Source: Arcobacter sp. CECT 8983
Lineage (GTDB): Bacteria; Campylobacterota; Campylobacteria; Campylobacterales; Arcobacteraceae
DNA length: 64,000 nucleotides
Direction of reading: 5' to 3'
NCBI RefSeq assembly: GCF_004118855.1
Contig: NZ_PDKF01000004.1
Span: 707,604-771,603, forward strand
Part shown: one piece after another, positions 1 through 64,000 of the stretch
How the letters are laid out: each line of letters begins with the position of its first letter
Numbering within the stretch: position 1 is the stretch's first letter
Made by a program: the position numbers and the translations under genes
The notes under the pieces: model-generated
What the model saw: the letters and a program-made list of their open reading frames with translations, nothing else
What the model was told of the DNA's origin: nothing
Databases searched by the model: none

Positions 1-1
1 A

Positions 2-334
2 GGTTCAAAAAATGCTCTTATTCAAGTTATATTAAACCTTTTAAGTAATGCCTTTGATAGTATGAAAGATAAAAAAGAGTGTAAAATAGATTTAATTTTA
101 AAAGAAGACGATAAAAATTTATATATCTTAGTTAAAGATTATGGTTTAGGAATAGAAAAAGAAATTATAGAAAGAATATTTGAACCATATTTTACAACTA
201 AATTTAAATCACAAGGAATAGGTATAGGTCTATATATGAGTAAGATGGTTATTGAAGAAAATATGAAAGGTTCTATTATCGCACAAAATGATAACGATGG
301 GGCTACTTTTAAAATAACTATACCTTATAACTAA
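2..334 (+). CDS. Sensor histidine kinase, C-terminal fragment
   Basis: The window opens inside this gene; the reading frame is open from base 2, so only the last 110 residues are present. They form the ATP-binding catalytic domain of a two-component kinase: an N box (NLLSNAFDS), a G1-type DYGLGI, an F-box region IFEPYFTTKF and a G2-type GIGIGLYMSK. The same GIGLYMSK tail occurs in the complete kinase at 22731-24323, so it is probably of the same HQWRQPL-type subfamily. A receiver protein follows 60 bp downstream and is its likely partner. The input domain lies outside the window, so the signal is unknown. Confidence 0.9.
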   Translation, partial: GSKNALIQVILNLLSNAFDSMKDKKECKIDLILKEDDKNLYILVKDYGLGIEKEIIERIFEPYFTTKFKSQGIGIGLYMSKMVIEENMKGSIIAQNDNDGATFKITIPYN

Positions 335-394
335 AGTCTTTAAAAGTAACATAAATATATAATATAAACAATCTCATTATAGGAAGTAAGAACT

Positions 395-745
395 ATGGCA
401 AAAGTACTTTATGTTGAAGATAATAGTGAAGTTTCAGAAATAATGAAAGATATGTTAGAAGCTTTTTTTGAAGAAGTTTATGTTGCAAAAGATGGAATAG
501 AGGGATTAGAACTTTATAAAAAGTATAAACCTGAATTAGTTATTAGTGACATATTAATGCCTAGAATGAATGGAATAAATCTAGCTAAAGAAATTCGGAA
601 AATAAATAAAGATGCAAAAATTGTATTAATAACTGCGGACAATGATGAGAATTACTATTTAGAAGCAAAAAAATTAGGGGTATTAGGTTATTTTAGAAAG
701 CCTTTTGATTTTGCAGAACTTCAATATCTTTTTAATAATTTGTAA
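395..745 (+). CDS. Single-domain response regulator (CheY-like)
   Basis: This 116-residue protein is only a receiver domain, with no output domain. The acidic pocket (VEDN), the phospho-acceptor Asp in VISDILMP, the conserved Thr in LITA and the Lys in RKPFD are all present, so it should be phosphorylatable. It follows the kinase fragment on the same strand and probably takes phosphate from it. With no DNA-binding part it must act through protein contacts, for example in a phosphorelay or at the flagellar motor; the target cannot be told from sequence. A GGAAG ribosome-binding site sits about 10 bp before the ATG. Confidence 0.9.
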   Translation: MAKVLYVEDNSEVSEIMKDMLEAFFEEVYVAKDGIEGLELYKKYKPELVISDILMPRMNGINLAKEIRKINKDAKIVLITADNDENYYLEAKKLGVLGYFRKPFDFAELQYLFNNL

Positions 746-859
746 TGAGATTTTATTTTTATAAATTAAGTCTTTAGTTAACTCTTATTATAAATCTTCC
801 ATAAACTCTACACAAAACTATGATAAAATAATCCAAATTATAAAATTGGAGTTTTTTTA

Positions 860-1504
860 ATGCAAAATAAAAAAGTAGTTTTAGTCTCGATAGTTGCTTT
901 ATTGGCACTATTTTTTGTTGCTGGATATGTTTATAAAAATAAACAATCTGAAGAGTATAAAAATATTTCAGAAAATCAAGCTTTAGTTTTCCAAAGACCT
1001 TATTCTATAGTAATTGGAAATAAAGATGCCAAACTTCAGCTAGTAGAATTCTTTGATCCAGCTTGTGGAACTTGTGCATATTTTCATCCTCATGTAAAAG
1101 AGATAATGAAAGAGCATGAAGGGAAAATCAAATTAGTTTTAAGATATGCACCATTTCATCAAAATTCAAACTATGCTGTAAAGATGCTTGAAGGAGCAAG
1201 AGAACAAGGTATGTTCATGGAAACTTTAGAGTTTATGTTTGCTACTCAAACTTATTGGATAAAAAACCATGTTGTTCAACCAAAACAGTTATGGGCTTTA
1301 TTAGCAAACGTAAAAGGTTTAGATATGGAAAAAATGACTGAGTTTATGAATAATAACAAAACAGCTGATGAAAGAATTGCACAAGATTTAAAAGATGCAG
1401 AAACTTTAAAAGCTGATAAAACTCCATCTTATTTTGTAAATGGAAAACCTTTACAAGAGTTTGGATTAGAAAACCTAAAAAAACTTATTAATTCTGAACT
1501 TTAA
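860..1504 (+). CDS. DsbA-family thioredoxin-fold oxidoreductase, membrane-anchored
   Basis: The protein has 214 residues. An N-terminal hydrophobic segment (about 6-24) serves as anchor or signal. The thioredoxin fold carries a redox-active CGTC within FFDPACGTCAYFHP and a cis-Pro loop in KTPSYFVNG, as in DsbA/DsbG/ScsC-like periplasmic disulfide proteins. It therefore probably makes or isomerises disulfides in exported proteins. No DsbB-like partner lies next to it. It is a single gene: a -10-like TATGATAAAAT lies upstream and a strong terminator hairpin directly downstream. Confidence 0.87.
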   Translation: MQNKKVVLVSIVALLALFFVAGYVYKNKQSEEYKNISENQALVFQRPYSIVIGNKDAKLQLVEFFDPACGTCAYFHPHVKEIMKEHEGKIKLVLRYAPFHQNSNYAVKMLEGAREQGMFMETLEFMFATQTYWIKNHVVQPKQLWALLANVKGLDMEKMTEFMNNNKTADERIAQDLKDAETLKADKTPSYFVNGKPLQEFGLENLKKLINSEL

Positions 1505-1514
1505 TTCTTATTTT

Positions 1515-1544
1515 AAATACTTTATGATTTTTCATAAAGTATTT
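1515..1544 (+). terminator. Hairpin terminator after the DsbA-like gene
   Basis: A perfect 12-bp inverted repeat, AAATACTTTATG / CATAAAGTATTT, with a 6-base T-rich loop begins 11 bases after the stop codon. It is AT-rich and the following bases are AT-rich without a clean U-tract, so termination may be partial. Confidence 0.65.
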
Positions 1545-1631
1545 AGAAAACTCTTATATCTTCGCCTTTTTAACCCATTTTCAATAAATTTTAGATAATA
1601 TATTTAAAAAACTATAAACTATGGATTTTTA

Positions 1632-2672
1632 ATGATTGTAAATATTTCTCTACCAGATAATACTAAATACGATATTACTATTGATACTTTAGAAAAACAA
1701 TATTTTGACAGAAAAGTTGTAATAGTTACAAACCCAACGGTGAGTGGCTTACACTTAGAATATCTAAAAGAAAAAATTTCAGCAAAAGAGTTGTCTGTTG
1801 TAACAATCCCTGATGGTGAACAGTATAAACATATGAAAACTATTGAAGATATTTTAGAACACTGTTTTGAACAAAAACTAAATAGAAACTCTTTACTTAT
1901 TGCCTTTGGTGGTGGTGTTATTGGAGATATGACAGGTTTTGCTGCTTCGATTTATCAAAGAGGAATTGATTTTATTCAAATACCTACGACTTTGCTTTCT
2001 CAAGTTGATGCAAGTGTTGGTGGTAAAACAGGAGTTAACAATAAGTTTGGTAAAAACCTAATTGGTTCTTTTCATCAACCAATTGCAGTTAATATTGATC
2101 CTCATTTTTTAACAACTTTACCAAAAAGAGAGGTGGGTGCAGGAATTGCAGAGATTGTTAAAATGGCAGTAACATTTAATAAAGATTTCTTTTCTTGGCT
2201 TGAAGAAAATGATTTAAATGATAAGGAAAATGTTAAAACAGCTATTGCAAAATCAGTTGAAACTAAAGCTTGGGTTGTGAGTCAAGATGAAAAAGAAAAA
2301 GGCTTAAGAGCAGCACTTAACTATGGACATACTTTTGGTCATGTAATTGAAAATGAAACAAACTATAATACTTATTTACATGGTGAAGCTGTTGGTATTG
2401 GAATGGTTATGGCAAATGAACTTGCATGTAAAATAGGGTATATGAGTGAAGATGAAGCTTTAAGAGTTAAAAAACTATTAGAAAAATATGATATTCCAAC
2501 TGACTATAAGATAGAGGATGTGGAAGACTTTTATGAGCATTTCTTTTTAGATAAAAAATCATTAGACAATAAAATAAAATTTATAGTTCCTAAAGGTATT
2601 GGAGATTGTGAAATCACAGATGAGATTTCAAAAGATGATGTAATGCAAGTTCTAAAAGGGTTCACAAATTGA
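1632..2672 (+). CDS. aroB: 3-dehydroquinate synthase
   Basis: This 346-residue protein catalyses the NAD+- and metal-dependent second step of the shikimate pathway, from DAHP to 3-dehydroquinate. Typical AroB blocks are visible: the nucleotide-binding FGGGVIGDMTGFAAS, PTTLLSQVDASVGGKTGVN, KNLIGSFHQP and the metal-binding histidines in NYGHTFGHVIE and YLHGEAVGIGM. Length is normal for the family. It heads an operon (aroB, mscS-like, mtaB, AAA protein, bioV, mog) in which neighbours overlap or nearly touch; the stop overlaps the TTG start of the next gene. Confidence 0.96.
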   Translation: MIVNISLPDNTKYDITIDTLEKQYFDRKVVIVTNPTVSGLHLEYLKEKISAKELSVVTIPDGEQYKHMKTIEDILEHCFEQKLNRNSLLIAFGGGVIGDMTGFAASIYQRGIDFIQIPTTLLSQVDASVGGKTGVNNKFGKNLIGSFHQPIAVNIDPHFLTTLPKREVGAGIAEIVKMAVTFNKDFFSWLEENDLNDKENVKTAIAKSVETKAWVVSQDEKEKGLRAALNYGHTFGHVIENETNYNTYLHGEAVGIGMVMANELACKIGYMSEDEALRVKKLLEKYDIPTDYKIEDVEDFYEHFFLDKKSLDNKIKFIVPKGIGDCEITDEISKDDVMQVLKGFTN

Positions 2673-4333
2673 AAAATATTTTCAAACTATTATTACTAAC
2701 TTTAGTTATAACTTTTTCATTTGCACAAGAAAATACAAAAGAAACTGTATCTAACAAGCTTTCTGATATTGAAGCAATAGAAGTAAAAAGATTAAAAGAG
2801 ATTGAAGAAGAGAAGTTAAAACAAAAAAAAGAAGAAGAAAAACGAGCAAAAGTTACTGAATTAAAAAATAAGATTGATGCAATTGATTCTGAATTAAAAA
2901 ACAATATTTTATTAAAAAGATATAGCAATTATGATGCATATAGAAGAATTTCTCAAGAACTAGATGATTTAAAAGATAATCTTGAAAGTGTAAATCCAAA
3001 AAATGAAGATAAGATTTTTCAATTAAACAATAAAATTAGAATTAAAGAAAATGAGTTAGAATTAATTTCAGAATATAAAGGTTCACCTATTGGAGGACTT
3101 ATTAATCCACCAGAAATAGAAAGTTATGAATCTATAACAAATCCTTTTGGAATAATAAATGCTCTTTCATATATTAAAAAATTAGAAAATAATAAAAAGC
3201 AGTTTTCTTCTATTGAAGAGAGAATTTCAGAGATTACTAATTTACTTGATGAAAAACTATTTGCATATGTTGAACTTTACAATACAGATCCAAAACCAGA
3301 GTATAAAGAAGAAATAAACTTCTTAGATAAAGAGAAAAAAGATTTTCATATGGTTCTTGAAATTGTATCTACTACAGAAGAAGTTTATACAAGAAAGATA
3401 GAACAAGTAATTTTAGAGACAAAATCACAAATTTCTAATCAAGTTGAAAAGATATTTAATATTGCAATGATTATTGTTTCTTTATTCTTAATTACATTCT
3501 TAATAAAACTTGCACTTAAAAAGTATTTTTCTCAAAATGAAAACTATTATATGACAAATAAAGTGATTAACTTTTTTGTTGTTTTCTTTATTATGATGAT
3601 TATTTTATTCTCATATATTGACAATGTATCTTATGTAGTTACAATCTTAGGTTTTGCATCTGCTGGTATTGCAATTGCACTTAAAGATTGGTTTATGTCT
3701 ATTTTTGGATGGATGGTAATTGTTACTTCAGGTTCTATACATGTAGGAGATAGAATAAAAGTTACTAGAAATGGTCTTGAAGTAGTTGGGGATGTACTTG
3801 ATATTTCACTATTTAAAATAACAGTTAGAGAAGATATTACATTAACATCATACAATGTAAATAGAAGAACAGGAAGAATTTTCTTTATTCCAAATAACTA
3901 TATTTTCTCAGAAATGATAGCAAACTATACTCACTCAGGACTTAGAACTGTTTGGGATGGTATTGATATTACAATTACTTTTGATTCAAACCATAAAAAA
4001 GCACAACATATTGCAAAAGAGATTTTAAAACATTATTCAAAAGGTTATACTGATATTACAAGAAAACAGTTATCAAAAATGAGAAGTAAATATCAACTAA
4101 GAGCAACAGGTGTTGAACCAAGAGTTTATACTTTTGTTGAGTCATATGGTATTGTAATTTCTTCTTGGTATTTAACAAACTCTTATGCGGCATTAGTACT
4201 TAGAAGTACAATGTCTCCTGAAATACTTGAAGCCTTTATGAAAGAGGACGATATTCATATCGCATACCCAACTCAAACTGTTAATTCAAGTACAGGAGTT
4301 AGAACTCCACCACTTGATTTGGAGAGCGTATAA
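2669..4333 (+). CDS. MscS-family mechanosensitive ion channel with periplasmic coiled-coil
   Basis: The protein has 554 residues. A signal peptide (ends near FSFAQE) is followed by a long charged, Glu/Lys-rich coiled-coil region to about residue 250. Three or so membrane helices then span about 265-345, with the pore-lining helix in GFASAGIAIALKDWFMSIFGW and an MscS beta domain after it (HVGDRIKVTRNGLEVVGDV). It should open under membrane tension. The start is TTG, inside the last codons of aroB (4-bp overlap), with AAAAGGG upstream as ribosome-binding site. The same position next to aroB is occupied by an MscS-like gene in Helicobacter and Campylobacter. Confidence 0.9.
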   Translation: MKNIFKLLLLTLVITFSFAQENTKETVSNKLSDIEAIEVKRLKEIEEEKLKQKKEEEKRAKVTELKNKIDAIDSELKNNILLKRYSNYDAYRRISQELDDLKDNLESVNPKNEDKIFQLNNKIRIKENELELISEYKGSPIGGLINPPEIESYESITNPFGIINALSYIKKLENNKKQFSSIEERISEITNLLDEKLFAYVELYNTDPKPEYKEEINFLDKEKKDFHMVLEIVSTTEEVYTRKIEQVILETKSQISNQVEKIFNIAMIIVSLFLITFLIKLALKKYFSQNENYYMTNKVINFFVVFFIMMIILFSYIDNVSYVVTILGFASAGIAIALKDWFMSIFGWMVIVTSGSIHVGDRIKVTRNGLEVVGDVLDISLFKITVREDITLTSYNVNRRTGRIFFIPNNYIFSEMIANYTHSGLRTVWDGIDITITFDSNHKKAQHIAKEILKHYSKGYTDITRKQLSKMRSKYQLRATGVEPRVYTFVESYGIVISSWYLTNSYAALVLRSTMSPEILEAFMKEDDIHIAYPTQTVNSSTGVRTPPLDLESV

Positions 4334-4335
4334 TT

Positions 4336-5601
4336 ATGCAATTTAGTACAAGTAAACAAAAAGTATATTTTAAAACTTTTGGTTGTAGAACAAATGTTTT
4401 TGATACTCAAGTTATGATGAGTAATCTAAAAGATTTTGAAGTTACAACTGATGAAAAGCAAGCAGATATTGTTGTTATAAATTCATGTACAGTTACAAAT
4501 AGTGCAGATAGTACGGCAAGAGGTTATATTAATTCTTTACAGAAATTAACTAAACCACCAAGAGTTATCTTCACAGGTTGTGGAGTTTGGACAAAGGGTG
4601 AAAATCTTTTTAAAGATAATAAAATAGATGCTCTTTTTGGACATAGTGAAAAAGAAAATATTAACGAGCTTCTAAAAAAAGAAGAGAGATTTTTTGATGC
4701 TGGGGATTTAGAACATATTGATGACACTATTGTTGAAGAGTTTATCGGTAAAAGTAGGGCATTTATTAAGATACAAGAAGGTTGTGACTTTAGATGTTCA
4801 TATTGTATTATTCCTTATGTAAGAGGAGATGCAAGAAGCTATAAAGAAGACAAGATTTTAGAGCAAGTTACTACCTTAGCAGCAAATGGTTTTGGTGAGT
4901 TTATTTTAACAGGAACAAATGTAGGTTCTTATGGTAAAAAGCAACATACATCTTTAGCAAAACTTTTAAAGAAAATGTCTTTGATAAAAGGTGTTAGAAG
5001 AATTAGAATGGGAAGTATAGAACCTATTCAAATTGATGATGAGTTTAAAGAGATAATAAATGAACCTTTTATGGCAAAACATTTACATATTGCACTTCAA
5101 CATACTTCTAAAACTATGCTAAAAATTATGAATAGAAGAAACAAGGTATTATCTGATTTAGAACTTTTTGAATTTTTAAAAGATAATGGCTATGCATTAG
5201 GTACTGATTTTATAGTAGGGCATCCTGGTGAAACTGATGAGTTATGGAAAGAAGCAGTTGAAAATTTACATAGATTTCCTCTTACTCATGTTCATGCCTT
5301 TACTTATTCAAAAAGAGATGGAACACCAAGTGCAACTATGAAAGAAGAAGTTCGAGGTGATATCGCAAAAATAAGATATAACGAACTAACTGCTATTATT
5401 AAACAAAAGAATTTAGACTTTAGACAAAACAATACAAAACCTTTAGATGTGTTAATCGAATCATATAAAGATGGTAAGTATCATGGACTTGATCAACACT
5501 TCAATCAAATAGAGGTTGAAAGTAGTGCAGATTTAGTAGGTGATTGGATTACAATTGAAAACTATGAAGCAAAAGAAGATAAAAATGTGGCAAAATTCTA
5601 A
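4336..5601 (+). CDS. mtaB: tRNA threonylcarbamoyladenosine methylthiotransferase
   Basis: The 421-residue protein is a radical-SAM methylthiotransferase converting t6A37 of ANN-decoding tRNAs to ms2t6A. It has the N-terminal cluster-binding region (KTFGCRTN, NSCTVTNSAD, TGCGVW), the radical-SAM CDFRCSYC motif and a central TIM barrel with IGSIEP-like and HLHIALQHTS motifs. KTFGCRTN and the operon position point to MtaB rather than MiaB or RimO. It starts 2 bp after the channel gene; its end overlaps the AAA-protein gene. Confidence 0.93.
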   Translation: MQFSTSKQKVYFKTFGCRTNVFDTQVMMSNLKDFEVTTDEKQADIVVINSCTVTNSADSTARGYINSLQKLTKPPRVIFTGCGVWTKGENLFKDNKIDALFGHSEKENINELLKKEERFFDAGDLEHIDDTIVEEFIGKSRAFIKIQEGCDFRCSYCIIPYVRGDARSYKEDKILEQVTTLAANGFGEFILTGTNVGSYGKKQHTSLAKLLKKMSLIKGVRRIRMGSIEPIQIDDEFKEIINEPFMAKHLHIALQHTSKTMLKIMNRRNKVLSDLELFEFLKDNGYALGTDFIVGHPGETDELWKEAVENLHRFPLTHVHAFTYSKRDGTPSATMKEEVRGDIAKIRYNELTAIIKQKNLDFRQNNTKPLDVLIESYKDGKYHGLDQHFNQIEVESSADLVGDWITIENYEAKEDKNVAKF

Positions 5602-7078
5602 TAACAAAAAACAAAATAATTTACTAGATAAAAATATCAAGTTGATGGCAATATCTGCCGTTGTATTAATTGTATTATTTTTATATACTTTATATAAAAG
5701 TAGTGCACATATAGAGTCTGGTTCATACTACTTTGGAATTATCTTTTTACTATTTTTATTAGTTTTTGCAGTATTTGCAAGAATAAAGCAAGATAAAATT
5801 CAAAAGTTTTTAAATAAAAATAGAAAAGAGAATGAAAACAGTTTTTCAACTGAATTAAAACAAGCAAAACAAACATCAGTAGTAAAAGAAGAACAAGAAG
5901 AAAACTCTTCTATAAAAGCAGTTAATTCTGATGTTAGTTTCAATGATGTTGCTGGTATTTCTGAAGTAAAAGCTGAACTTGAAGAAATAGTTGACTTTTT
6001 AAATAAACCAAGCAAATATTTAAAACATGGAGTTAAACTTCCAAAGGGTGTTTTACTTGTAGGACCTCCGGGAGTTGGAAAAACTTTAATTGCAAGAGCC
6101 GTAGCAGGTGAAGCAGATGTGCCATTTTTCTACCAAAGTGGTGCAAGTTTTGTTCAAATATATGTAGGAATGGGCGCTAAAAAAGTTCGTGAACTTTTTA
6201 TGCAAGCAAAGTTAAATGCTCCTTCTATAGTATTTATAGATGAAATAGATGCAATAGGTAAACAAAGAACTGGGAAAGCAAATGATGAAAGAGAATCAAC
6301 TTTAAATGAACTTCTAACTCAAATGGATGGTTTTGAAGGTGATTCAGGGGTTATTGTTATTGCTGCAACAAATAAGATTGAAGTTTTAGATGATGCACTT
6401 TTAAGAGCAGGAAGATTTGATAGAAGAGTTTTTGTAAACCTACCTAATATAGAAGATAGAAAAAAGATTTTAGAACTATACTTAGATAAAAAGCATTATG
6501 AATTTGATCTTGATAGCTTAGCCCATGAAACTTCAGGTTTCTCTTCTGCTGCACTTTCAACTTTAGTTAATGAAGCTTTATTAAATATGATAAAAAGAGA
6601 ATCAAAAGTTGTAGAACAAATTGATATAGATACAGCAAAAACAAAGATAGAGTTTGGTAAAAAACAAGCCCTTCTTTTAGATGACAAACAAAAAGAGATT
6701 TTAGCTATTTATCAAGCAAGTAAAGCTTATATAACAAAATCAAAAGTTTTACTATTTGATGAAAAAGTTTCTATTTTAGACTCTATTTATCCCTCATACA
6801 ATGAACTATTAGAGAATATAAAAAGATATCTTTGTGGTTCAATTGCTGTTGAAGTTATCAAAAATGAAAAATATGCCATAAATAAAGATGACATTAAAAA
6901 AGCCTATAAATTAGCAGAAGATATGAAAGAAGAGTATAAAATGGTTAAAAGCTCTCAAAATATTATTGATGAAGTATCTAACTCTTTAAGATCAACAATT
7001 TCTCAAAATGTAAATGAAATAAATAGATTAAAAACATTAATTTTAGAAAATGAGGTAATTTTAGAAGATGACATTTAA
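5585..7078 (+). CDS. FtsH-like membrane AAA ATPase lacking the protease zinc motif
   Basis: The 497-residue protein looks like FtsH: two N-terminal membrane helices (about 20-38 and 47-66), then an AAA module with Walker A GPPGVGKT (160-167), Walker [12 protein letters not shown] and second region of homology [21 protein letters not shown]. The peptidase-like domain follows, but where FtsH has HEXXH this protein reads IYQASK (about 375-380), so zinc cannot be bound in the usual way. It is probably an ATP-driven unfoldase or chaperone at the inner membrane. I chose the ATG at 5585 (MWQNSNNKK); a farther ATG at 5540 would overlap mtaB by 62 bp. A comparable FtsH-like gene follows mtaB in Helicobacter. 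Confidence 0.88.
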
Positions 7079-7583
7079 ATATTTTTCAGGGTTTTCTTTA
7101 GAAAATGAAAAAGAGCTTTTTGAAGACTATTTAGTTGAAAATGACTTAACAGTTTCTGGATTTTCTTATGGAGCTATAAAAGCTTTTGAATATGCTTTAA
7201 CTACAAAGAGAAGAGTTGATTTACTTCAACTTTTTTCACCTGCATTTTTTCAAACTAAAGATGAAAAGTTTAAAAGAACTCAACTAATGTATTACAAAAA
7301 AGATGAAGAAACTTATTGTAATACTTTTTTACAAAATGTTTCTTTTCCCTCTAAAGTTAATATGAAAGAGTATCATAAAGAAGGGCATGTACAAGAACTA
7401 GAAGAGTTACTTTATTATAAGTGGGATGAAAAAGATTTACAAACTCTTATAGAAAGAGGAACAAAAATAGAAGTATATTTAGGTCAAAAAGATAAAATTA
7501 TTGATACAACAAATGCAAAAGAATTTTTTGAAAAATTTGCAACAGTTTATTATTTAAAAGAGAAAGGACATATTTTAAAATGA
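7068..7583 (+). CDS. bioV: Pimeloyl-ACP methyl ester esterase BioV
   Basis: This 171-residue alpha/beta hydrolase matches what I know of Helicobacter BioV, which cleaves the methyl ester of pimeloyl-ACP to end the pimelate phase of biotin synthesis. The start [12 protein letters not shown] corresponds to the FFSGFGF...NES opening of BioV. The nucleophile Ser33 lies in SGFSYG, an acidic residue in GQKDKIID and the catalytic His in the C-terminal KGHILK. It overlaps the AAA gene by 11 bp and mog by 4 bp, so it is co-translated; the link to its neighbours looks organisational rather than functional. Confidence 0.82.
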   Translation: MTFKYFSGFSLENEKELFEDYLVENDLTVSGFSYGAIKAFEYALTTKRRVDLLQLFSPAFFQTKDEKFKRTQLMYYKKDEETYCNTFLQNVSFPSKVNMKEYHKEGHVQELEELLYYKWDEKDLQTLIERGTKIEVYLGQKDKIIDTTNAKEFFEKFATVYYLKEKGHILK

Positions 7584-8119
7584 GTAATGAAATAGCAAAA
7601 ATTGGAATTATTACAACTTCAGATAGAGCCAGTAAAGGTATTTATGAAGATATCTCAGGGAAAGCAATTGAAGAAACTATGAATGATTATTTAACTTCAC
7701 CTTGGGAACCAGTTTATAGATGTATTGAAGATGATCAAGAAACTATTGAAAATACATTAAAAGAGCTTGTTGATCAAGAAGAGTGTTGTTTAGTAGTTAC
7801 TACAGGTGGAACAGGACCAGCTAAAAGAGATGTGACTCCAGAAGCAACAGAAGCAGTGTGTGATAGAATGATGCCAGGCTTTGGTGAACTAATGAGAGCT
7901 GAGTCTTTAAAGTTTGTACCAACTGCAATTTTATCGAGACAAACAGCCGGACTTAGAGGAAGTTCACTAATAATAAATCTTCCAGGAAAACCAAAATCAA
8001 TAAGAGAGTGTCTAGATGCAGTATTCCCTGCAGTTCCATATTGTATTGATTTAATGGAAGGTCCATTTTTAGAGTGTAATGAAGAGGTTATGAAACCTTT
8101 TAGACCAAAGAAAAAATAG
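7580..8119 (+). CDS. mog: Molybdopterin adenylyltransferase
   Basis: The 179-residue MogA-type protein adenylates molybdopterin, the step before MoeA inserts the metal. Family blocks present are IGIITTSDRASKGIYEDISG, VVTTGGTGPAKRDVTPEAT and INLPGKPKSIRECLDAVFPAVPYCIDL. It is the last gene of the aroB operon and overlaps bioV by 4 bp. The partner gene moeA lies at 35553-36785 inside the formate dehydrogenase region, so cofactor synthesis is split between two operons. Confidence 0.95.
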   Translation: MSNEIAKIGIITTSDRASKGIYEDISGKAIEETMNDYLTSPWEPVYRCIEDDQETIENTLKELVDQEECCLVVTTGGTGPAKRDVTPEATEAVCDRMMPGFGELMRAESLKFVPTAILSRQTAGLRGSSLIINLPGKPKSIRECLDAVFPAVPYCIDLMEGPFLECNEEVMKPFRPKKK

Positions 8120-8125
8120 TTATAT

Positions 8126-8166
8126 CTTTCAATAGACACACTTAGATGTGTCTTTGAAAGCTTTTT
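8126..8166. terminator. Bidirectional terminator between mog and chemoreceptor
   Basis: Arms CTTTCAA-AGACACA and TGTGTCT-TTGAAAG form a long, nearly perfect stem with a short loop, followed by CTTTTT on the + strand and, read the other way, by an A/T-rich tail. It ends two convergent operons. Confidence 0.85.
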
Positions 8167-9409
8167 AATGCTTACCTATAAACTCTGCTTTATTTATATG
8201 TTCCACATTTTTATTTGCAATACCTTTAATCTCTAATGATGTTTCTCTTACGTGTTGAGCGACATTAGCATTTTGTTGTGTTAAAGTATCAATTTGGGCA
8301 ACAGAATCATTTATAAGTGATATACTTTTTTCTTGTTCTTGAGAAGCCTCTACTACTTCTTCAATTAATTTTGTTGTTTTTGATATATTTTCATCAAGTT
8401 CTTGGTATCCTACAATCATTTTATCTGCAATTGTTTTACCTTCATCAGCTTTTATAGTAGCAGATTCTACTAAGTTTTTTATCTCTTTTGCTGCTTCAGC
8501 AGATCTACTTGCAAGGTTTCTAACTTCTCCTGCAACTACAGAAAAACCTTTTCCTGCTTCTCCAGCTGTAGCTGCTTCAACTGCTGCATTTAATGAAAGA
8601 ATGTTTGTTTGAAAGGCAATTTGGTCTATTAAGTTAATAGCTTCATGTACAGCATTTGTAGAATCATTTATTTCATTCATGGCAGTTACTGTTTCAGACG
8701 CAAGTTTTAATCCTCCTGTAATAGAAGTTTTTACATTTTCACCTTGTAAAGACATAGTTTTTGCAGTTTGAGTATTACCTCTTGTTGTATTAGTTATTTC
8801 TTCAATAGCAGCAGAAGTTTCTTCTATAGCTGATACTTGAGAATTAGTAGCTTCAAATAATGAATTTGCATCCTCAAGTAAACCATGGGATTTATCTTTT
8901 AATGAAATACTTGTTTTATATTTTGTTCTAAGGTTATTTGTTATTTCTCCTTTTAAAAAGTTGATACCTTTTGCTAACTCTTGAAGTTTACCGCCTTTGA
9001 ATAAAGTTTCATCAATATCTTTAATATAGTTTTCATTACCATATTCTTTTAATGTATCAGCAATCTCAGTAAGACTTTGATCTAATTTTTCAGTCATTAT
9101 ATTTATTGATTTTGCAATATAGTTTAACTTTTCATTAGATGTTTTTATTACTATTCTATCTGTAGTGTATCCATCAGATAATTTTTCAGTTGAGAGCATT
9201 ATCTCACCAAATAGAGTCAAGTCTTCAGTTTGTTTAGATTCTATCAAGTGAGATAACTCTAAAATTGTATCAATTACCTCTCTTGTTTCACCTTTACATT
9301 TATGATCTATTTTTTCAATAGAGTTTATTTCATCTTTTATGTATTGTTCAATTACTTTGATTGAATCAATTACACCTTGGTTCTTCTTTTTTTTGAGGAA
9401 AGATAGCAT
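8165..9409 (-). CDS. Soluble methyl-accepting chemotaxis protein
   Basis: The 414-residue chemoreceptor has no signal peptide and no membrane helix, so it should be cytoplasmic. The N-terminal half is helical and charged; the C-terminal half is a classic receptor coiled coil with the kinase-contact hairpin ([28 protein letters not shown]... split here for length) and flanking Gln/Glu-rich helices. It lies 10 bp downstream of a PAS-only gene on the same strand. The PAS protein probably supplies the sensing part, like CetB with CetA in Campylobacter energy taxis, except that CetA is membrane-bound. A CheA/CheW partner is not in the window. Confidence 0.9.
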
Positions 9410-9419
9410 AATTTATCCT

Positions 9420-9800
9420 TTATTTTAACGTTTTGTAGAGTTCTTCAGCTTTTTCTATTTCTTTTCTTGTAGGCTTAATTCTTACAGAAATATATCTTTT
9501 TTTTCCATTGGCGGAAGTAGAAGGATAAGCTGTAGCATTTACCCAATAGTAGTTTCCATCTTTAGTTTTATTTTTTACAATACCTTTCCAGATTTTACCT
9601 GCTTGAATTGTTGACCAAAGATCTTTAAATGCGGCACTTGGCATATCGGGATGTCTTACAATATTGTGGGGTTGACCTATTAATTCCTCCTTTGTGTACC
9701 CAGCAATTGTACAAAAGTCTTCATTTGCATAAATAATGATACCTTTTTCATCCGTTTCTGAGACAATCATTGTTTTTTTATCGAGTTCAACTTCATGCAT
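9420..9800 (-). CDS. PAS-domain sensor protein (Aer/CetB-like)
   Basis: This 126-residue protein is one PAS domain. The stretch IIYANEDFCTIAGYTKEELIGQPHNIVRHPDMP and the following W-rich region (DLWSTIQAGKIWKGIVKNKTKDGNYYWVNATA) are typical of Aer-type PAS domains that bind FAD and report redox or electron-transport state. There is no output domain. It precedes the soluble chemoreceptor by 10 bp in the same operon and is most likely its sensor subunit. FAD binding is inferred from family resemblance. Confidence 0.9.
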   Translation of the reverse strand: MHEVELDKKTMIVSETDEKGIIIYANEDFCTIAGYTKEELIGQPHNIVRHPDMPSAAFKDLWSTIQAGKIWKGIVKNKTKDGNYYWVNATAYPSTSANGKKRYISVRIKPTRKEIEKAEELYKTLK

Positions 9801-9942
9801 AATTTATCCTTTGAATTGGAATGTAATTAAATTGTATATTTATAGTAATTAAACTTAGATTATATAAAACAATTAATTGTGTTATTATTTAGTAATATAG
9901 AATGTAATTTTTGATAAAAAAATTATCTTAAGAACATTTTTG

Positions 9943-9948
9943 TATAAT
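9943..9948 (+). promoter_or_regulatory. Likely -10 box of the DASS transporter gene
   Basis: TATAAT preceded by TTTTTG lies 25 bp before the ATG at 9974, with AGGAG as ribosome-binding site in between. Placement fits a sigma-70 promoter with a short leader. Confidence 0.6.
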
Positions 9949-9973
9949 TATTGAACATTTAGGAGTACTATCA

Positions 9974-11308
9974 ATGAATAAAATATTATATTCTCTAGCT
10001 TTATCAATAATTGCTTTTGCTTTAGCTTCAATTAATTTTAATCTGCAACATTCAATTCTAGTTGGAATACTTGTTTTATTAGTTGCTTTATGGACAAATG
10101 AGGGTTTACCTTTAGGTGTAGTTTCTTTATTACCAATAATTTTATTTCCTTCTTTTGATATATTAAGCACAAATGAAACCGTATCTAATTATTCAAAATC
10201 CATTATTTTTCTATTTTTAGGTGGTTTTATGATTGCAATTGCAACTCAAAAAACTGAATTACATAAATACATAGCAAACAAACTTTTAAGTATTTTTCCA
10301 AGTACTACAAGGGGAATAATCTTTTCCTTAGCAGTTACATCTGCTTTTTTAAGTTCGCTTATTTCTAATACTACAACGGCACTTTTACTTATTCCAATTG
10401 CAATGTTTTTAACAAATGAAGCAGACTTAAAATTAAGATTTGTTCTTGCTATTGCATACGGAGCAAGTGTGGGGGGAATTGTAACTCCAATTGGAACTCC
10501 TCCAAATTTAATTCTTTTAGGATTTTTAGAGCAACACAATATTGAAACAATCTCTTTTGTAAATTGGATTTTCTTAACGGCTCCCTTGGCAGTAATAATG
10601 CTTATTCTAATACCTTTTATTTTATCATTAGGTGCAAAAGATATTGTATTAGACAAAGATATAGGAAAAGTTGTTACTTTAACAAGTGAACAAAAAAGAT
10701 TAGGAACTATTTTACTTACTTTAATAGTTTTACTTTTTGTAAACTCTAAAATTGAACCTTTTTATTCTGGACTTGGAATAAATGAAAAAGGAATATTATT
10801 AGGTTATGGTCTTTTAATGTTTGTTCCTAAATTAGGTTTTCTACAATGGGAAGATGCAAGAAAAATACCTTATGAGATAATTTTCTTATTTGGTGCAGGT
10901 TTTTCTATTGCAATGGCATTTTCTTCAACAGGCTTAGCTGAACAAATTGCAAGTTATTTATTAGCATTAACTTCTTTCCCTGTTATGTTACTTATTTTAT
11001 TAGTTGCTGCACTTGTAACTTTTACTACAGAAGTTACTTCAAATACAGCACTTATTTCTATTGCTTTACCAATAATTTATTCTTTAGGTGAAGCAGCCCA
11101 AGTTGATATTCAGTTGATTCTTTTTGTAGCTACAATTTGTGCTTCATATGCCTTTATGCTTCCTATTGCAACTCCACCTAATGCTATTGCGATGAGTAGT
11201 GGGGCAGTAAAAGTAAAAGATATGGCAAAGTATGGTTTTGTATTTAATTTATTAGGAATTTTGTCAATTACAATAGTTGCGTTAGTTTATTGGCAGTTTA
11301 TGATTTAA
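9974..11308 (+). CDS. DASS-family (SLC13-type) anion/dicarboxylate symporter
   Basis: The 444-residue, strongly hydrophobic protein has about eleven membrane segments and two signature loops of the divalent anion:sodium symporter family: LISNTTTALLLIPIA with VGGIVTPIGTPPNLI in the first half, and TSNTALISIALPI with LPIATPPNAIAMSSG in the second. Substrates of the family include C4-dicarboxylates, citrate and sulfate; the exact one cannot be read here. It stands alone between two chemoreceptor operons, with its own promoter and a downstream hairpin. Confidence 0.9.
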   Translation: MNKILYSLALSIIAFALASINFNLQHSILVGILVLLVALWTNEGLPLGVVSLLPIILFPSFDILSTNETVSNYSKSIIFLFLGGFMIAIATQKTELHKYIANKLLSIFPSTTRGIIFSLAVTSAFLSSLISNTTTALLLIPIAMFLTNEADLKLRFVLAIAYGASVGGIVTPIGTPPNLILLGFLEQHNIETISFVNWIFLTAPLAVIMLILIPFILSLGAKDIVLDKDIGKVVTLTSEQKRLGTILLTLIVLLFVNSKIEPFYSGLGINEKGILLGYGLLMFVPKLGFLQWEDARKIPYEIIFLFGAGFSIAMAFSSTGLAEQIASYLLALTSFPVMLLILLVAALVTFTTEVTSNTALISIALPIIYSLGEAAQVDIQLILFVATICASYAFMLPIATPPNAIAMSSGAVKVKDMAKYGFVFNLLGILSITIVALVYWQFMI

Positions 11309-11311
11309 AAG

Positions 11312-11330
11312 AAGACTCAAAGAGAGTCTT
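11312..11330. terminator. Bidirectional hairpin terminator
   Basis: AAGACTC and GAGTCTT form a 7-bp stem around AAAGA, followed by TCTTTT. It lies between the stop of the transporter and the stop of the convergent chemoreceptor. Confidence 0.75.
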
Positions 11331-11334
11331 TCTT

Positions 11335-13773
11335 TTAAAATGTTTCCCATTCATCATTTGAACTTGTATCTTTAAATGATTGGTTTTTTTCTACTTTAGA
11401 AGGAGCTTTTTTCGCTTCTGAATGATTAGTTTGTTTAGGTATAGATTCATTATTTTGATTAGAGTTTGTTTTTATCTCTTTTGTAATATCAATATTGTCT
11501 TTTCCTTCAAAATCTTTTTTATCAACTTCTGAAACAATCTCTCTTGCTAAAGAAGCTGTATTTGTAGCAATTTCTTGTGTTTCTGTTGCTACAGCTGCAT
11601 TTTTTTGAGTTTGTTGATCTAGTGAGTTAATAGCATCATTAATTTGAACTATTCCAGTTTCTTGTTCTTTAGAAGCATTAGAAACATCAGAAATAAGTTC
11701 AATAGTTTTATCAATGTTTGTATTTAAACTTGTATATCCTTTAATCATATTTCCTGCAATATTTTTACCTTCATTCGCTTTTATATTTGCATTTTCAACT
11801 AATTCTTTAATCTCTTTTGCTGCTTCAGCTGATCTTGAAGCTAAATTTCTAACTTCTTGTGCAACTACTGCAAAACCTTTTCCAGCTTCTCCTGCAGTTG
11901 CAGCTTCTACTGCTGCATTTAGTGAAAGAATATTTGTCTGGAATGCAATTTGGTCAATTACAGTAATTGCTTCATTAATAGATGTTACTTGATCATTAAT
12001 ATCATCCATAGCTACTGTTGTTTTTGTAGCTAATTCTTGACCTTCACTTGCAGAGTTTGTAACTTGTGTAGCAAACTCTGACATCTCTGCAACTTTTAAG
12101 CTTGTAGATTTAACGTTTCCAGTTATTTCTTCTAAGGCAGCAGCTGTTTCTTCTAAGCTTGCAGCAGCTTCATTTGAAGCTTGATTTAAAATATCAACAT
12201 TTTTTAAAAGTATATTTGAAGATTCATTTACAATAAGACCATTCTTTTTATTTTCAACCAACATTTGAGTAATAGACTCACCTAAAGAATTAACACCTGT
12301 TGCTAGTTTTTCTAGGTGTTCTTTAATTCCAGTAGTATTTACTCTACTTTTATAGTTGTAGTTAGAATATTGCGAGAATACTTCTAAAATATTATCAATA
12401 TTTTTTTCTATATTGTCAGCCATTTTATTTAGAACATCTCTTAGTTCATTTAATGCTGGGTTATTTACCTTCGTTGTTATTCTTTGGTTTAAATCCCCTT
12501 GTTCAAACTCTCCTAAAACTTTAATAGCTTCATCAATAATTGCACGGTCTTCTTCAATACCTCTTTGAGCTTTTTTGATATTTTCATTAACAACTTTAGA
12601 CATAAGACCTATTTCATCGAAGCTATCACTTTCAAGCTCTTTTACATTGTCAGCTTCTCTATTTATATAGTTGAAAAATCCAAGAAGTCCTTCTTGAAAA
12701 GATGTTAATCTTTTTACAATAACATTGTTAATGATTAAAATTGTTCCTACAATTACAAAACCTAAAACACCAAGTGATATGGCAATAATTAAATTTCTAA
12801 TTGCATTTGGAGTAATTAAAACTTCTGCTTCATCAATCTCTGAAAGAATTGCCCACTTAAAGTCTTGACCAATTTTAACTACAGAATATGCAGATAAAAC
12901 TGGATTATTATTATAATCCATAATAATTTCAGTATTCTCTTTTCCTTCAAGTGCATTTTTAGCTGCAACTGTATCAACTTTTGCTTTATTTGCAAATGAT
13001 GCTTTAAGTGAATACTCTTTTGGATTTAAGTAACTATCACTTCTCATAAGTAAGTCTTCACCTACAAGATAATCTTCTTGTGATTTACCATATCCTTCTC
13101 TAAATTGCATAATAGTATTAATAGCTCTATCACTAATTTGGAATACTAAAATAGCAATTATCTCTCCTTCATCACTAATAGGTGTACCTAAAAACATTGC
13201 AGGTGCATTATTGCTTGGTGCATAAGGTTGCATATCTATAAAAGTAGGTCTTTTATTTTCCATTGTTTGTCTATAAACTTTTCCAAGACCACTATGTTTT
13301 AAACTTCCATATTTTAAGTTAGCACCATAATCAGACTCTTTTGCTGCTGTATAAATTACATGTGAAGTTTTTGCATCAATTAAAAAGATATCATAATATC
13401 CATACTCTTTTAAATAGTATTGTATGAACTCCTCATGTTTTTGTGTTGCATCTTTAATAATAACTGAGTCAATAGGAAATTTACCTTTTTCATCAATATC
13501 AAGCATATCATAGGTATTTCTTAAATCATAAATAAGTTCAATAATATTGTAATTTTTTGAAAGTACATTAATATCACCAACTCTTTCTTTAAAAAAACTT
13601 GAAATCTGGTTTGATTTTGAATCCCTTGCAGCTGTAAGCATTGCATAGTTTTGGTTTAATAAACTCTCTTTTGCTTCTCTTACAGAAAAAGATGTAAGAA
13701 TAATAGTTAAAAAACTTAATGAAAAAACTATTAAGATAATAATTTTAGTTTTGATGGTAAATTTTTTTAGCAT
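11335..13773 (-). CDS. Methyl-accepting chemotaxis protein with periplasmic Cache sensor
   Basis: This 812-residue receptor has a first membrane helix at about 11-30, a large periplasmic domain to about 330 of double-Cache type ([47 protein letters not shown]), a second helix at about 331-352, HAMP-like helices and a full signalling hairpin. Cache domains typically bind amino or organic acids. I placed the start at the ATG at 13773 (MLKKFTIK) because GGAGA lies just before it; an ATG six codons earlier lacks such a site. The C-terminus has a long polar tail ending in DEWETF, perhaps a tether for CheR/CheB. Confidence 0.92.
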
Positions 13774-13855
13774 TTTGTCTCCTGTTACCAATATGTTACT
13801 ATTATATAATATTTAAATTACACATTTGTTTAAATATTATATATTATAAAATAAA

Positions 13856-15697
13856 TTAAGAAATAAATACTCTTCTATTTTCTTCTTTTTTAATTTCTGA
13901 AAAATTGTCTAAATAATCTAAGTAACTAATTAAATATTTTCTACTAATAGGAAACTTTTCTTTAAAATTTGAAATATCAATAAAGCCTTCATTTTTGATT
14001 ATGTTTTTCATTTCAAGAATGATTTTACTTAAACTTTGTGCATGAATAAAAATATTATGTTGTAATCTTATTACACTTTTTTTAGCGCATAAAGATTTTA
14101 AAATATTATCTCCAACTTTTCTATCAATATCAAGCTCATCATAAATATTATATGGAGCTGTAGGAGCAATATCCTCTTCTTCTAATCTTTTTAAGATGAT
14201 ATTTTCAAGTGTTTTTTTGAAATCTTCTTTTACATTTGAACTTTTATATAGTTTTCCATCTTGTATTAAGAATTTTTCTTCTACTAACTCAGTCATTACT
14301 GTTTGTATAAAACTTTCACTAGCCCATTTAAGTCTTAGTGCAATAGACGAAACAGAAAGTAGGGCATATTGATTCTTTTTATAAGTTGAGATGATAATAT
14401 CTTTTATAACTTGTTTTGTCTCTATAGGGTACAAAATAAGTGAATTTTCATCAATAAATACATTTTCTAAACTCTTTGCAAACTCTAAAGCCTTTTCATG
14501 ACTTAAAGCAAATCTTTGTGCAGATGAAACTAACCCTAGACCTTTTTTATGTGCTTCAAGTAAGATTCTATACGCTTTTTCAATTTCTTCTTTTTCTAAA
14601 GCTTCCAAAAGTTGTAGTTTTTGAGTTTTTTTCATGGGATCAATAATTGGATTTAATACAGTTGCTCCTGCAATAGTATCGTTTGATTGTCTGATAATAA
14701 TCTTCTCTTTATATATTGAAAAAATAGGTTCTAATAATGAAATTTGAGCAAAGCCTTTTGAAACCTCTACTTGTTCTGTAGAATTAAACAATAAAATTTT
14801 TGCTTCAACTTTTTTAGTTCCAATAAAGATAGAATAGTTTTGATTATGTTTAATTGTTTTATTTTTTAAACATTTAAAAGAGATATCAATTTTATCAAAG
14901 CCTCTTAAAAAACCTTTTTTAGATATTAAAAAACCTTTTTCTATATCTTTTGTATGTACATTGCTTAAGTTTATAGCAGTTCTATTTGAAATATTTGATA
15001 TTTCAGTATCTTCTCCATGAACTTGAAGCTTTTTTACTTTTGCTTCTTTTTTTATATCACAAATAAAAACTTTTTCATCTTTTTTTAGTGGTTTTCCTAA
15101 AACGGTTCCTGTAACAATAGTACCACTTCCTGCTGAAGAAAAGACTCTATCTATATAATATCTAAAGAAGTTTTCTTCTATTTTTGTACTTGCATCAAGT
15201 GTAAATAGTTTTTCCTTTAGTTCTTCAATTGAAGACTCATCGTAAATAGAAACTGCTTTTGAAAATAGTATATTGAAATCATACTCTTTTTCAATAAACT
15301 CTTCTATTTCTTCTTGATTATTTTTTAATGTAGCTTCATCTACTAAATCTTTTTTAGTAATAGCTAAAATAGCATTCTTAACTCCAAGAAGATTTAAAAT
15401 TTCAAGGTGTTCAATTGTTTGAGGCATAATTTTTTCTACTGCACTTACAACAATCATGACACTATCAAAAGAAAAAGCTCCTGCAATCATATTTTTCACT
15501 AATTTCTCATGTCCTGGAACATCAATAAAGGCAACATTTTTATCACCTTGACTTAAATTTGAAAAACTTAAATCAATGGTAATTCCTCTTTGTTTTTCTT
15601 CTTTTGTTGAATCACCTTCATAACCATTTAATGCTTTTATTAATGCAGTTTTACCATGGTCAATATGTCCACAAGTTCCAATAATATAGTTACTCAT
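13856..15697 (-). CDS. selB: Selenocysteine-specific elongation factor SelB
   Basis: The 613-residue GTPase delivers Sec-tRNA to UGA codons marked by a SECIS hairpin. GTPase motifs are GHIDHGKTALI, the switch I region KEEKQRGITIDLSF, DVPGHEKLVKNM and TKKD. Domains II/III follow, then C-terminal winged helices (about 430-613) that read the SECIS stem-loop. Length is normal for bacterial SelB. It overlaps selA by 8 bp and is translated from the same transcript. Two SECIS-marked genes, selD and fdhA, lie in this window. Confidence 0.96.
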   Translation of the reverse strand: MSNYIIGTCGHIDHGKTALIKALNGYEGDSTKEEKQRGITIDLSFSNLSQGDKNVAFIDVPGHEKLVKNMIAGAFSFDSVMIVVSAVEKIMPQTIEHLEILNLLGVKNAILAITKKDLVDEATLKNNQEEIEEFIEKEYDFNILFSKAVSIYDESSIEELKEKLFTLDASTKIEENFFRYYIDRVFSSAGSGTIVTGTVLGKPLKKDEKVFICDIKKEAKVKKLQVHGEDTEISNISNRTAINLSNVHTKDIEKGFLISKKGFLRGFDKIDISFKCLKNKTIKHNQNYSIFIGTKKVEAKILLFNSTEQVEVSKGFAQISLLEPIFSIYKEKIIIRQSNDTIAGATVLNPIIDPMKKTQKLQLLEALEKEEIEKAYRILLEAHKKGLGLVSSAQRFALSHEKALEFAKSLENVFIDENSLILYPIETKQVIKDIIISTYKKNQYALLSVSSIALRLKWASESFIQTVMTELVEEKFLIQDGKLYKSSNVKEDFKKTLENIILKRLEEEDIAPTAPYNIYDELDIDRKVGDNILKSLCAKKSVIRLQHNIFIHAQSLSKIILEMKNIIKNEGFIDISNFKEKFPISRKYLISYLDYLDNFSEIKKEENRRVFIS

Positions 15698-17039
15698 TTA
15701 TAATCTGTCCTATTTTTTCAATTAAAATATTTAAATCATCTTCTAAAATTGTTCTAAAATCCAATAAGAACTTTTCATTTTCAATTCTTCCAATGATATT
15801 GTTTTTTCTAAATAATTTTTCTATCTTGTTTGGTTTATAATCTTTAAATTCAATATTAAGAGCTATTGTAGGTATTTTTTTATTTGGTGTTGTTCCTCCA
15901 CCAATTACAGTTTTTGTTTCAATAGTCTCACAAATACAAAAAGAAGATATTTCTGCTTTTACTTTTTTCGCATTTATTTCTAACTCTTCAAGAGGTTTAA
16001 AAAGCATTTTAAGTGTAGGAATAGAAGCATACTCTTTTAAAAGAATTGATTTTACATTTTCTTCTAAAATAGCAAGGGTTAATTTATCAACTCTTAACAT
16101 CCTTAAAAGTTGATTTTTCTTTAATTGTTCAATATATTTTTTCTTTCCAACTATGATTCCAGCTTGAACTGAACCTAATAGTTTATCCCCTGAAAAGCTA
16201 AGTAAACTTGGGTTATGTTTCATATAATCTAGTACTGAAGGTTCAGACTCATTTAGTCCATAGGGTAAATCAACTAAATGTCCACTTCCCATATCATAAT
16301 AGTCAATGATCTCATTTTTTTGTGCAACTTCAATAATATCTTTAAAAGATACCTCTTGAGAAAAACCTTCAATAGAGTAGTTTGACTTATGTACTTTCAT
16401 TAACATTGAAGTATTTTCATTTATTGCGTTTTCATAATCTCTTAGGTGAGTTTTATTTGTAGTTCCAATCTCTTTTAAAATAGCTCCACTATTACTCATA
16501 ACATCAGGAACTCTAAAACTTCCACCTATCTCTACAAGTTCGCCTCTACTTACTGCTACTTCTTTTCCTTTTGCAAAAGTATTAAGGATTAAAAAAACGG
16601 CACTAGCGTTGTTGTTTACAATTAAAACATCTTCGCAACCAAGAAGTTCACAAAAAACTTTACTTATATGTGAATATCTTTCTCCTCTTTTCCCTTCTTT
16701 TAAATCATATTCTAAATTGTTGTATGAAGTTGCAATATCTTTTGCTTTATCAAAAATATTTTTATCTATAAGACTTCTTCCTAAGTTTGTATGAACAATT
16801 ACTCCAGTTGCATTTATAACTTTTTGAAGTGAGGGTTTTATAATAGTTTCATACTCTTTTAAAATATTTGATATTAATTGTTTTTCATCTATTAAATCAA
16901 TTTTTTTAGCTAAAATATTTTGTCTTAATTCTTCAATTTCTTTTTTTATAATTGAAGTAACTAAAGAGCTTGATAAATCTTTGAAAGTACCATTTGAGGC
17001 TAATTTATCAATTTTAGGAATAGATTTTAGTAAAGTCAT
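15690..17039 (-). CDS. selA: L-seryl-tRNA(Sec) selenium transferase SelA
   Basis: The 449-residue PLP enzyme converts Ser-tRNA(Sec) to Sec-tRNA(Sec) using selenophosphate. An N-terminal helical domain is followed by the aminotransferase fold: NATGVIVHTNLGRSL, NNNASAVFLIL, SRGELVEIGGSFRVPDVM and the PLP lysine in SFSGDKLLGS (Lys286). It is upstream of selB (8-bp overlap), and the tRNA-Sec gene lies directly upstream on the opposite strand, so selA and the tRNA are transcribed divergently from a 59-bp gap. Confidence 0.97.
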   Translation of the reverse strand: MTLLKSIPKIDKLASNGTFKDLSSSLVTSIIKKEIEELRQNILAKKIDLIDEKQLISNILKEYETIIKPSLQKVINATGVIVHTNLGRSLIDKNIFDKAKDIATSYNNLEYDLKEGKRGERYSHISKVFCELLGCEDVLIVNNNASAVFLILNTFAKGKEVAVSRGELVEIGGSFRVPDVMSNSGAILKEIGTTNKTHLRDYENAINENTSMLMKVHKSNYSIEGFSQEVSFKDIIEVAQKNEIIDYYDMGSGHLVDLPYGLNESEPSVLDYMKHNPSLLSFSGDKLLGSVQAGIIVGKKKYIEQLKKNQLLRMLRVDKLTLAILEENVKSILLKEYASIPTLKMLFKPLEELEINAKKVKAEISSFCICETIETKTVIGGGTTPNKKIPTIALNIEFKDYKPNKIEKLFRKNNIIGRIENEKFLLDFRTILEDDLNILIEKIGQIINE

Positions 17040-17098
17040 TTTTACCCTTTTAGAAATTTTTAATCTTTTTATTGTAGAATTTCAATCTAACTAAAGTT

Positions 17099-17198
17099 TG
17101 GGGGGTATGTGACCCTGGTGGGCACCGCAGGCTTCAACCCTGATCGGCGGTTTTTGTGTAAACGCCGCGGTAGGTTCGATTCCTACACCTTCTCGCCA
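17099..17198 (+). tRNA. selC: tRNA-Sec (anticodon UCA)
   Basis: The anticodon loop CTTCAAC carries UCA at 17134-17136. The long variable arm has a 5-bp stem CGGCG/CGCCG (17145-17149 with 17163-17167). The T arm is GTAGG-TTCGATT-CCTAC and CCA is encoded at 17196-17198. The D arm GTGACC/GGGCAC closes a short loop. The 3' acceptor strand (17187-17194) would pair with seven G plus T, but the run at 17100-17105 has only six G, leaving the first pair as U-C. A -10-like TGTAGAAT lies at 17073-17080. It is divergent from selA and convergent with selD. Confidence 0.93.
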
Positions 17199-17223
17199 AA
17201 CAATAATCATTTTTAAATCAAAA

Positions 17224-18258
17224 CTAATAAATTATAATTGGTGTTGCACCTCTAGGAATAACTTCACCTATGATTGTTGCATAGCCGTATGTTAGGTCTT
17301 CGACTCTTTTTACATACTCTTTAGCATCTTTTGGATCCATTGCAATTAAAAGTCCACCTGAAGTTTGTGCATCACAATACATTTGATAGCATTTATCAGT
17401 AGGACACATAATTGTTGTTTTATCTTCAAGATACTTCATATTTCTTTTTGTACCACCTGGAACAACTCCTTGTGCAGCAAACTCTTGGGCTTCAGGAGCT
17501 ACAGGAACAACTCCACAATGAATAGCAAAAGAGTTAAAAGAATTAGTTGCTTCTAAAGCATGCCCTAATAATCCAAACCCAGTAATATCAGTACAAGCAC
17601 TAACATCATAATCTCTTAAAAGTTTTGCTGGTAAATAGTTTAATGTCTCCATAATTTTTATAGCTTCATTTTTTGCACTATCGCTTATTAAATCTCTTTT
17701 TATAGCTGTTGTTAAAATTCCCATCCCTAAAGGTTTTGTAAGAACTAATACATGTCCAATTTTTGCAGTATTATTTCTTAATATTTTATCAGGATGTACT
17801 AATCCAGAAACTGATAAACCATAGTACATTTCAGGTGATTCAATTGTATGTCCACCCATAAGTAGCCCACCACATTCTTGAATCTTTTCATTTCCACCTT
17901 TTAACATTTCTCTTAAAACATCTGTACCATGGTTTTTTCTATCAAAACCTACAATATTTAAAGCAGTTTTAACTTCTGCTCCCATTGCAAAGGCATCAGA
18001 TAAAGAGTTTGCAGCAGCTATTTTCCCATAAATATATGGGTCATCTACAACTGGTGTAATAAAGTCTAATGTTTGAACTAGACCTTCTTCATCATTTAAT
18101 TTATATACAGATGCATCATCATTATTTTCAAATCCAACAAGCACTTTGTCATCATTAGGTACTAAACTACAAATTGTTTGTTTAAGGTCACCCGGACCCA
18201 TTTTTGCAGCTCAACCAGCAGCTTGTACGAATTTGGTTAATTTATATTCGTCACTCAT
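17224..18258 (-). CDS. selD: Selenophosphate synthetase SelD, a selenocysteine protein
   Basis: SelD makes selenophosphate from selenide and ATP. The real gene starts at the ATG at 18258 and reads through an in-frame TGA at 18211-18213, codon 16: KFVQAAG-Sec-AAKMGPGDL. This is the usual active-site loop of SelD, with Sec where other SelDs have Cys, so the product has 344 residues. Downstream motifs (VGFENNDDASVYKL, TPVVDDPYIYGKIAAANSLSDAFAMG, MGGHTIE, TDITGFGLLGHALE) are canonical. Reading from the internal ATG at 18201 would lose the catalytic loop. A SECIS hairpin follows the TGA. SelD therefore needs its own product to be made. Confidence 0.96.
18186..18213 (-). promoter_or_regulatory. Sec UGA codon and SECIS hairpin of selD
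   Basis: On the minus strand the TGA (18213-18211) is followed after 12 bases by the stem GGTC/GACC (18198-18195 with 18189-18186) closing the loop CGGGT. A short stem with a GU-containing apical loop at this distance is the usual bacterial SECIS form read by SelB. Confidence 0.82.
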
Positions 18259-18333
18259 AAAATATTCCTGTATTTTTGTATGGAGAAGTATAGATAAATA
18301 GTAGTTAAAAGTAAGTTCAATATATTTATGTAT

Positions 18334-18348
18334 ACCTATTCCATAGGT
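18334..18348. promoter_or_regulatory. Palindrome ACCTA-N5-TAGGT, selD-proximal copy
   Basis: ACCTAT-TCC-ATAGGT is a perfect 6-bp inverted repeat centred 83 bp upstream of the selD start. Half-sites and spacing equal those of the copy at 18470-18484, which suggests one dimeric regulator binding both. Confidence 0.6.
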
Positions 18349-18469
18349 TATATATTATAGATTTTACTTTCTTATTATTTAAAGCTAGTTTAAGTAAGGT
18401 AAAAATTTTTTTACTATTTAAGTTAATATTTATTTGTAGTTTAATATAGTTACGAAATCAAAAAGCATA

Positions 18470-18484
18470 ACCTAAGGTTTAGGT
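18470..18484. promoter_or_regulatory. Palindrome ACCTA-N5-TAGGT, transporter-proximal copy
   Basis: The perfect inverted repeat AACCTAA-GGT-TTAGGTT spans 18469-18485. Its core ACCTA-N5-TAGGT repeats the selD-proximal site. The centre lies 87 bp upstream of the transporter start. Confidence 0.6.
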
Positions 18485-18563
18485 TGGACATAAAAATTAA
18501 AATGCATGCAAATTAATTTATGACTACATATGCTTCAAATCAATTAAAAAATTTGGAGTACAA

Positions 18564-19409
18564 ATGAAGAAACTACTGTTTATTGCACTTTTATGTGTAA
18601 GTTCACTTTTTGCAAAAGACTTTGCATTTACGGCAATTCCTGATCAGGATGAAACTCAATTAAAAGAGAGATTCTCTTTATTAGCTGATTATTTATCAAA
18701 AGAATTAGATGTTAATGCTAAGTTTATCCCTGTAAAATCATATTCTGCATCAATTGCAGCTTTTAGAAACAATCAAGTTCAATTAGCGTGGTTTGGTGGT
18801 TTAAGTGGTGTTAGAGCAAGACTGATTGTTCCAAATGCTGTAGCAATTGCACAAGGTATTGAAGATACACAATTCCATTCATATATCATTGCAAACACTT
18901 CTACTGGTTTAGAAAAATCTGATTCTATTCCTACTGGTATTGAGGGTAAAACTTTTACTTTTGGTTCTAAAGGTTCTACATCTGGTAGATTAATGCCAGA
19001 ATATTTTATTAGACAAGCATTTAACAAAGCTCCTAATGATATATTTGAAAAAGTAGGATTCTCTGGAAATCACTCTAAAACAATTGCACTAGTACAAAGT
19101 GGTGCATATGAAGTGGGTGCTGTTAACTTTAAAGTTTGGGATAGAGAATTAAAAGAGGGTAAAATTGATACTTCTAAAGTAAAAGTACTTTACAAAACTC
19201 CTGCATATCCTGATTATCAATTCACTGCAAGAGGTGATTTAGATAAAACTTATGGTGAAGGTTTTACAAAAAAATTACAAGAAGCATTAATTGCTATTAA
19301 AGATGAAAAAATCTTAAATGCATTTCCAAGAAGTGGATTTATTAAAGCATCAAATAAAGATTTTGAGCCAGTATTAGAAACTGGTAGAAATATAGGACTT
19401 ATTGACTAA
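18564..19409 (+). CDS. Putative selenate (PhnD-like) ABC transporter binding protein
   Basis: This 281-residue periplasmic protein has a cleavable signal peptide (MKKLLFIALLCVSSLFA) and the fold signatures of the phosphonate/phosphite PhnD family (AIPDQDET, QLAWFGGLSGVRAR, GSTSGRLMPEYFI, VGAVNFKVWDR). A branch of this family found beside selD is annotated as putative selenate-binding protein. The position next to selD and selAB supports uptake of a selenium oxyanion. The ligand is inference; phosphonate or another oxyanion remains possible. No C-P lyase or phosphonatase gene is present. Confidence 0.8.
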   Translation: MKKLLFIALLCVSSLFAKDFAFTAIPDQDETQLKERFSLLADYLSKELDVNAKFIPVKSYSASIAAFRNNQVQLAWFGGLSGVRARLIVPNAVAIAQGIEDTQFHSYIIANTSTGLEKSDSIPTGIEGKTFTFGSKGSTSGRLMPEYFIRQAFNKAPNDIFEKVGFSGNHSKTIALVQSGAYEVGAVNFKVWDRELKEGKIDTSKVKVLYKTPAYPDYQFTARGDLDKTYGEGFTKKLQEALIAIKDEKILNAFPRSGFIKASNKDFEPVLETGRNIGLID

Positions 19410-19410
19410 T

Positions 19411-20070
19411 ATGGCATTTAATCTTGTTAATGAATCAATATTTTATGATGATTTTAAAGCAATTGACTCTTTAACACTAAGTATCCAAAAGGGCGAAAAA
19501 GTAGCTCTTTTGGGTAAAAGTGGAAGTGGAAAGTCAACACTTTTAAAAAGAATGTTTGAACTTCAAAAAGAGTTTTCTTCTTATATTCCTCAAGAGTTAG
19601 GTTTAGTAAATAATTTATCAGTTTTCCATAATGTATATATTTCAAAACTAGATTCAAACTCCTTATTTTATAATATTAGAAATTTTATTGTTCCATGTAA
19701 AAAACAAGTTAATGGGATTTCTAATGTTTTAAAAGATTTAATGCTTAATGATAAGCTATTTACTAAATCTTTGAATCTTTCAGGTGGTCAAAGACAAAGA
19801 GTTGCAATAGCAAGAGCAATATATGGACAAAACTCTATTTTACTTGCCGATGAGCCAGTTTCTGCTTTAGATGAGTTTTTATCAAAAAAAGTTATTGAAA
19901 AACTAAACTCTTCTTTTGAAACTGTAATTTGTACAATGCATAATGTTGATTTAGCAATTGAAAATTTTGATCGAATCATTGGTTTAAAGGATGGTTTTAT
20001 TTTAGTAGATAAACACTCTTCAGAATTAACAGACGAAGATAGAAATAGACTTTATCATGCTACAAAGTAA
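19411..20070 (+). CDS. ABC transporter ATPase, putative selenate importer
   Basis: The ATP-binding subunit (219 residues) has Walker A GKSGSGKS, signature NLSGGQRQRVAIARA, Walker B ILLADEP and switch His in CTMHNVD. It resembles PhnC but is short and compact. The ATG at 19411, two bases after the stop of the binding-protein gene, is the likely start; a TTG at 19402 would add three residues. Its last codons overlap the permease gene by 14 bp, so the three subunits are co-translated. Confidence 0.85.
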   Translation: MAFNLVNESIFYDDFKAIDSLTLSIQKGEKVALLGKSGSGKSTLLKRMFELQKEFSSYIPQELGLVNNLSVFHNVYISKLDSNSLFYNIRNFIVPCKKQVNGISNVLKDLMLNDKLFTKSLNLSGGQRQRVAIARAIYGQNSILLADEPVSALDEFLSKKVIEKLNSSFETVICTMHNVDLAIENFDRIIGLKDGFILVDKHSSELTDEDRNRLYHATK

Positions 20071-21538
20071 AAGTTTAAATGTATCAGTTATATTTTTAGC
20101 TGTTGCAGTTATTTCTATTTTTTTTGCAGATTTTTCAATCTCAACTTTAGAACCTTTTTTAGAATTAAAGAAGTTTTCTCTTGGAATCTTTCAAATAAAT
20201 ATTTTTGAAGTACCAAAATTAATTCCAGCACTTTTTACTACAATTTCAATTGCTGTTGTTGCAATGCTTGTATCTTCTATTATTGGATTTTTCTTAGCTT
20301 TACTTTTTGAAAACTTTTTTATAAGAATAACTTTGGCTTTTACAAGAGCTATCCATGAACTTTTTTGGGCATTAATCTTTTTACAAATATTTGGATTAAA
20401 TACTTTAACTGCACTTCTTGCAATTATTCTACCTTATAGTGCAATTTTAGCAAAAGTTTATGCAGAAATATTACAAGAACATGATACTTTTCCTAAAGAG
20501 TTAAAAGGAAAATCAAAGGTTTCATATTATTTTTATACAAAAATTCCAGATGCATTTGCTCACCTTCTAGCATATACTTATTATAGATTTGAGTGTGCTT
20601 TAAGATCAACTGCTATTTTAGGTTTTGTTGGGATTACAACTTTAGGTTATTATTTGTCTTCTTCTTTTATGCAAGGCTATTATAATGAAGTATGGTTGCT
20701 ATTAATCATGTTTTATATAATCATTGCAACTATTAGGTGGTGGTTAAATAAATATACAGTTATTCCTGTTGTAGTATCATCTTTATTTTATTTAGATGAT
20801 TTTGCAACAGTTAACTTTGATAACTTTATTAGATTTATTACAAAAGACATTATTCCTTACCCAATAAAAACAGATAAACCTTTTAGTGAAGTTATTTTTT
20901 GGTTTGAGTCTATTTTAAAAGAAGAGATAGTAGTTGGAGTTTTTAATACAATTTTATTAACTCAAATTTCATTAGTTTTAACAGCTGTTTTAGCCCTTGC
21001 AACTTTTCCTTTAGTTTCAAAGAAATTTACAAATAAGTTCTTTAGAACTCTTTCTCATGTTTTTTTAGTAATTTTAAGATCTACTCCTGAGTATATTTTA
21101 GCATATCTGTTTTTACAAATCTTTGGTCCATCAATGCTTCCAGCGGCACTTGCTCTTATGCTTCACAATGGAGCAATTATAGGTTTTCTTATGGGACAAC
21201 AAACTGATCAAATAGATTTTAGACTAGATGTAACAAAAAAGAAAAATGAGCTTTATTTATATGAAGTATTACCAAGAATCTATTCTCAATTTTTAGCTTT
21301 CCTTTTCTACAGATGGGAAATAATTATGAGAGAGTCTGCAATCTTAGGAATACTAGGAGTTGCAACGTTAGGTTTCTTTATTGACTCTGCTATTGCAGAT
21401 TTTAGACTTGATAAGATGATGTTATTATTAATAGTAACAGCTATTTTAAATATCTGTATTGATTTGATTTCTAAAAAGAGTAGGGATTATTTGAAAGTAG
21501 AAAAAAGTATAACTTCTTGTGGGTGTGATTTAAAATAA
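20057..21538 (+). CDS. Fused double ABC permease, putative selenate importer
   Basis: The 493-residue protein contains two PhnE-like permease domains in tandem. The first covers about 45-235 (PKLIPALFTTISIAVVAMLVSS; FECALRSTAILGFVGITTLGYYL) and the second about 285-480 (VVGVFNTILLTQISLVLTAVLA; WEIIMRESAILGILGVATLGFFI). Each half carries its own coupling loop, so one polypeptide can form the whole membrane pore instead of a homodimer. It ends with a Cys-containing tail, TSCGCDLK. A strong hairpin terminator follows. Confidence 0.85.
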   Translation: MLQSKSLNVSVIFLAVAVISIFFADFSISTLEPFLELKKFSLGIFQINIFEVPKLIPALFTTISIAVVAMLVSSIIGFFLALLFENFFIRITLAFTRAIHELFWALIFLQIFGLNTLTALLAIILPYSAILAKVYAEILQEHDTFPKELKGKSKVSYYFYTKIPDAFAHLLAYTYYRFECALRSTAILGFVGITTLGYYLSSSFMQGYYNEVWLLLIMFYIIIATIRWWLNKYTVIPVVVSSLFYLDDFATVNFDNFIRFITKDIIPYPIKTDKPFSEVIFWFESILKEEIVVGVFNTILLTQISLVLTAVLALATFPLVSKKFTNKFFRTLSHVFLVILRSTPEYILAYLFLQIFGPSMLPAALALMLHNGAIIGFLMGQQTDQIDFRLDVTKKKNELYLYEVLPRIYSQFLAFLFYRWEIIMRESAILGILGVATLGFFIDSAIADFRLDKMMLLLIVTAILNICIDLISKKSRDYLKVEKSITSCGCDLK

Positions 21539-21558
21539 GAAGAGTTATCTTCTTATTT
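21533..21558. terminator. Bidirectional terminator
   Basis: AAATAAGAAGA and TCTTCTTATTT form a perfect 11-bp stem around GTTA, followed by AATTTTT. It lies between the permease gene and the convergent gene at 21564 and includes the permease stop codon. Confidence 0.85.
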
Positions 21559-21563
21559 AATTT

Positions 21564-22058
21564 TTAGATAATTACTTCATTTAAAGCAGTATCTCTAACT
21601 TTTTGAATTTTAAATGTTGCATTAGCAACTTTTCTTGCTGTATCTTCACCATATTTCTCAATAACAGCTTCAATACTATTTATCTCTTTTCTTGTAAAAA
21701 GTGATTTATCAAACTCTTCTTCCATTTTTATAAATTTTAGTTCTATAAACTTATCTTTTGTAAGAACTTCAATATCCAAATAGTCAAGTAACTCTTGAAT
21801 AATATAAAGTCTCTCATCTTCTTCATCTAGGTCTTCACTATTTGCAATAATATCAAATATCTCACTAATAACAACTGGCTCAGGATTTCTTTTATCTTTT
21901 ATATATTCTTCATTAAATATTTTTTCACCAGTTTTCTTTTGGTGTTCAAAATCCATTAAAAAAAGTAGAATAGCTACCTTTCTGTCATTTAGATGTTTTA
22001 CATCTTTTTCAATCATATATAAAATTGCATTTGCAATTTTTGTAATATCAATTTTCAA
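21564..22058 (-). CDS. Uncharacterised protein, possibly Panacea/SocA-like
   Basis: I do not recognise this 164-residue protein with certainty. It is acidic, soluble and mostly helical. The opening (IANAILYMIEKDVKHLNDRKVAILLFLMDFEHQKKTGEKIFNEE...) and the tail (LFTRKEINSIEAVIEKYGEDTARKVANATFKI) resemble the Panacea (DUF4065, SocA-like) fold, which in other settings acts as an antitoxin or protease adaptor. No toxin gene is adjacent. It lies 10 bp downstream of the response regulator, so it is likely part of that signalling operon. Confidence 0.45.
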   Translation of the reverse strand: MKIDITKIANAILYMIEKDVKHLNDRKVAILLFLMDFEHQKKTGEKIFNEEYIKDKRNPEPVVISEIFDIIANSEDLDEEDERLYIIQELLDYLDIEVLTKDKFIELKFIKMEEEFDKSLFTRKEINSIEAVIEKYGEDTARKVANATFKIQKVRDTALNEVII

Positions 22059-22068
22059 TTTTTTCCTT

Positions 22069-22734
22069 TTATATTAAGTCTAATGCTTTTTCATTAAACG
22101 TGTATGTTTTATGTGCAACTTTTGTAAGAATATCTTTTGCAGCTAAATCTTTAAAAAGTTTAATTAGTGTTGGTTTAGAAATACAAATTTCATTCATAAT
22201 ATCACTATAAGAAGCATGAAGTTGATTTTTTTTATCTAAATTACTAATAATATATTTTACAACATCTACTTGTTTACTATCTGTTATAGCAGAGATAGTT
22301 TTAATAATATTTGAATTCTTTTCTATTTCTTGTGATTGAACAATTGGAAAAAGTACATCATGCAAAGTATTTAGAAGTTCTTTTATATTTATAGGTTTTA
22401 CAATATAGTTCTCTACTTTTAATTTAATTGCATCTAAAAGATATTTTGTATCAGTATGTGCAGTTGTTAAAATTGTTGGAATAGTTCTTTCTTCCTCTTT
22501 TAAACTTCTTAAAAAATCAATTCCATTTTCCTCTTCTAATAGAATATCAGAAATAATAAGGTCAACTTTTTTACACTCAAGTATTTCTAAAGCTTCTTTT
22601 GAAGTATTTACTGCATAAACATTTGCAACAAAATCATCAAGTATATCTTTTGTGTGTGTTAATAGTGATTTGTCATCCTCTAAATAAAGAATATTAAACT
22701 TATTTAGAATATTAAGGTCTCTTTCTGACATCAA
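22069..22734 (-). CDS. Response regulator with C-terminal winged-helix domain
   Basis: The 221-residue protein has an N-terminal receiver (LYLEDDKSLL, phospho-Asp in LIISDILLEEENG, TTAHT, Lys in IVKPINIKEL) and a C-terminal part (about 150-221) that looks like a winged helix-turn-helix (YSDIMNEICISKPTLIKLFKDLAAKDILTKVA). It overlaps the kinase gene by 4 bp, a cognate pair. Divergent formate dehydrogenase genes start at 25627, so it may control them; that is inference from position. Confidence 0.88.
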   Translation of the reverse strand: MMSERDLNILNKFNILYLEDDKSLLTHTKDILDDFVANVYAVNTSKEALEILECKKVDLIISDILLEEENGIDFLRSLKEEERTIPTILTTAHTDTKYLLDAIKLKVENYIVKPINIKELLNTLHDVLFPIVQSQEIEKNSNIIKTISAITDSKQVDVVKYIISNLDKKNQLHASYSDIMNEICISKPTLIKLFKDLAAKDILTKVAHKTYTFNEKALDLI

Positions 22735-24323
22735 TCTTTTCCTTCTGTTTTTGTATCAAGTGGTATATCTATAATAAATAGTGCACCATGTTCTAAATTG
22801 TATCCATCTATTTTATTAAAAACATTCTTACATTTTATATTTCCATTCATATGTCTTTCAATAATTTGCTTAGACATATAAAGTCCAATACCTGTTCCTG
22901 CACTTTTGTATTTAGTTGTATAATATGGCTCAAAAATTTGAGGAAGGATAGTTTCATCTATTCCTCCACCATTGTCATAGATATTTATTCTTGCGTAATC
23001 TTTGTGTTCTTTAACAACAATCTTAATATATCTATCTTTAACTAAATTTTTTAAAGCATCTTTAGAATTAGAGATTATATTTAAAAAAACATGAGATAAT
23101 TCATTATAAAAACCATATATTTTTAGATCTTTTTCTACAATCAACCTTAAGTTGATATTGTCCTTTTCTAAAATATATTTAGAAAGTTCAATTGAGTGTT
23201 CTAAACATTTTTTTAAACTAAAAGAAGATTTGTCTTTATTTGGACTAAAGAAGTTTTGAAAATCCTCTAGGGTATTTGACATACTTTCAGCAAGTAAGAT
23301 TGCATCTTCTGTTTTTTGTTCAACAAATTCAAAAGATAGTTTTCCAAGTTCCATTTTTGTTTGAAAAGATTGAATAATCATCATCAAAGAACCTAAAGGC
23401 TGTCTCCATTGGTGGGCTATATTTCCAAGCATTTCACCAAGTGAAGCAAGCTTAGATTGTTGGAACATTATTAAATCTTTTTTTCTAGAGTTTGCAACTT
23501 CTTTTTGGATTTTAACTTCAAGATAATCATTAAGTTCTTGTAACTCTTTTGTTTTTTCATCAACGGCATCTTCAAGCCTAAAGTGAAGTTTTCTAAAGTT
23601 GTTAATTAAAAGAGTTGATAAAATAATTGAAAACAAAAATACAAATACAATTGAGATATTTAATACAGTTGTTAGAGTACTAAAAGTTTTTAATGTTTCT
23701 CTTCTTTCGCTAATTGCCAAGGTTAAATCATAGTTAGAAAGATTTGTAATATAGATATTAATTGAATTTATTTCAAAATATATTTCATTAATTAAGTCTG
23801 ATGTTTCTATTGATTGACCATTTTCTAAAAGTTTTACTGCTTTTTGTATTTTTTTATGTAGCTCTAAAATTTTATCATCAATATTTGAAATAATACTATC
23901 TTGTAAAATCTGGCTTGTAGAATTATAGCTTACTCCAAAAAGTTCATTAATTTTTCTTGTTACATATGATTTTTTAAAGTTTGCATTTTTTGAAGTTTTT
24001 AAATAAGTATGCCAGTTCTTATTAATAAGTTGTTGCCCTAAGAGAATTATCTCTTTTGATTGTTGTATAGAGATATTATTTTTCTGTATATCATAAAGAG
24101 TATCGTAAATATTTATTTTATAAGTATCTTTGATTTTTTCTAATTTAATAATAGGTTTTGTTCTTTTCTCAAAAAGGATATCAAAGTCATTTTTTAAAGT
24201 ATAAATCGATATTTGTGAAAGTATGATAATAGAAATCATTCCCCCTGTAATAATAAATATTAAAATAGAGGTTTTGTAAGAAAATGGTAAATCGTCGAAG
24301 TAAGACCAAATTTTTTTAATCAT
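22731..24323 (-). CDS. Sensor histidine kinase
   Basis: The 530-residue membrane kinase has helices at about 18-40 and 215-240 around a periplasmic helical domain, then a coiled coil and the H box LASLGEMLGNIAHQWRQPLGSL. The ATPase part has NIISNSKDAL, DNGGGIDE, IFEPYYTTKY and GTGIGLYMSK. It overlaps the upstream binding-protein gene by 8 bp and the regulator by 4 bp. The periplasmic four-helix type domain could receive a signal from the neighbouring binding protein. Confidence 0.92.
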   Translation of the reverse strand: MIKKIWSYFDDLPFSYKTSILIFIITGGMISIIILSQISIYTLKNDFDILFEKRTKPIIKLEKIKDTYKINIYDTLYDIQKNNISIQQSKEIILLGQQLINKNWHTYLKTSKNANFKKSYVTRKINELFGVSYNSTSQILQDSIISNIDDKILELHKKIQKAVKLLENGQSIETSDLINEIYFEINSINIYITNLSNYDLTLAISERRETLKTFSTLTTVLNISIVFVFLFSIILSTLLINNFRKLHFRLEDAVDEKTKELQELNDYLEVKIQKEVANSRKKDLIMFQQSKLASLGEMLGNIAHQWRQPLGSLMMIIQSFQTKMELGKLSFEFVEQKTEDAILLAESMSNTLEDFQNFFSPNKDKSSFSLKKCLEHSIELSKYILEKDNINLRLIVEKDLKIYGFYNELSHVFLNIISNSKDALKNLVKDRYIKIVVKEHKDYARINIYDNGGGIDETILPQIFEPYYTTKYKSAGTGIGLYMSKQIIERHMNGNIKCKNVFNKIDGYNLEHGALFIIDIPLDTKTEGKD

Positions 24324-25461
24324 ATTTTATCTCTTCAAAGGTATGGTTTTTATATTTAAATAAATATACATTATTTAATAATTGATGATTTTTATATTCA
24401 ATTTTTATACCCTTTAGTACATTATTAGGAATAGTTTTAATTGCTTTTAAAAACTTAGCTTGTGTAATATCTCCATTTATTCTTTTTATAGCTTCAACAG
24501 TAGTTTTAGCAGCTAAAAAAGATTCTAAAGATACAAATCCTAATGGTTCTTTAGGAAAATACTTTTTCATGATATTTCTATATTCTGCAACTATTCTTAT
24601 TCTGTTGTCATAATAGGGTGGAACAACTTGTGAAAATAAAATATTAGAAGTTGAGTTATTAAGTTCATTTACCATCTCATTTGCATCGCCAAAAGAGATG
24701 TTACAAAAAATAGTATCTTTAAAGCTTTCATCCTCTTTTGCTTTTTTGATAAAATGTGCATTTGCTTCATATGCTCCAATCATGATTATTGCTTGAGGAT
24801 TATGGGATTTAATTTCTAAAAAGGCATGCCTAATAGAAAGAGTATTTCTTTTATACATTCCTTCACCTTGAATATCTAAGTTCTTTTTCTTTAAAGATTT
24901 AATCAAAGAAACATACCCTTCTTCTCCAAAAGTATCATTTTGATAAAAAACTGCAAATTTATCTATACCTTTTTTCTCATATAGATAGTTAACAATTTTA
25001 TCTATCTCTTCTTGATAAGAACTTCTAAAATTAATAAAATTATCAAGTTGTTTGTTTCTTAAAAATGATGCTCCAGAAAAAGGTGCAATAAAAGGAATTT
25101 CAAGTTTAGTAAGCTCAGGTATAATATTTTTAACAGTAGGTGTTCCTACAAAACCAAAAAGAGCAAAAATTCTATTATTGTCAACAAGTTTCGCAAGATT
25201 TTCTTTTGTTAGTTCAGGTTCATATTTATCATCATACCAAAGAAGTTTGATTTTTTTATTATTAGGAAGAAGCTTCATTTCATTTGCATAGTTAAAATAA
25301 GCATTAGCTCCAACATATACATTATGACCTACTGCTTTCATAATACCTGTTTTTGGAAGTGAAGTTCCTAAATATAAAGTGTCTTCATTAAATTCATTTT
25401 TATTTAATTTATAATAGCTTAAAATAAATATTAAAATAAATACTGAAATATATTTTATCAA
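24316..25461 (-). CDS. Periplasmic LivJ-type binding protein of a three-component sensor
   Basis: The 381-residue protein has an N-terminal hydrophobic anchor or signal (about 4-18) and a type-I periplasmic-binding fold: YLGTSLPKTGIMKAVGHNVYVGANAYF, LFGFVGTPTVKNIIPEL, PFIAPFSGASFLR, FAVFYQNDTFGEEGY, AIIMIGAYEANAHF. No permease or ATPase is nearby; instead it heads an operon with a kinase and a regulator. It is therefore probably a ligand receptor that reports to the kinase rather than a transport subunit. The ligand is unknown. Confidence 0.85.
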   Translation of the reverse strand: MIKYISVFILIFILSYYKLNKNEFNEDTLYLGTSLPKTGIMKAVGHNVYVGANAYFNYANEMKLLPNNKKIKLLWYDDKYEPELTKENLAKLVDNNRIFALFGFVGTPTVKNIIPELTKLEIPFIAPFSGASFLRNKQLDNFINFRSSYQEEIDKIVNYLYEKKGIDKFAVFYQNDTFGEEGYVSLIKSLKKKNLDIQGEGMYKRNTLSIRHAFLEIKSHNPQAIIMIGAYEANAHFIKKAKEDESFKDTIFCNISFGDANEMVNELNNSTSNILFSQVVPPYYDNRIRIVAEYRNIMKKYFPKEPLGFVSLESFLAAKTTVEAIKRINGDITQAKFLKAIKTIPNNVLKGIKIEYKNHQLLNNVYLFKYKNHTFEEIKYD

Positions 25462-25518
25462 ATAAAATCCTATATTTTTTTAAGATTATAGCATAACAGT
25501 CAAATAACTTTTACGAAA

Positions 25519-25544
25519 AGGTAACAGTTTTTTAAAATAGGTAA
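25519..25544. promoter_or_regulatory. Direct repeats AGGTAA, 20 bp apart, upstream of fdh
   Basis: AGGTAAC at 25519 and AGGTAAA at 25539 are spaced exactly 20 bp, two helical turns, within the 165-bp gap between the divergent sensor operon and the fdh operon. This is a plausible binding site for a dimeric response regulator. The rest of the gap is AT-rich without other clear structure. Confidence 0.4.
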
Positions 25545-25626
25545 ACTATATTTAACCTTTTAAGTTTCATATAAGTTTTAAGCTAATAGAATAAAGTAAA
25601 ATATTCTTTACCAAAAGGCATAGGTT

Positions 25627-27321
25627 ATGCAGGAATTTATATATTATAACAAAGATGGAATAGAATTTCCATTACCTGAAACAATTTTTGTAACTCAAAG
25701 TTTATCAGATATCCCTCAAAATGAATATATTGTATCAAATACAATAGGTACTCATGCAGAGCTTGTGGCTGATGAAATAGATTTTTATATAAAAAACTCT
25801 CAAGACTCTTTAGCAAATAAAATTAAAAATGTAGAAAAACTTTATGAAGTAAATGCAATTAGATTTGATAATGCAAAAGATATCACATTTAATCAAGAAG
25901 TATCAAATGGTGTATTATTAGTTTGTGATGATGAGCAAAAGAAACAAGTTTTAAAATCTATGGTTCCTGATGAATTTAACTTATTTCATGTAAATGAAGA
26001 CATTATTAAAGATATTAATGGTCATATTGGTAACTTAACAGTTATTGTAGATGATGACGGTGAAGATATTGAGTTAAGAGTAGATCAAATTATTTGGTTT
26101 GATGAAAAAGAGTTAGGATTAAAACAAAGTGGTTGTTTTGACCCACTAAAAAGCTCAATTGATGATGTATTAGCAACAATAAGACAAAATATAACTAATT
26201 ATGAATATAGAAAATTTACTACATATGATAAAACAATTTGTCAATATCATGAAAGAAGAGAAGAAATCTGTTCTAAATGTGAAGAAGTATGTCCTACAGT
26301 TGCTATTGTAAAAGACGATTCTAAAAAGCATTTAGAGTTTTCACAAATAGATTGCCATGGTTGTGGTGGATGTGTTTCTGTTTGTCCTAGTGGGGCAATT
26401 GATTATGCACCAACTTCAAGAAACTCTATTTTTGAAATGGCAGAACTTTATGAAGATACTCATCCTCTAATAGTTCCTCAAAAAATGAATATTGCAAATT
26501 TAGATATTGAAATAAAAGAAAATGTTTTACCTTTTGCAATTGACGGTGAAAAATTCTTAGATGAATCTACTTTATTAACAATAGCTCAAATCTCTGGTTC
26601 TCAACTTATTTTCTATACTGATTTTATATCAAAAGGAAGTGGAGATGCAATCAGAATTGTAAATGATATTTATCAAAGTAAATATGGAAAAGATGCAATT
26701 ATAGTTGCAATGAATGAAGAAGAGTTAAAGCTAGCTTTAGAAAAAGTAGCATTTATAGAAAACTCTCACTTTAACTTTAATCAAGATGGACTTAAAAAAA
26801 GAGAAGTTTTTTCTCATAGATTACAACGAATTGTGTCAGATGATGATTTAGGTGAAGTTAAAACAGGTGAGCATGTACATTATGGACTTGTAAAAGTAAA
26901 TGAAGATAAATGTACTCTTTGTTTAGTTTGTGTAGGAGCCTGTAACGTGGATGCATTACAAGCTGATGCATCCGACAATACACTAAGATTAAATCCTTCT
27001 TTATGTACTTCATGTGGTTACTGTGAAGTTTCATGTCCAGAAGCAGATTGTTTAACTATTGAAAGAGATGTTATTAAGTTAACTCCATCATGGTTTAAAG
27101 AGAATGTTTTAGCACAAGATGAGCTTTTTGCATGTGTAGAGTGTGGAAAAGAGTTTGCAACAACAAAATCAATTGAAAAAATAGCCACTATGATGGGACC
27201 TATCTTTGCAAGTGATCCTGTTAAAGAGAGATCTTTATATTGTTGTGCAGATTGTAAACCAAAAATTATGATGCAAAACTATTTTGATCAAAAAAAAGAA
27301 GGAATGGCAAATGCAAGATAA
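25627..27321 (+). CDS. Multi-cluster ferredoxin-like protein of the formate dehydrogenase locus
   Basis: The 564-residue soluble protein has a novel N-terminal region (1-200), then Fe-S motifs C205...C215-x2-C218-x3-C222 and C243-x2-C246-x2-C249-x3-C253, and two more ferredoxin motifs near 430-480 (CTLCLVCVGAC, CTSCGYCEVSC). A C-terminal CVECGKEF ... YCCADC region looks like a zinc- or cluster-binding ribbon. No signal peptide is visible. It opens the fdh operon and overlaps the chaperone gene. A role in electron transfer or FDH maturation on the cytoplasmic side is likely but not shown by sequence. Confidence 0.82.
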   Translation: MQEFIYYNKDGIEFPLPETIFVTQSLSDIPQNEYIVSNTIGTHAELVADEIDFYIKNSQDSLANKIKNVEKLYEVNAIRFDNAKDITFNQEVSNGVLLVCDDEQKKQVLKSMVPDEFNLFHVNEDIIKDINGHIGNLTVIVDDDGEDIELRVDQIIWFDEKELGLKQSGCFDPLKSSIDDVLATIRQNITNYEYRKFTTYDKTICQYHERREEICSKCEEVCPTVAIVKDDSKKHLEFSQIDCHGCGGCVSVCPSGAIDYAPTSRNSIFEMAELYEDTHPLIVPQKMNIANLDIEIKENVLPFAIDGEKFLDESTLLTIAQISGSQLIFYTDFISKGSGDAIRIVNDIYQSKYGKDAIIVAMNEEELKLALEKVAFIENSHFNFNQDGLKKREVFSHRLQRIVSDDDLGEVKTGEHVHYGLVKVNEDKCTLCLVCVGACNVDALQADASDNTLRLNPSLCTSCGYCEVSCPEADCLTIERDVIKLTPSWFKENVLAQDELFACVECGKEFATTKSIEKIATMMGPIFASDPVKERSLYCCADCKPKIMMQNYFDQKKEGMANAR

Positions 27322-28087
27322 TCAAGCAATAAATAAAGCAAGGGCTTTATATTACAACTTATTTGCAAACTTTTTTGTTCCTGCATCAGATGTGCAGAAC
27401 TATTTAGAGTTAGTTAAATTAGTTGATATTCTAAAGAAAAGTCCCCTTGATACAAATTCAGGAAATGCTTTAGAAAAGATTAATGAGTTACTTGATTCAA
27501 GTTCAAATGTAACACTTCTTCAAGAGTATGATGAAATATTTCATAGTCCAACTTCTAAGAATATTAGAACAACAGCTTCATACTATGATGAAGGTGTTGA
27601 ATCTGGTAAAAAAAGAGTTGAAATGATTAACTTTGTTGGAAAAACAAAATTAAGAAGAAATGAAAAAAAATATCATGAATATGAAGATTCAGTTGGATTT
27701 ATTTTTTCTTTAATGGCACAACTTACTGATTTAATTGCACAAGGTGAAAAAGAGTATGAAAATACAGTTCATTGTATTTTTGCGCAGATTTTAAATGACT
27801 TTATTGATGAGTTTGCAAAAGAACTTTATGAACATGATAAAGCAATTGTATATAAAGAATTAATGGTAGTTCTTCACTCTTTTATAGAATTTGAAAGACT
27901 TTATCTTGAAGTTTCAAAACCTATTCCAAAAGAAAAAGTTATAAAAACGCCAACTGCAGATAAAGATGAAGATATCTCAGAAGAAGAAAAAGAAAGAAGA
28001 GCAAGAAATAAAGCGTTAAAGGCACAAGGTCCAAAAGAAGAAGCTTGTCCTATTGATATTGCATATGATGTAGAAAGTAATATCTAA
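27311..28087 (+). CDS. TorD/DmsD-family molybdoenzyme chaperone
   Basis: This 258-residue all-helical protein (KARALYYNLFANFFVPASD; EYDEIFHSP; TTASYYDEGVESG) has TorD/DmsD features. Such chaperones bind the Tat signal and apoenzyme of molybdoenzymes until cofactor is loaded. The tail (about 215-258) is charged and ends after EEACPIDIAYDVESNI. I chose ATG 27311 with AAGGA upstream; a start at 27284 would extend the overlap with the ferredoxin gene. The Tat clients FdhX-like (28186) and FdhA (28423) follow. Confidence 0.82.
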   Translation: MQDNQAINKARALYYNLFANFFVPASDVQNYLELVKLVDILKKSPLDTNSGNALEKINELLDSSSNVTLLQEYDEIFHSPTSKNIRTTASYYDEGVESGKKRVEMINFVGKTKLRRNEKKYHEYEDSVGFIFSLMAQLTDLIAQGEKEYENTVHCIFAQILNDFIDEFAKELYEHDKAIVYKELMVVLHSFIEFERLYLEVSKPIPKEKVIKTPTADKDEDISEEEKERRARNKALKAQGPKEEACPIDIAYDVESNI

Positions 28088-28109
28088 AAAAAAGACTAGC
28101 CTTTGTTAG

Positions 28110-28150
28110 GAGATTTTATAAAGAAAGCTTTGCTTTTTTTATAAAGTCTC
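28110..28150 (+). other. Long stem-loop inside the fdh operon
   Basis: A 19-bp imperfect inverted repeat (GAGATTTTATAAAGAAAGC with GCTTTTTTTATAAAGTCTC, only G-U differences) closes a 3-base loop. It separates the accessory genes from the structural genes and has no U-tract after it, so it may be an RNA processing or stability element or an attenuator. The next gene has a near-perfect AAGGAGG. Confidence 0.65.
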
Positions 28151-28185
28151 TTAATCGGGGCTTAATTTCTATAAGGAGGTCAGTC

Positions 28186-28398
28186 ATGCAACAAAGCAGA
28201 AGAGATTTCGCTAAAAAAACTGCAATTGTTACAGCTGGAGCAGCAGTAGCTGCAGGAACTAGCGTATTGGCTGCTACTGGTAATTCATCGTATCAAGGTG
28301 ATTCAAATAATGGTGTTGTGAAGGGTACTTCAAGAAAAAAAGAGATCCTTTATAAAAAAACTGCGACTTGGGAAGAATATTACAAGAACGCAAAATAA
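28186..28398 (+). CDS. Small Tat-signal protein of the formate dehydrogenase region
   Basis: The 70-residue protein carries a twin-arginine signal (SRRDFAKKTAIVTAGAAVAAGT) and a short mature part with KKEILYKKTATWEEYYKNAK. Small Tat proteins of this kind sit upstream of fdhA in many proteobacterial formate dehydrogenase loci. It may be an export partner or small periplasmic subunit of FDH. A strong ribosome-binding site (AAGGAGG, 28172-28178 region) suggests high expression. It lies 24 bp before fdhA. Confidence 0.85.
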   Translation: MQQSRRDFAKKTAIVTAGAAVAAGTSVLAATGNSSYQGDSNNGVVKGTSRKKEILYKKTATWEEYYKNAK

Positions 28399-28422
28399 AT
28401 CAAATGATGGTAGGAGAAGCAT

Positions 28423-31245
28423 ATGTCAGCTAACACATATGAAACTCTGAATGCAAAAGTTGGTAGACGGTCATTTATGAAAATGGCTGCTGTAGCTACT
28501 GCATTTGGTGTTACGTCATCTTTTGCTAGTACTACTGCTACAAGACAAGCTACTGAGGAAGAGATTAAAAATCCTTTCCCTGGTTCAAAAATGGTTAAAT
28601 CTATTTGTACTGCTTGTTCTGTTGGTTGTGGTATTATGGCAGAAGTACAAAATGGTGTATGGGTAAGACAAGAAGTAGCTCAAGATCACCCGGTATCACT
28701 TGGTGGGCACTGCTGTAAAGGTGCTGATATGATTGATATGGTTAGATCAGAAGTTAGACTTAAACACCCAATGGTAAAAAGAGCAGGAAAATGGCAAAGA
28801 ATTTCTTGGGATGAAGCATTAGATAATATCGCTAATAAGCTTGAATCTTTAAGAAAAACAGATGGTCCAGATTCTGCAATGTTTTTAGGGTCAGCGAAAT
28901 TTGGTACAGAGCAATCTTACTATTTTAGAAAATTCGCTGCAATGTTTGGAACGAATAATATAGATCACCAAGCTAGAATTTGACATAGCTCAACAGTTGC
29001 CGGTGTGGCAAATACATGGGGTTATGGTGCTATGACAAATTCTTTAGGAGATATTCAAAATTCTAAAGCAATAATTATATTTGGTGCGAATCCAGCGGTT
29101 AATCACCCTGTAGGATTCCAACATTTCTTAAAAGCAAAAGAAAGAAATAATGCACAAATTATAGTTATAGACCCAAGATATACAAAAACAGCTGCAAAAG
29201 CTGATTACTTCGCACAAATTAGACCAGGAACTGATATTCCATTTATGTATGGAATGTTAAATCTTATCTTTAAAAATGGATGGGACAATTTAGAGTTCGT
29301 TAAATCTAGAGTGTTTGGTATGGAAGAGATTAAAAAAGAGGCTGCAAAATGGCCTATTGAAAAAGTTGCTGATGTTACAGGTGTTAAAGCAGAGCTTATT
29401 GAGCAAATTACAAAAGTGTATGCTCAAAATACTCCAGGAACACTTATTTGGGCAATGGGACTTACTCAACATACAAATGGATCATCAAACACAAGAATGG
29501 CTCCTATCTTACAACTTGCTCTTGGAAACATGGGTGAAGAAGGTGGAGGATGTAATATCCTAAGAGGACATGATAATGTTCAAGGTGCTACAGATATGTG
29601 TTGTTTATCACACACATTACCAGGGTACTATGGATTAAGTGAAGGTTCATGGAAATATTTTGCATCATCATGGAATGTTGATTTTGATTGGCTACAAGGT
29701 AGATTTAAATCTCCTGAATGGATGGGTAAAAAAGGTTTCACTCTTGCTAGATGGTGGGCTGGAGTACTAGGTGGAAATCCTGGTGAAGATGCAATTCACA
29801 ATGCAGGTACAAACTTAAAAGCTTTATTTGTTATGGCAAATGGTATTACATCTATTGCACAACAAAAGAAAATAAAAGAGGCTTTAGATAACTTAGAACT
29901 TGCAGTATTTGTTGACCCATTCGTAAATGAAGGTGCAATTATTACTGATAAGCAAGATGATGTTTATATTTTACCAGGTGCAACTCAGTTTGAAACAAGT
30001 GGTTCTGTAACTGCTACAAACAGATCAGCACAATGGAGAGATAAAATAGTTGAGCCAATGTATGAGTCTAAAACTGACCATGATATTATGTTTGAATTAG
30101 CAAAAAGACTTGGATTCTATAAAGAGTTTGTTGCAGGTATGGGTAAAGGTGAAAACTTCACTTGGCCAGAAGATGCTACAAATGAAATTGCTAGAACTAT
30201 TAAGACTATTGGTCTTACAGGTTGGACTGCAGAAAGACTTAAAAAGCATCAAAAAAATTGGCATATGTTTGATGAAGTTAGTCTTAGAGGTTATGGTGAG
30301 ATGGCTGGTGAATACTATGGTTTACCTTGGCCTTGTTGGACTAAAAGTCACGGTGGATCTCCTATTCTTTATAACATTAATAGAAGTGTTAGAGATGGAG
30401 GTATGGGATTCAGAAATAGATTTGGACTTGAGTACAATGGTGTTTCTCAACTTGCAGGAAAAGGTTCTGCTCCAAGAGATTCATTCTTCAAAGATGGTTA
30501 CCCAGAAATTACTAGGGATAACATTGAAGAGATACTTGGTATCAAACTAACAGAAGATGAAAAGAAAAGAATAGGTAAAAACTGGAAAGTTGATACTTCA
30601 GATATAATTGCTGAAAAAAGTATAGAAAGAGGAATTGCTCCTTATGGAAATGCTAGAGCAAGAGCTGTTGTATGGACATTTGCGGATAAAATCCCAGTAC
30701 ATAGAGAGCCATTACACTCTCCAAGAACAGATTTAACTAAGAAATATCCAAATTTTGCTGATAAAAAAGATCATTATAGAGTTGATACAAGATATATAAG
30801 TGAGCAAACTGAACAAGATTGGGCAAAAGACTTCCCAATTAACTTAGTTACAGGAAGACTTGTAAATATGAATGGTGCTGGTATTGAGAATAGAGCATCT
30901 AAGTATCTTGCTAAATTAACTCCAGAGATGTTCTGTGATATTCATCCAGAACTTGCAGGAAGACATGGAATTAGAGATGGTTCTATGATGTGGATTCATT
31001 CACCTCAAGGAACTAAGATTAAAGTTAAAGCTAAATATTCATTTAGTGTATCTGAGGATAGAGTATTCTTACCATTCCACTTTGCAGGTGTAATGGAAGG
31101 TGTTGATTATACTCATAATTTCCCAGATGGTACAAAACCTTTTGCATGGGGAGAAAGTGCGAATACTGTAACTAACTATGGTTATGATATTGTTACTCAA
31201 ATCCCTGAAACAAAAGGTGGTTTATGTAGAATAGAAAGAGCATAG
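28423..31245 (+). CDS. fdhA: Formate dehydrogenase catalytic subunit, selenocysteine-containing
   Basis: The 940-residue periplasmic enzyme oxidises formate at a Mo- or W-bis-pterin centre. It starts with a Tat signal (GRRSFMKMAAVATAFG), then a [4Fe-4S] site (C62, C65, C69 and C97 or C98), then HQARI-Sec-HSSTVAG with an in-frame TGA at 28981-28983 (residue 187) as metal ligand. The reading frame continues unchanged to 31245, so this is recoding, not a break. Pterin-binding motifs (FGANPAVNHPVGFQHF; RGHDNVQGATDM; VTGRLVNMNGAG) and the normal family length support the call. fdhB and fdhC follow at once. Confidence 0.97.
28981..29011 (+). promoter_or_regulatory. Sec UGA codon and SECIS hairpin of fdhA
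   Basis: The TGA (28981-28983) is followed after 13 bases by stem TTGCC/GGCAA (28997-29001 with 29007-29011) closing loop GGTGT. Distance, loop size and the GU in the loop match the SECIS of selD in this window. Confidence 0.88.
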
Positions 31246-31255
31246 GAGAAGCAAC

Positions 31256-31870
31256 ATGAGTAGTAATAATTTAGATTATTCAAGAATGAAATTTTATTGC
31301 GATGAACACAGATGTATTCATTGTGATGGCTGTTCTGTTGCTTGTGCCGAAGCTCACGAGTTACCAGTAGAAATTTCTAGAAGAAAAGTAATAACAGTAA
31401 ACGAAGGTAAGCTAGGGGAGGAATTTTCTCTTTCTGTAGCTTGTATGCATTGTACTGATGCACCTTGTGAACAAGTATGTCCAGTTGATTGTTTTTATAT
31501 CAGAGAAGATGGAATCGTTTTACATGATAAAAATAAATGTATTGGTTGTTCATATTGTTTATATGCTTGTCCTTTTGGAGCTCCACAGTTCCCAAAAGAT
31601 GGAGCATTTGGAACAAAAGGTGTAATGGATAAATGTACAATGTGTGCAGGTGGACCTGATGAGACTAATAGTGAACATGAAAGAGAACTATATGGTCAAA
31701 ACAGAATATCAGAAGGAAAAGTTCCAGTGTGTGCTGCGATGTGTTCAACTAAGGCCTTATTAGTAGGGGATTCTGAGTCTGTATCTAATATTTATAGAGA
31801 AAGAGTTCTATCTTTTGGTCATGGTGCACAATCTATGCCTTACGGATGGGATAAAGCATATGGAAAATAA
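31256..31870 (+). CDS. fdhB: Formate dehydrogenase iron-sulfur subunit
   Basis: The 204-residue electron-transfer subunit carries four [4Fe-4S] cluster motifs: CIHCDGCSVAC, CMHCTDAPCEQVCPVDC, CIGCSYCLYACPFG and CTMCAGG with VPVCAAMC. It passes electrons from FdhA to the cytochrome b subunit. No signal is present; it is expected to be exported together with FdhA by the Tat system. It lies 10 bp after fdhA and overlaps fdhC. Confidence 0.95.
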   Translation: MSSNNLDYSRMKFYCDEHRCIHCDGCSVACAEAHELPVEISRRKVITVNEGKLGEEFSLSVACMHCTDAPCEQVCPVDCFYIREDGIVLHDKNKCIGCSYCLYACPFGAPQFPKDGAFGTKGVMDKCTMCAGGPDETNSEHERELYGQNRISEGKVPVCAAMCSTKALLVGDSESVSNIYRERVLSFGHGAQSMPYGWDKAYGK

Positions 31871-32819
31871 AAGTTTTCTTAGCGAATACAAGGCCTATTT
31901 ATTAATAGGTCTGTTATTCGTCCTTTTAACATATTGGTATTTTTGGTTAGCAACAATTGCAGACATTAGTTATGTTTACAATTTTTTGTTACAAATAGCA
32001 CAGGGTAATTTTACTGGGCAGGTTGTTCCTTTTGAATCTTTAACTAGATATGAGCAAATGGAAGTAGCACTGTTTGGACCAGAATACGATGCAATTGCAC
32101 CTGAAGTAATTAGAGCTTTTGAAGAAAGACAGCATTTACTTCCAATAGTATTTACTGTTGAATTCTTCATTTTTCTAACTATGTTTATAATTGCAAAGGG
32201 AAGAAAACAAGCAAAAATCACAAGAAAAAGTGATAAAGTAAGAGTATATTCTGTTTTTCAAAGAGTAGTTATCTTACTTAACATCGTAATTATGATTTAT
32301 TTATTTATCACTGGTTTTTCAATTACATTTGGTAACTGGACTGGTGGTGGAGAACTTGCAAGATTAATGAGGGCAACACATGAGGTAGTAGGAGTTGGTT
32401 GGATTCCTGTATGGGCAATAATGACTATTATCGCATTTAAAGACCACAAATTTTTTGTAAGACCAAGTTCAAAGATTTGGAATAAGATTTTCTTAAGAGG
32501 AAAATATAAGCATATGGATAGAATCAATTACTATATGTATGTAGCATTTGGTTCAACATTAGTTGTAAGTGGATTTATCATTTGGTGGTTATTCCCAGAT
32601 GCTTCAACTCATGCTGAGACTATTCAACTTAAAAGATTTATTCTTTTCTTCCATTTTATGGGAAGTGCGATTATTTCATTCTTTACGCTTGAAACAGTTT
32701 ATTCTTATTTTATATCTGTTAAAGGATATATTCCTGGAGTTATAACAGGAAAATTACCAGTTGAGTATCTAGAACAATTAAGACCTGATGTTCTAGAAGA
32801 AGAGGATTTAAGAAAATAG
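31860..32819 (+). CDS. fdhC: Formate dehydrogenase cytochrome b subunit
   Basis: This 319-residue membrane protein has about five helices with haem-ligand histidines in RATHEVVGVGW and LFFHFMGSAII, as in FdnI/FdhC cytochromes b that hand electrons to quinone. An extra N-terminal helix (YLLIGLLFVLLTYWYFWL) and a soluble loop precede the core. I took ATG 31860 (MENKSFLSEY), overlapping the fdhB stop by 11 bp, in place of upstream in-frame starts inside fdhB. A terminator follows. Confidence 0.93.
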   Translation: MENKSFLSEYKAYLLIGLLFVLLTYWYFWLATIADISYVYNFLLQIAQGNFTGQVVPFESLTRYEQMEVALFGPEYDAIAPEVIRAFEERQHLLPIVFTVEFFIFLTMFIIAKGRKQAKITRKSDKVRVYSVFQRVVILLNIVIMIYLFITGFSITFGNWTGGGELARLMRATHEVVGVGWIPVWAIMTIIAFKDHKFFVRPSSKIWNKIFLRGKYKHMDRINYYMYVAFGSTLVVSGFIIWWLFPDASTHAETIQLKRFILFFHFMGSAIISFFTLETVYSYFISVKGYIPGVITGKLPVEYLEQLRPDVLEEEDLRK

Positions 32820-32823
32820 AATT

Positions 32824-32863
32824 AGCATCTAAGTTTCCTTTAGGGAAACTAGGTTGCTTTTTC
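32824..32863 (+). terminator. Terminator of the fdh operon
   Basis: A roughly 15-bp stem with two mismatches (core AGTTTCC / GGAAACT, 32833-32850, extended by AGCA/TGCT) is followed by TTTTTCTATTT. It starts a few bases after the fdhC stop. Confidence 0.82.
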
Positions 32864-32875
32864 TATTTAATTTAT

Positions 32876-32896
32876 AATATGCAGAATTAGCATATT
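32876..32896. promoter_or_regulatory. Operator-like palindrome, copy A
   Basis: AATATGC-N7-GCATATT overlaps a TATAAT -10-like box at 32873-32878, 123 bp upstream of fdhD. It matches copies B (32984) and C (48476) in the outer 7-bp arms but differs at two inner positions. Confidence 0.65.
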
Positions 32897-32904
32897 AAAT
32901 TTAA

Positions 32905-32959
32905 AAGCAACTCGTTGCTTATTTTAGAATTTGTTTCTTTATCTGGAAATTTCTTCCAG
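32905..32959 (+). other. Two small hairpins in the fdhD leader
   Basis: AAGCAA-CTCG-TTGCTT (32905-32920) is followed by ATTTTA, and CTGGAA-ATTTC-TTCCAG (32943-32959) by TTTT. Both look like weak intrinsic terminators lying between palindromes A and B, so they could attenuate transcription from the promoter at copy A or back up the fdh terminator. Confidence 0.5.
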
Positions 32960-32983
32960 TTTTAAAAGAAATTATAAAATTAA

Positions 32984-33004
32984 AATATGCTAGATTAGCA
33001 TATT
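32984..33004. promoter_or_regulatory. Operator-like palindrome, copy B, at fdhD
   Basis: AATATGCTA-GAT-TAGCATATT is a perfect 9-bp inverted repeat ending 14 bp before the fdhD ATG, next to TATAAAAT. Its arms are identical to copy C upstream of the TonB receptor gene. Confidence 0.75.
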
Positions 33005-33018
33005 AAGAAGAGAAAGAT

Positions 33019-33810
33019 ATGGACAACACAAAATATTTAAAAACAGTAGTAATAGACAAACTTATAGAAAATGAAGCAACTGAAATTGAAGATGTGACAA
33101 TAGAAGAATCACGTCTAAATTTGTATTTAAATGGAGAAAAAACCATATCTATGATGTGTATTCCAAAAGATCAAGATGCCCATGCAATTGGTTTTTTAAT
33201 GAGTGAGAATGTTATCTCAGGAATTGAAGATATTGAAAGCCTTGAAGTAAGTGAAGATGGTTTAAGAGTTGATGTTAAAGCGAAGATTGATGAAAACTCT
33301 TTACAAAATCTTTATAAAGAAAAAACACTTACAAGTGGTTGTGGAGGTGGAGTTACTGGAACTGCCGATGGTAACCTTGAAATTCCTTTTAATCAAACAG
33401 CTTTTAATATCAAGCCTAAAACAATTTTAGATGAGATTAAAATATTTTATAGAGAGAGCGAACTTTATAATTTAACTGGTTGTGTACATAAAGCAATGAT
33501 TTATTTACTTGATGGAACAACAGTTACAGCAGAAGATATTGGAAGACATAATGCAATAGATAAAGCTATTGGTAGATGTAAACTTCAAGGATTAGAAACT
33601 AAAAAATCTGTACTTTTTGTATCTGGAAGATTAAGTTCAGAAATGGTTACAAAAGCAGTTATGCATAGAATCCCAATAATTGTTTCAAGAACAGCTCCTA
33701 CATATTTAGGAGTTCAAACAGCACATAAACATGGAATTACTCTTATTGGTTTTGCAAGAGGTAAGAAAATGAATATCTATACACACTCTGGTAGAGTACT
33801 AGGAGTGTAG
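33019..33810 (+). CDS. fdhD: Formate dehydrogenase accessory sulfurtransferase FdhD
   Basis: FdhD (263 residues) transfers sulfur to the Mo/W-bis-pterin cofactor so that formate dehydrogenase becomes active. Blocks present are DAHAIGFLMSENVI, LTSGCGGGVTGTA (with the conserved Cys), TGCVHKAMI, AEDIGRHNAIDKAIG, SGRLSSEMVTKA and VSRTAPTYLGVQTAHKHGITLIGFARG. It is the first gene of a long cofactor and metal-uptake operon and has palindrome B just before its ribosome-binding site. Confidence 0.96.
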   Translation: MDNTKYLKTVVIDKLIENEATEIEDVTIEESRLNLYLNGEKTISMMCIPKDQDAHAIGFLMSENVISGIEDIESLEVSEDGLRVDVKAKIDENSLQNLYKEKTLTSGCGGGVTGTADGNLEIPFNQTAFNIKPKTILDEIKIFYRESELYNLTGCVHKAMIYLLDGTTVTAEDIGRHNAIDKAIGRCKLQGLETKKSVLFVSGRLSSEMVTKAVMHRIPIIVSRTAPTYLGVQTAHKHGITLIGFARGKKMNIYTHSGRVLGV

Positions 33811-33811
33811 T

Positions 33812-34231
33812 ATGGGTAAACTTCAAAATATAATCAATCTTGATGAAACACAAAAAGAACTTATCTTATCAAATTTAGATGATAATGGAAGACTATCTTG
33901 TCTAAAGGCTTTTAAAGTGGCAAGACTAATTGGGGTAAAACCAATTGAAATGTCAGATGCTTGTAAAAGTATAAATGTAAAGATTACAAATTGTGAACTT
34001 GGAGTTTTTGGAAAAATTAAATTTCAAAATGCAGAGAGTGCAATTTATAGCAAAATTAAACAAAACTTTACACAGGATAGTGATGTTTCTTGTAAAACCT
34101 TATGGTATATAGCGCAAGAAAGTAGTTTAAGAAGAGTGGGCAATACAGTGAAAAACAGTGATGTAGAAGTAACAAATTGTCAATTAGGATGTTTTAGAGA
34201 AAGAAAGGGGCATCGTGAAATCAAAAGTTAA
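33812..34231 (+). CDS. Uncharacterised protein with two internal repeats, fdhD-linked
   Basis: I do not recognise this 139-residue soluble protein. It has an internal duplication: LSCLKAFKVARLIGV...VKITNCELGVFGK (about 30-68) and VSCKTLWYIAQESSL...VEVTNCQLGCFRERKG (about 92-135). Both units end in a [IV]TNCxLGxF motif with a Cys and look like small helix-turn-helix or winged-helix units. It sits 1 bp after fdhD and overlaps the ModE-like gene by 17 bp, so regulation by, or handling of, molybdate/tungstate is a reasonable guess only. Confidence 0.7.
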   Translation: MGKLQNIINLDETQKELILSNLDDNGRLSCLKAFKVARLIGVKPIEMSDACKSINVKITNCELGVFGKIKFQNAESAIYSKIKQNFTQDSDVSCKTLWYIAQESSLRRVGNTVKNSDVEVTNCQLGCFRERKGHREIKS

Positions 34232-34589
34232 AATTTGGATAGAAGACAATGAACATAATCTTATTTTTGGTGGTGGAAAAACTCAGATACTAGAATTAAT
34301 TGATGAAACAGGTTCAATATCTGAAGCCTCAAAAAGAGCAGGAATGAATTATAAAAAAGCTTGGTCACATATAAAAGTTTTACAAGAATATATAGATGAT
34401 GAGCTAGTAATTGTTACAAAAGGAAGAAATTCAGGGGGAACAACTTTAACTCCAAAGGCTAAAGAGTTAGTAAAAAACTTTAAAAAGTTAAATGAAGAGG
34501 TTAGTAAATATTCAGAAGAAAAATTCAAAGAGCTTTTCTTAAAAAAAGAGAACATTATTCAATGTTCAAAAGAGAATGAAGATGTATAA
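34215..34589 (+). CDS. ModE-like winged-helix regulator without molybdate-binding domain
   Basis: The 124-residue protein starts with GTG and matches the N-terminal DNA-binding domain of ModE: FGGGKTQILELIDETGSISEASKRAGMNYKKAWSHIKVLQ, then RNSGGTTLTPKAKELVKNFK. The two TOBE/Mop domains that bind molybdate in classic ModE are missing, so it must sense metal through a partner or by another route. Its gene lies inside the operon headed by palindrome B, so it is the best candidate to bind that palindrome. Confidence 0.88.
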   Translation: MKSKVKIWIEDNEHNLIFGGGKTQILELIDETGSISEASKRAGMNYKKAWSHIKVLQEYIDDELVIVTKGRNSGGTTLTPKAKELVKNFKKLNEEVSKYSEEKFKELFLKKENIIQCSKENEDV

Positions 34590-35553
34590 ATTAAATTTTA
34601 TTCAATATCCAAGCGTAAATAAAATAGAAGTTGATAAAACACTTTCTTTACAAGCTTTAAAAGATAATGATGAAGCACAAGTTGTTATAGAGGATTTTAA
34701 AAAGAGATTTAATTTTAAATCTTTAAACTCATTCTCTTTTTCTGAAGATGGTTTTTTAAGTCTAATGATAAAACTTGGTGGAAAAATTATTGTTTCTAAA
34801 GGTGAAAGTCAAGCAATAGTTGATGCAGCAAAAAAATACAAAGATTTAGGTTTTGATATTGAATTTATTTCATTAAAGAAAAATGGTCAATTAAATTATG
34901 ATGAGATTAAAAATTGTGATTATGCTTTTATCTCTTCATATATCATGGATACTTATGTAAAAGTAGATTTACAAAAAGTAAAAGAGTTATCAGGGGCAAA
35001 AATTATTTCAAATGTAAGTGCAACTTTAGATGTAAGTTTTTGTGATATTGCAATATTTGATGCATATAAACTTACTGGTTTTTCTTTTTCTTCAATTCTT
35101 TTACATAATGAAGTTTTAGAAGAACAATATTTAGCACTTATTGATATTACTTCTATTGTAACTATTTTAAAAGCAGTTGAAAACTTTACTATCAAAACTA
35201 ATTATAAAAAAGATTTCCAAATAGCTTTAGAAGAAGAGTTAAACGAAGATATTTACTTCTTTGTTGATTCGAATGAAACTTTAGAATATACACTTCATTT
35301 TGGTTTAAAAGGTATCAAAGCTAGGGAAATAATTCGTTCTTTAGCTTTAGGTGGAATTTTAGTTACAAATGGAGAAGGGTGTTCTTTAGGTTTATCAAAG
35401 CCATCAAGAGTTTTAAGTGAAATGGGCTACGAAGAGCTTGAAACTAGATGGGCTTTAAGCTTAAGTTTCAAAGATGAATTAACAAGTGATGAAATTAATT
35501 TAATAGTAAAAGCAATAGGCAAAAAATATAGACAAATAAAAAGGTTAGGCTAA
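34576..35553 (+). CDS. NifS-like PLP protein, divergent cysteine desulfurase
   Basis: This 325-residue protein looks like a shortened class-V aminotransferase. AYKLTGF fits the PLP-lysine region, and VTNGEGCSLGLSKPSRVLSEMGYEELETRW matches the C-terminal Cys loop and PSHVLxAMG block of NifS/IscS. The N-terminal half is poorly conserved. FdhD takes sulfur from a cysteine desulfurase, so this may be a dedicated sulfur (or selenium) donor for formate dehydrogenase. It overlaps the ModE-like gene by 14 bp and moeA by 1 bp. Confidence 0.7.
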   Translation: MKMYKLNFIQYPSVNKIEVDKTLSLQALKDNDEAQVVIEDFKKRFNFKSLNSFSFSEDGFLSLMIKLGGKIIVSKGESQAIVDAAKKYKDLGFDIEFISLKKNGQLNYDEIKNCDYAFISSYIMDTYVKVDLQKVKELSGAKIISNVSATLDVSFCDIAIFDAYKLTGFSFSSILLHNEVLEEQYLALIDITSIVTILKAVENFTIKTNYKKDFQIALEEELNEDIYFFVDSNETLEYTLHFGLKGIKAREIIRSLALGGILVTNGEGCSLGLSKPSRVLSEMGYEELETRWALSLSFKDELTSDEINLIVKAIGKKYRQIKRLG

Positions 35554-36785
35554 TGAAGAAAACATTTTTAGATTTTAATATAGCAATCCAAAAAGCATTA
35601 GAAAATGCAACAGTAACAAAATTTACTGAAGTAGTTAGTATTGATGAAGCATTAGGAAGAGTTCTAGCTAAGGATATAGCTTGTGTTAAAAATCTTCCAT
35701 CTTTTAATAACTCAGCAATGGATGGTTTTGCAATAAAAGCAAGTGATGCAGGAAAATCATTAAAAGTAAAAAAAGTGATATTTGCAGGACAATCAGTTGA
35801 TGCTTGTTTACAAGAGGGTGAGTGCTATAAGATTATGACAGGAGCAAAGGTTCCAAGTGATGTAGATACAATTATTCCTATTGAAGATGTAGTATCTTTT
35901 GAAGAAAATATAGTAACTATTAAAGAAGAAGTAAAAAAAGGTTCTTCTTTAAGACTTAAAGGTGAAGAAAAAGCTTTAGGTGAACTACTTTTTGAAAAAG
36001 CTGACGTTATAACTTCAAGTAAAGTTGCAGTGCTAGCTTCTCAAGGAATTGTTAAAGTTGAAGTATATAAAAAACTATCAATTGCAGTTGTTTCAACAGG
36101 AAATGAATTAAAAGAGCCTTGGGAAGAAGCAAAGGAAGATGAAATTTATAACTGTAACTCTTATGCTCTTATTTCTTTTTTACAAGAAAAAGGTTTCAAA
36201 GCAGTATATTCAGGTTTAGTTCCTGATAATTTAGAAGAGTCAATTGAGTTTGTAAAAGATTTATCAACTTATGATGTTGTTATCACAACTGGTGGTATTT
36301 CTATGGGTGATGCTGATTTTATAGGAAAAGCCTTTTTAGAAAATGAATTAGAAACAATTTTTCATGGAGTAAATATAAAACCAGGTCGTCCAATTATGAT
36401 GGGTAAAATGAAAAATACTTTTGTAATGTGTCTTCCAGGAAACCCTCTTACAGCATTGGTAAATATGCATCTTTTTGCTATTCCAGTTTTAAATAAAATT
36501 CAAGGTAGTAGCTTAATTTATCATGATGTGACAATAGCTAAAAATCAAGAAGAGTTTAAAACAAAAGCAGGACGAGTAAATGTAGTACTAGGAACTTGTG
36601 AAAAAGGAGAATATAAAGTAACTAAAAAAAATAAATATGGCTCAGGAATGATTACTGTACTTGATGAGAGTAATTGTATTCTTGTAACAGACGAAAGTAC
36701 GGTACTACAAAGTGTAGGTGATAGTGTAAAAGTAATCAAGTTCAATTGTTCATACTTAAAAGAACAAACAAATATATTTAATTAA
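35553..36785 (+). CDS. moeA: Molybdopterin molybdenumtransferase MoeA
   Basis: The 410-residue enzyme inserts molybdate (or tungstate) into adenylated molybdopterin. Blocks present are LPSFNNSAMDGFAIKA, KIMTGAKVPSDVDTIIPIEDV, VSTGNEL, TTGGISMGDADF, KPGRPIMMG and CLPGNPLTALV. It is between the NifS-like gene (1-bp overlap) and the Wtp-type transporter, and supplies the cofactor to FdhA. A tungsten-selective MoeA cannot be told from sequence alone. Confidence 0.95.
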   Translation: MKKTFLDFNIAIQKALENATVTKFTEVVSIDEALGRVLAKDIACVKNLPSFNNSAMDGFAIKASDAGKSLKVKKVIFAGQSVDACLQEGECYKIMTGAKVPSDVDTIIPIEDVVSFEENIVTIKEEVKKGSSLRLKGEEKALGELLFEKADVITSSKVAVLASQGIVKVEVYKKLSIAVVSTGNELKEPWEEAKEDEIYNCNSYALISFLQEKGFKAVYSGLVPDNLEESIEFVKDLSTYDVVITTGGISMGDADFIGKAFLENELETIFHGVNIKPGRPIMMGKMKNTFVMCLPGNPLTALVNMHLFAIPVLNKIQGSSLIYHDVTIAKNQEEFKTKAGRVNVVLGTCEKGEYKVTKKNKYGSGMITVLDESNCILVTDESTVLQSVGDSVKVIKFNCSYLKEQTNIFN

Positions 36786-36800
36786 AAAAGAAGGATTTAA

Positions 36801-37757
36801 ATGAAGAAAACATTATTAAGTTTAGGATTAAGTGCAGTATTAGCATCAGCATTAGTTGCAAAAGAGAAAATTGTAGTATTTCACGCTGGAAGTTTAGCAG
36901 TTCCATTTTCTGAAATTGAAAAAGAGTTTGAAGCAAAATATCCAGAATATGATGTTCAAAGAGAAGCAAGTGGAAGTAGAGCAGCAGCTAGAAAAATATC
37001 AGAAATTGGTAGAGCAGCAGATGTTATGGCAAGTGCAGACTATAAGGTAATTGATAATTTATTAGTTCCTAATAATGCAAAATTTAATGCACAGTTTGCA
37101 ACAAATGAGATGGCAATTGCTTTTACTCCAAGTTCAAAATATGCAGATGAAATTAATTCAAATAATTGGCCAGAAATCTTTTTAAGAGATGGTGTTAAAG
37201 TAGGTCATTCAAACCCAAATATGGACCCTTGTGGATATAGAAGTATTTTAGTTACAAAATTAGCAGAAGAGCATTATAAAATTCCAGGTTTTTATGAAAA
37301 ACTATTTGGATATGGACAATCTTATAAAGTAGGTGAAGAAGATAAAAATAAAGTTATCGTAAGACCAAAAGAGACTGACCTTTTAGGTTTAATTGAAGCT
37401 AATGCATATGACTATTTATATATTTATAAATCAGTTGCCAAACAACATGGATTAAAATATATTACTTTACCTAAAGAAGTTTCTTTAAAAGATAATGAAA
37501 ATGCAAAATTCTATAAAACTGCAAAATTTGATATTGATGGTAAAAAACCAGGAACATTTATTACTAAAACTGGTGGAGCAATGGTTTATGGAATCACAGT
37601 AGCACAAAATAAAAAATCTCCTGCAAATAAAGAAGGAGCTGTTAAGTTTGTAAATTTTGTTTTATCTGAAAAAGGTCAAGAGATTATGAAGAAAAATGGG
37701 CAAGGAGTAATTTCTCCTGCAAAAATAACTGGTGATGCTTCAATTATAGGAAAGTAA
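36801..37757 (+). CDS. wtpA: Tungstate/molybdate-binding protein, WtpA type
   Basis: The 318-residue periplasmic protein has a signal peptide (MKKTLLSLGLSAVLASALVA) and the WtpA signatures HAGSLAVPF, ASGSRAAARKI, ASADY, ATNEMAIAF and SNPNMDPCGYRS, which bind a tetrahedral/octahedral oxyanion. WtpA proteins bind tungstate tightly and also molybdate. Its stop overlaps the ATPase gene by 1 bp. Its signal peptide is almost identical to that of the unrelated TupA at 39621. Confidence 0.9.
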   Translation: MKKTLLSLGLSAVLASALVAKEKIVVFHAGSLAVPFSEIEKEFEAKYPEYDVQREASGSRAAARKISEIGRAADVMASADYKVIDNLLVPNNAKFNAQFATNEMAIAFTPSSKYADEINSNNWPEIFLRDGVKVGHSNPNMDPCGYRSILVTKLAEEHYKIPGFYEKLFGYGQSYKVGEEDKNKVIVRPKETDLLGLIEANAYDYLYIYKSVAKQHGLKYITLPKEVSLKDNENAKFYKTAKFDIDGKKPGTFITKTGGAMVYGITVAQNKKSPANKEGAVKFVNFVLSEKGQEIMKKNGQGVISPAKITGDASIIGK

Positions 37758-38743
37758 TGAGCTATTTACAGTTAGATAATTTATCAAGCACAATAGATAA
37801 TTTTGTGCTTGATAATGTGAATTTAAATATTGAAGAGAATGAATATTTTGTACTTTTAGGACAAAGTGGAAGTGGGAAAACAAGACTTCTAGAAACTATT
37901 GCTGGATTAAATGATAGTACTGGAAAGATAATATATAAAGATAAAGATATTTCAGAACTACATCCAGAGCAAAGGGAAATAGGTTTTGTGTATCAAGAGT
38001 TTGCACTTTTCCCTAATTTAAATGTAGAAAAAAATATTAAATTTTCATCTAAATATAAAAAGGTAGATAACTCAAAAGAGTTATTTGATGATTTAGTAGA
38101 TTTTTTAAAACTTGGTAACTTATTAAAAAGAGATATTGAAAATTTAAGTGGAGGAGAAAAACAAAGAGTGGCAATAGCAAGAGCCTTGTTTTCAAGACCT
38201 AAAATTTTACTTTTGGATGAGCCTTTAAGTGCTATTGATCCAACTTTTAGAAACTCTATTATGAAAAGTTTAAAAGATATTCATAGAAGGTATGATTTAA
38301 CAACTATTCATGTAACTCATAACTTTAGAGAGGCTTCTTATTTAGCTGATAAAATAGCAATTATTATGAATGGAGAAATCCAACAAGTAGGTAAAAGTGA
38401 AGATGTATTAAATCATCCTGCCAATATTGATGTAGCAAAGTTTTTAGGGTTTAAAAATATATTTCCTTCTTCTTTATTAGGCTTTTCTTCCTCATCAAAA
38501 TTTTTCTCTGTTGATCCAAATATGATACATGTTTCTAAGAAAGAAAAACCAAATTGTGATTACACTTTTATAGGTACTTTAGAGGATTGTATGGGTGTTG
38601 TTGATCACTATAAAGTTTTTGTAAATGTTGAAAATCATCAATTTTTTATAAAAATATTAAAAAGAGAATATGAAGGTTGTTACTCAAATGGTGGAAATAG
38701 AGTATTTATCGGTTTTGATAAAAAAGATATAGGGTTTATTTAA
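37757..38743 (+). CDS. Tungstate/molybdate ABC transporter ATPase
   Basis: The 328-residue ATPase has Walker A GQSGSGKT, Q-loop VYQEFALFP, signature NLSGGEKQR, Walker B ILLLDEP and switch HVTHN, followed by a C-terminal extension (about 240-328) of TOBE-like size, as in ModC/WtpC. It lies between the binding protein and the permease with 1-bp overlaps on both sides. Confidence 0.9.
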   Translation: MSYLQLDNLSSTIDNFVLDNVNLNIEENEYFVLLGQSGSGKTRLLETIAGLNDSTGKIIYKDKDISELHPEQREIGFVYQEFALFPNLNVEKNIKFSSKYKKVDNSKELFDDLVDFLKLGNLLKRDIENLSGGEKQRVAIARALFSRPKILLLDEPLSAIDPTFRNSIMKSLKDIHRRYDLTTIHVTHNFREASYLADKIAIIMNGEIQQVGKSEDVLNHPANIDVAKFLGFKNIFPSSLLGFSSSSKFFSVDPNMIHVSKKEKPNCDYTFIGTLEDCMGVVDHYKVFVNVENHQFFIKILKREYEGCYSNGGNRVFIGFDKKDIGFI

Positions 38744-39513
38744 TGCAAAAGAAATCATTTATAGTTTTATTAATTGCCTTGGCTTTTATTATCGTTTTTT
38801 TCTTAAGTGTACCAATTTTAAAAATGTTTGTAGGAGTTGGAAGCGATAAACTACTTGAAACAATAAAAGACGGTGAGGTTTTAGCTTCTATTTGGCTTAC
38901 AATGAAAGTATCAGCTTGGGCAATGATTTTTGTTTTAATAACAGGACTTCCTTTAGCTTATATTATTGCAAGATATAACTTTCCTGGAAGAAGTTTAATT
39001 GAATCAATTATTGATATACCAATTATGATTCCTCATACAGCAGCAGGTATTGCTCTTCTTACAACTTTTGGAGATACTTTTTTAGGGGACTTCTTTAAGT
39101 TTTTTGGAATTGAGTTTGTAGGAACAGAATATGGAATTATGATTGCTATGATGTTTTTATCTGCTCCTTTTTTAATTAATAGTGCAAAAGATGGTTTTAG
39201 AAAAGTAGATGTAAAACTTGAAAAAGTAGCAAGAACTTTAGGTGCTAGTCCTATTTCTGTATTTTTTAGAATCACTATTCCCAATGCTAAAAAAGACATT
39301 ATTAATGGAGCATTGATGATGTGGAGTAGAGGACTTGGAGAATTTGGTGCAGTAGTAATCTTAGTTTATCATCCAATGACTACACCAGTTTTGATTTTTG
39401 ATAGATTTAATAGTTATGGATTAAGTTTCTCTGCACCAGTAGCAGCAGTTATTATAGCCTTTTCTGTTGTTGTATTTTTAGCAGTTAGGTTTGTAACTTC
39501 AAGGCTAAAATAA
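38743..39513 (+). CDS. Tungstate/molybdate ABC transporter permease
   Basis: The 256-residue permease (ModB/WtpB type) has five to six membrane helices and the coupling-loop motif ARTLGASPISVFFRITIPNAKKDIINGALMMWSRGLGEFGA. It completes a binding protein-ATPase-permease transporter in the order A-C-B. Confidence 0.9.
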   Translation: MQKKSFIVLLIALAFIIVFFLSVPILKMFVGVGSDKLLETIKDGEVLASIWLTMKVSAWAMIFVLITGLPLAYIIARYNFPGRSLIESIIDIPIMIPHTAAGIALLTTFGDTFLGDFFKFFGIEFVGTEYGIMIAMMFLSAPFLINSAKDGFRKVDVKLEKVARTLGASPISVFFRITIPNAKKDIINGALMMWSRGLGEFGAVVILVYHPMTTPVLIFDRFNSYGLSFSAPVAAVIIAFSVVVFLAVRFVTSRLK

Positions 39514-39571
39514 ATTTAATGAAGGAGAGGTAAATAAGGAAAGAAAAAAATTGTTAGTAGTAGGATTGTTG

Positions 39572-39588
39572 TCACTTCAGTTAAGTGA
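39572..39588. promoter_or_regulatory. Inverted repeat upstream of tupA
   Basis: TCACTT-CAGTT-AAGTGA lies in the 107-bp gap between the permease gene and tupA. It may be an operator or a weak hairpin. It does not resemble the palindromes at fdhD. Confidence 0.4.
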
Positions 39589-39620
39589 TTAAGTATAAAT
39601 AATTATAAAAAGGAAAAAAT

Positions 39621-40436
39621 ATGAAAAAAACATTATTAACTTTAGGTTTATCGGCAATATTAGCATCATCACTTATGGCAAAAGATGCTTTAATGATGGC
39701 TACAACAACAAGTACTGATAATACAGGATTATTAGACTACTTAGCTCCAAAGTTTGAAAAAGATACAGGTGTTACTTTAAAGTGGGTTGCAACAGGAACT
39801 GGAAAAGCTTTAAAAATGGGTGGAAATTGTGATGTAGATATTTTATTTGTACACGCTCCTGCTTCTGAGAAAAAGTTTATTGCAACTGGATATGGTGTTG
39901 ATAGACATCAAGTTATGTATAATGATTTTATTGTAATTGGACCTAAAAAAGATCCAGCTTCTGTATCTGGAATGACTCCAAGTGAAGCTTTACAAACAAT
40001 CAAAGATAAAAACGCTAAGTTTTTCTCAAGAGGTGACAATTCTGGAACAAATAAAAAAGAACTTTCTTTATGGAATAATGCAAAAGTTGATACAAAAGAG
40101 GCTTCTTCTTGGTATGTTCAAACAGGTCAAGGTATGTTAAGAACTATTAATATGGCTGCTGAAAAAAATGGTTATACAATGACTGATAGAGGTACTTGGA
40201 TTAAATATATGTCTCAAAAAGGTGATGATAACACTATGAAAGTAGTAGTTGAAGGAGATAAATCATTATTTAATCAATATTCTGTTGTATCAATTAACAA
40301 AGAAAAATGTTCAAATGTAAAACCAGAATTAGCTAAAAAATTCACTAACTGGGTTGTAAGTCCTGAAACTCAAAAAACAATTGCTGACTTTAGATTATTA
40401 GGTCAAGCACTATTTATTCCTAATGCAGATAAATAA
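39621..40436 (+). CDS. tupA: Tungstate-binding protein TupA
   Basis: The 271-residue periplasmic protein has a signal peptide (MKKTLLTLGLSAILASSLMA) and the TupA hallmarks TTTSTDNTGLLDYLAPKFE, GTGKALKMGGNCDVDILFVHA, YNDFIVIGP, SRGDNSGTNKKE and the C-terminal NWVVSPETQKTIADFR. TupA is highly tungstate-selective in Campylobacter and Eubacterium. It starts a tupABC cluster directly after the Wtp-type transporter, so this organism has two adjacent oxyanion importers. Confidence 0.94.
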   Translation: MKKTLLTLGLSAILASSLMAKDALMMATTTSTDNTGLLDYLAPKFEKDTGVTLKWVATGTGKALKMGGNCDVDILFVHAPASEKKFIATGYGVDRHQVMYNDFIVIGPKKDPASVSGMTPSEALQTIKDKNAKFFSRGDNSGTNKKELSLWNNAKVDTKEASSWYVQTGQGMLRTINMAAEKNGYTMTDRGTWIKYMSQKGDDNTMKVVVEGDKSLFNQYSVVSINKEKCSNVKPELAKKFTNWVVSPETQKTIADFRLLGQALFIPNADK

Positions 40437-40448
40437 GGGTTTTTATAG

Positions 40449-41144
40449 ATGAATCTTTTTACGGATGGCTTTCAAGAAGCAATACAATTATTAACATCAG
40501 GTAATGAATCTGTTTATTCAGCAATTACAACTACAATAACTGTATCTTCTTGGTCTTTATTGATTAGTTTAATACTAGGTCTTCCACTAGGCTTCTTACT
40601 AGGGTATTATAATTTCCCTGGTAAGGCCATAGTAAGAACTATTGTCGATACTCTTTTAGCCCTTCCAACAGTTGTAATAGGTTTAATAGCATATACAATG
40701 TTATCTCAAGTAGGACCACTTGGTAGTTTAGGTTTACTCTTTTCTCAAGAAGCAATAATAATGGGGCAAATAGTATTAGGATTACCTATCATTATTGCTT
40801 TAACTGCAATACAAGTTGAAGCTGTAGATAAAAGACTTTATGTTTCTTTAAAAGGTTTAGGAGCAAGTTCTAAACAGATTTTAATAGCTACTTTAATTGA
40901 AGCAAGATTTGGACTTATGACAGCAGCAATGACTGCTTATGGAAGAATTATTACAGAAATTGGTATTTCTATGATGGTTGGTGGAAATATTAAATATCAC
41001 ACTAGAACTGTTACAACTGCAATTGCATTAGAAACAGGAAAAGGTGAGTTTGTTACTGGAATCGCACTTGGATTAGTTTTATTTGTAGTTGCTTTATCTG
41101 TAAATATTGCTTTATCTATGTTAAAAAGGAAGTGGAACCAATGA
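40449..41144 (+). CDS. tupB: Tungstate ABC transporter permease TupB
   Basis: The 231-residue membrane protein has five helices and the TupB-type coupling region SLKGLGASSKQILIATLIEARFGLMTAAMTAYGRIITEIGISMMVGGN. It follows tupA by 12 bp and overlaps tupC by 4 bp. Confidence 0.92.
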   Translation: MNLFTDGFQEAIQLLTSGNESVYSAITTTITVSSWSLLISLILGLPLGFLLGYYNFPGKAIVRTIVDTLLALPTVVIGLIAYTMLSQVGPLGSLGLLFSQEAIIMGQIVLGLPIIIALTAIQVEAVDKRLYVSLKGLGASSKQILIATLIEARFGLMTAAMTAYGRIITEIGISMMVGGNIKYHTRTVTTAIALETGKGEFVTGIALGLVLFVVALSVNIALSMLKRKWNQ

Positions 41145-42163
41145 GTAATATTTATGAATTAAAAAATATAGAACAATATTATGATTCAAAAAGAGTATTA
41201 AATATAGAAAAACTATCTTTACAGAGAAGTCAAATCATAGGTTTTTTTGGACCAAATGGAAGTGGTAAATCAACTCTTTTTTCTCTTTTATCCTTTATAA
41301 ATAAACAAACAAAAGGAGAAATAATCTTTAATGGAATAGATAATAAACATTTACCACAAGAGTTAAAACAATCAGTAGTAATGGTTCCTCAAAACCCTTA
41401 TTTACTAAAAAGAACAGTATTTGAAAATATATCATATGGATTAAAACTAAGAAAAAACATACATAATCTTGAACAAAAAGTACAAGAAGCATTGTCATTA
41501 GTTGGATTAGATAAAACTTTTGCAAATAGAAAATGGAGTCAACTCTCTGGAGGTGAAGCTCAAAGGGTAGCATTAGCAGCTAGACTTATATTGAAACCAA
41601 AAGTTTTAATCTTAGATGAACCTACAACAGGAGTTGATACAAACTCTGCACAACTTATAAAAGAAGCTATTTTAAGTACAAAACAAAAGTGGAACACAAC
41701 AATACTTATTTCAAGTCATGATCACAATTGGCTTAATCATATTTGTGATAGAAAAGTAGCTCTTTTTCAAGGGCATTTAGTAGATAGTGGAAATCTTAAT
41801 TTACTTTTTGCACCTTGGGAAAAAGCAGAAGATGATAAGTTAATTAAATTTTTCCCCGATGGACAAGCATTAAAAATAGAAAATAGTGAATCTAAAAAAA
41901 GAGATTCAGTTGTTATGATAGAGTCTAGTGCAATTACTATTTATAGAATAGATTGTAAGGATTTAATTAAAGAAAATACACTAATAGGTGTTATCAACTC
42001 AATATCACATCAAAATTCAAATGAACTCTTACTCGTAGAGTTTTCAATTGGAGGAGTATCATTTAATTGTAAAGTAGATAAAAAGACAATGCAAGAACAA
42101 AGATTTTTTCCCTCAGATAGAGTTTATGTAAATATTGATACAAACCAAGTTTGTTGGATATAG
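41141..42163 (+). CDS. tupC: Tungstate ABC transporter ATPase TupC
   Basis: The 340-residue ATPase has Walker A GPNGSGKS, Q-loop VPQNPYLLK, signature LSGGEAQR, Walker B VLILDEP and switch SSHDHNW. A C-terminal extension (about 255-340) with VVMIESSAITIYRIDC and FSIGGVSFNCKVDKKT resembles a TOBE-like regulatory fold. ATG 41141 with AAGGAAG upstream was chosen over a GTG nine bases earlier. Confidence 0.9.
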   Translation: MSNIYELKNIEQYYDSKRVLNIEKLSLQRSQIIGFFGPNGSGKSTLFSLLSFINKQTKGEIIFNGIDNKHLPQELKQSVVMVPQNPYLLKRTVFENISYGLKLRKNIHNLEQKVQEALSLVGLDKTFANRKWSQLSGGEAQRVALAARLILKPKVLILDEPTTGVDTNSAQLIKEAILSTKQKWNTTILISSHDHNWLNHICDRKVALFQGHLVDSGNLNLLFAPWEKAEDDKLIKFFPDGQALKIENSESKKRDSVVMIESSAITIYRIDCKDLIKENTLIGVINSISHQNSNELLLVEFSIGGVSFNCKVDKKTMQEQRFFPSDRVYVNIDTNQVCWI

Positions 42164-42175
42164 GTAAATTAAATT

Positions 42176-42847
42176 ATGCAAAAAAAGCTATATATTTTTC
42201 TTCTCTTTTCTTTTGTTGCAATATTTCATTTTTTGCTTCTTAATTATGAGTTTAATAAAGAAATTGAATTAAAAAGAAAAAATATTAGCCATGATATTAC
42301 AGATATAAATCTTGTAAGACTTGAAAAAAAGCAAGAAATTATATCAAAAGCTGAACAAGTTAGAAAAAAGCAAATTGAAGAACAAAAACAAAATGAAGTA
42401 GCAGAAAAAGTAATTAAAAACAAAAAAAAGATTATAAAGAAAAAAGGCTTTAAAAAAGAAAAAATAGTAAAAAAACAAATAGAAAAAAATAGTAAAGATA
42501 AAATTGACCAAAAAGAGTTAATAAAAAAAGAAAAAGAAAATAGTTTAGAAAAAGAGCATATAAAGCTTTATATAGGATATGTTAGGAGAGTAATAGAAAA
42601 CAATAAATTTTATCCTAATATTGCAAAGGCAATGAATTTACAAGGTGAGTGCTTAGTAAGATTAAAAATATTAAATGATGGAAAAATTCAAGATATAGAG
42701 TTTGAGAAGAAAACAAGATATAAAGTTTTAAATAGTTCCACTTTGAAGATTTTGAAAAATATAGAAAAATTTAAAGCTTTTCCAAAAGAGATTTCAAGAG
42801 AATATTTAACTTTACGACTTCCTATTAAATATAGATTAAAAGGTTAA
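42176..42847 (+). CDS. tonB: TonB-family energy transducer
   Basis: The 223-residue protein has one N-terminal membrane helix (about 5-23), a Lys/Glu-rich spacer (about 45-125) in place of the common Pro-rich one, and a C-terminal TonB fold (YIGYVRRVIENNKFYPNIAKAMNLQGECLVRLKILNDGKI). It carries energy from ExbBD to outer-membrane receptors. It is 12 bp after tupC and before a FecCD-type transporter, and a TonB-dependent receptor lies at 46497-48434. No exbB/exbD is in the window. Confidence 0.88.
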   Translation: MQKKLYIFLLFSFVAIFHFLLLNYEFNKEIELKRKNISHDITDINLVRLEKKQEIISKAEQVRKKQIEEQKQNEVAEKVIKNKKKIIKKKGFKKEKIVKKQIEKNSKDKIDQKELIKKEKENSLEKEHIKLYIGYVRRVIENNKFYPNIAKAMNLQGECLVRLKILNDGKIQDIEFEKKTRYKVLNSSTLKILKNIEKFKAFPKEISREYLTLRLPIKYRLKG

Positions 42848-42849
42848 GT

Positions 42850-43857
42850 TTGAAGAATATTTATATAAAACTATTTTTATTGCTTTTAATAACTGTTTTC
42901 TTATCATTAAGTTTAGGTAAATATCCTATAAGTTTTGAGCAAATTATAAACTACATACAAGAGTTGTTATTTTCAAATGAAATAGATGAAAACTTGCAGA
43001 TGATAGATAATATTATTGTTGAAATAAGACTTCCTAGAGTTATTGCTGCAATATTAATTGGAGCAGCTTATGCTGTATCAGGAGCTTCTTTTCAAGCAAT
43101 GTTTATCAATCCTTTAGTTTCACCTGGAATATTAGGAGTTTTATCTGGTTCTGCTTTTGGTGCAGCTTTAGCAATTGCATTTTTTGATAGTTGGTTTCTT
43201 ACTCAATTATTCTCTTTTTCTTTTGGTGTATTAGCAGTAATCTTTGCTATTTTTATAACAATGATTTATCAAAATAGGGCAAATAATAGTTTGATATTAA
43301 TACTAGGAGGAATAATTAGTGGTTCTACCTTTTCTACCTTGTTATCAATTGTAAAATTTACAGCTGATCCTTATGAAAAGCTTCCTTCTATAGTTTACTG
43401 GTTGATGGGAAGTCTTTCATATATTGAACTAAATCAAATTGTTTTGGTATCTATTCCAATGCTTCTTGGAGTTTTAACTCTTATAGGAGTTTCAAAATAT
43501 TTAAACATTTTGAGCTTCTCTGAAGAAGAAGCAAAAAGTATGGGAGTAAATACAAAACTAATTAGAACTATAGTTATTATAGTTGCTACATTTATTAGTG
43601 CGATAAGTGTTTGTTTAGCTGGGATGATAGGCTGGATTGGTCTTATTATCCCTCACTTCGCAAGATTACTTGTTGGAGCAAATAATCAAGTTTTATTACC
43701 TACTTGTGCTTTATTAGGAGCGATATTTTTACTTATAGTAGATAACTTTTCAAGAATGCTTTTTGAGTTTGAAGTTCCTATTGGAATATTAACTTCAATA
43801 ATTGGAATACCAATATTTATTTTTGTGTTAAAAAGTTCAAAAAAGGCTTTACAATGA
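42850..43857 (+). CDS. FecCD-family ABC permease
   Basis: The 335-residue permease (TTG start, two bases after tonB) has about ten helices and FecCD/BtuC signatures: EIRLPRVIAAILIGAAYAVSGASFQAMFINPLVSPGILG, a cytoplasmic loop FSEEEAKSMGVN and GMIGWIGLIIPHFARLLVGANNQVLLP. The family imports iron siderophores, haem and vitamin B12; MolB of Haemophilus in the same family imports molybdate/tungstate. Its position after tup and moeA genes favours the latter. Confidence 0.9.
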   Translation: MKNIYIKLFLLLLITVFLSLSLGKYPISFEQIINYIQELLFSNEIDENLQMIDNIIVEIRLPRVIAAILIGAAYAVSGASFQAMFINPLVSPGILGVLSGSAFGAALAIAFFDSWFLTQLFSFSFGVLAVIFAIFITMIYQNRANNSLILILGGIISGSTFSTLLSIVKFTADPYEKLPSIVYWLMGSLSYIELNQIVLVSIPMLLGVLTLIGVSKYLNILSFSEEEAKSMGVNTKLIRTIVIIVATFISAISVCLAGMIGWIGLIIPHFARLLVGANNQVLLPTCALLGAIFLLIVDNFSRMLFEFEVPIGILTSIIGIPIFIFVLKSSKKALQ

Positions 43858-44627
43858 TTGAAGTTAAAAATTTAAGCTTCAAATATGCAGATGATTTAAT
43901 CTTAGATAATATTAACCTTTCTATTCAAAGAGGAGATGTCCTTGCAGTTTTAGGAGAAAATGGAAGTGGTAAAAGTACTCTTTTAAAACTTATTCTATCA
44001 TTTTTAGAACCTTTAAAAGGAGAAGTTTTAATAGATAATAAAAATGTTAATTCTTACGAGAAAAAAGCCTTAGCTAAAAAAATAGCCTATGTTCCACAAA
44101 GTAGTACTTTACCTTTTTCTTATACTGTTTTGGAAGTGGTTTTAATGGCAAGAATCTCTTATCAATCAATTTTTTCAACATATTCAAATAAGGATAAAGA
44201 AATTGCAATTGAAGCTTTAAAACACTTAGAAATAGAAAGCCTAAAAGATAGGATTTTTAGTGATTTAAGTGGAGGACAAAAACAGTTAGTTTTAATAGCA
44301 AGAGCTTTAGCCCAAAAAGCAGAAATTCTTATAATGGATGAGCCAAGTTCTAGTTTAGATTATTCAAATGAGTTGATGCTTTTAAATCAAATAAAGAAAC
44401 TTGCAAAAAAAGGCTTTACTGTTATTCAAACAACACATAATCCAAATCATGCTTTTTATATTTCATCAAAAACATTACTTATAAAAGATAAAAAAGTTTT
44501 TGCATTTGGTAAAAGTACTGAGATTCTAACTCAAAACAATATAAATAGTTTATATGATATAAAAGTAGAACTTTACGAAAGCAGCGAAAAAATAAAGTTT
44601 TGTATTCCAAAGTTTAATAGGTATTGA
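43854..44627 (+). CDS. FecE-type ABC transporter ATPase
   Basis: The 257-residue ATPase has Walker A GENGSGKS, Q-loop VPQSSTLPFSYTVLEVVLMAR, signature DLSGGQKQLVLIARALAQ and Walker B ILIMDEPSSSLD. It overlaps the FecCD permease gene by 4 bp and precedes the binding-protein gene by one base, forming a complete importer. Confidence 0.92.
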   Translation: MIEVKNLSFKYADDLILDNINLSIQRGDVLAVLGENGSGKSTLLKLILSFLEPLKGEVLIDNKNVNSYEKKALAKKIAYVPQSSTLPFSYTVLEVVLMARISYQSIFSTYSNKDKEIAIEALKHLEIESLKDRIFSDLSGGQKQLVLIARALAQKAEILIMDEPSSSLDYSNELMLLNQIKKLAKKGFTVIQTTHNPNHAFYISSKTLLIKDKKVFAFGKSTEILTQNNINSLYDIKVELYESSEKIKFCIPKFNRY

Positions 44628-44628
44628 T

Positions 44629-45516
44629 ATGAAGATAGTTTTTATTTTAATTTTTTATAGTATTTATAGTTTTGCAAATGTTATAAATTGTAATGAATAT
44701 GAAGGTAATGCTAAAAATATAATAGGACAATCTCCTCCTGTAAATATATTTTTACACTCTTTATATGAAACAAAATTTCCTAATAAAATATCTAAAAAAG
44801 ATAAGAGATTTTCAAAAATTCCTAGTATTGAAGTATTAGCCAAAAATGGTGTTGAACTTGTACTTTTATATAATTCACAAAGCAATTTTGAGAACTTAGC
44901 AAAAAAGTTAAAAAAAGTTAATATTGACGCATGTTATTTAAAACTTCATTCTATATATGATTATATTGATGCTTATAAAACAGTAGGAAAAATAATTAAC
45001 AAACAAAAAAGAGCTCAAGAAGTTTCTTCATATATAAAAAAAGAGTTAAAGTTTTTAAAAAATATCACAAAGAATATAAAAGATAAAGTAACTATTTATT
45101 ATGCAAAAGGAGATAATGGTTTAGTAAGTAGTTGTGAAAAATCAGCTCATACTGAAGTTTTTGATTTAATAAAAGCAAAAAATGTAGTTGAGTGTGGCAC
45201 TTTAGAAAAAAGAAGAGTAACTCTAAATTTAGAAAATTTATTACTTTTAAATCCTGAGATTATTGTAACCGATAATAAAAGGTTTTATAATAAAGTCTTT
45301 AAAGACAGTAAATATAGTTTCTTACAAGCAGTAAAAAACAAAAGAGTTTATTTAGTTCCTAAAAAACCATTAAACTATATAGATAGTCCTCCAAGCTTTT
45401 TTAAGATTTTAGGAAGTTATTGGGTAGGTAAAAAAGTTTATAAAAAAGAGTTTGAAGAAGTGAACTTTAAAGACAAAAAGACAGAGTTCGAAAGAATATT
45501 ATTAAATAAGGAATAG
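44629..45516 (+). CDS. Periplasmic BtuF/MolA-type binding protein
   Basis: The 295-residue protein has a signal peptide (ends near YSFAN) and a type-III periplasmic-binding fold linked by a long helix: FSKIPSIEVLAKNGVELVLLYN, VGKIINKQKRAQEVSSYIKK, NLENLLLLNPEIIVTDN, KNKRVYLVPKKPLNYIDSPPSF. It has two Cys residues in the first 100 and a pair (SSCEK, VECGT) later. Ligand not deducible; the context suggests an oxyanion or its chelate. Confidence 0.83.
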   Translation: MKIVFILIFYSIYSFANVINCNEYEGNAKNIIGQSPPVNIFLHSLYETKFPNKISKKDKRFSKIPSIEVLAKNGVELVLLYNSQSNFENLAKKLKKVNIDACYLKLHSIYDYIDAYKTVGKIINKQKRAQEVSSYIKKELKFLKNITKNIKDKVTIYYAKGDNGLVSSCEKSAHTEVFDLIKAKNVVECGTLEKRRVTLNLENLLLLNPEIIVTDNKRFYNKVFKDSKYSFLQAVKNKRVYLVPKKPLNYIDSPPSFFKILGSYWVGKKVYKKEFEEVNFKDKKTEFERILLNKE

Positions 45517-45519
45517 ATT

Positions 45520-46254
45520 TTGGAAAGTTTTAAAGCATATATTTGTATTGATGATACAGATGAAATAGGTTATGAAAAATCAACTGGTGAAATTTCAGAA
45601 GAGATAAAACAATATATTGAAAACAACTTTGATATTGCTTGTTCTTTAGTTACTCGACATCAACTTTTTTTACATGAAGATATTCCTTACACTTCTCATA
45701 ATAGTTCTATGTGTTTTACTTGTAATTTAAACCAAGCTCAAAAAGAGCAAATCAAAGAGTTTATAATCTCATATTTAAATAAACATAGTGCTCCTAGTTC
45801 TCAGCCTGGGCTTTGTATTGGTTTTGAAAAAGATATTTCAAATAAAAAAGAGCTTATTGAATTTGGTTTAGATGCTAAAAAAAAGGTCTTAACAAAAGAT
45901 GATGCTTATAAAATGGCCACAAAGCAAGGCTTAGATTTGAGTGAACACAAGAATGAAGGGCAAGGAGTAGTTGGAGCTTTAGCAGGTGTTGCCCTTAGAC
46001 TTTATGGCTTTGATGGAAGAGTAAAAGGAAAGTTTGACGTAAAAAAGGAGTCTATGAGTGTTGAAGAGTTATTGAAATTTGATTTTATAGATGAAGTTAG
46101 GTTTAAAAATAATGACTTAGTTTCAGAAGATACTATTATAAAAACAACACAAGCTTTAAAAACTGTTTTTTTAGACCATAAATCAATTCTTTTAGTTCAA
46201 GAGTGTGAAGATGGATATGAGGTTATAAGAAAAGAGAATTTAAAAAGTTATTAA
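45520..46254 (+). CDS. TiaS-like DDTD-motif protein
   Basis: This 244-residue soluble protein starts with TTG behind AAGGA. The opening AYICIDDTDEIGYEKSTGEISEEI resembles the DDTD nucleotide-binding start of TiaS, the archaeal tRNA-Ile2 agmatinylcytidine synthetase, and GQGVVGALAGVALRLYGFDG resembles its Gly-rich block. The RNA-binding and zinc-ribbon parts of TiaS are absent. It ends a transporter operon 3 bp after the binding protein. A role in ligand modification, such as phosphate transfer to a chelator, is only a guess. Confidence 0.65.
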   Translation: MESFKAYICIDDTDEIGYEKSTGEISEEIKQYIENNFDIACSLVTRHQLFLHEDIPYTSHNSSMCFTCNLNQAQKEQIKEFIISYLNKHSAPSSQPGLCIGFEKDISNKKELIEFGLDAKKKVLTKDDAYKMATKQGLDLSEHKNEGQGVVGALAGVALRLYGFDGRVKGKFDVKKESMSVEELLKFDFIDEVRFKNNDLVSEDTIIKTTQALKTVFLDHKSILLVQECEDGYEVIRKENLKSY

Positions 46255-46263
46255 AGGGTATTA

Positions 46264-46470
46264 ATGTTTGAATATATAAATAATAAAAAAATATTTAAAT
46301 ATGGGAAAGAAGGATATAAAGAGGCAATCATACAAGCAATGGATTGTAAAAGTTTTGTTTTGGATAAAGATGAAGATGAACTTATTACTTCAATAGATAA
46401 AAACTCTTGCTATAACTGTTTATATAGAAGATGGACCCAAAAAAGCTTCATGTGTATGGTGTCTAAATAA
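46264..46470 (+). CDS. Small Cys-rich protein (CxxC...C), metal-uptake operon
   Basis: I do not recognise this 68-residue protein. The N-terminal half is charged; the C-terminal end has NSCYNCLYRRWTQKSFMCMVSK, a CxxC plus a third Cys 11 residues later, and one further Cys near residue 28, which suggests zinc or cluster binding. It lies 9 bp after the TiaS-like gene, starts at ATG and ends at a strong terminator, so it is a genuine last gene of the operon rather than a chance ORF. Confidence 0.65.
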   Translation: MFEYINNKKIFKYGKEGYKEAIIQAMDCKSFVLDKDEDELITSIDKNSCYNCLYRRWTQKSFMCMVSK

Positions 46471-46494
46471 ATAGGAGATTATTCTCCTATTTAT
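46467..46494. terminator. Bidirectional terminator
   Basis: ATAAATAGGAGA and TCTCCTATTTAT form a perfect 12-bp stem around TTAT, between the stop codons of the small Cys protein and the convergent TonB receptor gene. Confidence 0.87.
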
Positions 46495-46496
46495 CT

Positions 46497-48434
46497 TTAA
46501 AAGCTATACTTTAAAGAAGCATAAAATTCTCTGCCTTTTTCTGGATAACCTAAATCATATTCATAGTTTTTGTCAAATAAATTTTCAACGCCAACTTTAA
46601 AGCTTAATGCTTTTGAATAAATATATTTTGCATTTAGATTTGTTAATGAAATATTTGATGCTTTAAGATAATCACCTGATACTTCATTTTCTAAATAGAA
46701 ATCTTTTTTATAAGTATAGTTTGCTTCAAGAATTACACTTTTTACAGGTTTAATATTTGCATAAACATAAAATTGATGTTTAGGAAGTCTTTCAACTTGA
46801 TCTTCTGAATCTTTTTTTATGTTTGTATATGTATAGTTTAAACCTGCTCCAAATAATGAAGTTTGATAATTAATAGATGATTCAATTCCTTTATATCTTT
46901 CATCTGCACTATTTTGTTCTTGTCTCTTTCCATTATCTAAAGTTTTATTTATAATTGCATCTTTAACTTTTGTATAGAATAGGGCATTATTGAATGTAAA
47001 GTTATCTACTTTTATTTTATGAGCTACTTCATAGTGTGTTGCAATCTCTGGATCTAACTCTGGATTTGGTATAGCTTTACCTTTTTTGTCAGAGTATCTT
47101 TCTTTCATAGTAGGTAAGTGACTTTTTCTAGCTGCAGTAAAACTAACTTGTTGATCTTTAGTAATATCATAAAAGAAACCAATTTGAGGATTAAATGCAC
47201 TATTTGATTTTTTTTCAACGGCAGTTGCAGTAGTATCAACTTTTGAAGCTCTTGTATAATCATAACTTGCAGAAGTAATAACTTTGAACTTTTCTGTTGC
47301 AAAATAGATATCTTCTAAAGCAATAGAGTAAATATTATCAGCTAAGTCTTCTTCTGTATTTGTAATCTTACCTTTTTTGTTAATATTTTCTTCTGTTCCT
47401 TTATGAGAATCTTTTTTATAAGAAAATGAAGTCTTTAAGATATGATTTTCTAGAAGTCCAAAGTTTGAGTATTCTAAAGATGTTCCTTTAGTATTATCAT
47501 CTGAGTCATAAAAACCTTTTGAAGTAGTGTATGTTTCATCTTGAAAATAGTCTGTTTTATATTTATAGTCATTTCTAAAAAGTTTAAATTTAACAGAACT
47601 ATCAGAAAAAATTTTATTTGCTATAAAATACATTGTTCTTGTGTCCCAAACAGGCCATTTCCAGTACTTCTCATTACTTATTGTTGGATCGATTGTAGAA
47701 GGTTGACCTTTTTGTGAATCCATGTAAGAATAACCAAATACATATTCACTTGTATCATCAGGTATAAATCCAACTTTTGCACTTATTGCTTTTTGTTTAG
47801 AATCACTATTTTCTCTTTTAGAGTCAGATAAATTAGCATCATTTGATAATGTCCAGTGACTTCTATCTTCAATTGTTCCATTTATTTGATAGTAATATTT
47901 TTCTTTTTTTGAACCAAGGTATATATTATACATATGACTTGATTTTTCCCAATCACTATCTGCATTTATTTGAGATGTAAAACTACCTTCAAACTCTTTT
48001 GTTGGTTTTTTAGAAACCAAGTTTATTACTCCACCTAAAGTGTTTGAGCCATATAATGATGAACTAAAACCTTTTGCTACATCAATTGAGTCTAGTTGAG
48101 TAGTTAAAATTCTAGAATAATCAAATTGTGCATCATAAGGAACATAAATTGGAATACCATCTAAAAACATTCCTATTCTATTTGAGTCAAATCCTCTAAT
48201 GTTTACAGACTTCTCAACTCTTCCTCCTCTGTTTACTAAAGTTATACCTGTAGTTTTGTCTAAAACTTCAGTAATATCTTTAGATGCAGTATTTTCTAAA
48301 GTTTGTGATGAAATTTTGTTTGTATCATATTTCACACCATTGTTATCTTGTATTGAAATTTCTCCAAGTGTAAAGCTACTTTGTGCTAACAAAACACTTG
48401 AAGCAATACATGAAAGTAAAATTATCTTTTTCAT
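46497..48434 (-). CDS. TonB-dependent outer-membrane receptor, putative Mo/W or metallophore uptake
   Basis: The 645-residue receptor has a signal peptide (ends near LLAQS), a plug domain (SSQTLENTASKDITEVLDKTTGITLVNRGG; VNIRGFDSNRIGMFLDGIPIYV; YGSNTLGGVINLVSKKP) and a beta-barrel ending in the outer-membrane signature with C-terminal Phe (GREFYASLKYSF). It is convergent with the tonB/FecCD operon. Its promoter carries palindrome C, identical in its arms to palindrome B at fdhD, and no Fur-like box. Co-regulation with Mo/W genes suggests a molybdate, tungstate or chelate ligand; the classic alternative is an iron siderophore. Confidence 0.85.
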   Translation of the reverse strand: MKKIILLSCIASSVLLAQSSFTLGEISIQDNNGVKYDTNKISSQTLENTASKDITEVLDKTTGITLVNRGGRVEKSVNIRGFDSNRIGMFLDGIPIYVPYDAQFDYSRILTTQLDSIDVAKGFSSSLYGSNTLGGVINLVSKKPTKEFEGSFTSQINADSDWEKSSHMYNIYLGSKKEKYYYQINGTIEDRSHWTLSNDANLSDSKRENSDSKQKAISAKVGFIPDDTSEYVFGYSYMDSQKGQPSTIDPTISNEKYWKWPVWDTRTMYFIANKIFSDSSVKFKLFRNDYKYKTDYFQDETYTTSKGFYDSDDNTKGTSLEYSNFGLLENHILKTSFSYKKDSHKGTEENINKKGKITNTEEDLADNIYSIALEDIYFATEKFKVITSASYDYTRASKVDTTATAVEKKSNSAFNPQIGFFYDITKDQQVSFTAARKSHLPTMKERYSDKKGKAIPNPELDPEIATHYEVAHKIKVDNFTFNNALFYTKVKDAIINKTLDNGKRQEQNSADERYKGIESSINYQTSLFGAGLNYTYTNIKKDSEDQVERLPKHQFYVYANIKPVKSVILEANYTYKKDFYLENEVSGDYLKASNISLTNLNAKYIYSKALSFKVGVENLFDKNYEYDLGYPEKGREFYASLKYSF

Positions 48435-48475
48435 TTTCTCCCTTTTAATAATTGGTAAAATACTTTTTACTATAA

Positions 48476-48496
48476 AATATGCTAAAATAGCATATT
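48476..48496. promoter_or_regulatory. Operator-like palindrome, copy C, at TonB receptor
   Basis: AATATGCTA-AAA-TAGCATATT is a perfect 9-bp inverted repeat centred 52 bp upstream of the receptor start. On the minus strand it abuts a TTATAGT -10-like sequence. Arms and spacing equal copy B at fdhD. Confidence 0.75.
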
Positions 48497-48700
48497 AAAA
48501 AATATAGTCCAATTTTGTGTAGTAAATTGACTATTTAGTAAATTTTTTTTGGTAAAAAAGATTTTACTTTAAAAAGTTTTATAAATACTTAATAAACTAA
48601 AATTTAAGTTATATTTTAGTTTGAATAGTAAAATTGACTATTTTATTTTTAAAAAAAAGTTAAAAAAATTTAAGATAATATAAATGAGTTATAAAGATAA

Positions 48701-48721
48701 AGAGACTTGAAAAGTCTCTTA
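48701..48721 (-). terminator. Terminator of the esterase / siderophore receptor operon
   Basis: AAGAGACTT and AAGTCTCTT form a perfect 9-bp stem around GAA, about 20 bases after the esterase stop; on the minus strand a T-rich stretch follows. Confidence 0.8.
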
Positions 48722-48740
48722 TATCTGTTTTTTTAATCTG

Positions 48741-50333
48741 TTACTTTTCTAATGCTATTAAACCATCAGCTAAATTAACTTTCCAAGCATAATAATCATG
48801 TCCACTTTGAAACTCTTTATATATAAAATCATAACCCTTTGATTCAAGTACTGTTCTTAAGTGTCTATTACTTTCTAAAATATCTATAGAAAAATATCCA
48901 GTCTCATAAGTACCAGCATTTAAATAAAACTTAATATCTTTTTTATTTGATTTAGCAATTTGTCTTGTTAACCATTCAGGTTCAGGGTTATTATTAGAGT
49001 CTTTCCAAAAAGAACCTGATTGGCTTAATACCTTTCCAAAATATTGAGGATAAGTAAAAGCAACAAAAGCTGAAGCTAAACCACCATAACTAGAACCTGT
49101 CAAGGTAGTGTTTTTTGCTTTAAATTTCATATTTGTTTTTTGTTCAACAAAAGGGAGTAACTCTTTTGCCATAAAATCTGCAAATTCCTTATTTGAAGGC
49201 AGTTCTAAAGCTCTAGAATTCCTTGTTGGATTATCAATAAAAACAGCAATTGTTGGCTTGATTTTATTTTTATAGATTAAATTATCAAGAATAGTAGGTG
49301 TATCAATTTTTACTTGATATTCAACTCCATCAAATACAAAAAGAAGTGTATAGTCTTTTTTTAAATCAAAATTTGAAGGTTTATAAATAGTAATATTTCT
49401 AGTATTATTTAATATATCACTTTTAATTTTATAATTTTTTAATGAACCTTTAGGACTATTAGCTTTTACACCCCAGTCTTTATATTCTTTGTCTTTTATT
49501 TCAAAAGTTGAATTAGTCATATATTTATCTAACTTTAAATCTTTTGCCATCTTGTAAGGATATTTATTTAAAGGATCCATTTGAGATGTAGCTAAAATAG
49601 CCATTCTTTGTTCTCTACTCGTTCCATCAATAGTTGGCACATCAGGTGCAATTTGATATGACATTCTAATACCTTTTTTTACTACAAAACTTTTAAACCA
49701 AATATCACTATTTTCTAATCTATTAAAATAAACATGTTCATGGCTTGGTCCCCCAAACAATCTTACATTGTGTTTTGCACCTTGATATAAAAATGTTAAA
49801 ATTGATTCTTTATCATTTAATGGTTCTACTAAGGGTGTTCCTATTTTTTTAATTTTTTCCCAAAACTCTTTAGTATTTTTATTTGTTAAAAGATTCTTTT
49901 TTTCATTTTTGATTATGTCACTTATAATTTCTACTTTTTTATTTTCTTTAAATTTTATAGGTAGAATTTTATCTATGCTTAATTTAAAAGTATTTTCTTT
50001 TGACTTATTCTTTAATTTTATATAGAATTTTTGAGAATCATTAGTCACAAATATCAATTTATTTTGAAGTTTATTAGGTTGATCCATTCTTCTTAGAAAA
50101 TGTTTATTTTTGTCTAATAAGTCTATCCTATCAACTTTAGTACCTAAAATAAAACTACCTCTTATATATGAATTTTTTACTAACTCTAAAGGAAATAAAA
50201 CTTCTTTATTAGCTTTTATTTTCTTTTCTAAGATAATAGTTTTTGATGATGCAAACATTGATATGTTAAGACATATTATACAAAGAAAAGAGAAGATAAG
50301 ACTTCTCTTTATTTTTTTAGAATTTATATTCAA
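48741..50333 (-). CDS. Periplasmic ferric-enterobactin-type esterase
   Basis: The 530-residue alpha/beta hydrolase has a signal peptide (IKRSLIFSFLCIICLNISMFA), an N-terminal Fes-like domain (HEHVYFNRLENSDIWFKSFVV; ISYQIAPDVP-like) and a catalytic domain with nucleophile Ser in TGSSYGGLASAF and His in SGHDYYAWK. It resembles periplasmic esterases such as Campylobacter Cee that hydrolyse catecholate siderophores to release iron. I chose TTG 50333 because GGAG lies 8 bases before it; ATG at 50345 lacks a site. It overlaps the receptor gene by 17 bp. Confidence 0.85.
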   Translation of the reverse strand: MNINSKKIKRSLIFSFLCIICLNISMFASSKTIILEKKIKANKEVLFPLELVKNSYIRGSFILGTKVDRIDLLDKNKHFLRRMDQPNKLQNKLIFVTNDSQKFYIKLKNKSKENTFKLSIDKILPIKFKENKKVEIISDIIKNEKKNLLTNKNTKEFWEKIKKIGTPLVEPLNDKESILTFLYQGAKHNVRLFGGPSHEHVYFNRLENSDIWFKSFVVKKGIRMSYQIAPDVPTIDGTSREQRMAILATSQMDPLNKYPYKMAKDLKLDKYMTNSTFEIKDKEYKDWGVKANSPKGSLKNYKIKSDILNNTRNITIYKPSNFDLKKDYTLLFVFDGVEYQVKIDTPTILDNLIYKNKIKPTIAVFIDNPTRNSRALELPSNKEFADFMAKELLPFVEQKTNMKFKAKNTTLTGSSYGGLASAFVAFTYPQYFGKVLSQSGSFWKDSNNNPEPEWLTRQIAKSNKKDIKFYLNAGTYETGYFSIDILESNRHLRTVLESKGYDFIYKEFQSGHDYYAWKVNLADGLIALEK

Positions 50334-52401
50334 GTGACACTCCATAAGATCTTGGTGCTCCATACATTGTATAACCACCTTTCATTAAAGAAGAAAAATA
50401 TCTTTCATCTGTTAAGTTATTTACATTTAAAGAGATATTTGTATTTTTATTTACTTTATAACTACTCATTAAATTATAAACTACATAACTTTTTTGTGAT
50501 ACATCTTCATATCTACTATCGTATGTTCTACTTTTCCAGTTTGCAGATGCACCTAATTTTAATCCTGTAATTTCTTTTGGAGAATATGTAATAGAAGCAT
50601 TTAACATTCTTCTTGGTATGTGTCTTGTTACATCATTTTTATCTGCATCTTTAATAGAAAGATTTGTATATCCAATAGAAGTATTAATAGTATCATTAAT
50701 ATCACCAGAAACTTCTATTTCAAATCCTTTACTTGTAACTCCATCTATTGCTCTGAAATAATCTTTACCATTAGGTAATTTACCCATGTTTTCAGCAACA
50801 TTCTCTTTTTTTGTTTCAAATAAAGCAAAAGAACTATTTAAAGTTCCATCAAAAAATGAAAATTTAAGTCCAACTTCATAGTTGATACCTTCTTCTGCAT
50901 CTAGCTGATCTCCATTTTTATCAATATTATTTTGAGGGTTATAAGTCGTAGTATAACTCATATAAGTAGATATATTATTAGTTATTTTATATACAAAAGA
51001 AAGATATGGAGTTAAAATAGAAGTATCTTTTTTTGTATATGCACCATTCCAAGCAGTTCCTTTTTCATCATAATTTGCTATTTTACTTCCAATTAACAAA
51101 CTAAGATTATCAAGTATATGAAAATTTGTTGCTGCACTAAAAGATAACTCTTTTTGTATATAATCTGTATTTTCAAGTGCTGAAAAGTCATAATTTCTAG
51201 CTGGTGTTGAACCATCCCAAGTACTTAAGTCTATAGGATATTTTGTTACTTCTGTTAATCCCTTTCCTGTATATTTATGTTTTGTGTAATTTGTATTAAA
51301 AACAACTTCATGTTCTTTATCAAATAAAGAATATTCTCCATTTAAAGTAAGGTCTAAAGAGTTAGTTTTATACTCATCATCGGCATAAATATTTGCCCAA
51401 ATTATTCCAGGATCTAAAGTAGACACATCATTATCTTGTTCATTATTATTATATGAATAAGTAGATTTTAATTTCCATTTATCAGATAGTATAGACTCTA
51501 ATTCTAAAAATGCATTGGTTGTCTTAGTATTTCTATATGACCAGTCTGAACTTGGATTTACTGATATGTCATATTTTTTTTCTTGTAATTCTCTACTATC
51601 AAATCCTCCATGTTGTGAACCATTATTTTTATCTTCAACTCTTGTTAATCCAAATGTCAATGTATTATTATCATTAATATCTCCATCAATTATTGCAGAA
51701 AAAATAGTTGACTTAGTATCTCTTCTATCTAAATAAGAGTCTGCTTTTTCATATGCTGCTAATACTCTTGCTCTTATAGTTTTTGAATCATTTAGAGAAC
51801 CTGAAACATCACCTTCTATTCTTCTTTTATTCCAAGAACCACCAGATATTTTTGTACTTGCTTGGAAATCTTTTGTAGGTCTTTTTCTAACCATATTAAT
51901 AGTAGCAGATGGATCTCCATGATTACTAGTAAGTCCTGTTGCTCCTCTAGTAACTTCAACATGATCATAAAGAAACATGTCCATATCACCATAAATATAC
52001 CCATTATTACTGGCACCCACTCCATCTATTAAAAAGTTAGTTATATTAAAACCTCTTGAAGTATATCTTGTTCTATCACTTTCAAGTTGTTCTACTTCGA
52101 TTCCTGTTGTATTATTTAATACATCATTTATAGTGTTTAAATTAAAATCTTTCATTTGTTGTTGAGTTATAACTGATACACTTTGTGGTGTATCTAGTAT
52201 TGATAGATTCATTTTTGTTGCAGAAGACATTGAATTTATAGTATAAGAATTGCTATTTTCTGTCATTCCATCATCATTTGATATAATATCAATTGAACCC
52301 AATGATGTATTATTTTTATTTATTTTGTCATTTGCAATTAAAGTATTACTTAGTGCAATTATTGCAACAAACGATAACAACGATTTTTTAGAAAAAATCA
52401 T
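50317..52401 (-). CDS. TonB-dependent siderophore receptor
   Basis: The 694-residue receptor has a signal peptide, a short N-terminal stretch (SLGSIDIISNDDGMTENSNSYT), a plug domain of the FpvA/FhuE siderophore-receptor type (LDTPQSVSVITQQQMKDFNL; TRYTSRGFNITNFLIDGV; RGATGLTSNHGDPSATINMVRKRP) and a barrel ending in SLEYKF. The downstream esterase overlaps it, so import and release of a catechol siderophore are coupled. A Fur-like box sits before its start. A two-component system is divergent from it. Confidence 0.9.
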   Translation of the reverse strand: MIFSKKSLLSFVAIIALSNTLIANDKINKNNTSLGSIDIISNDDGMTENSNSYTINSMSSATKMNLSILDTPQSVSVITQQQMKDFNLNTINDVLNNTTGIEVEQLESDRTRYTSRGFNITNFLIDGVGASNNGYIYGDMDMFLYDHVEVTRGATGLTSNHGDPSATINMVRKRPTKDFQASTKISGGSWNKRRIEGDVSGSLNDSKTIRARVLAAYEKADSYLDRRDTKSTIFSAIIDGDINDNNTLTFGLTRVEDKNNGSQHGGFDSRELQEKKYDISVNPSSDWSYRNTKTTNAFLELESILSDKWKLKSTYSYNNNEQDNDVSTLDPGIIWANIYADDEYKTNSLDLTLNGEYSLFDKEHEVVFNTNYTKHKYTGKGLTEVTKYPIDLSTWDGSTPARNYDFSALENTDYIQKELSFSAATNFHILDNLSLLIGSKIANYDEKGTAWNGAYTKKDTSILTPYLSFVYKITNNISTYMSYTTTYNPQNNIDKNGDQLDAEEGINYEVGLKFSFFDGTLNSSFALFETKKENVAENMGKLPNGKDYFRAIDGVTSKGFEIEVSGDINDTINTSIGYTNLSIKDADKNDVTRHIPRRMLNASITYSPKEITGLKLGASANWKSRTYDSRYEDVSQKSYVVYNLMSSYKVNKNTNISLNVNNLTDERYFSSLMKGGYTMYGAPRSYGVSLEYKF

Positions 52402-52418
52402 TTAATCTCCTTTTAAAT

Positions 52419-52433
52419 TGATACTGAGTATCA
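52419..52433. promoter_or_regulatory. Fur-like box, 7-1-7 palindrome
   Basis: TGATACT-G-AGTATCA matches the 7-1-7 Fur consensus TGATAAT-N-ATTATCA except for one symmetric change in each half. It lies 18-32 bp upstream of the siderophore receptor start and 63 bp before the divergent regulator start, so iron may control both. Confidence 0.65.
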
Positions 52434-52495
52434 TAACCAATAAAAATGACAATGAAATAACTTTAGGAAAAAAATTGACAAAAATTCCAAATTTT

Positions 52496-53203
52496 ATGCA
52501 AAAAGAAATAGATATATTAATTGTAGAAGATGAAACACTTTTAGCAATGGGAATGAAGTGTATATTAAACGATTTCAATTATAATGTAAGTGGAATAGAA
52601 ACAACAGGAAAAAATGCAATTGAACATGTAAAAAGGAATCAACCAGATTTAATTTTAATGGACATTCATTTAAAAGATTCTATGAATGGAATAGAAACAG
52701 CAAAATATATATGGCAATACTATAAAATTCCAATAATATTCTTAACTTCATATGGTGATTCAAAGACGGTAAAAGAAGCAATGATTTGTGAACCTTATGC
52801 ATATTTACTTAAACCTTGTCGAGATGAAGAGATAAGAGCTACAATAGAAACAACAATACATAAACATAATTATTTCTTTAAAAATAAAGAAATAATAGGA
52901 AAAGAGAAAAATACAAAGACTATCTTTTTAGAAGACAATTTCTCCTTTGATAAATTAAAGGGTATATTATATAAAGAGGGCAAGGCTCTAAAACTGACAG
53001 GAAATGAAGTGAAACTGATACAATTATTAAGTGATTATCCAAAAGAACCTGTAAACTTCAATTATATAAGCACTTATATTTGGAGAGAAGAAGCTTATGA
53101 TTTAGCAAAACTTAGAACTTTGATTTATAGACTAAAAATAAAAATTGGAAGTAATCTTATAGAAAATGTATTTGAATTAGGATATAAATTAAAAATAAAA
53201 TAG
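52496..53203 (+). CDS. OmpR-type response regulator
   Basis: The 235-residue protein has a receiver (LIVEDETLLAMG, phospho-Asp in LILMDIHLKDS, LTSYG, Lys in LLKPC) and a winged-helix output domain (LTGNEVKLIQLLSDYPKEPVNFNYISTYIWREEAYDLAKLRTLIYRLKIKIG). I start it at ATG 52496; a longer TTG form would run through the Fur box. It overlaps nothing upstream and is directly followed by its kinase, stop and start adjoining. It probably senses siderophore or iron status for the receptor locus; inference from position. Confidence 0.85.
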   Translation: MQKEIDILIVEDETLLAMGMKCILNDFNYNVSGIETTGKNAIEHVKRNQPDLILMDIHLKDSMNGIETAKYIWQYYKIPIIFLTSYGDSKTVKEAMICEPYAYLLKPCRDEEIRATIETTIHKHNYFFKNKEIIGKEKNTKTIFLEDNFSFDKLKGILYKEGKALKLTGNEVKLIQLLSDYPKEPVNFNYISTYIWREEAYDLAKLRTLIYRLKIKIGSNLIENVFELGYKLKIK

Positions 53204-55060
53204 ATGCTTAAACTTAATCTTAATTCATTAAATACAAAAATCTTTATTAGCTTTATATTATTAGGACTGTTTTTATTAAGTCTTTTATTAATGCAACTTA
53301 TACCAAATATGCAAAATGAACAAAAAAAACAGATCTTAAATGAAATTGAGAATATTATATATTTAACTACTCAACAAGTGATTCTTGCAGAAAAAGCAAT
53401 CAAAAATAATGGGATTATTAAAAGAGATAAATTAAAATCTATTATGGAACTTGAAGCAAATAAAATATATAACAATATCAATAGATTAAGTGATATAGAA
53501 AAATTATCAGCAATTACATATAAGACAAATAATAAAGAGGCTTCATTTAATATTACAATTTTAGATAAAAATAAAAATGTAATCTTTCAAGTGGAAAAAG
53601 AAGATTTTAGTCAAATAAAAGACAAACTAAGAATAGATGATTTTCTAAGATATGATGAAAAAAATGAATATGTTTGTTCTTCTGGAATTAGAAAGTTTTT
53701 TTATACAAAGAAATTGACTGATACAGATAAATATTTTGTATTATCTTGTGATATTGATAAAATGCCAATTAAAGGCAAAGGACTTGAACTAAATATTAAA
53801 GCTGATATTCAAAGTAGCTTTTCAAGGCTAGAAAGATTTCATAAGGGAAAGACTTACCTAATGTGGCTAAATATTAAAAATGCAAAAGAGAATAAAGTTT
53901 TATATAATAAAAATGATAATTCAGAATATAATACAAAATATTGTTTAAGCAGATTATCAAAATTTAGATTTCCAAAAACTGGACTTCTTACTGGAAAAGA
54001 AATCTTAAATGCAATAGATAAAGAGCCTATAAAACATCTTCTTGACTCCTCTGAAGATCCAGGTAACTATGTTTATCCTACTTTAACTTGGGTTAGATTA
54101 ATAAGTGGTGATAGCAATGAAAAGTTTCTTTATATAACTTCAGTATATGAAAAAGATTTTATTCAAAATATAGACTCTTCTTTATTGAAAGTTTTACCAG
54201 CTGTGATTATCTCTTTTATTATTGCACTAATAATTGGTGCTTTTTTATTTAGAAGATTATTTAAAAGTATAAATATACTTACACATACTTCAAAGCAAGT
54301 AAATGAAGGTAAGTTATATCATAGAAATAATTTAAAAGGGAATGATGACATAGCAATGTTGGCAAACTCTTTTGACAAAATGTTAGATTCTTTAGAAAAA
54401 AATATTAATGACTTAGATAAAAAAGTTGAAGATAAAACAAAACAATTGAGTAATTCTTTAAAAGAAAAAGAAACTTTGCTAAAAGAGATTCATCATAGGG
54501 TAAAAAACAATTTAGCCATCACTATAAATTTAATTAAATTAGAAAAATCAAAAATCAAAAATAAAGACACATTAGATTCTCTTACTAATATCCAAGAAAG
54601 AATTTTCGTAATGGAGCTATTACATAGAAAACTATATGAATCAGAGAACTTAAGCTTTATTTCATTAAAAAAATATATAAAAGAACTAACAAAAGATATT
54701 GAGCTTAGTTACAATAAAACAAATTACATCAAAATAAACAATCACATTGATGATATAAACATGGATATTGATAATGCACTACCTTGTGGAATTATCATAA
54801 CAGAGTTAATTACAAATTGTTTCAAGTATGCATTTAATGGTAAAAATGGTGTAATTGATGTATCTTTTAAATGTATTAATAATAAATGTTATTTAACTGT
54901 TAAAGATAACGGTATAGGCTTAGATAAAAATATTGATATAAATAATACCGAAACTTTAGGTTTACAGATTATTTCAAATATTGTAAAAGGGCAGTTATTT
55001 GGTGAGTTTAAATATTCTTATCATCATGGTTCTAAGTTTGATATAATTTTTAATATATAA
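53204..55060 (+). CDS. Sensor histidine kinase, HisKA_2 type
   Basis: The 618-residue kinase has helices at about 10-30 and 328-348 around a periplasmic Cache-like sensor domain (ITILDKNKNVIFQVEKEDF; TYLMWLNIKNAKENKVLY), a HAMP segment and the H box LLKEIHHRVKNNLAITINLIKLEKSK of the HisKA_2 family, with ATPase motifs ITELITNCFKYAF and DNGIGLDK. HisKA_2 kinases usually pair with non-OmpR regulators, so pairing with an OmpR-type regulator is unusual. Its start codon follows the regulator stop directly. Confidence 0.88.
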   Translation: MLKLNLNSLNTKIFISFILLGLFLLSLLLMQLIPNMQNEQKKQILNEIENIIYLTTQQVILAEKAIKNNGIIKRDKLKSIMELEANKIYNNINRLSDIEKLSAITYKTNNKEASFNITILDKNKNVIFQVEKEDFSQIKDKLRIDDFLRYDEKNEYVCSSGIRKFFYTKKLTDTDKYFVLSCDIDKMPIKGKGLELNIKADIQSSFSRLERFHKGKTYLMWLNIKNAKENKVLYNKNDNSEYNTKYCLSRLSKFRFPKTGLLTGKEILNAIDKEPIKHLLDSSEDPGNYVYPTLTWVRLISGDSNEKFLYITSVYEKDFIQNIDSSLLKVLPAVIISFIIALIIGAFLFRRLFKSINILTHTSKQVNEGKLYHRNNLKGNDDIAMLANSFDKMLDSLEKNINDLDKKVEDKTKQLSNSLKEKETLLKEIHHRVKNNLAITINLIKLEKSKIKNKDTLDSLTNIQERIFVMELLHRKLYESENLSFISLKKYIKELTKDIELSYNKTNYIKINNHIDDINMDIDNALPCGIIITELITNCFKYAFNGKNGVIDVSFKCINNKCYLTVKDNGIGLDKNIDINNTETLGLQIISNIVKGQLFGEFKYSYHHGSKFDIIFNI

Positions 55061-55150
55061 CTCCTATAATACTTTTTTAAAATAAGAATATTAAAATAGA
55101 ATTAATTTTAACAGATATAATATATACTATTATATTAAAATAAGGAAATT

Positions 55151-55172
55151 TAAGTAAAATAAACTTTACTTA
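55151..55172. promoter_or_regulatory. Inverted repeat upstream of second ModE-like gene
   Basis: TAAGTAAA-N6-TTTACTTA is a perfect 8-bp dyad 41 bp before the start at 55213, a plausible autoregulatory operator. It differs from the AATATGCTA palindrome. Confidence 0.5.
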
Positions 55173-55212
55173 TTTACTAAAGTATTTGAAGATATAAAGG
55201 GTTATTGTAAAA

Positions 55213-55560
55213 ATGAATTTAAAAGTCAAGTTGTGGATTGAAAACAAAAATAGAAACCTTATTTTTGGGGATGGTAAAAATTTGATCTTGCAATATATTG
55301 ACTCTACTGGTTCTATTAGTGAAACAGCAAATAAACTTTCTATGTCTGAAGATAATATTTTAAAGCACTTAAGAATTTTAGAAGATAATAATAGTAGTGA
55401 AATGGTATTAAAGATACAAGGATTGAAAAAAGACTCAAAAGCATCTTATGTTTTAACTCCTGAAGCTAGAATGGTTTTACAAACCTATCAAATTTATCAA
55501 TATGATATTAATAAGTTTGCTCAAGAAAAGTTTAAAGAAATTTTTAAAGACTTTATTTAA
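55213..55560 (+). CDS. Second ModE-like winged-helix regulator without ligand domain
   Basis: This 115-residue protein resembles that at 34215: VKLWIENKNRNLIFGDGKNLILQYIDSTGSISETANKLSMSEDNILKHLRILEDN aligns with the same ModE N-terminal wHTH, and the ends (YDINKFAQEKFKEIFKDF against YSEEKFKELF) match. The recognition helix differs (SMSEDNILKHLRIL against GMNYKKAWSHIKVL), so it should bind another site. No molybdate-binding domain. It stands alone between a two-component operon and a terminator. Confidence 0.8.
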   Translation: MNLKVKLWIENKNRNLIFGDGKNLILQYIDSTGSISETANKLSMSEDNILKHLRILEDNNSSEMVLKIQGLKKDSKASYVLTPEARMVLQTYQIYQYDINKFAQEKFKEIFKDFI

Positions 55561-55583
55561 TAATAAGTTTGAACACATAAAAA

Positions 55584-55607
55584 AAGGCTAGTAAAATTAC
55601 TAGCCTT
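55584..55607. terminator. Bidirectional terminator
   Basis: AAGGCTAGT and ACTAGCCTT form a perfect 9-bp stem around AAAATT, preceded by A-run and followed by T-rich sequence, between convergent genes. Confidence 0.87.
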
Positions 55608-55641
55608 CTAAAGATTTTGCTATTTTTATTGAATTAAAAAA

Positions 55642-56616
55642 TTAACTATACTCTTCTGTTAATTTATCATAAAATTTAACGTATTCAGTATCACCTTCAT
55701 CTCTAGCTTTCATAGCTGGTCTTGGATGTTCATTTAAGTGACCTGTAATGATGTACGGTACACTTGGACCCCAGTCTAACTCCTTTTCTAAAGCAACCAT
55801 ATGTTGCTCAATAAATTTTAATACAGGAGCTAATTTATATTTTGGATTTTTTAAGAACCCAAGTAGTAATTCCATAGCACAGTTTCCTGCACCTCTTCCT
55901 AATCCACAAACTGTAACATCAAGGTAGCTAGTTCCATAAATCATAGCTTCTAATGTATTAGCATATGCAAGTGTTAGGTTATTGTGTGCATGGATACCAA
56001 CTTTTTTACCAGCTGGTTTTGCAAATGATAAATATTTTGCTGTTAGTTTATTTATTTGTTCTGGATAAAAAGAACCAAAGCTATCTGCAATATAGATTAC
56101 ATCTACATTTGTTTCAGCAAGTTGTGTTAAAACTTCTGTTAACTCATCATCAAATGATTTTGAAATAGCCATGATATTACATGTAGTTTCATAACCTTTT
56201 GCATGGAAATCTTCAATTAACTCAATAGCTTCTGGTAGTTGGTGAATATATGTAGCAATTCTAATCATATCTACTACTGATTCAGACTTTGGTGGAATCT
56301 CTTCTTTTATAGTTCTTCCAACATCTGCCATAGTAGCAATTTTCATATTAGTATTGTTTTCACCTACAATTCTTTTAATATCCTCTTCTTTACAGAAGTT
56401 CCAAGCCCCATACTCATCTTCACTCATAACAGTTGGTGATACGTTTTTACCGATTTCCATATAGTCAATTCCAGCTGCAACACACATTTCGTAGTGAGCT
56501 TTTACAAATTCATCAGTAAAGTGGTAATTATTAACAAGTCCACCATCTCTTATAGTACAGTCAAAAACTTTTACGTCTTTTCTAACCGAAAGTATAGAAC
56601 CTTTTCTTTCTAACAT
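55642..56616 (-). CDS. HMGL-like aldolase-family protein
   Basis: The 324-residue protein has the catalytic fold of the HMG-CoA lyase / isopropylmalate synthase / 4-hydroxy-2-oxovalerate aldolase family: VFDCTIRDGGLVNNYHF with metal-binding Asp, IYIADSFGSFYPEQI, and VGIHAHNNLTLAYANTLEAMIYG with two His ligands, followed by VTVCGLGRGAGNCAMELLL. The reaction cannot be specified. Neighbours are unrelated; it appears monocistronic. Confidence 0.82.
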   Translation of the reverse strand: MLERKGSILSVRKDVKVFDCTIRDGGLVNNYHFTDEFVKAHYEMCVAAGIDYMEIGKNVSPTVMSEDEYGAWNFCKEEDIKRIVGENNTNMKIATMADVGRTIKEEIPPKSESVVDMIRIATYIHQLPEAIELIEDFHAKGYETTCNIMAISKSFDDELTEVLTQLAETNVDVIYIADSFGSFYPEQINKLTAKYLSFAKPAGKKVGIHAHNNLTLAYANTLEAMIYGTSYLDVTVCGLGRGAGNCAMELLLGFLKNPKYKLAPVLKFIEQHMVALEKELDWGPSVPYIITGHLNEHPRPAMKARDEGDTEYVKFYDKLTEEYS

Positions 56617-56802
56617 AATATATCCCTATTTCTTAGTAATTAAATGTGACAAGAATAATACCTTAAAGTTATAAAAAAAGTTATTAAACACTCTTAAAAC
56701 TCACGTCTTTCTTGACCTTTGTAACTTTTTGGTGACATTGAGTCTCTAATTATTAGCAATTACATTAAAATATTATTTATAAAATAATCAATGCTTTTAA
56801 GA

Positions 56803-56808
56803 TATAAT
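56803..56808 (+). promoter_or_regulatory. -10 box at mutS2
   Basis: TATAAT lies 6 bp before the ATG at 56815. If it is the -10 element the mRNA would be leaderless or nearly so. Confidence 0.5.
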
Positions 56809-56814
56809 GCGCCT

Positions 56815-59019
56815 ATGAATGAAATATTAAAAAAATTAGATTTAGTAGAGTATATAGACTCTTTTTCAAAACTTTTTGCAAGGCAGAAGCCTGTAGTGTT
56901 AGAAGGTGATATCAATCTTCACTTTAGATTAATAAATGAGCTTTCAAATTTTGAAATAAAACAACCAGTAAATGTAGAAAATTTAGATACACAAATAATT
57001 CATATTCAAAAACAAGGTATTTTAAAATCTTATGAAATATATGAATTTATAAAAATCATTAATTACTTTTTATATCTAAAAAAATTCTCTTTTGAAGGAA
57101 AACTAGAAGAGTGGATAGAAAAAATTATTATTCCCGAAGAGCTTATAAAAATTTGTGATTATTTTGATGAAAAAGCAAAACTAAAACATGGTATTGATGA
57201 AGATTATGACAGAGTAGTTGAAGCAATAAAACAGAATAAACAAGAGATAAAACAAAATCTTTATAAAACTATAAATTCAAGTAAAATTAGATCTTATATG
57301 GTTGACTCTCAAGTTCATTATATAAATGGTGAAGAGTGTTTACTTGTAAGAGGTGGTTTTAATCATGTTTTAAAAGCACAGGTTTTAGACAGGTCAAACT
57401 CTGGATTCTTTTATGTTTTACCACATAGTGTTAGTACTTTAAAACAAAAACAAAATGATTTACAAAATAAACAAGAAGAGATTTTATTAAAACTTTGTAA
57501 ACAAATCACTTCTACTTTTGAAAAGCATTTACTATTTTTAAAGTTTATAAATAAAGAGTTTGATAGGTTTGATCATTATCAAGCAAGACTTCATTTTGCA
57601 AAAATTGGTGATAAAAACTTTATTTTACCGAATAAAAAAGGTAAAAATAGACTTGTAGAGTTTAAGCATCCAGCACTTCATGAGCCAAAACCTATTTCTA
57701 TTGATTTTAGCAAATCAGTTATTATGATTACTGGTGTAAATGCTGGTGGTAAAACTATGATGTTAAAATCCATTTTAAGTGCAGTGTTTTTATCTAAATA
57801 TTTACTTCCTTATAATGCTCACCATGAGACAGAAATTGGAAATTTCAAATCAATTCAAGCAGTTTTAGATGATCCACAAAGTGTAAAAAATGATATCTCA
57901 ACTTTTGCAGGAAGAATGGTAGAGTTTTCTAAACTATTCTCTAGTAAAGGTGCAATTGTTGGAGTGGATGAAATAGAACTTGGAACAGATTCAGATGAAG
58001 CAGCAAGTCTGTTTAAAGTGATAATTGAAGACTTAATTCAAAAAGATATGAAGATTATTATAACAACTCACCACAAAAGACTTGCAGCACTTATGGCATC
58101 AAATGAAAATGTTGAGTTAATAGCAGCTCTTTATGATGAAGCAAATCAAAAGCCAACTTATGAGTTCTTACAAGGAACTATTGGTAAATCATATGCCTTT
58201 GAAACAGCTAGTAGATATGGAATTCCTCATAATGTAATCAAAAGAGCAAAAGAAGTTTATGGGGAAGATAAAGATAGGTTAAATGAACTTATAGAAAGAA
58301 GTTCAGCCTTAGAAATTGAGTTAAAACAAAAGATTGCAAAACTTGATGAAGAGATAAAAGAGCATGAAAGATTAAATAGAAATCTAAAAGATACAAAAGA
58401 GAGTCTAGATAATCATATTTTCATGGAAAAATCAAAACTTCACAAAGAGTATAGAGATGCAAGAGATGAAGCTAAAAAAGCAATTAAAGCAAAAATCTCT
58501 AAAGAGGGACATAGACACTTAAACACAGCCCATGAAAAAGCTTCACAAATTAAAACCCAAAAAGTTAAAGATGTTGAGGAGAACTTAAAAGAGGGTGATA
58601 GAGTTAAATATAGAAACTCTAAAGGAGTTATTATCTCAATCAAAGGTAAACGTGCTTTCATTGAAAATGAATTAGGTATGAGACTTCAAGTTCCATTAGT
58701 TGACCTTTCAAGAAGTGGAAATCCTCCTAAAATAAAACAAAAACCAAAAGCAACTGTAACAGTTCAAAAACCAGATTCTGGTCATGTAAAACTAGACTTA
58801 CATGGACAAAGAGTAGAAGAGGCATTAGAAAACTTAGATAAGTTTATTTCTGACTCTTTAATTGCAGGATTTGATGAAGTTTTAGTTTACCATGGTATTG
58901 GTACTGGAAAATTAGCAGCAGCTACAAAGAAGTATCTTGACAAACATCCAAAAATAAAAGCATACGAAGATGCCCACCCAAGTAGTGGTGGTTTTGGTGC
59001 AAAAGTTATAAAACTATAA
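56815..59019 (+). CDS. mutS2: MutS2 endonuclease / recombination or ribosome-rescue factor
   Basis: The 734-residue protein lacks the MutS mismatch-recognition domain. It has the MutS core, ATPase with Walker A TGVNAGGKT and Walker B VGVDEIELGTDSDEA, a long coiled coil (about 485-585) and a C-terminal Smr domain (LDLHGQRVEEALENLDKFI; VYHGIGTGKL) with endonuclease potential. It suppresses recombination and, in Bacillus, splits collided ribosomes. I chose ATG 56815 over 56791, whose ATG lies upstream of the -10 box. Confidence 0.93.
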   Translation: MNEILKKLDLVEYIDSFSKLFARQKPVVLEGDINLHFRLINELSNFEIKQPVNVENLDTQIIHIQKQGILKSYEIYEFIKIINYFLYLKKFSFEGKLEEWIEKIIIPEELIKICDYFDEKAKLKHGIDEDYDRVVEAIKQNKQEIKQNLYKTINSSKIRSYMVDSQVHYINGEECLLVRGGFNHVLKAQVLDRSNSGFFYVLPHSVSTLKQKQNDLQNKQEEILLKLCKQITSTFEKHLLFLKFINKEFDRFDHYQARLHFAKIGDKNFILPNKKGKNRLVEFKHPALHEPKPISIDFSKSVIMITGVNAGGKTMMLKSILSAVFLSKYLLPYNAHHETEIGNFKSIQAVLDDPQSVKNDISTFAGRMVEFSKLFSSKGAIVGVDEIELGTDSDEAASLFKVIIEDLIQKDMKIIITTHHKRLAALMASNENVELIAALYDEANQKPTYEFLQGTIGKSYAFETASRYGIPHNVIKRAKEVYGEDKDRLNELIERSSALEIELKQKIAKLDEEIKEHERLNRNLKDTKESLDNHIFMEKSKLHKEYRDARDEAKKAIKAKISKEGHRHLNTAHEKASQIKTQKVKDVEENLKEGDRVKYRNSKGVIISIKGKRAFIENELGMRLQVPLVDLSRSGNPPKIKQKPKATVTVQKPDSGHVKLDLHGQRVEEALENLDKFISDSLIAGFDEVLVYHGIGTGKLAAATKKYLDKHPKIKAYEDAHPSSGGFGAKVIKL

Positions 59020-59028
59020 GGGAAAAGT

Positions 59029-59868
59029 ATGGAACAAATGGAACAAGAAATCCAATCAATACAAAAAGTATATAACCTTTTAATAGAGTTTTTTATGAAT
59101 TATAGTTTCCAAATTATTGGTGCTATAATTATCTTAATACTTGGATTTTTTATAGGTAAAAAAGTATCTCAAGCTGTACAAAGACTTTGTGATAAAAATA
59201 ATTTGGATGTTACTCTTACAAAGTTTATAGTAAATACTGTAAAGTTTGCAATTATAATTGGTGCAATAATAATTGCAGTTGGAAAACTAGGTATTACATT
59301 AACACCCTTTATAGCTGGTATTGGTGCTGCTTCACTTGGTGCAGGACTTGCTTTACAAGGAACTTTATCAAACTATGGAGCAGGGCTTTCTATAATTATT
59401 ACTAGACCTTTTATTGTAGGAAATACGATTACAGTACAAGATGTGTTTGGCGTCGTTGAAGAGATAAAGTTAGGATATACAGTACTTTTAACAGAAGATG
59501 GAGAACAAATCACAGTTCCAAATAAATATATTATTGGAGAGGTTATTGTTAACTCTTTTGATTATAGAATTGTTGAAGCAACTATTGGAGTTGCATATAA
59601 TAGTGATATGGATAAGACTATCTCTTTAATTTTAAATGAGTTAAACAAGTTTGAAGAGTATATTTCAAAAGAGGCTAAACCTCAAGTTGGAATAAAAGAG
59701 TTTGGTGACTCTTCTGTTAATATTGAGTATAGATATTGGGCAAAAACAAATAACTATTTTGAGACACAATACAAAGTAAATTTTGCTATTTTTGAGACTT
59801 TAAAGAAAAATTCTATCGAAATTCCTTTCCCTATAAGAGATGTATTTATTCATGAAAAAAAAGCATAA
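59029..59868 (+). CDS. Small-conductance MscS channel
   Basis: The 279-residue channel has three membrane helices (about 25-45, 65-85, 90-120), the pore helix GIGAASLGAGLALQGTLSNYGAGLSIIITRP with Gly/Ala packing, and the beta domain IVGNTITVQDVFGVVEEIKLGYTVLLTEDGEQITVPN. It is the compact E. coli MscS size, unlike the large one at 2669-4333. It follows mutS2 by 9 bp. Confidence 0.93.
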   Translation: MEQMEQEIQSIQKVYNLLIEFFMNYSFQIIGAIIILILGFFIGKKVSQAVQRLCDKNNLDVTLTKFIVNTVKFAIIIGAIIIAVGKLGITLTPFIAGIGAASLGAGLALQGTLSNYGAGLSIIITRPFIVGNTITVQDVFGVVEEIKLGYTVLLTEDGEQITVPNKYIIGEVIVNSFDYRIVEATIGVAYNSDMDKTISLILNELNKFEEYISKEAKPQVGIKEFGDSSVNIEYRYWAKTNNYFETQYKVNFAIFETLKKNSIEIPFPIRDVFIHEKKA

Positions 59869-59890
59869 AATAGATTTTCTATTTTATGCT
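59862..59890. terminator. Bidirectional terminator
   Basis: AGCATAAAATAGA and TCTATTTTATGCT form a perfect 13-bp stem around TTT. It overlaps the stop codons of both convergent genes. Confidence 0.85.
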
Positions 59891-60418
59891 AATAAATGAT
59901 TTAAATACACATTCTATTCTATTTTTTATGTCACTTCCATCTTGTTTCATATAGTCAGTTTGTATCTTATAAATTTGTTTTTTATTAATTTTGAATTCAA
60001 ATACTAAATAACCAGCGTAAAGTTTAGCTTTTTTATTTTTTTTGCCTTTATCTTCTTTGTCATTTTCATATATATAATAATCTATTTCAAGTTTCTTCTT
60101 TGAATCTTTATTTGAAGTAAAATATAAGCTAAGAACTTCACTTACTTCTTTTTGTAATTCATTTTTAGAATAATAATTGATTAAAACTGACTTCATAATC
60201 TTTGAGTACTCAATATCTGAAATTATTTCTATATTTTGTGATTTTAGTAGTTCAATAGCTTCTTTAATTTTTTCTTTATTTGAGATTTTTTCAAAAGTAG
60301 TTGTTTTTTCTTGGCAAGTTAATCTTTTTGATTTGATAGTTTTTTTATTTACTTGTTCATATATTCCATAAGCAAAAAATAGAGCAATAACAAAGATAAG
60401 TAATAGTAGTTTTTTCAT
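59879..60418 (-). CDS. Uncharacterised membrane-anchored or exported protein
   Basis: I do not recognise this 179-residue protein. It has an N-terminal hydrophobic segment (LLLLIFVIALFFAYGIYEQV) and a Lys/Glu-rich periplasmic part with two Cys (TCQEKT near 35, ECVF near 170). It stands 92 bp downstream of nothing on the same strand except the DUF748 gene, which ends before it, and may be co-expressed with it, although a weak hairpin lies between. Confidence 0.6.
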   Translation of the reverse strand: MKKLLLLIFVIALFFAYGIYEQVNKKTIKSKRLTCQEKTTTFEKISNKEKIKEAIELLKSQNIEIISDIEYSKIMKSVLINYYSKNELQKEVSEVLSLYFTSNKDSKKKLEIDYYIYENDKEDKGKKNKKAKLYAGYLVFEFKINKKQIYKIQTDYMKQDGSDIKNRIECVFKSFISIK

Positions 60419-60494
60419 AATAATATTCCTTTAAATGATACATTAAAGAAATATTACTATTATAATAATTATAAGTAAATAAAATAATTTGTTT

Positions 60495-60509
60495 ATAAGT
60501 AAAACTTAT
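60495..60509 (-). terminator. Weak hairpin downstream of the DUF748 gene
   Basis: ATAAGT-AAA-ACTTAT directly follows the stop codon on the minus strand. The stem is short and AT-rich, so read-through into the gene at 59879-60418 is likely. Confidence 0.45.
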
Positions 60510-60510
60510 C

Positions 60511-63420
60511 TTATCTTTTTACTGATACATTTAATTTAAATTTTGCCCATTTATCTTTTTTATCAATTTGTACATTTATTTTATCATCAAGTACAATTGC
60601 ATTTTTATCTGTCTTTTTCTCATTAATTAGGTAGTCTAAAATATTTTGTGTTCTAGTTTTAGCTAAGTTTTCTAACTCTTTTGTAGTAACTTCTTGTAAG
60701 GCGGCAAGACTTTCTCTTAGTCTTTTAACATAAGCTTTTTCATCAAAATATTTTGTTCCTTTTTTGTCTGTTTTTTCAAACATTTCTTTTATCGTATCTA
60801 AGTCTTTATCTTTAAAGGTTTCTTCAAATAGGTTTTCTAAAGCCTTTTTGTATTCATCTCCTTTTACTATTTTTTTCATTCTTTTTTCTAAAAACTCTTC
60901 AAATTTTTTATTTTGTAAGACTTTTTTATCGTAAACTTGGTGATATGAAGGAGTTATATTAATTGCAAGTCTTCTTTTCTTTTCAAGAATTTTTGCAATA
61001 TTATCTAATGCCTCTTTTTCAGATTCTATAATAGCAGTATTTCCATACTCAAAATCGATACTTTTTATCTTGTCTGCTTCAATTCCAAGTACAGATGCTA
61101 AAAGAGTAAATGGCGAAGAAATAGCTTTTGCAATTAAGTTTCTAAACACTTTCCATACAATTGGAGCAATAGCAAATTGAGGGTTATCTAAATCTCCACT
61201 AATAGGAATTTCTAAATCAATAATTCCATCACTATTTTCTAAAAGAGCTACAGCTAAATCAAGAGGTAAGTTTGCAGCATCTTCACTTTGTACTTTATCT
61301 CCTAATCTTATATCACTAATGATAATAGAGTTATTTGCATTTAGGTTAGATTTTCTAATATTATATTTCAAATTTAGGTCTAGCTTTCCACTATCAATCT
61401 CTCTTCCTAAAAATTTTCCAGAATATGGAGTGAAGTTTTTAATAGCTATATTTTTAAATAAAACTGTTGTATCAGTTAGTAGTTTTATATCAGTTATATC
61501 TACAGTTCCCATAATTTTTGTATAACCATACTTGTTAACTTTACCTTCCATTTTAAGTTTTGTGGGTTTTGAAGAACTAGAGTTAAGTCTTGAAAAATCT
61601 CCATTTAGTTTTGATATATTTGCTTTAAATGGTATTGGTAAGTTTTTATCTTGGAATGCCATTTGAGCATTTTTGATTTTTAAAGGACCAATATCAAATG
61701 AGAAATTGTTTTTTTCTTTTTTTGTTTCTGTTTTTTTCTCTACTACTTTTTTTACTTCTTCTTTAGTTTTAGCTTTAGCTTTTTTATCTAGTGTTATAGC
61801 TATAAAAGGTTTATTTATCGAAGATGAAACAATTTTTAATTCGTTATTATTGTATGTGATTTCATTTATTAATAATTCAATATCTTTTGCTTTGATATCA
61901 GTTTTCGCTTTATTATCTTTAAAACTAAAATTTGGTTCATTTACTCTTATATTATTTACAGTTACTTTGTTATCTATTTTTTTAATTTTATTTACATCAA
62001 TAAGAATTTCATTAATAGAAATCTTTTTATCTGTTTTTGCATCATTTATTAAAATAGTTGGTTTATTTACAGTTATTTTTGATATCTCTACATCTTGATT
62101 TTTATTTTCTATTTCATTTAGATTTATATCAAAATCCTTTGTTGTTATATAAGTTTTTGATTTTTTGTCAGATACTTTTATTTCTTGTGATTTTAGATTA
62201 AGATAATCAATTGTAATATCTTTGTTATTAACTTTTAGGTTCTTTCCTTTAAGATTTATATCTTTAATTATTGTTGAAAATAATGTTTTCTTGTCATCAA
62301 AAGAGATTTTTGTATTATCAATATTTGTATTTGTTAAGTTTATCTTCCATGGTTTAGAAGTTTCATTTTGTGTTTTTGTTTCTTCTTTTTTTGTATCTTT
62401 TTCTTCTTCAATATTTACTAACTTTGTAAGATTTATAGTCTCTTCTTCATCTTTGATAATCTTAGTATTTAATTGGTCTAAAGTAAAAGTTTTAATATCT
62501 ACACTATTTTTTGGATAGTTAAGGTTTAAATCATCTATTTTTAGAGCTTTTAAATATACAGTTGAGTGTTTGTTTTGCATGATGTTTAAATTTGTAAGGG
62601 CAAGATTTAGATTGTTGACTTTTACTTCCAACTCTTTTTTTGTATCTACGTTATATCCGAAGTCTAAGTTAATATTAGTTTCATCTGTTAGCTTGAAGTT
62701 AAATAACTCTTCTTTATATGGTAAAAACTCATTTGGTCTTAAATTTGAAAGTTTTACATTCCCATACATATGGAAAGGATAAACTCTAAGCCCACCATTT
62801 ATATCTAGTTTTGTATGTTTATTTACTAAAATATCTAAACTATGAGATGCCAAAATATTTCTAAAGGTACCTATATCATAAAATGTATAGTTAAACTCGT
62901 TGATATTAGTTTCAAAAGGTTTTTTACCCTTTTGTAGTTTTGTAAATTTAATTTTTGCTTTTTGAATAGTTGTTTTATAGATCTGAAACTTGATTGGCTC
63001 TGTTGCTTTATCTGTTTTAGACTCTTTTTTCGAATCACTTTTTTCACTTGTTTTAATTAACTTTTCTAGATTAAAACTTTTATTTTCATTTTCAATTATA
63101 TGAATATAAGGATTAATCAATTGTAAATCTTGAAATGCTAAATGTTTTTCAGTAATAGTTCTAAAAAGATTGAAGTCAATAGTCAATGAATCAACTGAAA
63201 ATGTTGTCTCTTTTTTATCTTGAACTTTTAAATTTTCTAGTGTAACCGTAAATAAAAATGGATTAAAAGATACTTTTTCTAAGCTAGCTTTTTGTGTAAT
63301 GTTTGCATTTATATTATCAATAATAATAGGTTTTACTATTTTAGGAACAGCAACAAAACCTAAGATTGAATAGATGATTAATATAGATGATAATATTAAA
63401 GCTAATTTATTGTTCTTCAT
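60511..63420 (-). CDS. DUF748 / AsmA-like membrane-associated protein
   Basis: The 969-residue protein has an N-terminal membrane anchor (about 6-24), then AsmA-like repeats of beta-strand-rich modules separated by Lys/Glu linkers, and a C-terminal region (LADNIAKILEKKRRLAINITPSYHQVYDKKVLQNK; TRTQNILDYLINEKKTDKNAIVLD) of OmpA-like character. DUF748 proteins are large periplasmic relatives of AsmA/TamB, linked to lipid transport and envelope integrity. No partner is in the window. Confidence 0.85.
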   Translation of the reverse strand: MKNNKLALILSSILIIYSILGFVAVPKIVKPIIIDNINANITQKASLEKVSFNPFLFTVTLENLKVQDKKETTFSVDSLTIDFNLFRTITEKHLAFQDLQLINPYIHIIENENKSFNLEKLIKTSEKSDSKKESKTDKATEPIKFQIYKTTIQKAKIKFTKLQKGKKPFETNINEFNYTFYDIGTFRNILASHSLDILVNKHTKLDINGGLRVYPFHMYGNVKLSNLRPNEFLPYKEELFNFKLTDETNINLDFGYNVDTKKELEVKVNNLNLALTNLNIMQNKHSTVYLKALKIDDLNLNYPKNSVDIKTFTLDQLNTKIIKDEEETINLTKLVNIEEEKDTKKEETKTQNETSKPWKINLTNTNIDNTKISFDDKKTLFSTIIKDINLKGKNLKVNNKDITIDYLNLKSQEIKVSDKKSKTYITTKDFDINLNEIENKNQDVEISKITVNKPTILINDAKTDKKISINEILIDVNKIKKIDNKVTVNNIRVNEPNFSFKDNKAKTDIKAKDIELLINEITYNNNELKIVSSSINKPFIAITLDKKAKAKTKEEVKKVVEKKTETKKEKNNFSFDIGPLKIKNAQMAFQDKNLPIPFKANISKLNGDFSRLNSSSSKPTKLKMEGKVNKYGYTKIMGTVDITDIKLLTDTTVLFKNIAIKNFTPYSGKFLGREIDSGKLDLNLKYNIRKSNLNANNSIIISDIRLGDKVQSEDAANLPLDLAVALLENSDGIIDLEIPISGDLDNPQFAIAPIVWKVFRNLIAKAISSPFTLLASVLGIEADKIKSIDFEYGNTAIIESEKEALDNIAKILEKKRRLAINITPSYHQVYDKKVLQNKKFEEFLEKRMKKIVKGDEYKKALENLFEETFKDKDLDTIKEMFEKTDKKGTKYFDEKAYVKRLRESLAALQEVTTKELENLAKTRTQNILDYLINEKKTDKNAIVLDDKINVQIDKKDKWAKFKLNVSVKR

Positions 63421-63495
63421 GGCATAGCCTTTTTATGTATTCAATATTATTATAACTAAATATTAGCTACAATCCGTTTACAATAAAGGAAAACA

Positions 63496-64000
63496 ATGAC
63501 AGTTATAGAATTATTTCAAAAATTATTAAGGTTTAAATCTGTTACTCCTGATGATGATGGAGCATTTGATTTTATAGAGGAGTATTTAGGCGAGGAATGG
63601 ACTTGCATAAATATCGATAGAGAAGATACTAAAAACAGATTTTATTATAAAAAGTTTAATGACAATCCTCAGCACCTATGTTTTGCAGGACATATTGATG
63701 TTGTACCTCCAGGTGAGGGTTGGGATGGTGATCCCTTTGCTGCTGATATTATAGATGGAGTAATTACTGCAAGAGGTGCCCAAGATATGAAAAGTGGTGA
63801 TGCTGCCTTTTTATATGCTTGTAAACATGCAAAAAACTTTGATGGAACACTTTCAATTTTAATGACAAGTGATGAAGAGGGTGAAGGAACTTACGGAACT
63901 ATCAAAGCCTTAGAACACTTAAAAGAAATTGACTTCATACCACAATATGCAGTTGTAGCAGAACCAACTTGTGAAGAAGTTTTTGGTGATGCAATTAAAG
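63496..64000 (+). CDS. dapE: Succinyl-diaminopimelate desuccinylase, N-terminal part
   Basis: The gene starts at ATG 63496 behind AAAGGA and runs off the window; 168 residues are visible. They show the M20 metallopeptidase signatures CFAGHIDVVPPGEGW (first metal ligand His), GAQDMKSG (bridging Asp) and LMTSDEEGEG (catalytic Glu). DapE makes diaminopimelate for lysine and peptidoglycan. VPPGEGW and ITARGAQDMKSG distinguish DapE from other M20 enzymes. It is divergent from the DUF748 gene. Confidence 0.95.
   Translation, partial: MTVIELFQKLLRFKSVTPDDDGAFDFIEEYLGEEWTCINIDREDTKNRFYYKKFNDNPQHLCFAGHIDVVPPGEGWDGDPFAADIIDGVITARGAQDMKSGDAAFLYACKHAKNFDGTLSILMTSDEEGEGTYGTIKALEHLKEIDFIPQYAVVAEPTCEEVFGDAIK

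Follow-up and report, generated by a model that had tools for sequence, protein, structure and literature searches.

Two palindromes between selD and a putative selenate transporter operon of an Arcobacter probably belong to a conserved leader RNA

RESULTS

The selD–transporter intergenic region carries two rare palindromes

We analysed a window of 64 kb (the whole stretch of Arcobacter DNA studied here), whose minus strand carries selD, selA and selB and in which selD diverges from an operon for a selenate-type ABC transporter. The genes flanking the intergenic region are as follows.

17224–18258, minus strand: selD in its selenoprotein form (TIGR00476), with the Sec TGA at 18213–18211 and a SECIS fold 3′ of the TGA
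18564–19409, plus strand: gene for the substrate-binding protein of the transporter (TIGR04553, 372.5 bits against a cut-off of 250)
19402–21538, plus strand: genes for an ATPase (PhnC-like, start uncertain) and a double permease (PhnE-like) of the same operon, which fall short of the curated TIGR02315 and TIGR01097 cut-offs

TIGR04553 is a putative selenate family. A tRNA-Sec gene (17100–17194, plus strand; 48 bits against a cut-off of 47) lies between selA and selD on the strand opposite to both, and fdhA with an in-frame TGA is found further downstream.

Two perfect dyads of the form ACCTA-N5-TAGGT lie between the divergent genes: site A, ACCTATTCCATAGGT, at 18334–18348, and site B, ACCTAAGGTTTAGGT, at 18470–18484. 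Their starts are 136 bp apart, and the distances to the start codons are 83 bp for selD (ATG at 18258) and 87 bp for the transporter gene (18564) when measured from the dyad centres, or 75 and 79 bp from the dyad edges. The spacing and the centre-to-start distances given in an earlier note on this DNA were thus accurate. The 2.74-Mb genome has the exact pattern at three places, one of them within an AraC-type ORF, so that sites A and B are the sole non-coding copies. Among 4000 first-order Markov copies of the intergenic region, 2.5% contained two dyads sharing one half-site and none did when the half-site was required to hold at least two G/C, indicating that two exact dyads in one intergenic region exceed chance. 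With one mismatch allowed, a genome scan returned 35 places for the real pattern versus 77 for a backward control, and degenerate matches therefore carry no signal. A genome-wide transcription factor motif was rejected on these grounds, given three exact sites and no enrichment at one mismatch.

Both sites are conserved in an oriented form

Within the genus, the transporter gene was found in 8 of 16 genomes at ≥77% identity; site A is exact in six of these eight and site B in seven. The conserved islands in the genus alignment take in the asymmetric centres of the dyads and, read toward its own gene, each site has the form TAACCTAWGGWWTAGGT-NNN-ACATAAA, with the same orientation and a conserved gene-proximal flank. 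In two loci a yedF-like gene stands in place of the divergent selD, with site A nearly intact in one (L009) and degenerate in the other (L010).

Across the family, taken here as Arcobacteraceae (f1) from records named Poseidonibacter and Arcobacter at matching places, the transporter is present in 27 of 104 genomes and the site B dyad (hairpin P2 below) in all 27, eight within the genus and 19 elsewhere. The half-sites of the latter are ACCTA/TAGGT in 13 cases, AGCTA/TAGCT in four and ACTTA/TAAGT in two; in locus L011, one half has G for A. The stem changes as pairs across the family while the loop stays. GCCTA/TAGGC is found at three more loci of Campylobacterota, which carry the label Sulfurimonas or Sulfurovaceae. 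Our final model of the element (R3, below) detected it in none of 64 loci of TIGR04553-type genes outside Campylobacterota. Outside the window genus (g1), the selD-side copy was observed in a single genome, G085.

The transporter-side dyad looks like one hairpin of a three-way junction

Sequences flanking the dyad pair with one another around P2: AAGCA with UGCUU (P1) and GACAUAAA with UUUAUGAC (P3). From comparison of sequences, site B looks like hairpin P2 of a leader RNA with a three-way junction (P1, P2, P3), lying between a putative −10 box and the start codon.

18445–18450, plus strand: −10 box TATAGT of the transporter operon, conserved in the genus (pattern scan; putative, consensus match only)
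18463–18467, plus strand: P1 5′ strand AAGCA, pairing with 18531–18535 (two-sided changes in 5/5 P1 pairs, 52 fitted sequences)
18469–18485, plus strand: P2 hairpin AACCUA-AGGUU-UAGGUU, the site B palindrome (two-sided changes in 6/6 pairs)
18487–18494, plus strand: P3 5′ strand GACATAAA (alignment A3, model R1)
18517–18524, plus strand: P3 3′ strand TTTATGAC (two-sided changes in 4/7 P3 pairs)
18531–18535, plus strand: P1 3′ strand TGCTT, pairing with the P1 5′ strand
18532–18539, plus strand: anti-Shine–Dalgarno strand GCTTCAAA, overlapping the P1 3′ strand (the pairs of hairpin P4 form in 97.6% of A3 cells)
18552–18559, plus strand: Shine–Dalgarno region TTTGGAGT, paired in the predicted off-state (mean pairing probability 0.91 in 29 leaders)

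Alignment A3 holds 28 sequences and was made with MAFFT only, that is, free of any fitting to a model. In it, 90.3% of cells form standard pairs versus 28.6–42.5% in slid versions, and two-sided changes occur in 6 of 18 pairs, four of them in P2, two in P3 and none in P1; RNAalifold predicted P2 alone from this alignment. Models R1, R2 and R3 were built stepwise, and the larger alignments A4 and A7 were fitted to the model and are consequently biased toward its structure. With that bias, 14 of 18 pairs show two-sided changes among the 44 distinct rows of A4, with 69 such cells versus 14.3 (SD 3.2) after shuffling. In the 52 model-fitted rows of A7 the count is 15 of 18 pairs, a number reached in 4 of 500 shuffles, and 142 cells versus 39.7 (SD 4.7), reached in none of 500; by helix, 5/5 pairs in P1, 6/6 in P2 and 4/7 in P3 are affected. 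An alignment with a misplaced P1 (A6) and one of weak matches (A5) were left out of all counts. The raw sequences also reveal swaps in P1: AGCA/UGCU occurs in the window genus, genus g2 has GUUC/GAAC instead, and family f10 has GGCA/UGCC. The P2 loop contains GGU in 29 of 36 aptamers.

The fold, with its compensatory changes, occupies the position of a riboswitch-type leader, after the −10 match and before the Shine–Dalgarno sequence and ATG. Searching the 4227 families of Rfam 15 gave no match at the element at E ≤ 5 (window positions 17000–20000); 14 variant loci gave none at E ≤ 1, and a known RNA family was rejected.

The selD-side copy appears to be a reduced form

Site A can be drawn as the equivalent hairpin in the selD leader, accompanied by P3.

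18354–18359, minus strand: −10 box TATAAT of selD (pattern scan, consensus match only; not kept in all genus members)
18334–18348, minus strand: P2 hairpin ACCUA-UGGAA-UAGGU, the site A palindrome (four of five pairs invariant in 10 sequences)
18323–18333, minus strand: P3 5′ strand ATACATAAATA (one two-sided P3 pair, in 4/10 sequences)
18288–18300, minus strand: P3 3′ strand TATTTATCTATAC, part of the same P3

In an alignment of 10 selD-side leaders (A8), all cells of P2 are paired (100%), as are 93.6% of those of P3; the single two-sided pair occurs in four sequences that perhaps share one event. By eye, P1 has no conserved partner on the selD side in the window genus, and a GUUCAAA/UUUGGAC pairing is possible in G085. 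The GGU of P2 can alternatively lengthen P3 (GGUAUA/UAUACC), so that two folds compete. Since the −10 match ends 5 bp ahead of the dyad, the selD message may begin at P2 itself. We regard the selD-side copy as a reduced, P2 plus P3 form of the leader RNA whose RNA nature is less secure than that of its transporter-side counterpart; the signal to which it responds is probably the same, and the dyad may also have a role as DNA.

Closing of P1 would compete with a hairpin that hides the ribosome-binding site

The mean pairing probability of 0.91 for the Shine–Dalgarno region, taken over 29 leaders chosen among those at hand, compares with a mean of 0.66 (SD 0.25) in 1160 Markov controls; these values are predictions, and the pairing exceeds 95% of a leader's own controls in just 10 of the 29. 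The predicted partner overlaps the P1 3′ strand in 21/29 leaders, and in genus g2 most partners sit just 5′ of P1. Three of the 29 (L173, L181 and L209) have the Shine–Dalgarno sequence unpaired in the minimum-energy fold or paired elsewhere. Because the P1 3′ strand overlaps the anti-Shine–Dalgarno strand, P1 and the hairpin hiding the start site should be mutually exclusive, and since the minimum-energy fold lies at or below the fold with P1 enforced in 29/29 leaders, the default state would be off. The direction of switching that we infer, with a ligand stabilising P1 and thereby turning translation on, derives from these folding models.

A short ORF, MTTYASNQLKNLEYK, occupies positions 18520–18567 (plus strand) of the leader; its stop overlaps the transporter start, and in some relatives ORF and gene share a reading frame. 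Two other leaders (L197, 9589–9747; L220, 2624–2698) have an additional hairpin 3′ of P1, directly ahead of the start codon; its loop is of the AAGG(U) type, and it may act as an expression platform of another kind.

A central dyad is a candidate site for a shared DNA-binding regulator

Halfway between the two −10 boxes stands another dyad.

18399–18414, no strand assigned: central dyad GTAAA-N6-TTTAC, candidate shared DNA site, with associated box WTTTACYWTTTAAG

The dyad is followed by TTTAAG (18399–18422 in all). An exact match to the associated box occurs once in the window, versus ∼0.09 expected per 64 kb, and 48 times in 1.57 Mb of loci, many of which overlap and were chosen for the element. 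It lies nearly always ∼46 bp ahead of the element in most Arcobacteraceae copies. Its place between the promoters and this fixed distance favour a shared DNA-binding regulator acting at 18399–18414 alongside the RNA elements, an arrangement that we consider possible but less likely than not. The dyad is AT-rich, however, and could belong to the promoter, and it is absent from the four f10 leaders (L198, L222, L223 and L238) and the f4 leader (L202) that were inspected. As a shared site for a DNA-binding regulator the central dyad is a better candidate than sites A and B, though it may instead be a promoter element.

The element accompanies selenium genes in one lineage

Scanning 397 genomes of the class with R3 gave matches in 43 at E ≤ 0.1, of which 34 were kept: 31 Arcobacteraceae together with G317, G418 and G331. 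G018 was kept on two strong matches with its context unread. Nine matches outside the family were not counted: those in G166, G196, G279, G339, G200, G264, G399 and G202 were dropped, being in or against ORFs, lacking a leader position or lacking P2, and the ninth, in G194, had its context unread. A match in G347 was rejected since it lies within an acyl-CoA synthetase gene.

Among Arcobacteraceae, the element was found in 31/34 selB-positive versus 0/9 selB-negative genomes (Fisher P = 3.9 × 10^−7, not corrected for ancestry). The selB-positive genomes without a match are G102, G080 and G069, and G080 has a weak R2 match near selD. In the class sample, selB accompanies the element in 33 of 34 genomes, the exception being G331. 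As selB is present in 247 of the 397 class genomes and most of these have no element, the element appears to be one lineage's solution.

The gene following the element is in some cases that of the PhnD-type selenate transporter and in others that of a Tat-signal protein with a transglutaminase domain (PF01841), paired with a gene for a membrane protein resembling MerT and most often adjacent to selD. This second pair, a candidate selenium uptake pair, lies under the leader RNA in L167, L173, L177, L202 and L238. In two loci (L189 and L200, near 9784–9870) the element is followed by the apparently decayed start of a transglutaminase gene, just upstream of a formate dehydrogenase operon. In G007 the element precedes genes for a double-cubane-cluster reductase (NF040772) and its activase, and in G047 a second look-alike leader, recognised by eye only, stands before the reductase.

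In family f10 the element is found before a PstSCAB-like operon scoring below the phosphate cut-offs. A PstS-like gene is present in 6 of 44 f10 genomes, with the element detected by the model in three and by eye only in three more; five of the six have selD, and none was found in G331. The latter genome has the element (L198) before its PstSCAB-like operon (6384–9588), and neither selD nor selB was found there, selB being judged by cut-off. Either G331 has recently lost selenium use or its transporter has a different substrate. Because the element occurs there with neither gene found, the signal may not be specific to selenium.

DISCUSSION

The comparison yields an oriented element in leader position whose helices (P1 and P2, and P3 in part) show two-sided changes, an overlap of P1 with the anti-Shine–Dalgarno strand, and an association with selenium genes. 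Judged from sequence, the two palindromes are probably hairpins of a conserved folded leader RNA, and we have high confidence in an RNA element over DNA operators. That the element controls translation is likely, and only slightly less so that the leader as a whole, with its three-way junction, works like a translational riboswitch on the transporter operon. With P1 open, its 3′ strand would enter the hairpin that pairs with the Shine–Dalgarno sequence, and translation would be low. A factor that binds at the junction and at the loop of P2 would hold P1 closed, so that this hairpin could not form and translation could proceed. Such a factor would most likely report selenium status, a small selenium or oxyanion metabolite being our first choice and SelB with charged tRNA the second. 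The chances that the ligand is a small molecule are about even, whereas SelB and a different RNA-binding protein are each unlikely candidates.

In the SelB alternative, P2 would be a SECIS-like hairpin bound by SelB with GTP and Sec-tRNA-Sec, and the supply of Sec would feed back on uptake and synthesis genes, as is reported for the leader of E. coli selAB. P2, with at least five pairs and a G-containing loop, fits a description of epsilonproteobacterial SECIS elements (PMC4607533), the loops of the fdhA and selD SECIS elements in these genomes read GGUGU or GGG/CGGGU, and the association of element and selB noted above agrees with such a role. The rules for SECIS elements are lax, however; P1 and P3 are conserved although a SelB hairpin would need neither, P2 folds have no consistent bulged U, and the element occurs in G331, where selB does not rise above the cut-off. 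This reading is improbable, to much the same degree as binding by some other protein. An element acting as a SECIS for recoding, which would closely follow an in-frame UGA, was rejected separately: the element lies upstream of the ATG, and in the window the stretch from the −10 box to P2 contains no ATG.

The earlier note had read the two dyads as operators of one dimeric DNA-binding regulator acting at both promoters, perhaps by looping. The dyads are indeed perfect and rare in the genome, and the selD-side dyad lies 5 bp downstream of the −10 match, a place that a repressor could occupy. Against this stand the shared orientation relative to the genes, the asymmetric conserved loop and flanks, and the compensatory changes in P1 and P3, distant from the dyad, which a dyad operator does not explain. 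Other genera that keep the transporter-side copy lack the selD-side one: in the six loci inspected (L126, L130, L136, L131, L209 and L206) no dyad was seen upstream of selD, G085 being the exception. Orientation, loop asymmetry and long-range covariation led us to reject paired operators as the main explanation, and we give this reading very little weight. Looping is likewise unsupported; the similar dyad-to-start distances follow from both sites being mRNA-leader elements at like distances from their start codons. What survives of the proposal of one regulator for both genes is the link itself, since a shared conserved control element joins selD/yedF and the transporter, whereas the part that placed a DNA-binding protein on the dyads is not supported. 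Least probable is attenuation through a leader peptide: an ATG in P3 at 18520 does open a 15-codon ORF, but the length and frame of the ORF vary in relatives, and genera g19 and g2 lack the ATG.

The leader RNA that we favour resembles translational three-way-junction riboswitches such as the purine and TPP classes: three helices meet, bases of the joining segments and loops are conserved, and P1 is predicted here to compete with a hairpin sequestering the Shine–Dalgarno sequence. Unlike them, our leader has no covariance match among the Rfam families. The leader of E. coli selAB is reported by Thanbichler and Boeck, in 2002 (cited in PMC8124441), to contain a SECIS-like element bound by SelB. 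It shares with our proposed leader RNA a place before selenium genes, a G-loop hairpin and possible feedback by Sec supply, but the element described here is larger, its conserved junction including P1 and P3, lies on uptake and accessory genes, and is also present in one selB-less genome.

Control of selenium genes has also been proposed for LysR_Se and HrsM, which are DNA-binding proteins (PMC5322559), whereas control here looks to be exerted by RNA. FdhTU of Campylobacter jejuni are described as accessory proteins in selenium acquisition (PMC6682613); that system shares with ours the phylum Campylobacterota, selenium acquisition and a yedF-type partner, and differs in consisting of proteins rather than a leader RNA. 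A search of the literature on selenium, selenophosphate, selenocysteine and selenate riboswitches and on SECIS-like elements returned no such bacterial leader by title; a 2017 survey of 224 RNA candidates and the 2002 selAB paper fall outside its scope and could list it.

A conserved RNA on selenium uptake operons, on neighbours of selD and yedF and on redox operons is a concrete candidate for a sensor. We tentatively raise the possibility, somewhat short of an even chance, that it represents a new riboswitch class of Campylobacterota, the first sensor of this kind for a selenium compound (or for some selenium/oxyanion signal), and that it sets the translation of operons for selenium uptake and utilisation. 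One probable regulon would group several uncharacterised genes, namely the transglutaminase/MerT-like pair, the double-cubane reductase with its activase, and the PstSCAB-like transporter, and this probable regulon may serve as a guide to routes of selenium uptake.

Follow-up and report, generated by a model that had tools for sequence, protein, structure and literature searches.

The window, meaning the whole 64,000-nucleotide stretch of Arcobacter sp. CECT 8983 DNA that was analysed, contains a long gene run starting with fdhD, a convergent gene for a TonB-dependent receptor (TBDT1), and three copies of one palindrome, called here ModE-type boxes 1 to 3. The fdhABC genes lie upstream of the boxes, across a hairpin. 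The features are as follows.

32832-32850, plus strand: terminator-like hairpin, after fdhC and upstream of the boxes.
32876-32896: ModE-type box 1 (AATATGCAGAATTAGCATATT), overlapping TATAAT at 32873-32878.
32984-33004: ModE-type box 2 (AATATGCTAGATTAGCATATT), 14 bp before fdhD, a position kept before fdhD in many genomes.
33019-33810, plus strand: fdhD, which opens the unit and encodes a formate dehydrogenase accessory protein (Pfam FdhD-NarQ, 8.6e-79).
33812-34231, plus strand: tandem CxLGxF-repeat protein with four invariant cysteines, a candidate sensor that other families carry as a fusion with ModE.
34215-34589, plus strand: short ModE without Mop, the putative regulator acting at the boxes (TIGR00637, profile matches, co-occurrence).
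34576-35553, plus strand: cysteine-desulfurase-like protein (family-model matches).
35553-36785, plus strand: moeA-like molybdopterin molybdotransferase, named from sequence and context and kept in the cluster.
36801-39513, plus strand: wtpA-wtpC-wtpB tungstate/molybdate ABC transporter (WtpA above cut-off; WtpC match).
39621-42163, plus strand: tupABC tungstate ABC transporter (TupA 5.6e-105, below cut-off; TupC match).
42176-42847, plus strand: TonB (Pfam TonB_C).
42850-45516, plus strand: FecCD permease, ATPase and Peripla_BP_2 binding protein, MolBCA-like (solved-structure matches).
45520-46254, plus strand: TiaS/methanogenesis-marker-11-like protein, which accompanies receptor clusters.
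46497-48434, minus strand: TonB-dependent receptor TBDT1 (TIGR01785, TIGR01783 and solved-structure matches).
48476-48496: ModE-type box 3 (AATATGCTAAAATAGCATATT), 41 bp before the receptor gene, inside the spacer of the best promoter-like match.

An earlier note on this DNA had described identical 9-bp arms (AATATGCTA and TAGCATATT) at 32984-33004 and 48476-48496, and a third copy at 32876-32896 that has two inner mismatches and overlaps a TATAAT box. All three copies were found as described, and the distance of 14 bp from box 2 to fdhD is right (ATG at 33019); the distance from box 3 to the receptor, given as 52 bp, is actually 41 bp (ATG at 48434 on the minus strand). Searching the window with up to 3 mismatches gave 3 matches, against a shuffle mean of 0.25 and none of 100 shuffles reaching 3, and the three window copies are the only sites with no more than 2 mismatches in the nearly complete 2.74-Mb genome. 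With a weight matrix, the three sites scored 26-29 bits, and no other site of the window exceeded -4 bits, a gap exaggerated by the source of the matrix (intergenic exact matches in the loci of other genomes, all matching the arms exactly). Since the intrinsic-terminator-like hairpin separates fdhABC from the boxes, boxes 1 and 2 appear to head a new transcription unit that starts with fdhD.

Scanning 104 Arcobacteraceae genomes showed that the conserved form is AATATGC-N7-GCATATT with an A/T-rich centre, so that the 9-bp arms hold as a motif in their outer part, while their inner TA/TA varies among genomes. We found 95 exact sites in 48 of the 104 genomes and none for the reversed control pattern, which together with the window counts agrees with the earlier view that such matches are unlikely by chance. 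An fdh, tup, wtp, FecCD or receptor gene lies within 700 bp of the site, or encloses it, for 81 of 90 distinct sites; scatter at unrelated promoters was thus not seen. Among the 90 sites read, 34 are placed before fdhD, 26 before fdhA operons, 6 before a TorD-like chaperone gene, 4 before the receptor, 2 before FecCD, and 1 each before wtpA and tupA, with 5 others at the start of csd beside modE and 2 within fdhA-like genes. The targets in Sulfurospirillaceae and Campylobacter include fdhA, TorD-like, wtpA, aldehyde ferredoxin oxidoreductase and Mo-hydroxylase genes, and tupA is also preceded by the box in other genomes. Aldehyde ferredoxin oxidoreductase is a tungsten-enzyme family. The sites therefore stand before genes for Mo/W transport, cofactor and molybdo- or tungstoenzymes, as in a Mo/W-responsive regulon. 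Conservation upstream of orthologues was seen for fdhD in tens of genomes, and for the receptor in all 4 genomes whose orthologue is linked to a short-ModE cluster; spacers vary freely among sites while the arms stay. Some lineages that have ModE show no exact box (the C. jejuni-like genus g42 and family f14), suggesting that the operator drifts or differs there. These comparisons show, at the level of sequence, the site, its gene targets and its co-occurrence with short ModE, and AATATGC-N7-GCATATT is a putative operator common to Campylobacterota and some Desulfobulbales. No paper on an operator of this sequence was found in the open literature searched, a search that the 2009 C. jejuni ModE paper fell outside.

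The product of the gene at 34215 has 124 amino acids and a ModE-type winged helix-turn-helix DNA-binding domain. It matched TIGR00637 (NCBIfam ModE_repress) with 3.7e-20 and 71.8 bits, under the 98.5 cut-off, and its best solved relatives by profile were 2ijl and E. coli ModE (1b9m/1o7l). Pfam/NCBIfam-type family models gave no match for a C-terminal Mop (molybdate-binding) domain, and the conserved site is not the E. coli-type operator ATCGnTATATA-N6-TATATAnCGAT (PMC545781). Among 396 Campylobacterales genomes, which are not independent, 82 carry both the box and the short ModE branch, 15 the box only, 44 ModE only and 255 neither (odds ratio 32, counts uncorrected for phylogeny), and genomes without short ModE are mostly without the motif. 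Counted in the same order (both, box only, ModE only, neither) for short or fused ModE, the numbers were 27/2/3/25 within the family (p ~1e-10) and 55/13/41/230 outside it (p ~1e-24), again uncorrected for phylogeny. Where the exact site is missing, several genomes with ModE have a box with 1-2 mismatches at the same place before fdhD. The earlier proposal that the ModE-like protein at 34215, the Mo/W cofactor genes and the receptor form a regulon is supported by the site contexts, the conservation at orthologues and this co-occurrence.

The box recurs outside Campylobacterota. Three Desulfobulbales, which are sulfate reducers (Desulforhopalus, Desulfopila and Desulfofustis), have a short ModE together with exact boxes that lie just past modE or precede formate dehydrogenase genes; by chance, 2e-5 to 1.3e-4 such sites would be expected per locus. 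In two Desulfobulbales genomes of 55-58% GC, exact boxes lie about 100 bp or less past the short-ModE match (chance 2e-5 to 4e-5 per locus) and precede a Sec-type fdhA or an aldehyde dehydrogenase gene; further exact sites are found at fdhA and at a molybdopterin-binding-like gene. No homologue of the 33812 protein was detectable in the three Desulfobulbales genomes searched, and fdhD is not beside modE in those with the box. Since the box recurs there with short ModE and without 33812, the common element, apart from formate-dehydrogenase-type genes, is the short ModE. We regard the Desulfobulbales as the strongest single test, among the genome comparisons, of short ModE as the putative owner of the box.

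The genome of this strain also encodes a full-length, Mop-bearing ModE beside modABC. This protein was rejected as the owner of the box: proteins of like size and similarity are encoded by many members of the family that have neither the box nor short ModE, and its own modABC-modE locus has no box. A second palindrome, GTAAA-N6-TTTAC, was rejected as the site of full-length ModE, there being no copy at the modABC-modE loci examined.

The 33812 protein consists of two CxLGxF repeats with four invariant cysteines, and no Pfam match was found for it. Its predicted fold is mainly helical (pLDDT 76, a moderate model); Foldseek with this model gave no match at E <= 0.001, and VIA-align gave only three-helix matches with Z ~5. 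In Campylobacter, Sulfurospirillaceae and others, this type of domain forms the N-terminal part of a fusion with ModE, and fdhD, 33812 and modE are nearly always together in Campylobacterota. As it adjoins modE here and is fused to ModE in other families, we consider the 33812 protein a candidate Mo/W sensor for the Mop-less ModE. A role as the DNA binder is disfavoured by the Desulfobulbales that have the box and short ModE without 33812.

The TBDT1 protein belongs to the plug and 22-strand barrel family of TonB-dependent receptors, with nearly full-length matches to TIGR01785 (6e-46) and TIGR01783 (3e-45), both below cut-offs, and solved-structure matches to CirA/BtuB. Its promoter holds a second palindrome besides the box. 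An exact box stands before the receptor in G000, G077, G078 and G092, with different spacers; the orthologues of G077 and G078 are 89-90% identical and that of G092 52%. The box also heads two further operons of FecCD, FecE, binding protein and receptor (G092 contig 23, and G278). The nearest solved structure to the FecCD permease is MolB (HI1471, 2nq2), with 239 bits versus 149 for BtuC, and cobalamin/siderophore permeases are near relatives of the family as well. For the binding protein, MolA (HI1472, 3psa) is among the matches, other structures matching better; the curated models hit by permease and binding protein are of B12/iron types, and every one of these hits is far under cut-off. A related receptor follows modE-modA-modB-modC on the same strand in five other Arcobacteraceae genomes, and in 4 of these the binding protein and FecCD-FecE follow modE-modABC as well. 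The receptor family extends beyond the regulon: homologues 38-46% identical are found where both short ModE and the box are lacking, and some homologues have neither the box nor a place behind modE-modABC. A Mo/W role of the receptor is likely, given the boxes before its orthologues, the MolB-like FecCD and the related receptor clusters behind modE-modABC. From the shared box and the gene neighbourhoods, we infer that it carries a Mo/W species, either the free oxyanion or a chelate. Literature searches gave no clear report of a TonB-dependent receptor for molybdate/tungstate, and we know of no established one for this substrate class.

Taken together, AATATGC-N7-GCATATT is very probably the operator of the short Mop-less ModE, which would control the fdhD run and the receptor by Mo/W-dependent repression. 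Short ModE would bind the box, presumably as a symmetric winged-helix dimer, and two units would be under its control: the run of about 13 kb (fdhD-33812-modE-cysteine-desulfurase-like-moeA-wtpABC-tupABC-tonB-FecCD/FecE/binding protein-45520) and the convergent receptor gene (46497-48434). As modE lies inside its own controlled run, it would be autoregulated. We infer that sufficient cellular molybdate/tungstate is the signal on which the regulator occupies the boxes, most likely as a repressor, covering the -10 region at 32876, the leader by the ribosome site at 32984 and the -35/-10 spacer at 48476; when Mo/W is scarce, both units would be on together. Supply would then run through the receptor and TonB at the outer membrane and through WtpABC, TupABC and the MolB-like FecCD system at the inner membrane. 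The box positions suggest repression. Box 2 lies in the leader next to the fdhD ribosome site, and box 3 takes up the stretch between the -35 and -10 elements of a promoter-like match (TTAATA at 48498 and TATAGT ending at 48469), taken from consensus scans whose match number was not above shuffles and which were used for position only. The boxes that precede fdhD, wtpA and tupA either overlap the start codon or stop about 7-17 bp short of it; for a proof of repression, the number of TATAAT placements near boxes is too small.

Repression at all targets is not the only way to read these positions. The same short ModE, loaded with Mo/W, could use the box as an activator site at the fdh genes and repress the uptake genes only, and the boxes do precede fdhA and fdhD operons. 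FDH activity disappears in modE mutants of C. jejuni and returns with complementation (PMC11237541), which leaves some room for activation at fdh promoters. We consider this improbable, because boxes at or next to start codons are where activators rarely sit, and because fdhD and all Mo/W uptake genes share one run here, in which opposite control would need internal promoters. There is only a slim chance that another regulator of the Fdh/Mo/W genes, 33812 or an unlinked factor, binds the box and merely co-occurs with fdhD-33812-modE. These three genes travel together in Campylobacterota, so that co-occurrence alone cannot separate them; against this reading stand the Desulfobulbales, which have the box with short ModE, without a detectable 33812 and without fdhD beside modE, and the many genomes that encode full-length ModE but have no box.

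The nature of the receptor substrate deserves more doubt. It could be an iron-siderophore or cobalamin receptor incidentally under Mo/W control, or import a catechol chelate whose metal may be iron, a reading we find unlikely but give real weight. Family models place the receptor among haem, siderophore and B12 receptors, many genomes, including ones that have no box, encode FecCD permeases of this group, and a siderophore-type receptor gene and an esterase-like gene lie upstream of the receptor on the same strand. Against this, the box is kept before receptor orthologues, related receptors stand behind modABC or beside modE, tup and fdh genes, and the nearest solved permease is MolB. That the palindromes are a chance match or a functionless repeat element has a negligible probability: the sequence is A/T-rich and holds three copies only, but we consider this refuted by the site and control counts, the near restriction of sites to Mo/W/fdh genes, and the kept arms with varying spacers.

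On the preferred reading, of the box as the operator of short ModE, it is conceivable, at a little short of an even chance, that Mop-less ModE and a new four-cysteine CxLGxF sensor domain, paired or fused, run a full outer-to-inner Mo/W import with the receptor actively importing the oxyanion or chelate, and that operator and regulator co-moved across phyla. As a candidate operator that can be put to the test, the box gives the atypical Mop-less ModE of Campylobacterota a defined target sequence; judged from the genes at its sites, this ModE would govern how W/Mo reaches formate dehydrogenase, both in environmental species and in relatives associated with the gut. By tying an outer-membrane receptor to Mo/W supply genes, it suggests a dedicated outer-membrane route for rare metals, and the specific receptor and FecCD-type importer are candidates for active outer-membrane uptake of molybdate/tungstate. 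The joint presence of operator and regulator in Desulfobulbales makes the DNA specificity of a ModE branch definable.

Like the E. coli ModE regulon, the system has a homologous winged helix, targets among Mo transport, cofactor and molybdoenzyme genes, and an inverted-repeat operator; unlike it, the short ModE is without Mop domains, operator sequence and spacing differ, and the regulon centres on formate dehydrogenase, wtp/tup and a TonB-dependent receptor. By its title, the paper of Taveirne et al. 2009 (cited in PMC11237541) claims that a single C. jejuni ModE-like protein (Cj1507c) regulates separate Mo and W transporters. Cj1507c is of the orthologous ModE branch and likewise adjoins formate dehydrogenase genes, whereas in the C. 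jejuni-type Campylobacter group the exact box is absent and the receptor link was not found; CxLGxF and ModE are fused in a C. jejuni-like genome (L226) and are two separate genes in Arcobacteraceae. Desulfovibrio also has a single-domain ModE, a DNA-binding domain without Mop near molybdate transport genes, but its operator, CGGTCACG-N14-CGTGACCG (PMC545781), differs in sequence and spacing, and the integrase-Mop fusion of the Desulfovibrio clusters is missing from this one. The importer may be a counterpart of the molybdate/tungstate importer MolBC-A of H. influenzae (HI1470-1472), FecCD having MolB as its nearest solved structure and the binding protein matching MolA besides better matches, and its putative substrate would be Mo/W; unlike MolBC-A, it comes together with TonB and a TonB-dependent receptor under a ModE box. 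The picture is of a probable ModE regulon that lacks the Mop sensor, uses an operator other than the classical one and has a branch dependent on TonB.

Besides the ModE box (AATATGC-N7-GCATATT), we found that a second palindrome, GTAAAA-N4-TTTTAC, was enriched, with 10 copies at no more than one mismatch in the window versus 1.8 expected (0/100 shuffles in the enrichment count). Its listed sites and the genes considered here are as follows.

18399-18414, 25499-25514, 25596-25611, 48455-48470, 48552-48567 and 55154-55169: GTAAAA-N4-TTTTAC copies
15690-17039: selA-like gene near fdhA
17224-18201: selD-like gene near fdhA
28423-31245, + strand: FdhA (formate dehydrogenase alpha)
33812-34231, + strand: CxLGxF protein, two CxLGxF repeats with four invariant cysteines
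45520-46254, + strand: TiaS/methanogenesis-marker-11-like protein
55213-55560, + strand: second short, Mop-less ModE-like protein

At the receptor promoter, the ModE box is flanked by the second palindrome, and the same arrangement was found in three compared genomes (G077, G078 and G092). Copies of the palindrome also lie upstream of the operon for the fdh chaperone and of the gene for the second short ModE-like protein. This paralogue shares about 37% identity with the 34215 product, and few relatives carry a counterpart (G063, G066).

The FdhA frame is interrupted by an in-frame TGA (28981-28983), read-through of which gives 940 aa, and FdhA is probably a selenoprotein.

The CxLGxF protein beside ModE had no match in Pfam. 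It is encoded separately from ModE in Arcobacteraceae and is fused at the ModE N terminus elsewhere; a paralogue is located in the same genome (G000:C8:167140-167514).

In five loci from Arcobacteraceae genomes that lack short ModE (L273, 5774-15042; L274; L275; L279; L280), a related receptor lies downstream of full-length modE-modABC on one strand, joined in most of them by a binding protein and FecCD-FecE. The receptor/FecCDE clusters of L275 and of another compared locus, L284, are also accompanied by a homologue of the TiaS/methanogenesis-marker-11-like protein.

Follow-up and report, generated by a model that had tools for sequence, protein, structure and literature searches.

A candidate TonB-dependent import module for tungsten and molybdenum in Arcobacter and other bacteria

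Results

The window analysed here is a stretch of 64,000 nucleotides from the 2.74 Mb genome of Arcobacter sp. CECT 8983. Its forward strand carries an operon whose upstream part (33019..42163) comprises fdhD, an unassigned gene, a gene with a ModE helix-turn-helix domain, a nifS-like gene, moeA, wtpA, wtpC, wtpB, tupA, tupB and tupC. WtpA and FdhD score above their NCBIfam cut-offs, and TupA, TupB, TupC and WtpB are best NCBIfam matches that nevertheless lie below the respective cut-offs. The fdhD-modE-moeA-wtpABC-tupABC operon runs on, on the same strand, into tonB (42176..42847; PF03544, E 8e-13), a FecCD-type ABC permease (42850..43857; PF01032, E 7e-81), an ABC transporter ATPase (43854..44627; PF00005, E 7e-37), a periplasmic binding protein of the MolA/BtuF fold (44629..45516; PF01497, E 1e-15), a TiaS-like protein (45520..46254) and a small protein of 68 amino acids with four Cys that are invariant in the alignment (Cys4 protein, 46264..46470). 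From tupC through this last gene the intergenic gaps are at most 13 bp or the genes overlap, so that a single transcript is plausible. A TonB-dependent receptor (TBDR) is encoded on the opposite strand (46497..48434). The whole gene inventory listed in the earlier note, from tonB to the facing receptor and here called the module, is confirmed. Permease, ATPase and Peripla_BP_2 binding protein share one operon, as in FecCD-type (type II) ABC importers. The tonB-bearing operon contains neither exbB nor exbD; six genes of the MotA/ExbB family are located elsewhere in the genome. Malaciobacter halophilus DSM 18005 also possesses this operon.

The receptor possesses both a Plug domain (PF07715, E 2e-22) and a 22-strand barrel (PF00593, E 6e-33) over the Pfam cut-offs, which identifies it as a TonB-dependent receptor. 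It remains beneath the cut-offs for receptors of siderophores (TIGR01783, 154.9 vs 223.5 bits), haem (TIGR01785, 157.1 vs 316.85 bits) and vitamin B12 (TIGR01779, 109.5 vs 599.7 bits). It groups in one clade with the receptors of other module loci; this clade also includes loci without the TiaS-like gene, among which L010, L011 and L013 have no Mo/W marker. Genes for a siderophore esterase-like protein and a siderophore receptor adjoin the TBDR in the window, and a terminator-like hairpin (48700..48720) lies between the TBDR and the upstream esterase gene. In the closest orthologous loci (L023-L025), siderophore genes are absent beside the receptor. The earlier note had also held that the TBDR lacks a Fur-like box which the siderophore receptor of the window possesses. 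The contrast runs in the direction proposed but is weak: compared with a simple Fur consensus, the TBDR promoter reaches 11/19 at best and the siderophore receptor 14/19, the latter inside a TTGATACTGAGTATCAT dyad.

The binding protein matches the Sulfurospirillum structure 4pag (E 2e-39) far better than MolA (3psa, E 3.5e-7), and its likeness to MolA in sequence and fold is distant, no better than to other binding proteins of this fold. Comparison of its model with PDB structures does not name a substrate, since those of MolA, CeuE and haem and siderophore binding proteins score alike. The TiaS-like protein has an N-terminal ATP-binding IDDTD fold, also found in archaeal TiaS and methanogenesis marker protein 11, and lies far under both curated cut-offs. 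Its identification as TiaS was rejected (36.4 bits vs a cut-off of 600; about 244 amino acids vs about 420, the required full-length architecture being missing), as was that as methanogenesis marker 11 (41.4 vs 255.8 bits). The Cys4 protein has no Pfam or NCBIfam match; in nearly every locus its gene comes after that of the TiaS-like protein.

Two palindromic elements were found at the receptor promoter. Box 1, ATATGC-N7-GCATAT, occurs there once (48477..48495) and twice before the fdhD operon (32877..32895 and 32985..33003). These are its only exact copies in the genome, where a first-order Markov model predicts 0.2, and they bear out the earlier claim of a palindrome shared by the fdhD and receptor promoters; a control pattern, box 1 read backwards, has no copy genome-wide with up to one mismatch. 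Three relatives retain box 1 upstream of the TBDR and a fourth has a near-identical version there; in relatives it lies at promoters of receptor, formate dehydrogenase, fdhD and molybdoenzyme genes. Copies within coding sequence (sox and oxidoreductase genes) were set aside, as were copies preceding a MarR-type gene with an operator of its own that may carry a similar TGCAA dyad. An operator common to Mo/W genes and conserved across species is what a ModE regulon would display, and by its position box 1 is a putative ModE-like operator, with ModE as the putative binding protein. Besides the ModE-like protein of the operon, at 34215, a second one is encoded at 55213. Box 2, AGTAAA-N6-TTTACC, is present twice at the receptor promoter (48454..48471 and 48551..48568), and its sites occur at receptor, formate dehydrogenase and selenium genes. 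Another receptor-promoter motif, AATAGT-N7-ACTATT, was dropped as a shared element because it is absent before fdhD.

Among Campylobacterota module loci, 15/22 have Mo/W genes within about 10 kb, compared with 0/18 control FecCD loci (p = 6e-6); the other seven have no Mo/W marker within this distance, and a few Campylobacter-like loci adjoin a siderophore-type receptor. Of the module loci at large, one (L039) lies beside Moco biosynthesis genes, and some loci code for a secreted Oxidored_molyb-domain protein. The core module is found in diderm and Clostridia loci alike and the receptors are confined to the diderm ones; Clostridia, which have no outer membrane, carry the core module without a TBDR. 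Its neighbours there are tupABC, moeA, aldehyde ferredoxin oxidoreductase or Moco genes, and it is mostly located downstream of Moco/Tuco riboswitches. In a Desulfurellales contig (L038), an RF01055 riboswitch directly precedes the TBDR gene, with a TiaS-like gene downstream. Stem P3 is missing in all four module-adjacent riboswitches that were inspected (L038, L040, L049 and L050), and riboswitches without P3 have been linked to the tungsten cofactor (PMC2408646), as would be expected of a Tuco regulon. By their type, the riboswitches implicate tungsten no less than molybdenum. A riboswitch search of the window and the Campylobacterota loci returned nothing but tRNA-Sec in the window and RF01055 in the Desulfurellales contig; the module riboswitches belong to other phyla or MAG contigs, and this genome has none.

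Discussion

We propose, with good confidence, that the module uses TonB energy to import tungsten, and in some hosts probably molybdenum as well, across both membranes, thereby supplying formate dehydrogenase and related cofactor enzymes. Established substrates of TonB-dependent uptake are iron, vitamin B12 and some other metals and sugars, and the TBDR and FecCD families mostly import iron, haem or B12. Import of a ferric siderophore or haem, with a coincidental Mo/W neighbourhood, would agree with the siderophore genes adjoining the receptor here, with the siderophore-type receptor beside some Campylobacter-like loci and with a binding-protein fold that does not discriminate. It is nonetheless unlikely: it leaves unexplained the neighbourhood statistics, the riboswitches preceding module operons and a receptor, and the box common to the receptor and fdhD promoters, and it is further weakened by the poorer Fur match, the receptor scores and the closest orthologous loci. 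Orthologues sit mostly with Mo/W genes rather than consistently with siderophore or haem genes. As the module lies with W/Mo genes and under tungsten-cofactor switches across several bacterial groups, its genomic context suggests that it is probably an unrecognised W/Mo scavenging route and not an iron system, and the Mo/W acquisition proposed in the earlier note gains from this context and from the conserved ModE-like box.

It could also be supposed that a Mo/W cofactor or pterin precursor is salvaged in place of the metal, like vitamin B12. The BtuB/BtuCDF-like architecture, the Moco/Tuco riboswitch control and the secreted Oxidored_molyb-domain proteins would be consistent with this; however, the linkage is mostly to oxyanion transporters, unneeded for pterin salvage, and the host of L039 appears to make the cofactor itself, which renders the proposition very improbable. 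Uptake of a selenium compound within a selenium/formate dehydrogenase regulon, to which box 2, a selenate-type binding protein above its cut-off at 18564 and the selD-selA-selB genes that precede the module in L055 might be related, is hardly credible, as it accounts neither for box 1 and the riboswitches nor for the linkage to tup, mod and moeA.

In the W/Mo importer that we propose, the receptor would bind an extracellular W/Mo species and be opened by TonB; its class follows from its domains, and its substrate is suggested by neighbours and regulation. The binding protein would then hand the species to the FecCD permease-ATPase, by analogy with BtuF-BtuCD and MolA-MolBC. In the cytoplasm, the TiaS-like and Cys4 proteins may act on it, for example by ATP-dependent ligand modification and metal hand-over. 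When Mo/W is sufficient, a ModE-like regulator would repress the receptor and the operon through box 1, and a presumed formate-dehydrogenase/selenium regulator would work through box 2.

The two-membrane architecture is that of BtuB-TonB-BtuFCD and of ferric siderophore TBDR-FecCD systems, from which the module differs by its Mo/W regulation and neighbourhood and by a receptor under their cut-offs and that for haem. MolBCA of Haemophilus influenzae (HI1470-HI1472) likewise combines a FecCD-type permease, an ATPase and a BtuF-fold binding protein, with molybdate/tungstate as cargo; the module adds an outer-membrane receptor, tonB and the TiaS-like and Cys4 proteins, and its binding protein is nearer to the unassigned 4pag protein than to MolA. 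TupABC, WtpABC and ModABC, of a different transporter family and without an outer-membrane receptor, also supply Mo/W, taking free oxyanions from the periplasm. Because they are encoded in the same operons as the module, we lean slightly towards a W/Mo complex, chelated or bulky in some other way, over free tungstate as the cargo. A more tentative possibility is a tungsten analogue of siderophore uptake, in which a tungstophore complex would be captured by the TBDR and imported whole, the metal being freed by the TiaS-like ATP-dependent enzyme and the Cys4 protein. The genome contains no NRPS condensation or IucA/IucC domains that would indicate a self-made metallophore, although one may be made by another route.

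The open-access papers searched describe W/Mo uptake as ABC transport of oxyanions, together with a reported outer-membrane step for molybdate in Pseudomonas aeruginosa (PMC8602904), where T6SS-ModA-IcmP relies on the secretion of ModA and on IcmP at the cell surface instead of a TonB-dependent receptor. Nothing in them directly joins TonB to W/Mo. The only precedent that came to light is a single sentence about Pelobacter carbinolicus, which notes that metals may be transported by TonB-type channels located near molybdopterin-binding proteins or molybdopterin/cobalamin riboswitches (PMC3543383); the relevant part of that account assigns no substrate and describes neither a module, a TiaS-like protein nor an operator.

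On the present reading, a function can be hypothesised for the first time for two conserved but uncharacterised proteins, TiaS-like and Cys4. If the tungstophore proposal holds, the TiaS-like family, kin to methanogenesis marker 11, would be a class of metal-handling enzymes tied to tungsten cofactor supply. A receptor-based route would let tungsten be scavenged when scarce or bound, and such uptake would bear on formate/CO2 metabolism in Campylobacterota, Campylobacter-like genomes included, and in acetogens.

Results

Organisation and distribution of the module

The genome that holds the window is Arcobacter-like and 2.74 Mb in size. The window carries a same-strand run of genes (33019-46470, +) comprising fdhD, an unknown gene, a ModE HTH domain gene, a NifS-like gene, moeA, wtpA, wtpC, wtpB, tupA, tupB, tupC and tonB, followed by the genes of a FecCD permease, its ATPase, a binding protein, a TiaS-like protein and a 68-residue Cys protein (Cys4). 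These last five, with or without a TonB-dependent receptor, are referred to here as the module. The receptor (645 residues, 46497-48434, -) is convergent to the operon and is separated by a terminator-like hairpin from siderophore esterase-like and receptor genes on its own strand (48741-52401). The operon lacks exbB and exbD, so that ExbB and ExbD must be supplied from elsewhere in the genome, where six MotA/ExbB-family genes are present.

Profile searches showed a patchy distribution of the TiaS-like protein in Campylobacterota (18/397 genomes in the phylum, 7/104 in the family), while a collection scan recovered it in Clostridia (Acetobacterium and others), Syntrophomonadaceae, a Desulfurellales contig (L038) and a Desulfobulbus MAG. 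L038 and several other loci are MAG contigs; the Malaciobacter, Poseidonibacter and several Acetobacterium records come from cultured strains. The TiaS-like gene is almost always followed by the Cys4 gene, and most such loci include the FecCD permease, the ATPase and a BtuF-fold protein. The receptor is present in intact Campylobacterota loci, often near exbB, exbD and tonB, and the module receptors form one group, separate from siderophore-type receptors (support 95/98). No receptor was found at the module loci of Clostridia, as expected for bacteria devoid of an outer membrane; several of these loci have a secreted protein gene before the permease gene, Ig-like (Big_5) in the one tested. Many module loci (L014, L026, L030-L036) also carry an added luciferase-like monooxygenase, methyltransferase, small membrane protein or secreted Oxidored_molyb-domain protein.

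Molybdenum and tungsten neighbourhood

An automated rule scored a locus as Mo/W-linked when tup, wtp, mod, mop, modD, modE, moeA or fdhD lay no more than about 10 kb away. It flagged 15/22 Campylobacterota module loci and 0/18 FecCD loci outside the module, taken from these genomes or near relatives; the Fisher p of 6e-6 overstates the significance, since related species are not independent. The contexts nevertheless vary in Campylobacterota (tup-wtp-fdhD, modABC-mop-modD, TOBE/mop alone, fdhD-modE), and in Firmicutes they comprise tupABC, moeA pairs, aldehyde ferredoxin oxidoreductase and Moco biosynthesis genes.

Regulatory elements

The ModE-like operator ATATGC-N7-GCATAT (box 1) occurs at 32877, 32985 and 48477, with no further exact copy genome-wide, against a Markov-model expectation of 0.2 copies per genome (P(>=3) = 0.001); the probability that one of three random sites would land in the 300-bp receptor promoter is 3e-4. 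The orthologous receptor gene likewise has box 1 on its 5' side in three relatives, namely Malaciobacter halophilus (L023), a sister genome (L024) and Poseidonibacter lekithochrous (L025); at L009 the upstream copy is the variant TTATGC-N7-GCATAA. Its other targets in relatives are formate dehydrogenase operons, fdhD and a xanthine-dehydrogenase-type molybdoenzyme. In P. lekithochrous (G118), a second operon of FecCD permease, ATPase, binding protein, receptor and methyltransferase genes, devoid of a TiaS-like gene (L102, 7678-13339), has two copies of box 1 at 41 and 108 bp upstream. The position of the operon's ModE-like protein suggests that it may be the cognate factor. At L086, L092, L097 and L101, a near-identical palindrome stands just 5' of a gene for a MarR-type regulator, which is usually accompanied by an MFS transporter gene; this lookalike can mislead searches for ModE boxes.

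A second palindrome, AGTAAA-N6-TTTACC (box 2), has eight exact genome copies, five of them inside the window (binomial probability 4e-7): at selA (17029), between selD and the selenate-type ABC genes (18398), before the formate dehydrogenase operon (25595) and twice before the receptor (48454 and 48551). A symmetric variant at 55153 lies 60 bp upstream of the gene for a second, divergent ModE-type HTH protein (55213-55560; TIGR00637 E 1e-7, below cut-off). In the sister genome G108, the receptor promoter also contains the dyad in relaxed form, which further occurs near selD-selA, at the head of one formate dehydrogenase operon and in the vicinity of a second. The box 2-marked genes constitute a candidate formate-dehydrogenase/selenium regulon, and the receptor appears to be under two regulons, this one and one of Mo/W type. 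The fdhA gene (28423-31245) probably encodes a selenocysteine formate dehydrogenase, since it has an in-frame TGA at residue 187; a tRNA-Sec gene (17100-17194) lies between selA and selD. Divergent from selD, an ABC operon (18564-21538) encodes a binding protein above the TIGR04553 cut-off ('putative selenate ABC transporter').

The Rfam molybdenum/tungsten cofactor riboswitch RF01055 lies close 5' of module genes in eight Firmicutes loci (L040, L041, L042, L046, L049, L050, L051 and L052; E 9e-9 to 2e-15), the contig of L042 ending soon after it. In L038 (E 3e-20), the gene behind it encodes a receptor that has both Plug and barrel domains and is followed by the TiaS-like gene; here the evidence applies to the receptor itself. 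Stem P3 is absent from the alignments of L038, L040, L049 and L050 and present in a moeA-linked copy in L048; RNAs lacking P3 have been tied to tungsten cofactor metabolism (Regulski et al, 2008; PMC2408646). Of the separate lines of evidence, this riboswitch type points most strongly to a cargo that serves tungsten cofactor supply.

Discussion

We propose a TonB-dependent importer for tungsten and/or molybdenum, in which, from domain content, the cargo would pass through the receptor, energised by TonB, to the binding protein, the FecCD permease and the ATPase. The TiaS-like protein retains the IDDTD N-terminal fold (AF2 pLDDT 93; TiaS structures E 1e-8) but is far shorter than TiaS; a reasonable supposition is therefore that it may use ATP in a reaction whose substrate is a small molecule or ligand. 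The Cys4 protein, for its part, could be a metal binder.

Each element has precedent on its own: FecCD-type molybdate import (MolBCA), TonB-dependent receptor-FecCD systems, and control by ModE or by a riboswitch. No TonB-dependent W/Mo system that brings them together with two new conserved cytoplasmic proteins was met in the open-access literature searched, and its novelty is provisional because the search was limited to these papers. The closest precedent is a single sentence noting that receptors of Pelobacter carbinolicus lie near molybdopterin-binding proteins or riboswitches (PMC3543383).

The family may serve more than one cargo, since 7/22 Campylobacterota module loci have no Mo/W marker within about 10 kb, a siderophore-type receptor adjoins some Campylobacter-like module loci, and related receptors also occur without a TiaS-like gene in large clusters of Arcobacter-like genomes (L010, L011, L013). 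These clusters contain luciferase-like monooxygenase genes, two binding proteins, extra TonB-type receptors and exbBD-tonB; no Mo/W marker was found in them, and a different cargo is possible for their receptors. A few module loci look decayed: parts are truncated or missing in the Campylobacter-like L172, L175, L182 and L183, which suggests that the system was lost in some lineages. Fold comparison of the binding protein does not discriminate cargo.

For a tungsten and/or molybdenum importer standing beside TupABC and WtpABC, it is possible that the receptor itself captures the scarce oxyanion directly. Genes for NRPS- or IucA/IucC-type metallophore synthesis were not found in the genome, so that a ligand, if one is used, would have to come from outside or from a biosynthetic route of unrecognised type. 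The most economical hypothesis is that the system takes up a different chemical form of the metal, for example a chelate whose size would bar it from porins.
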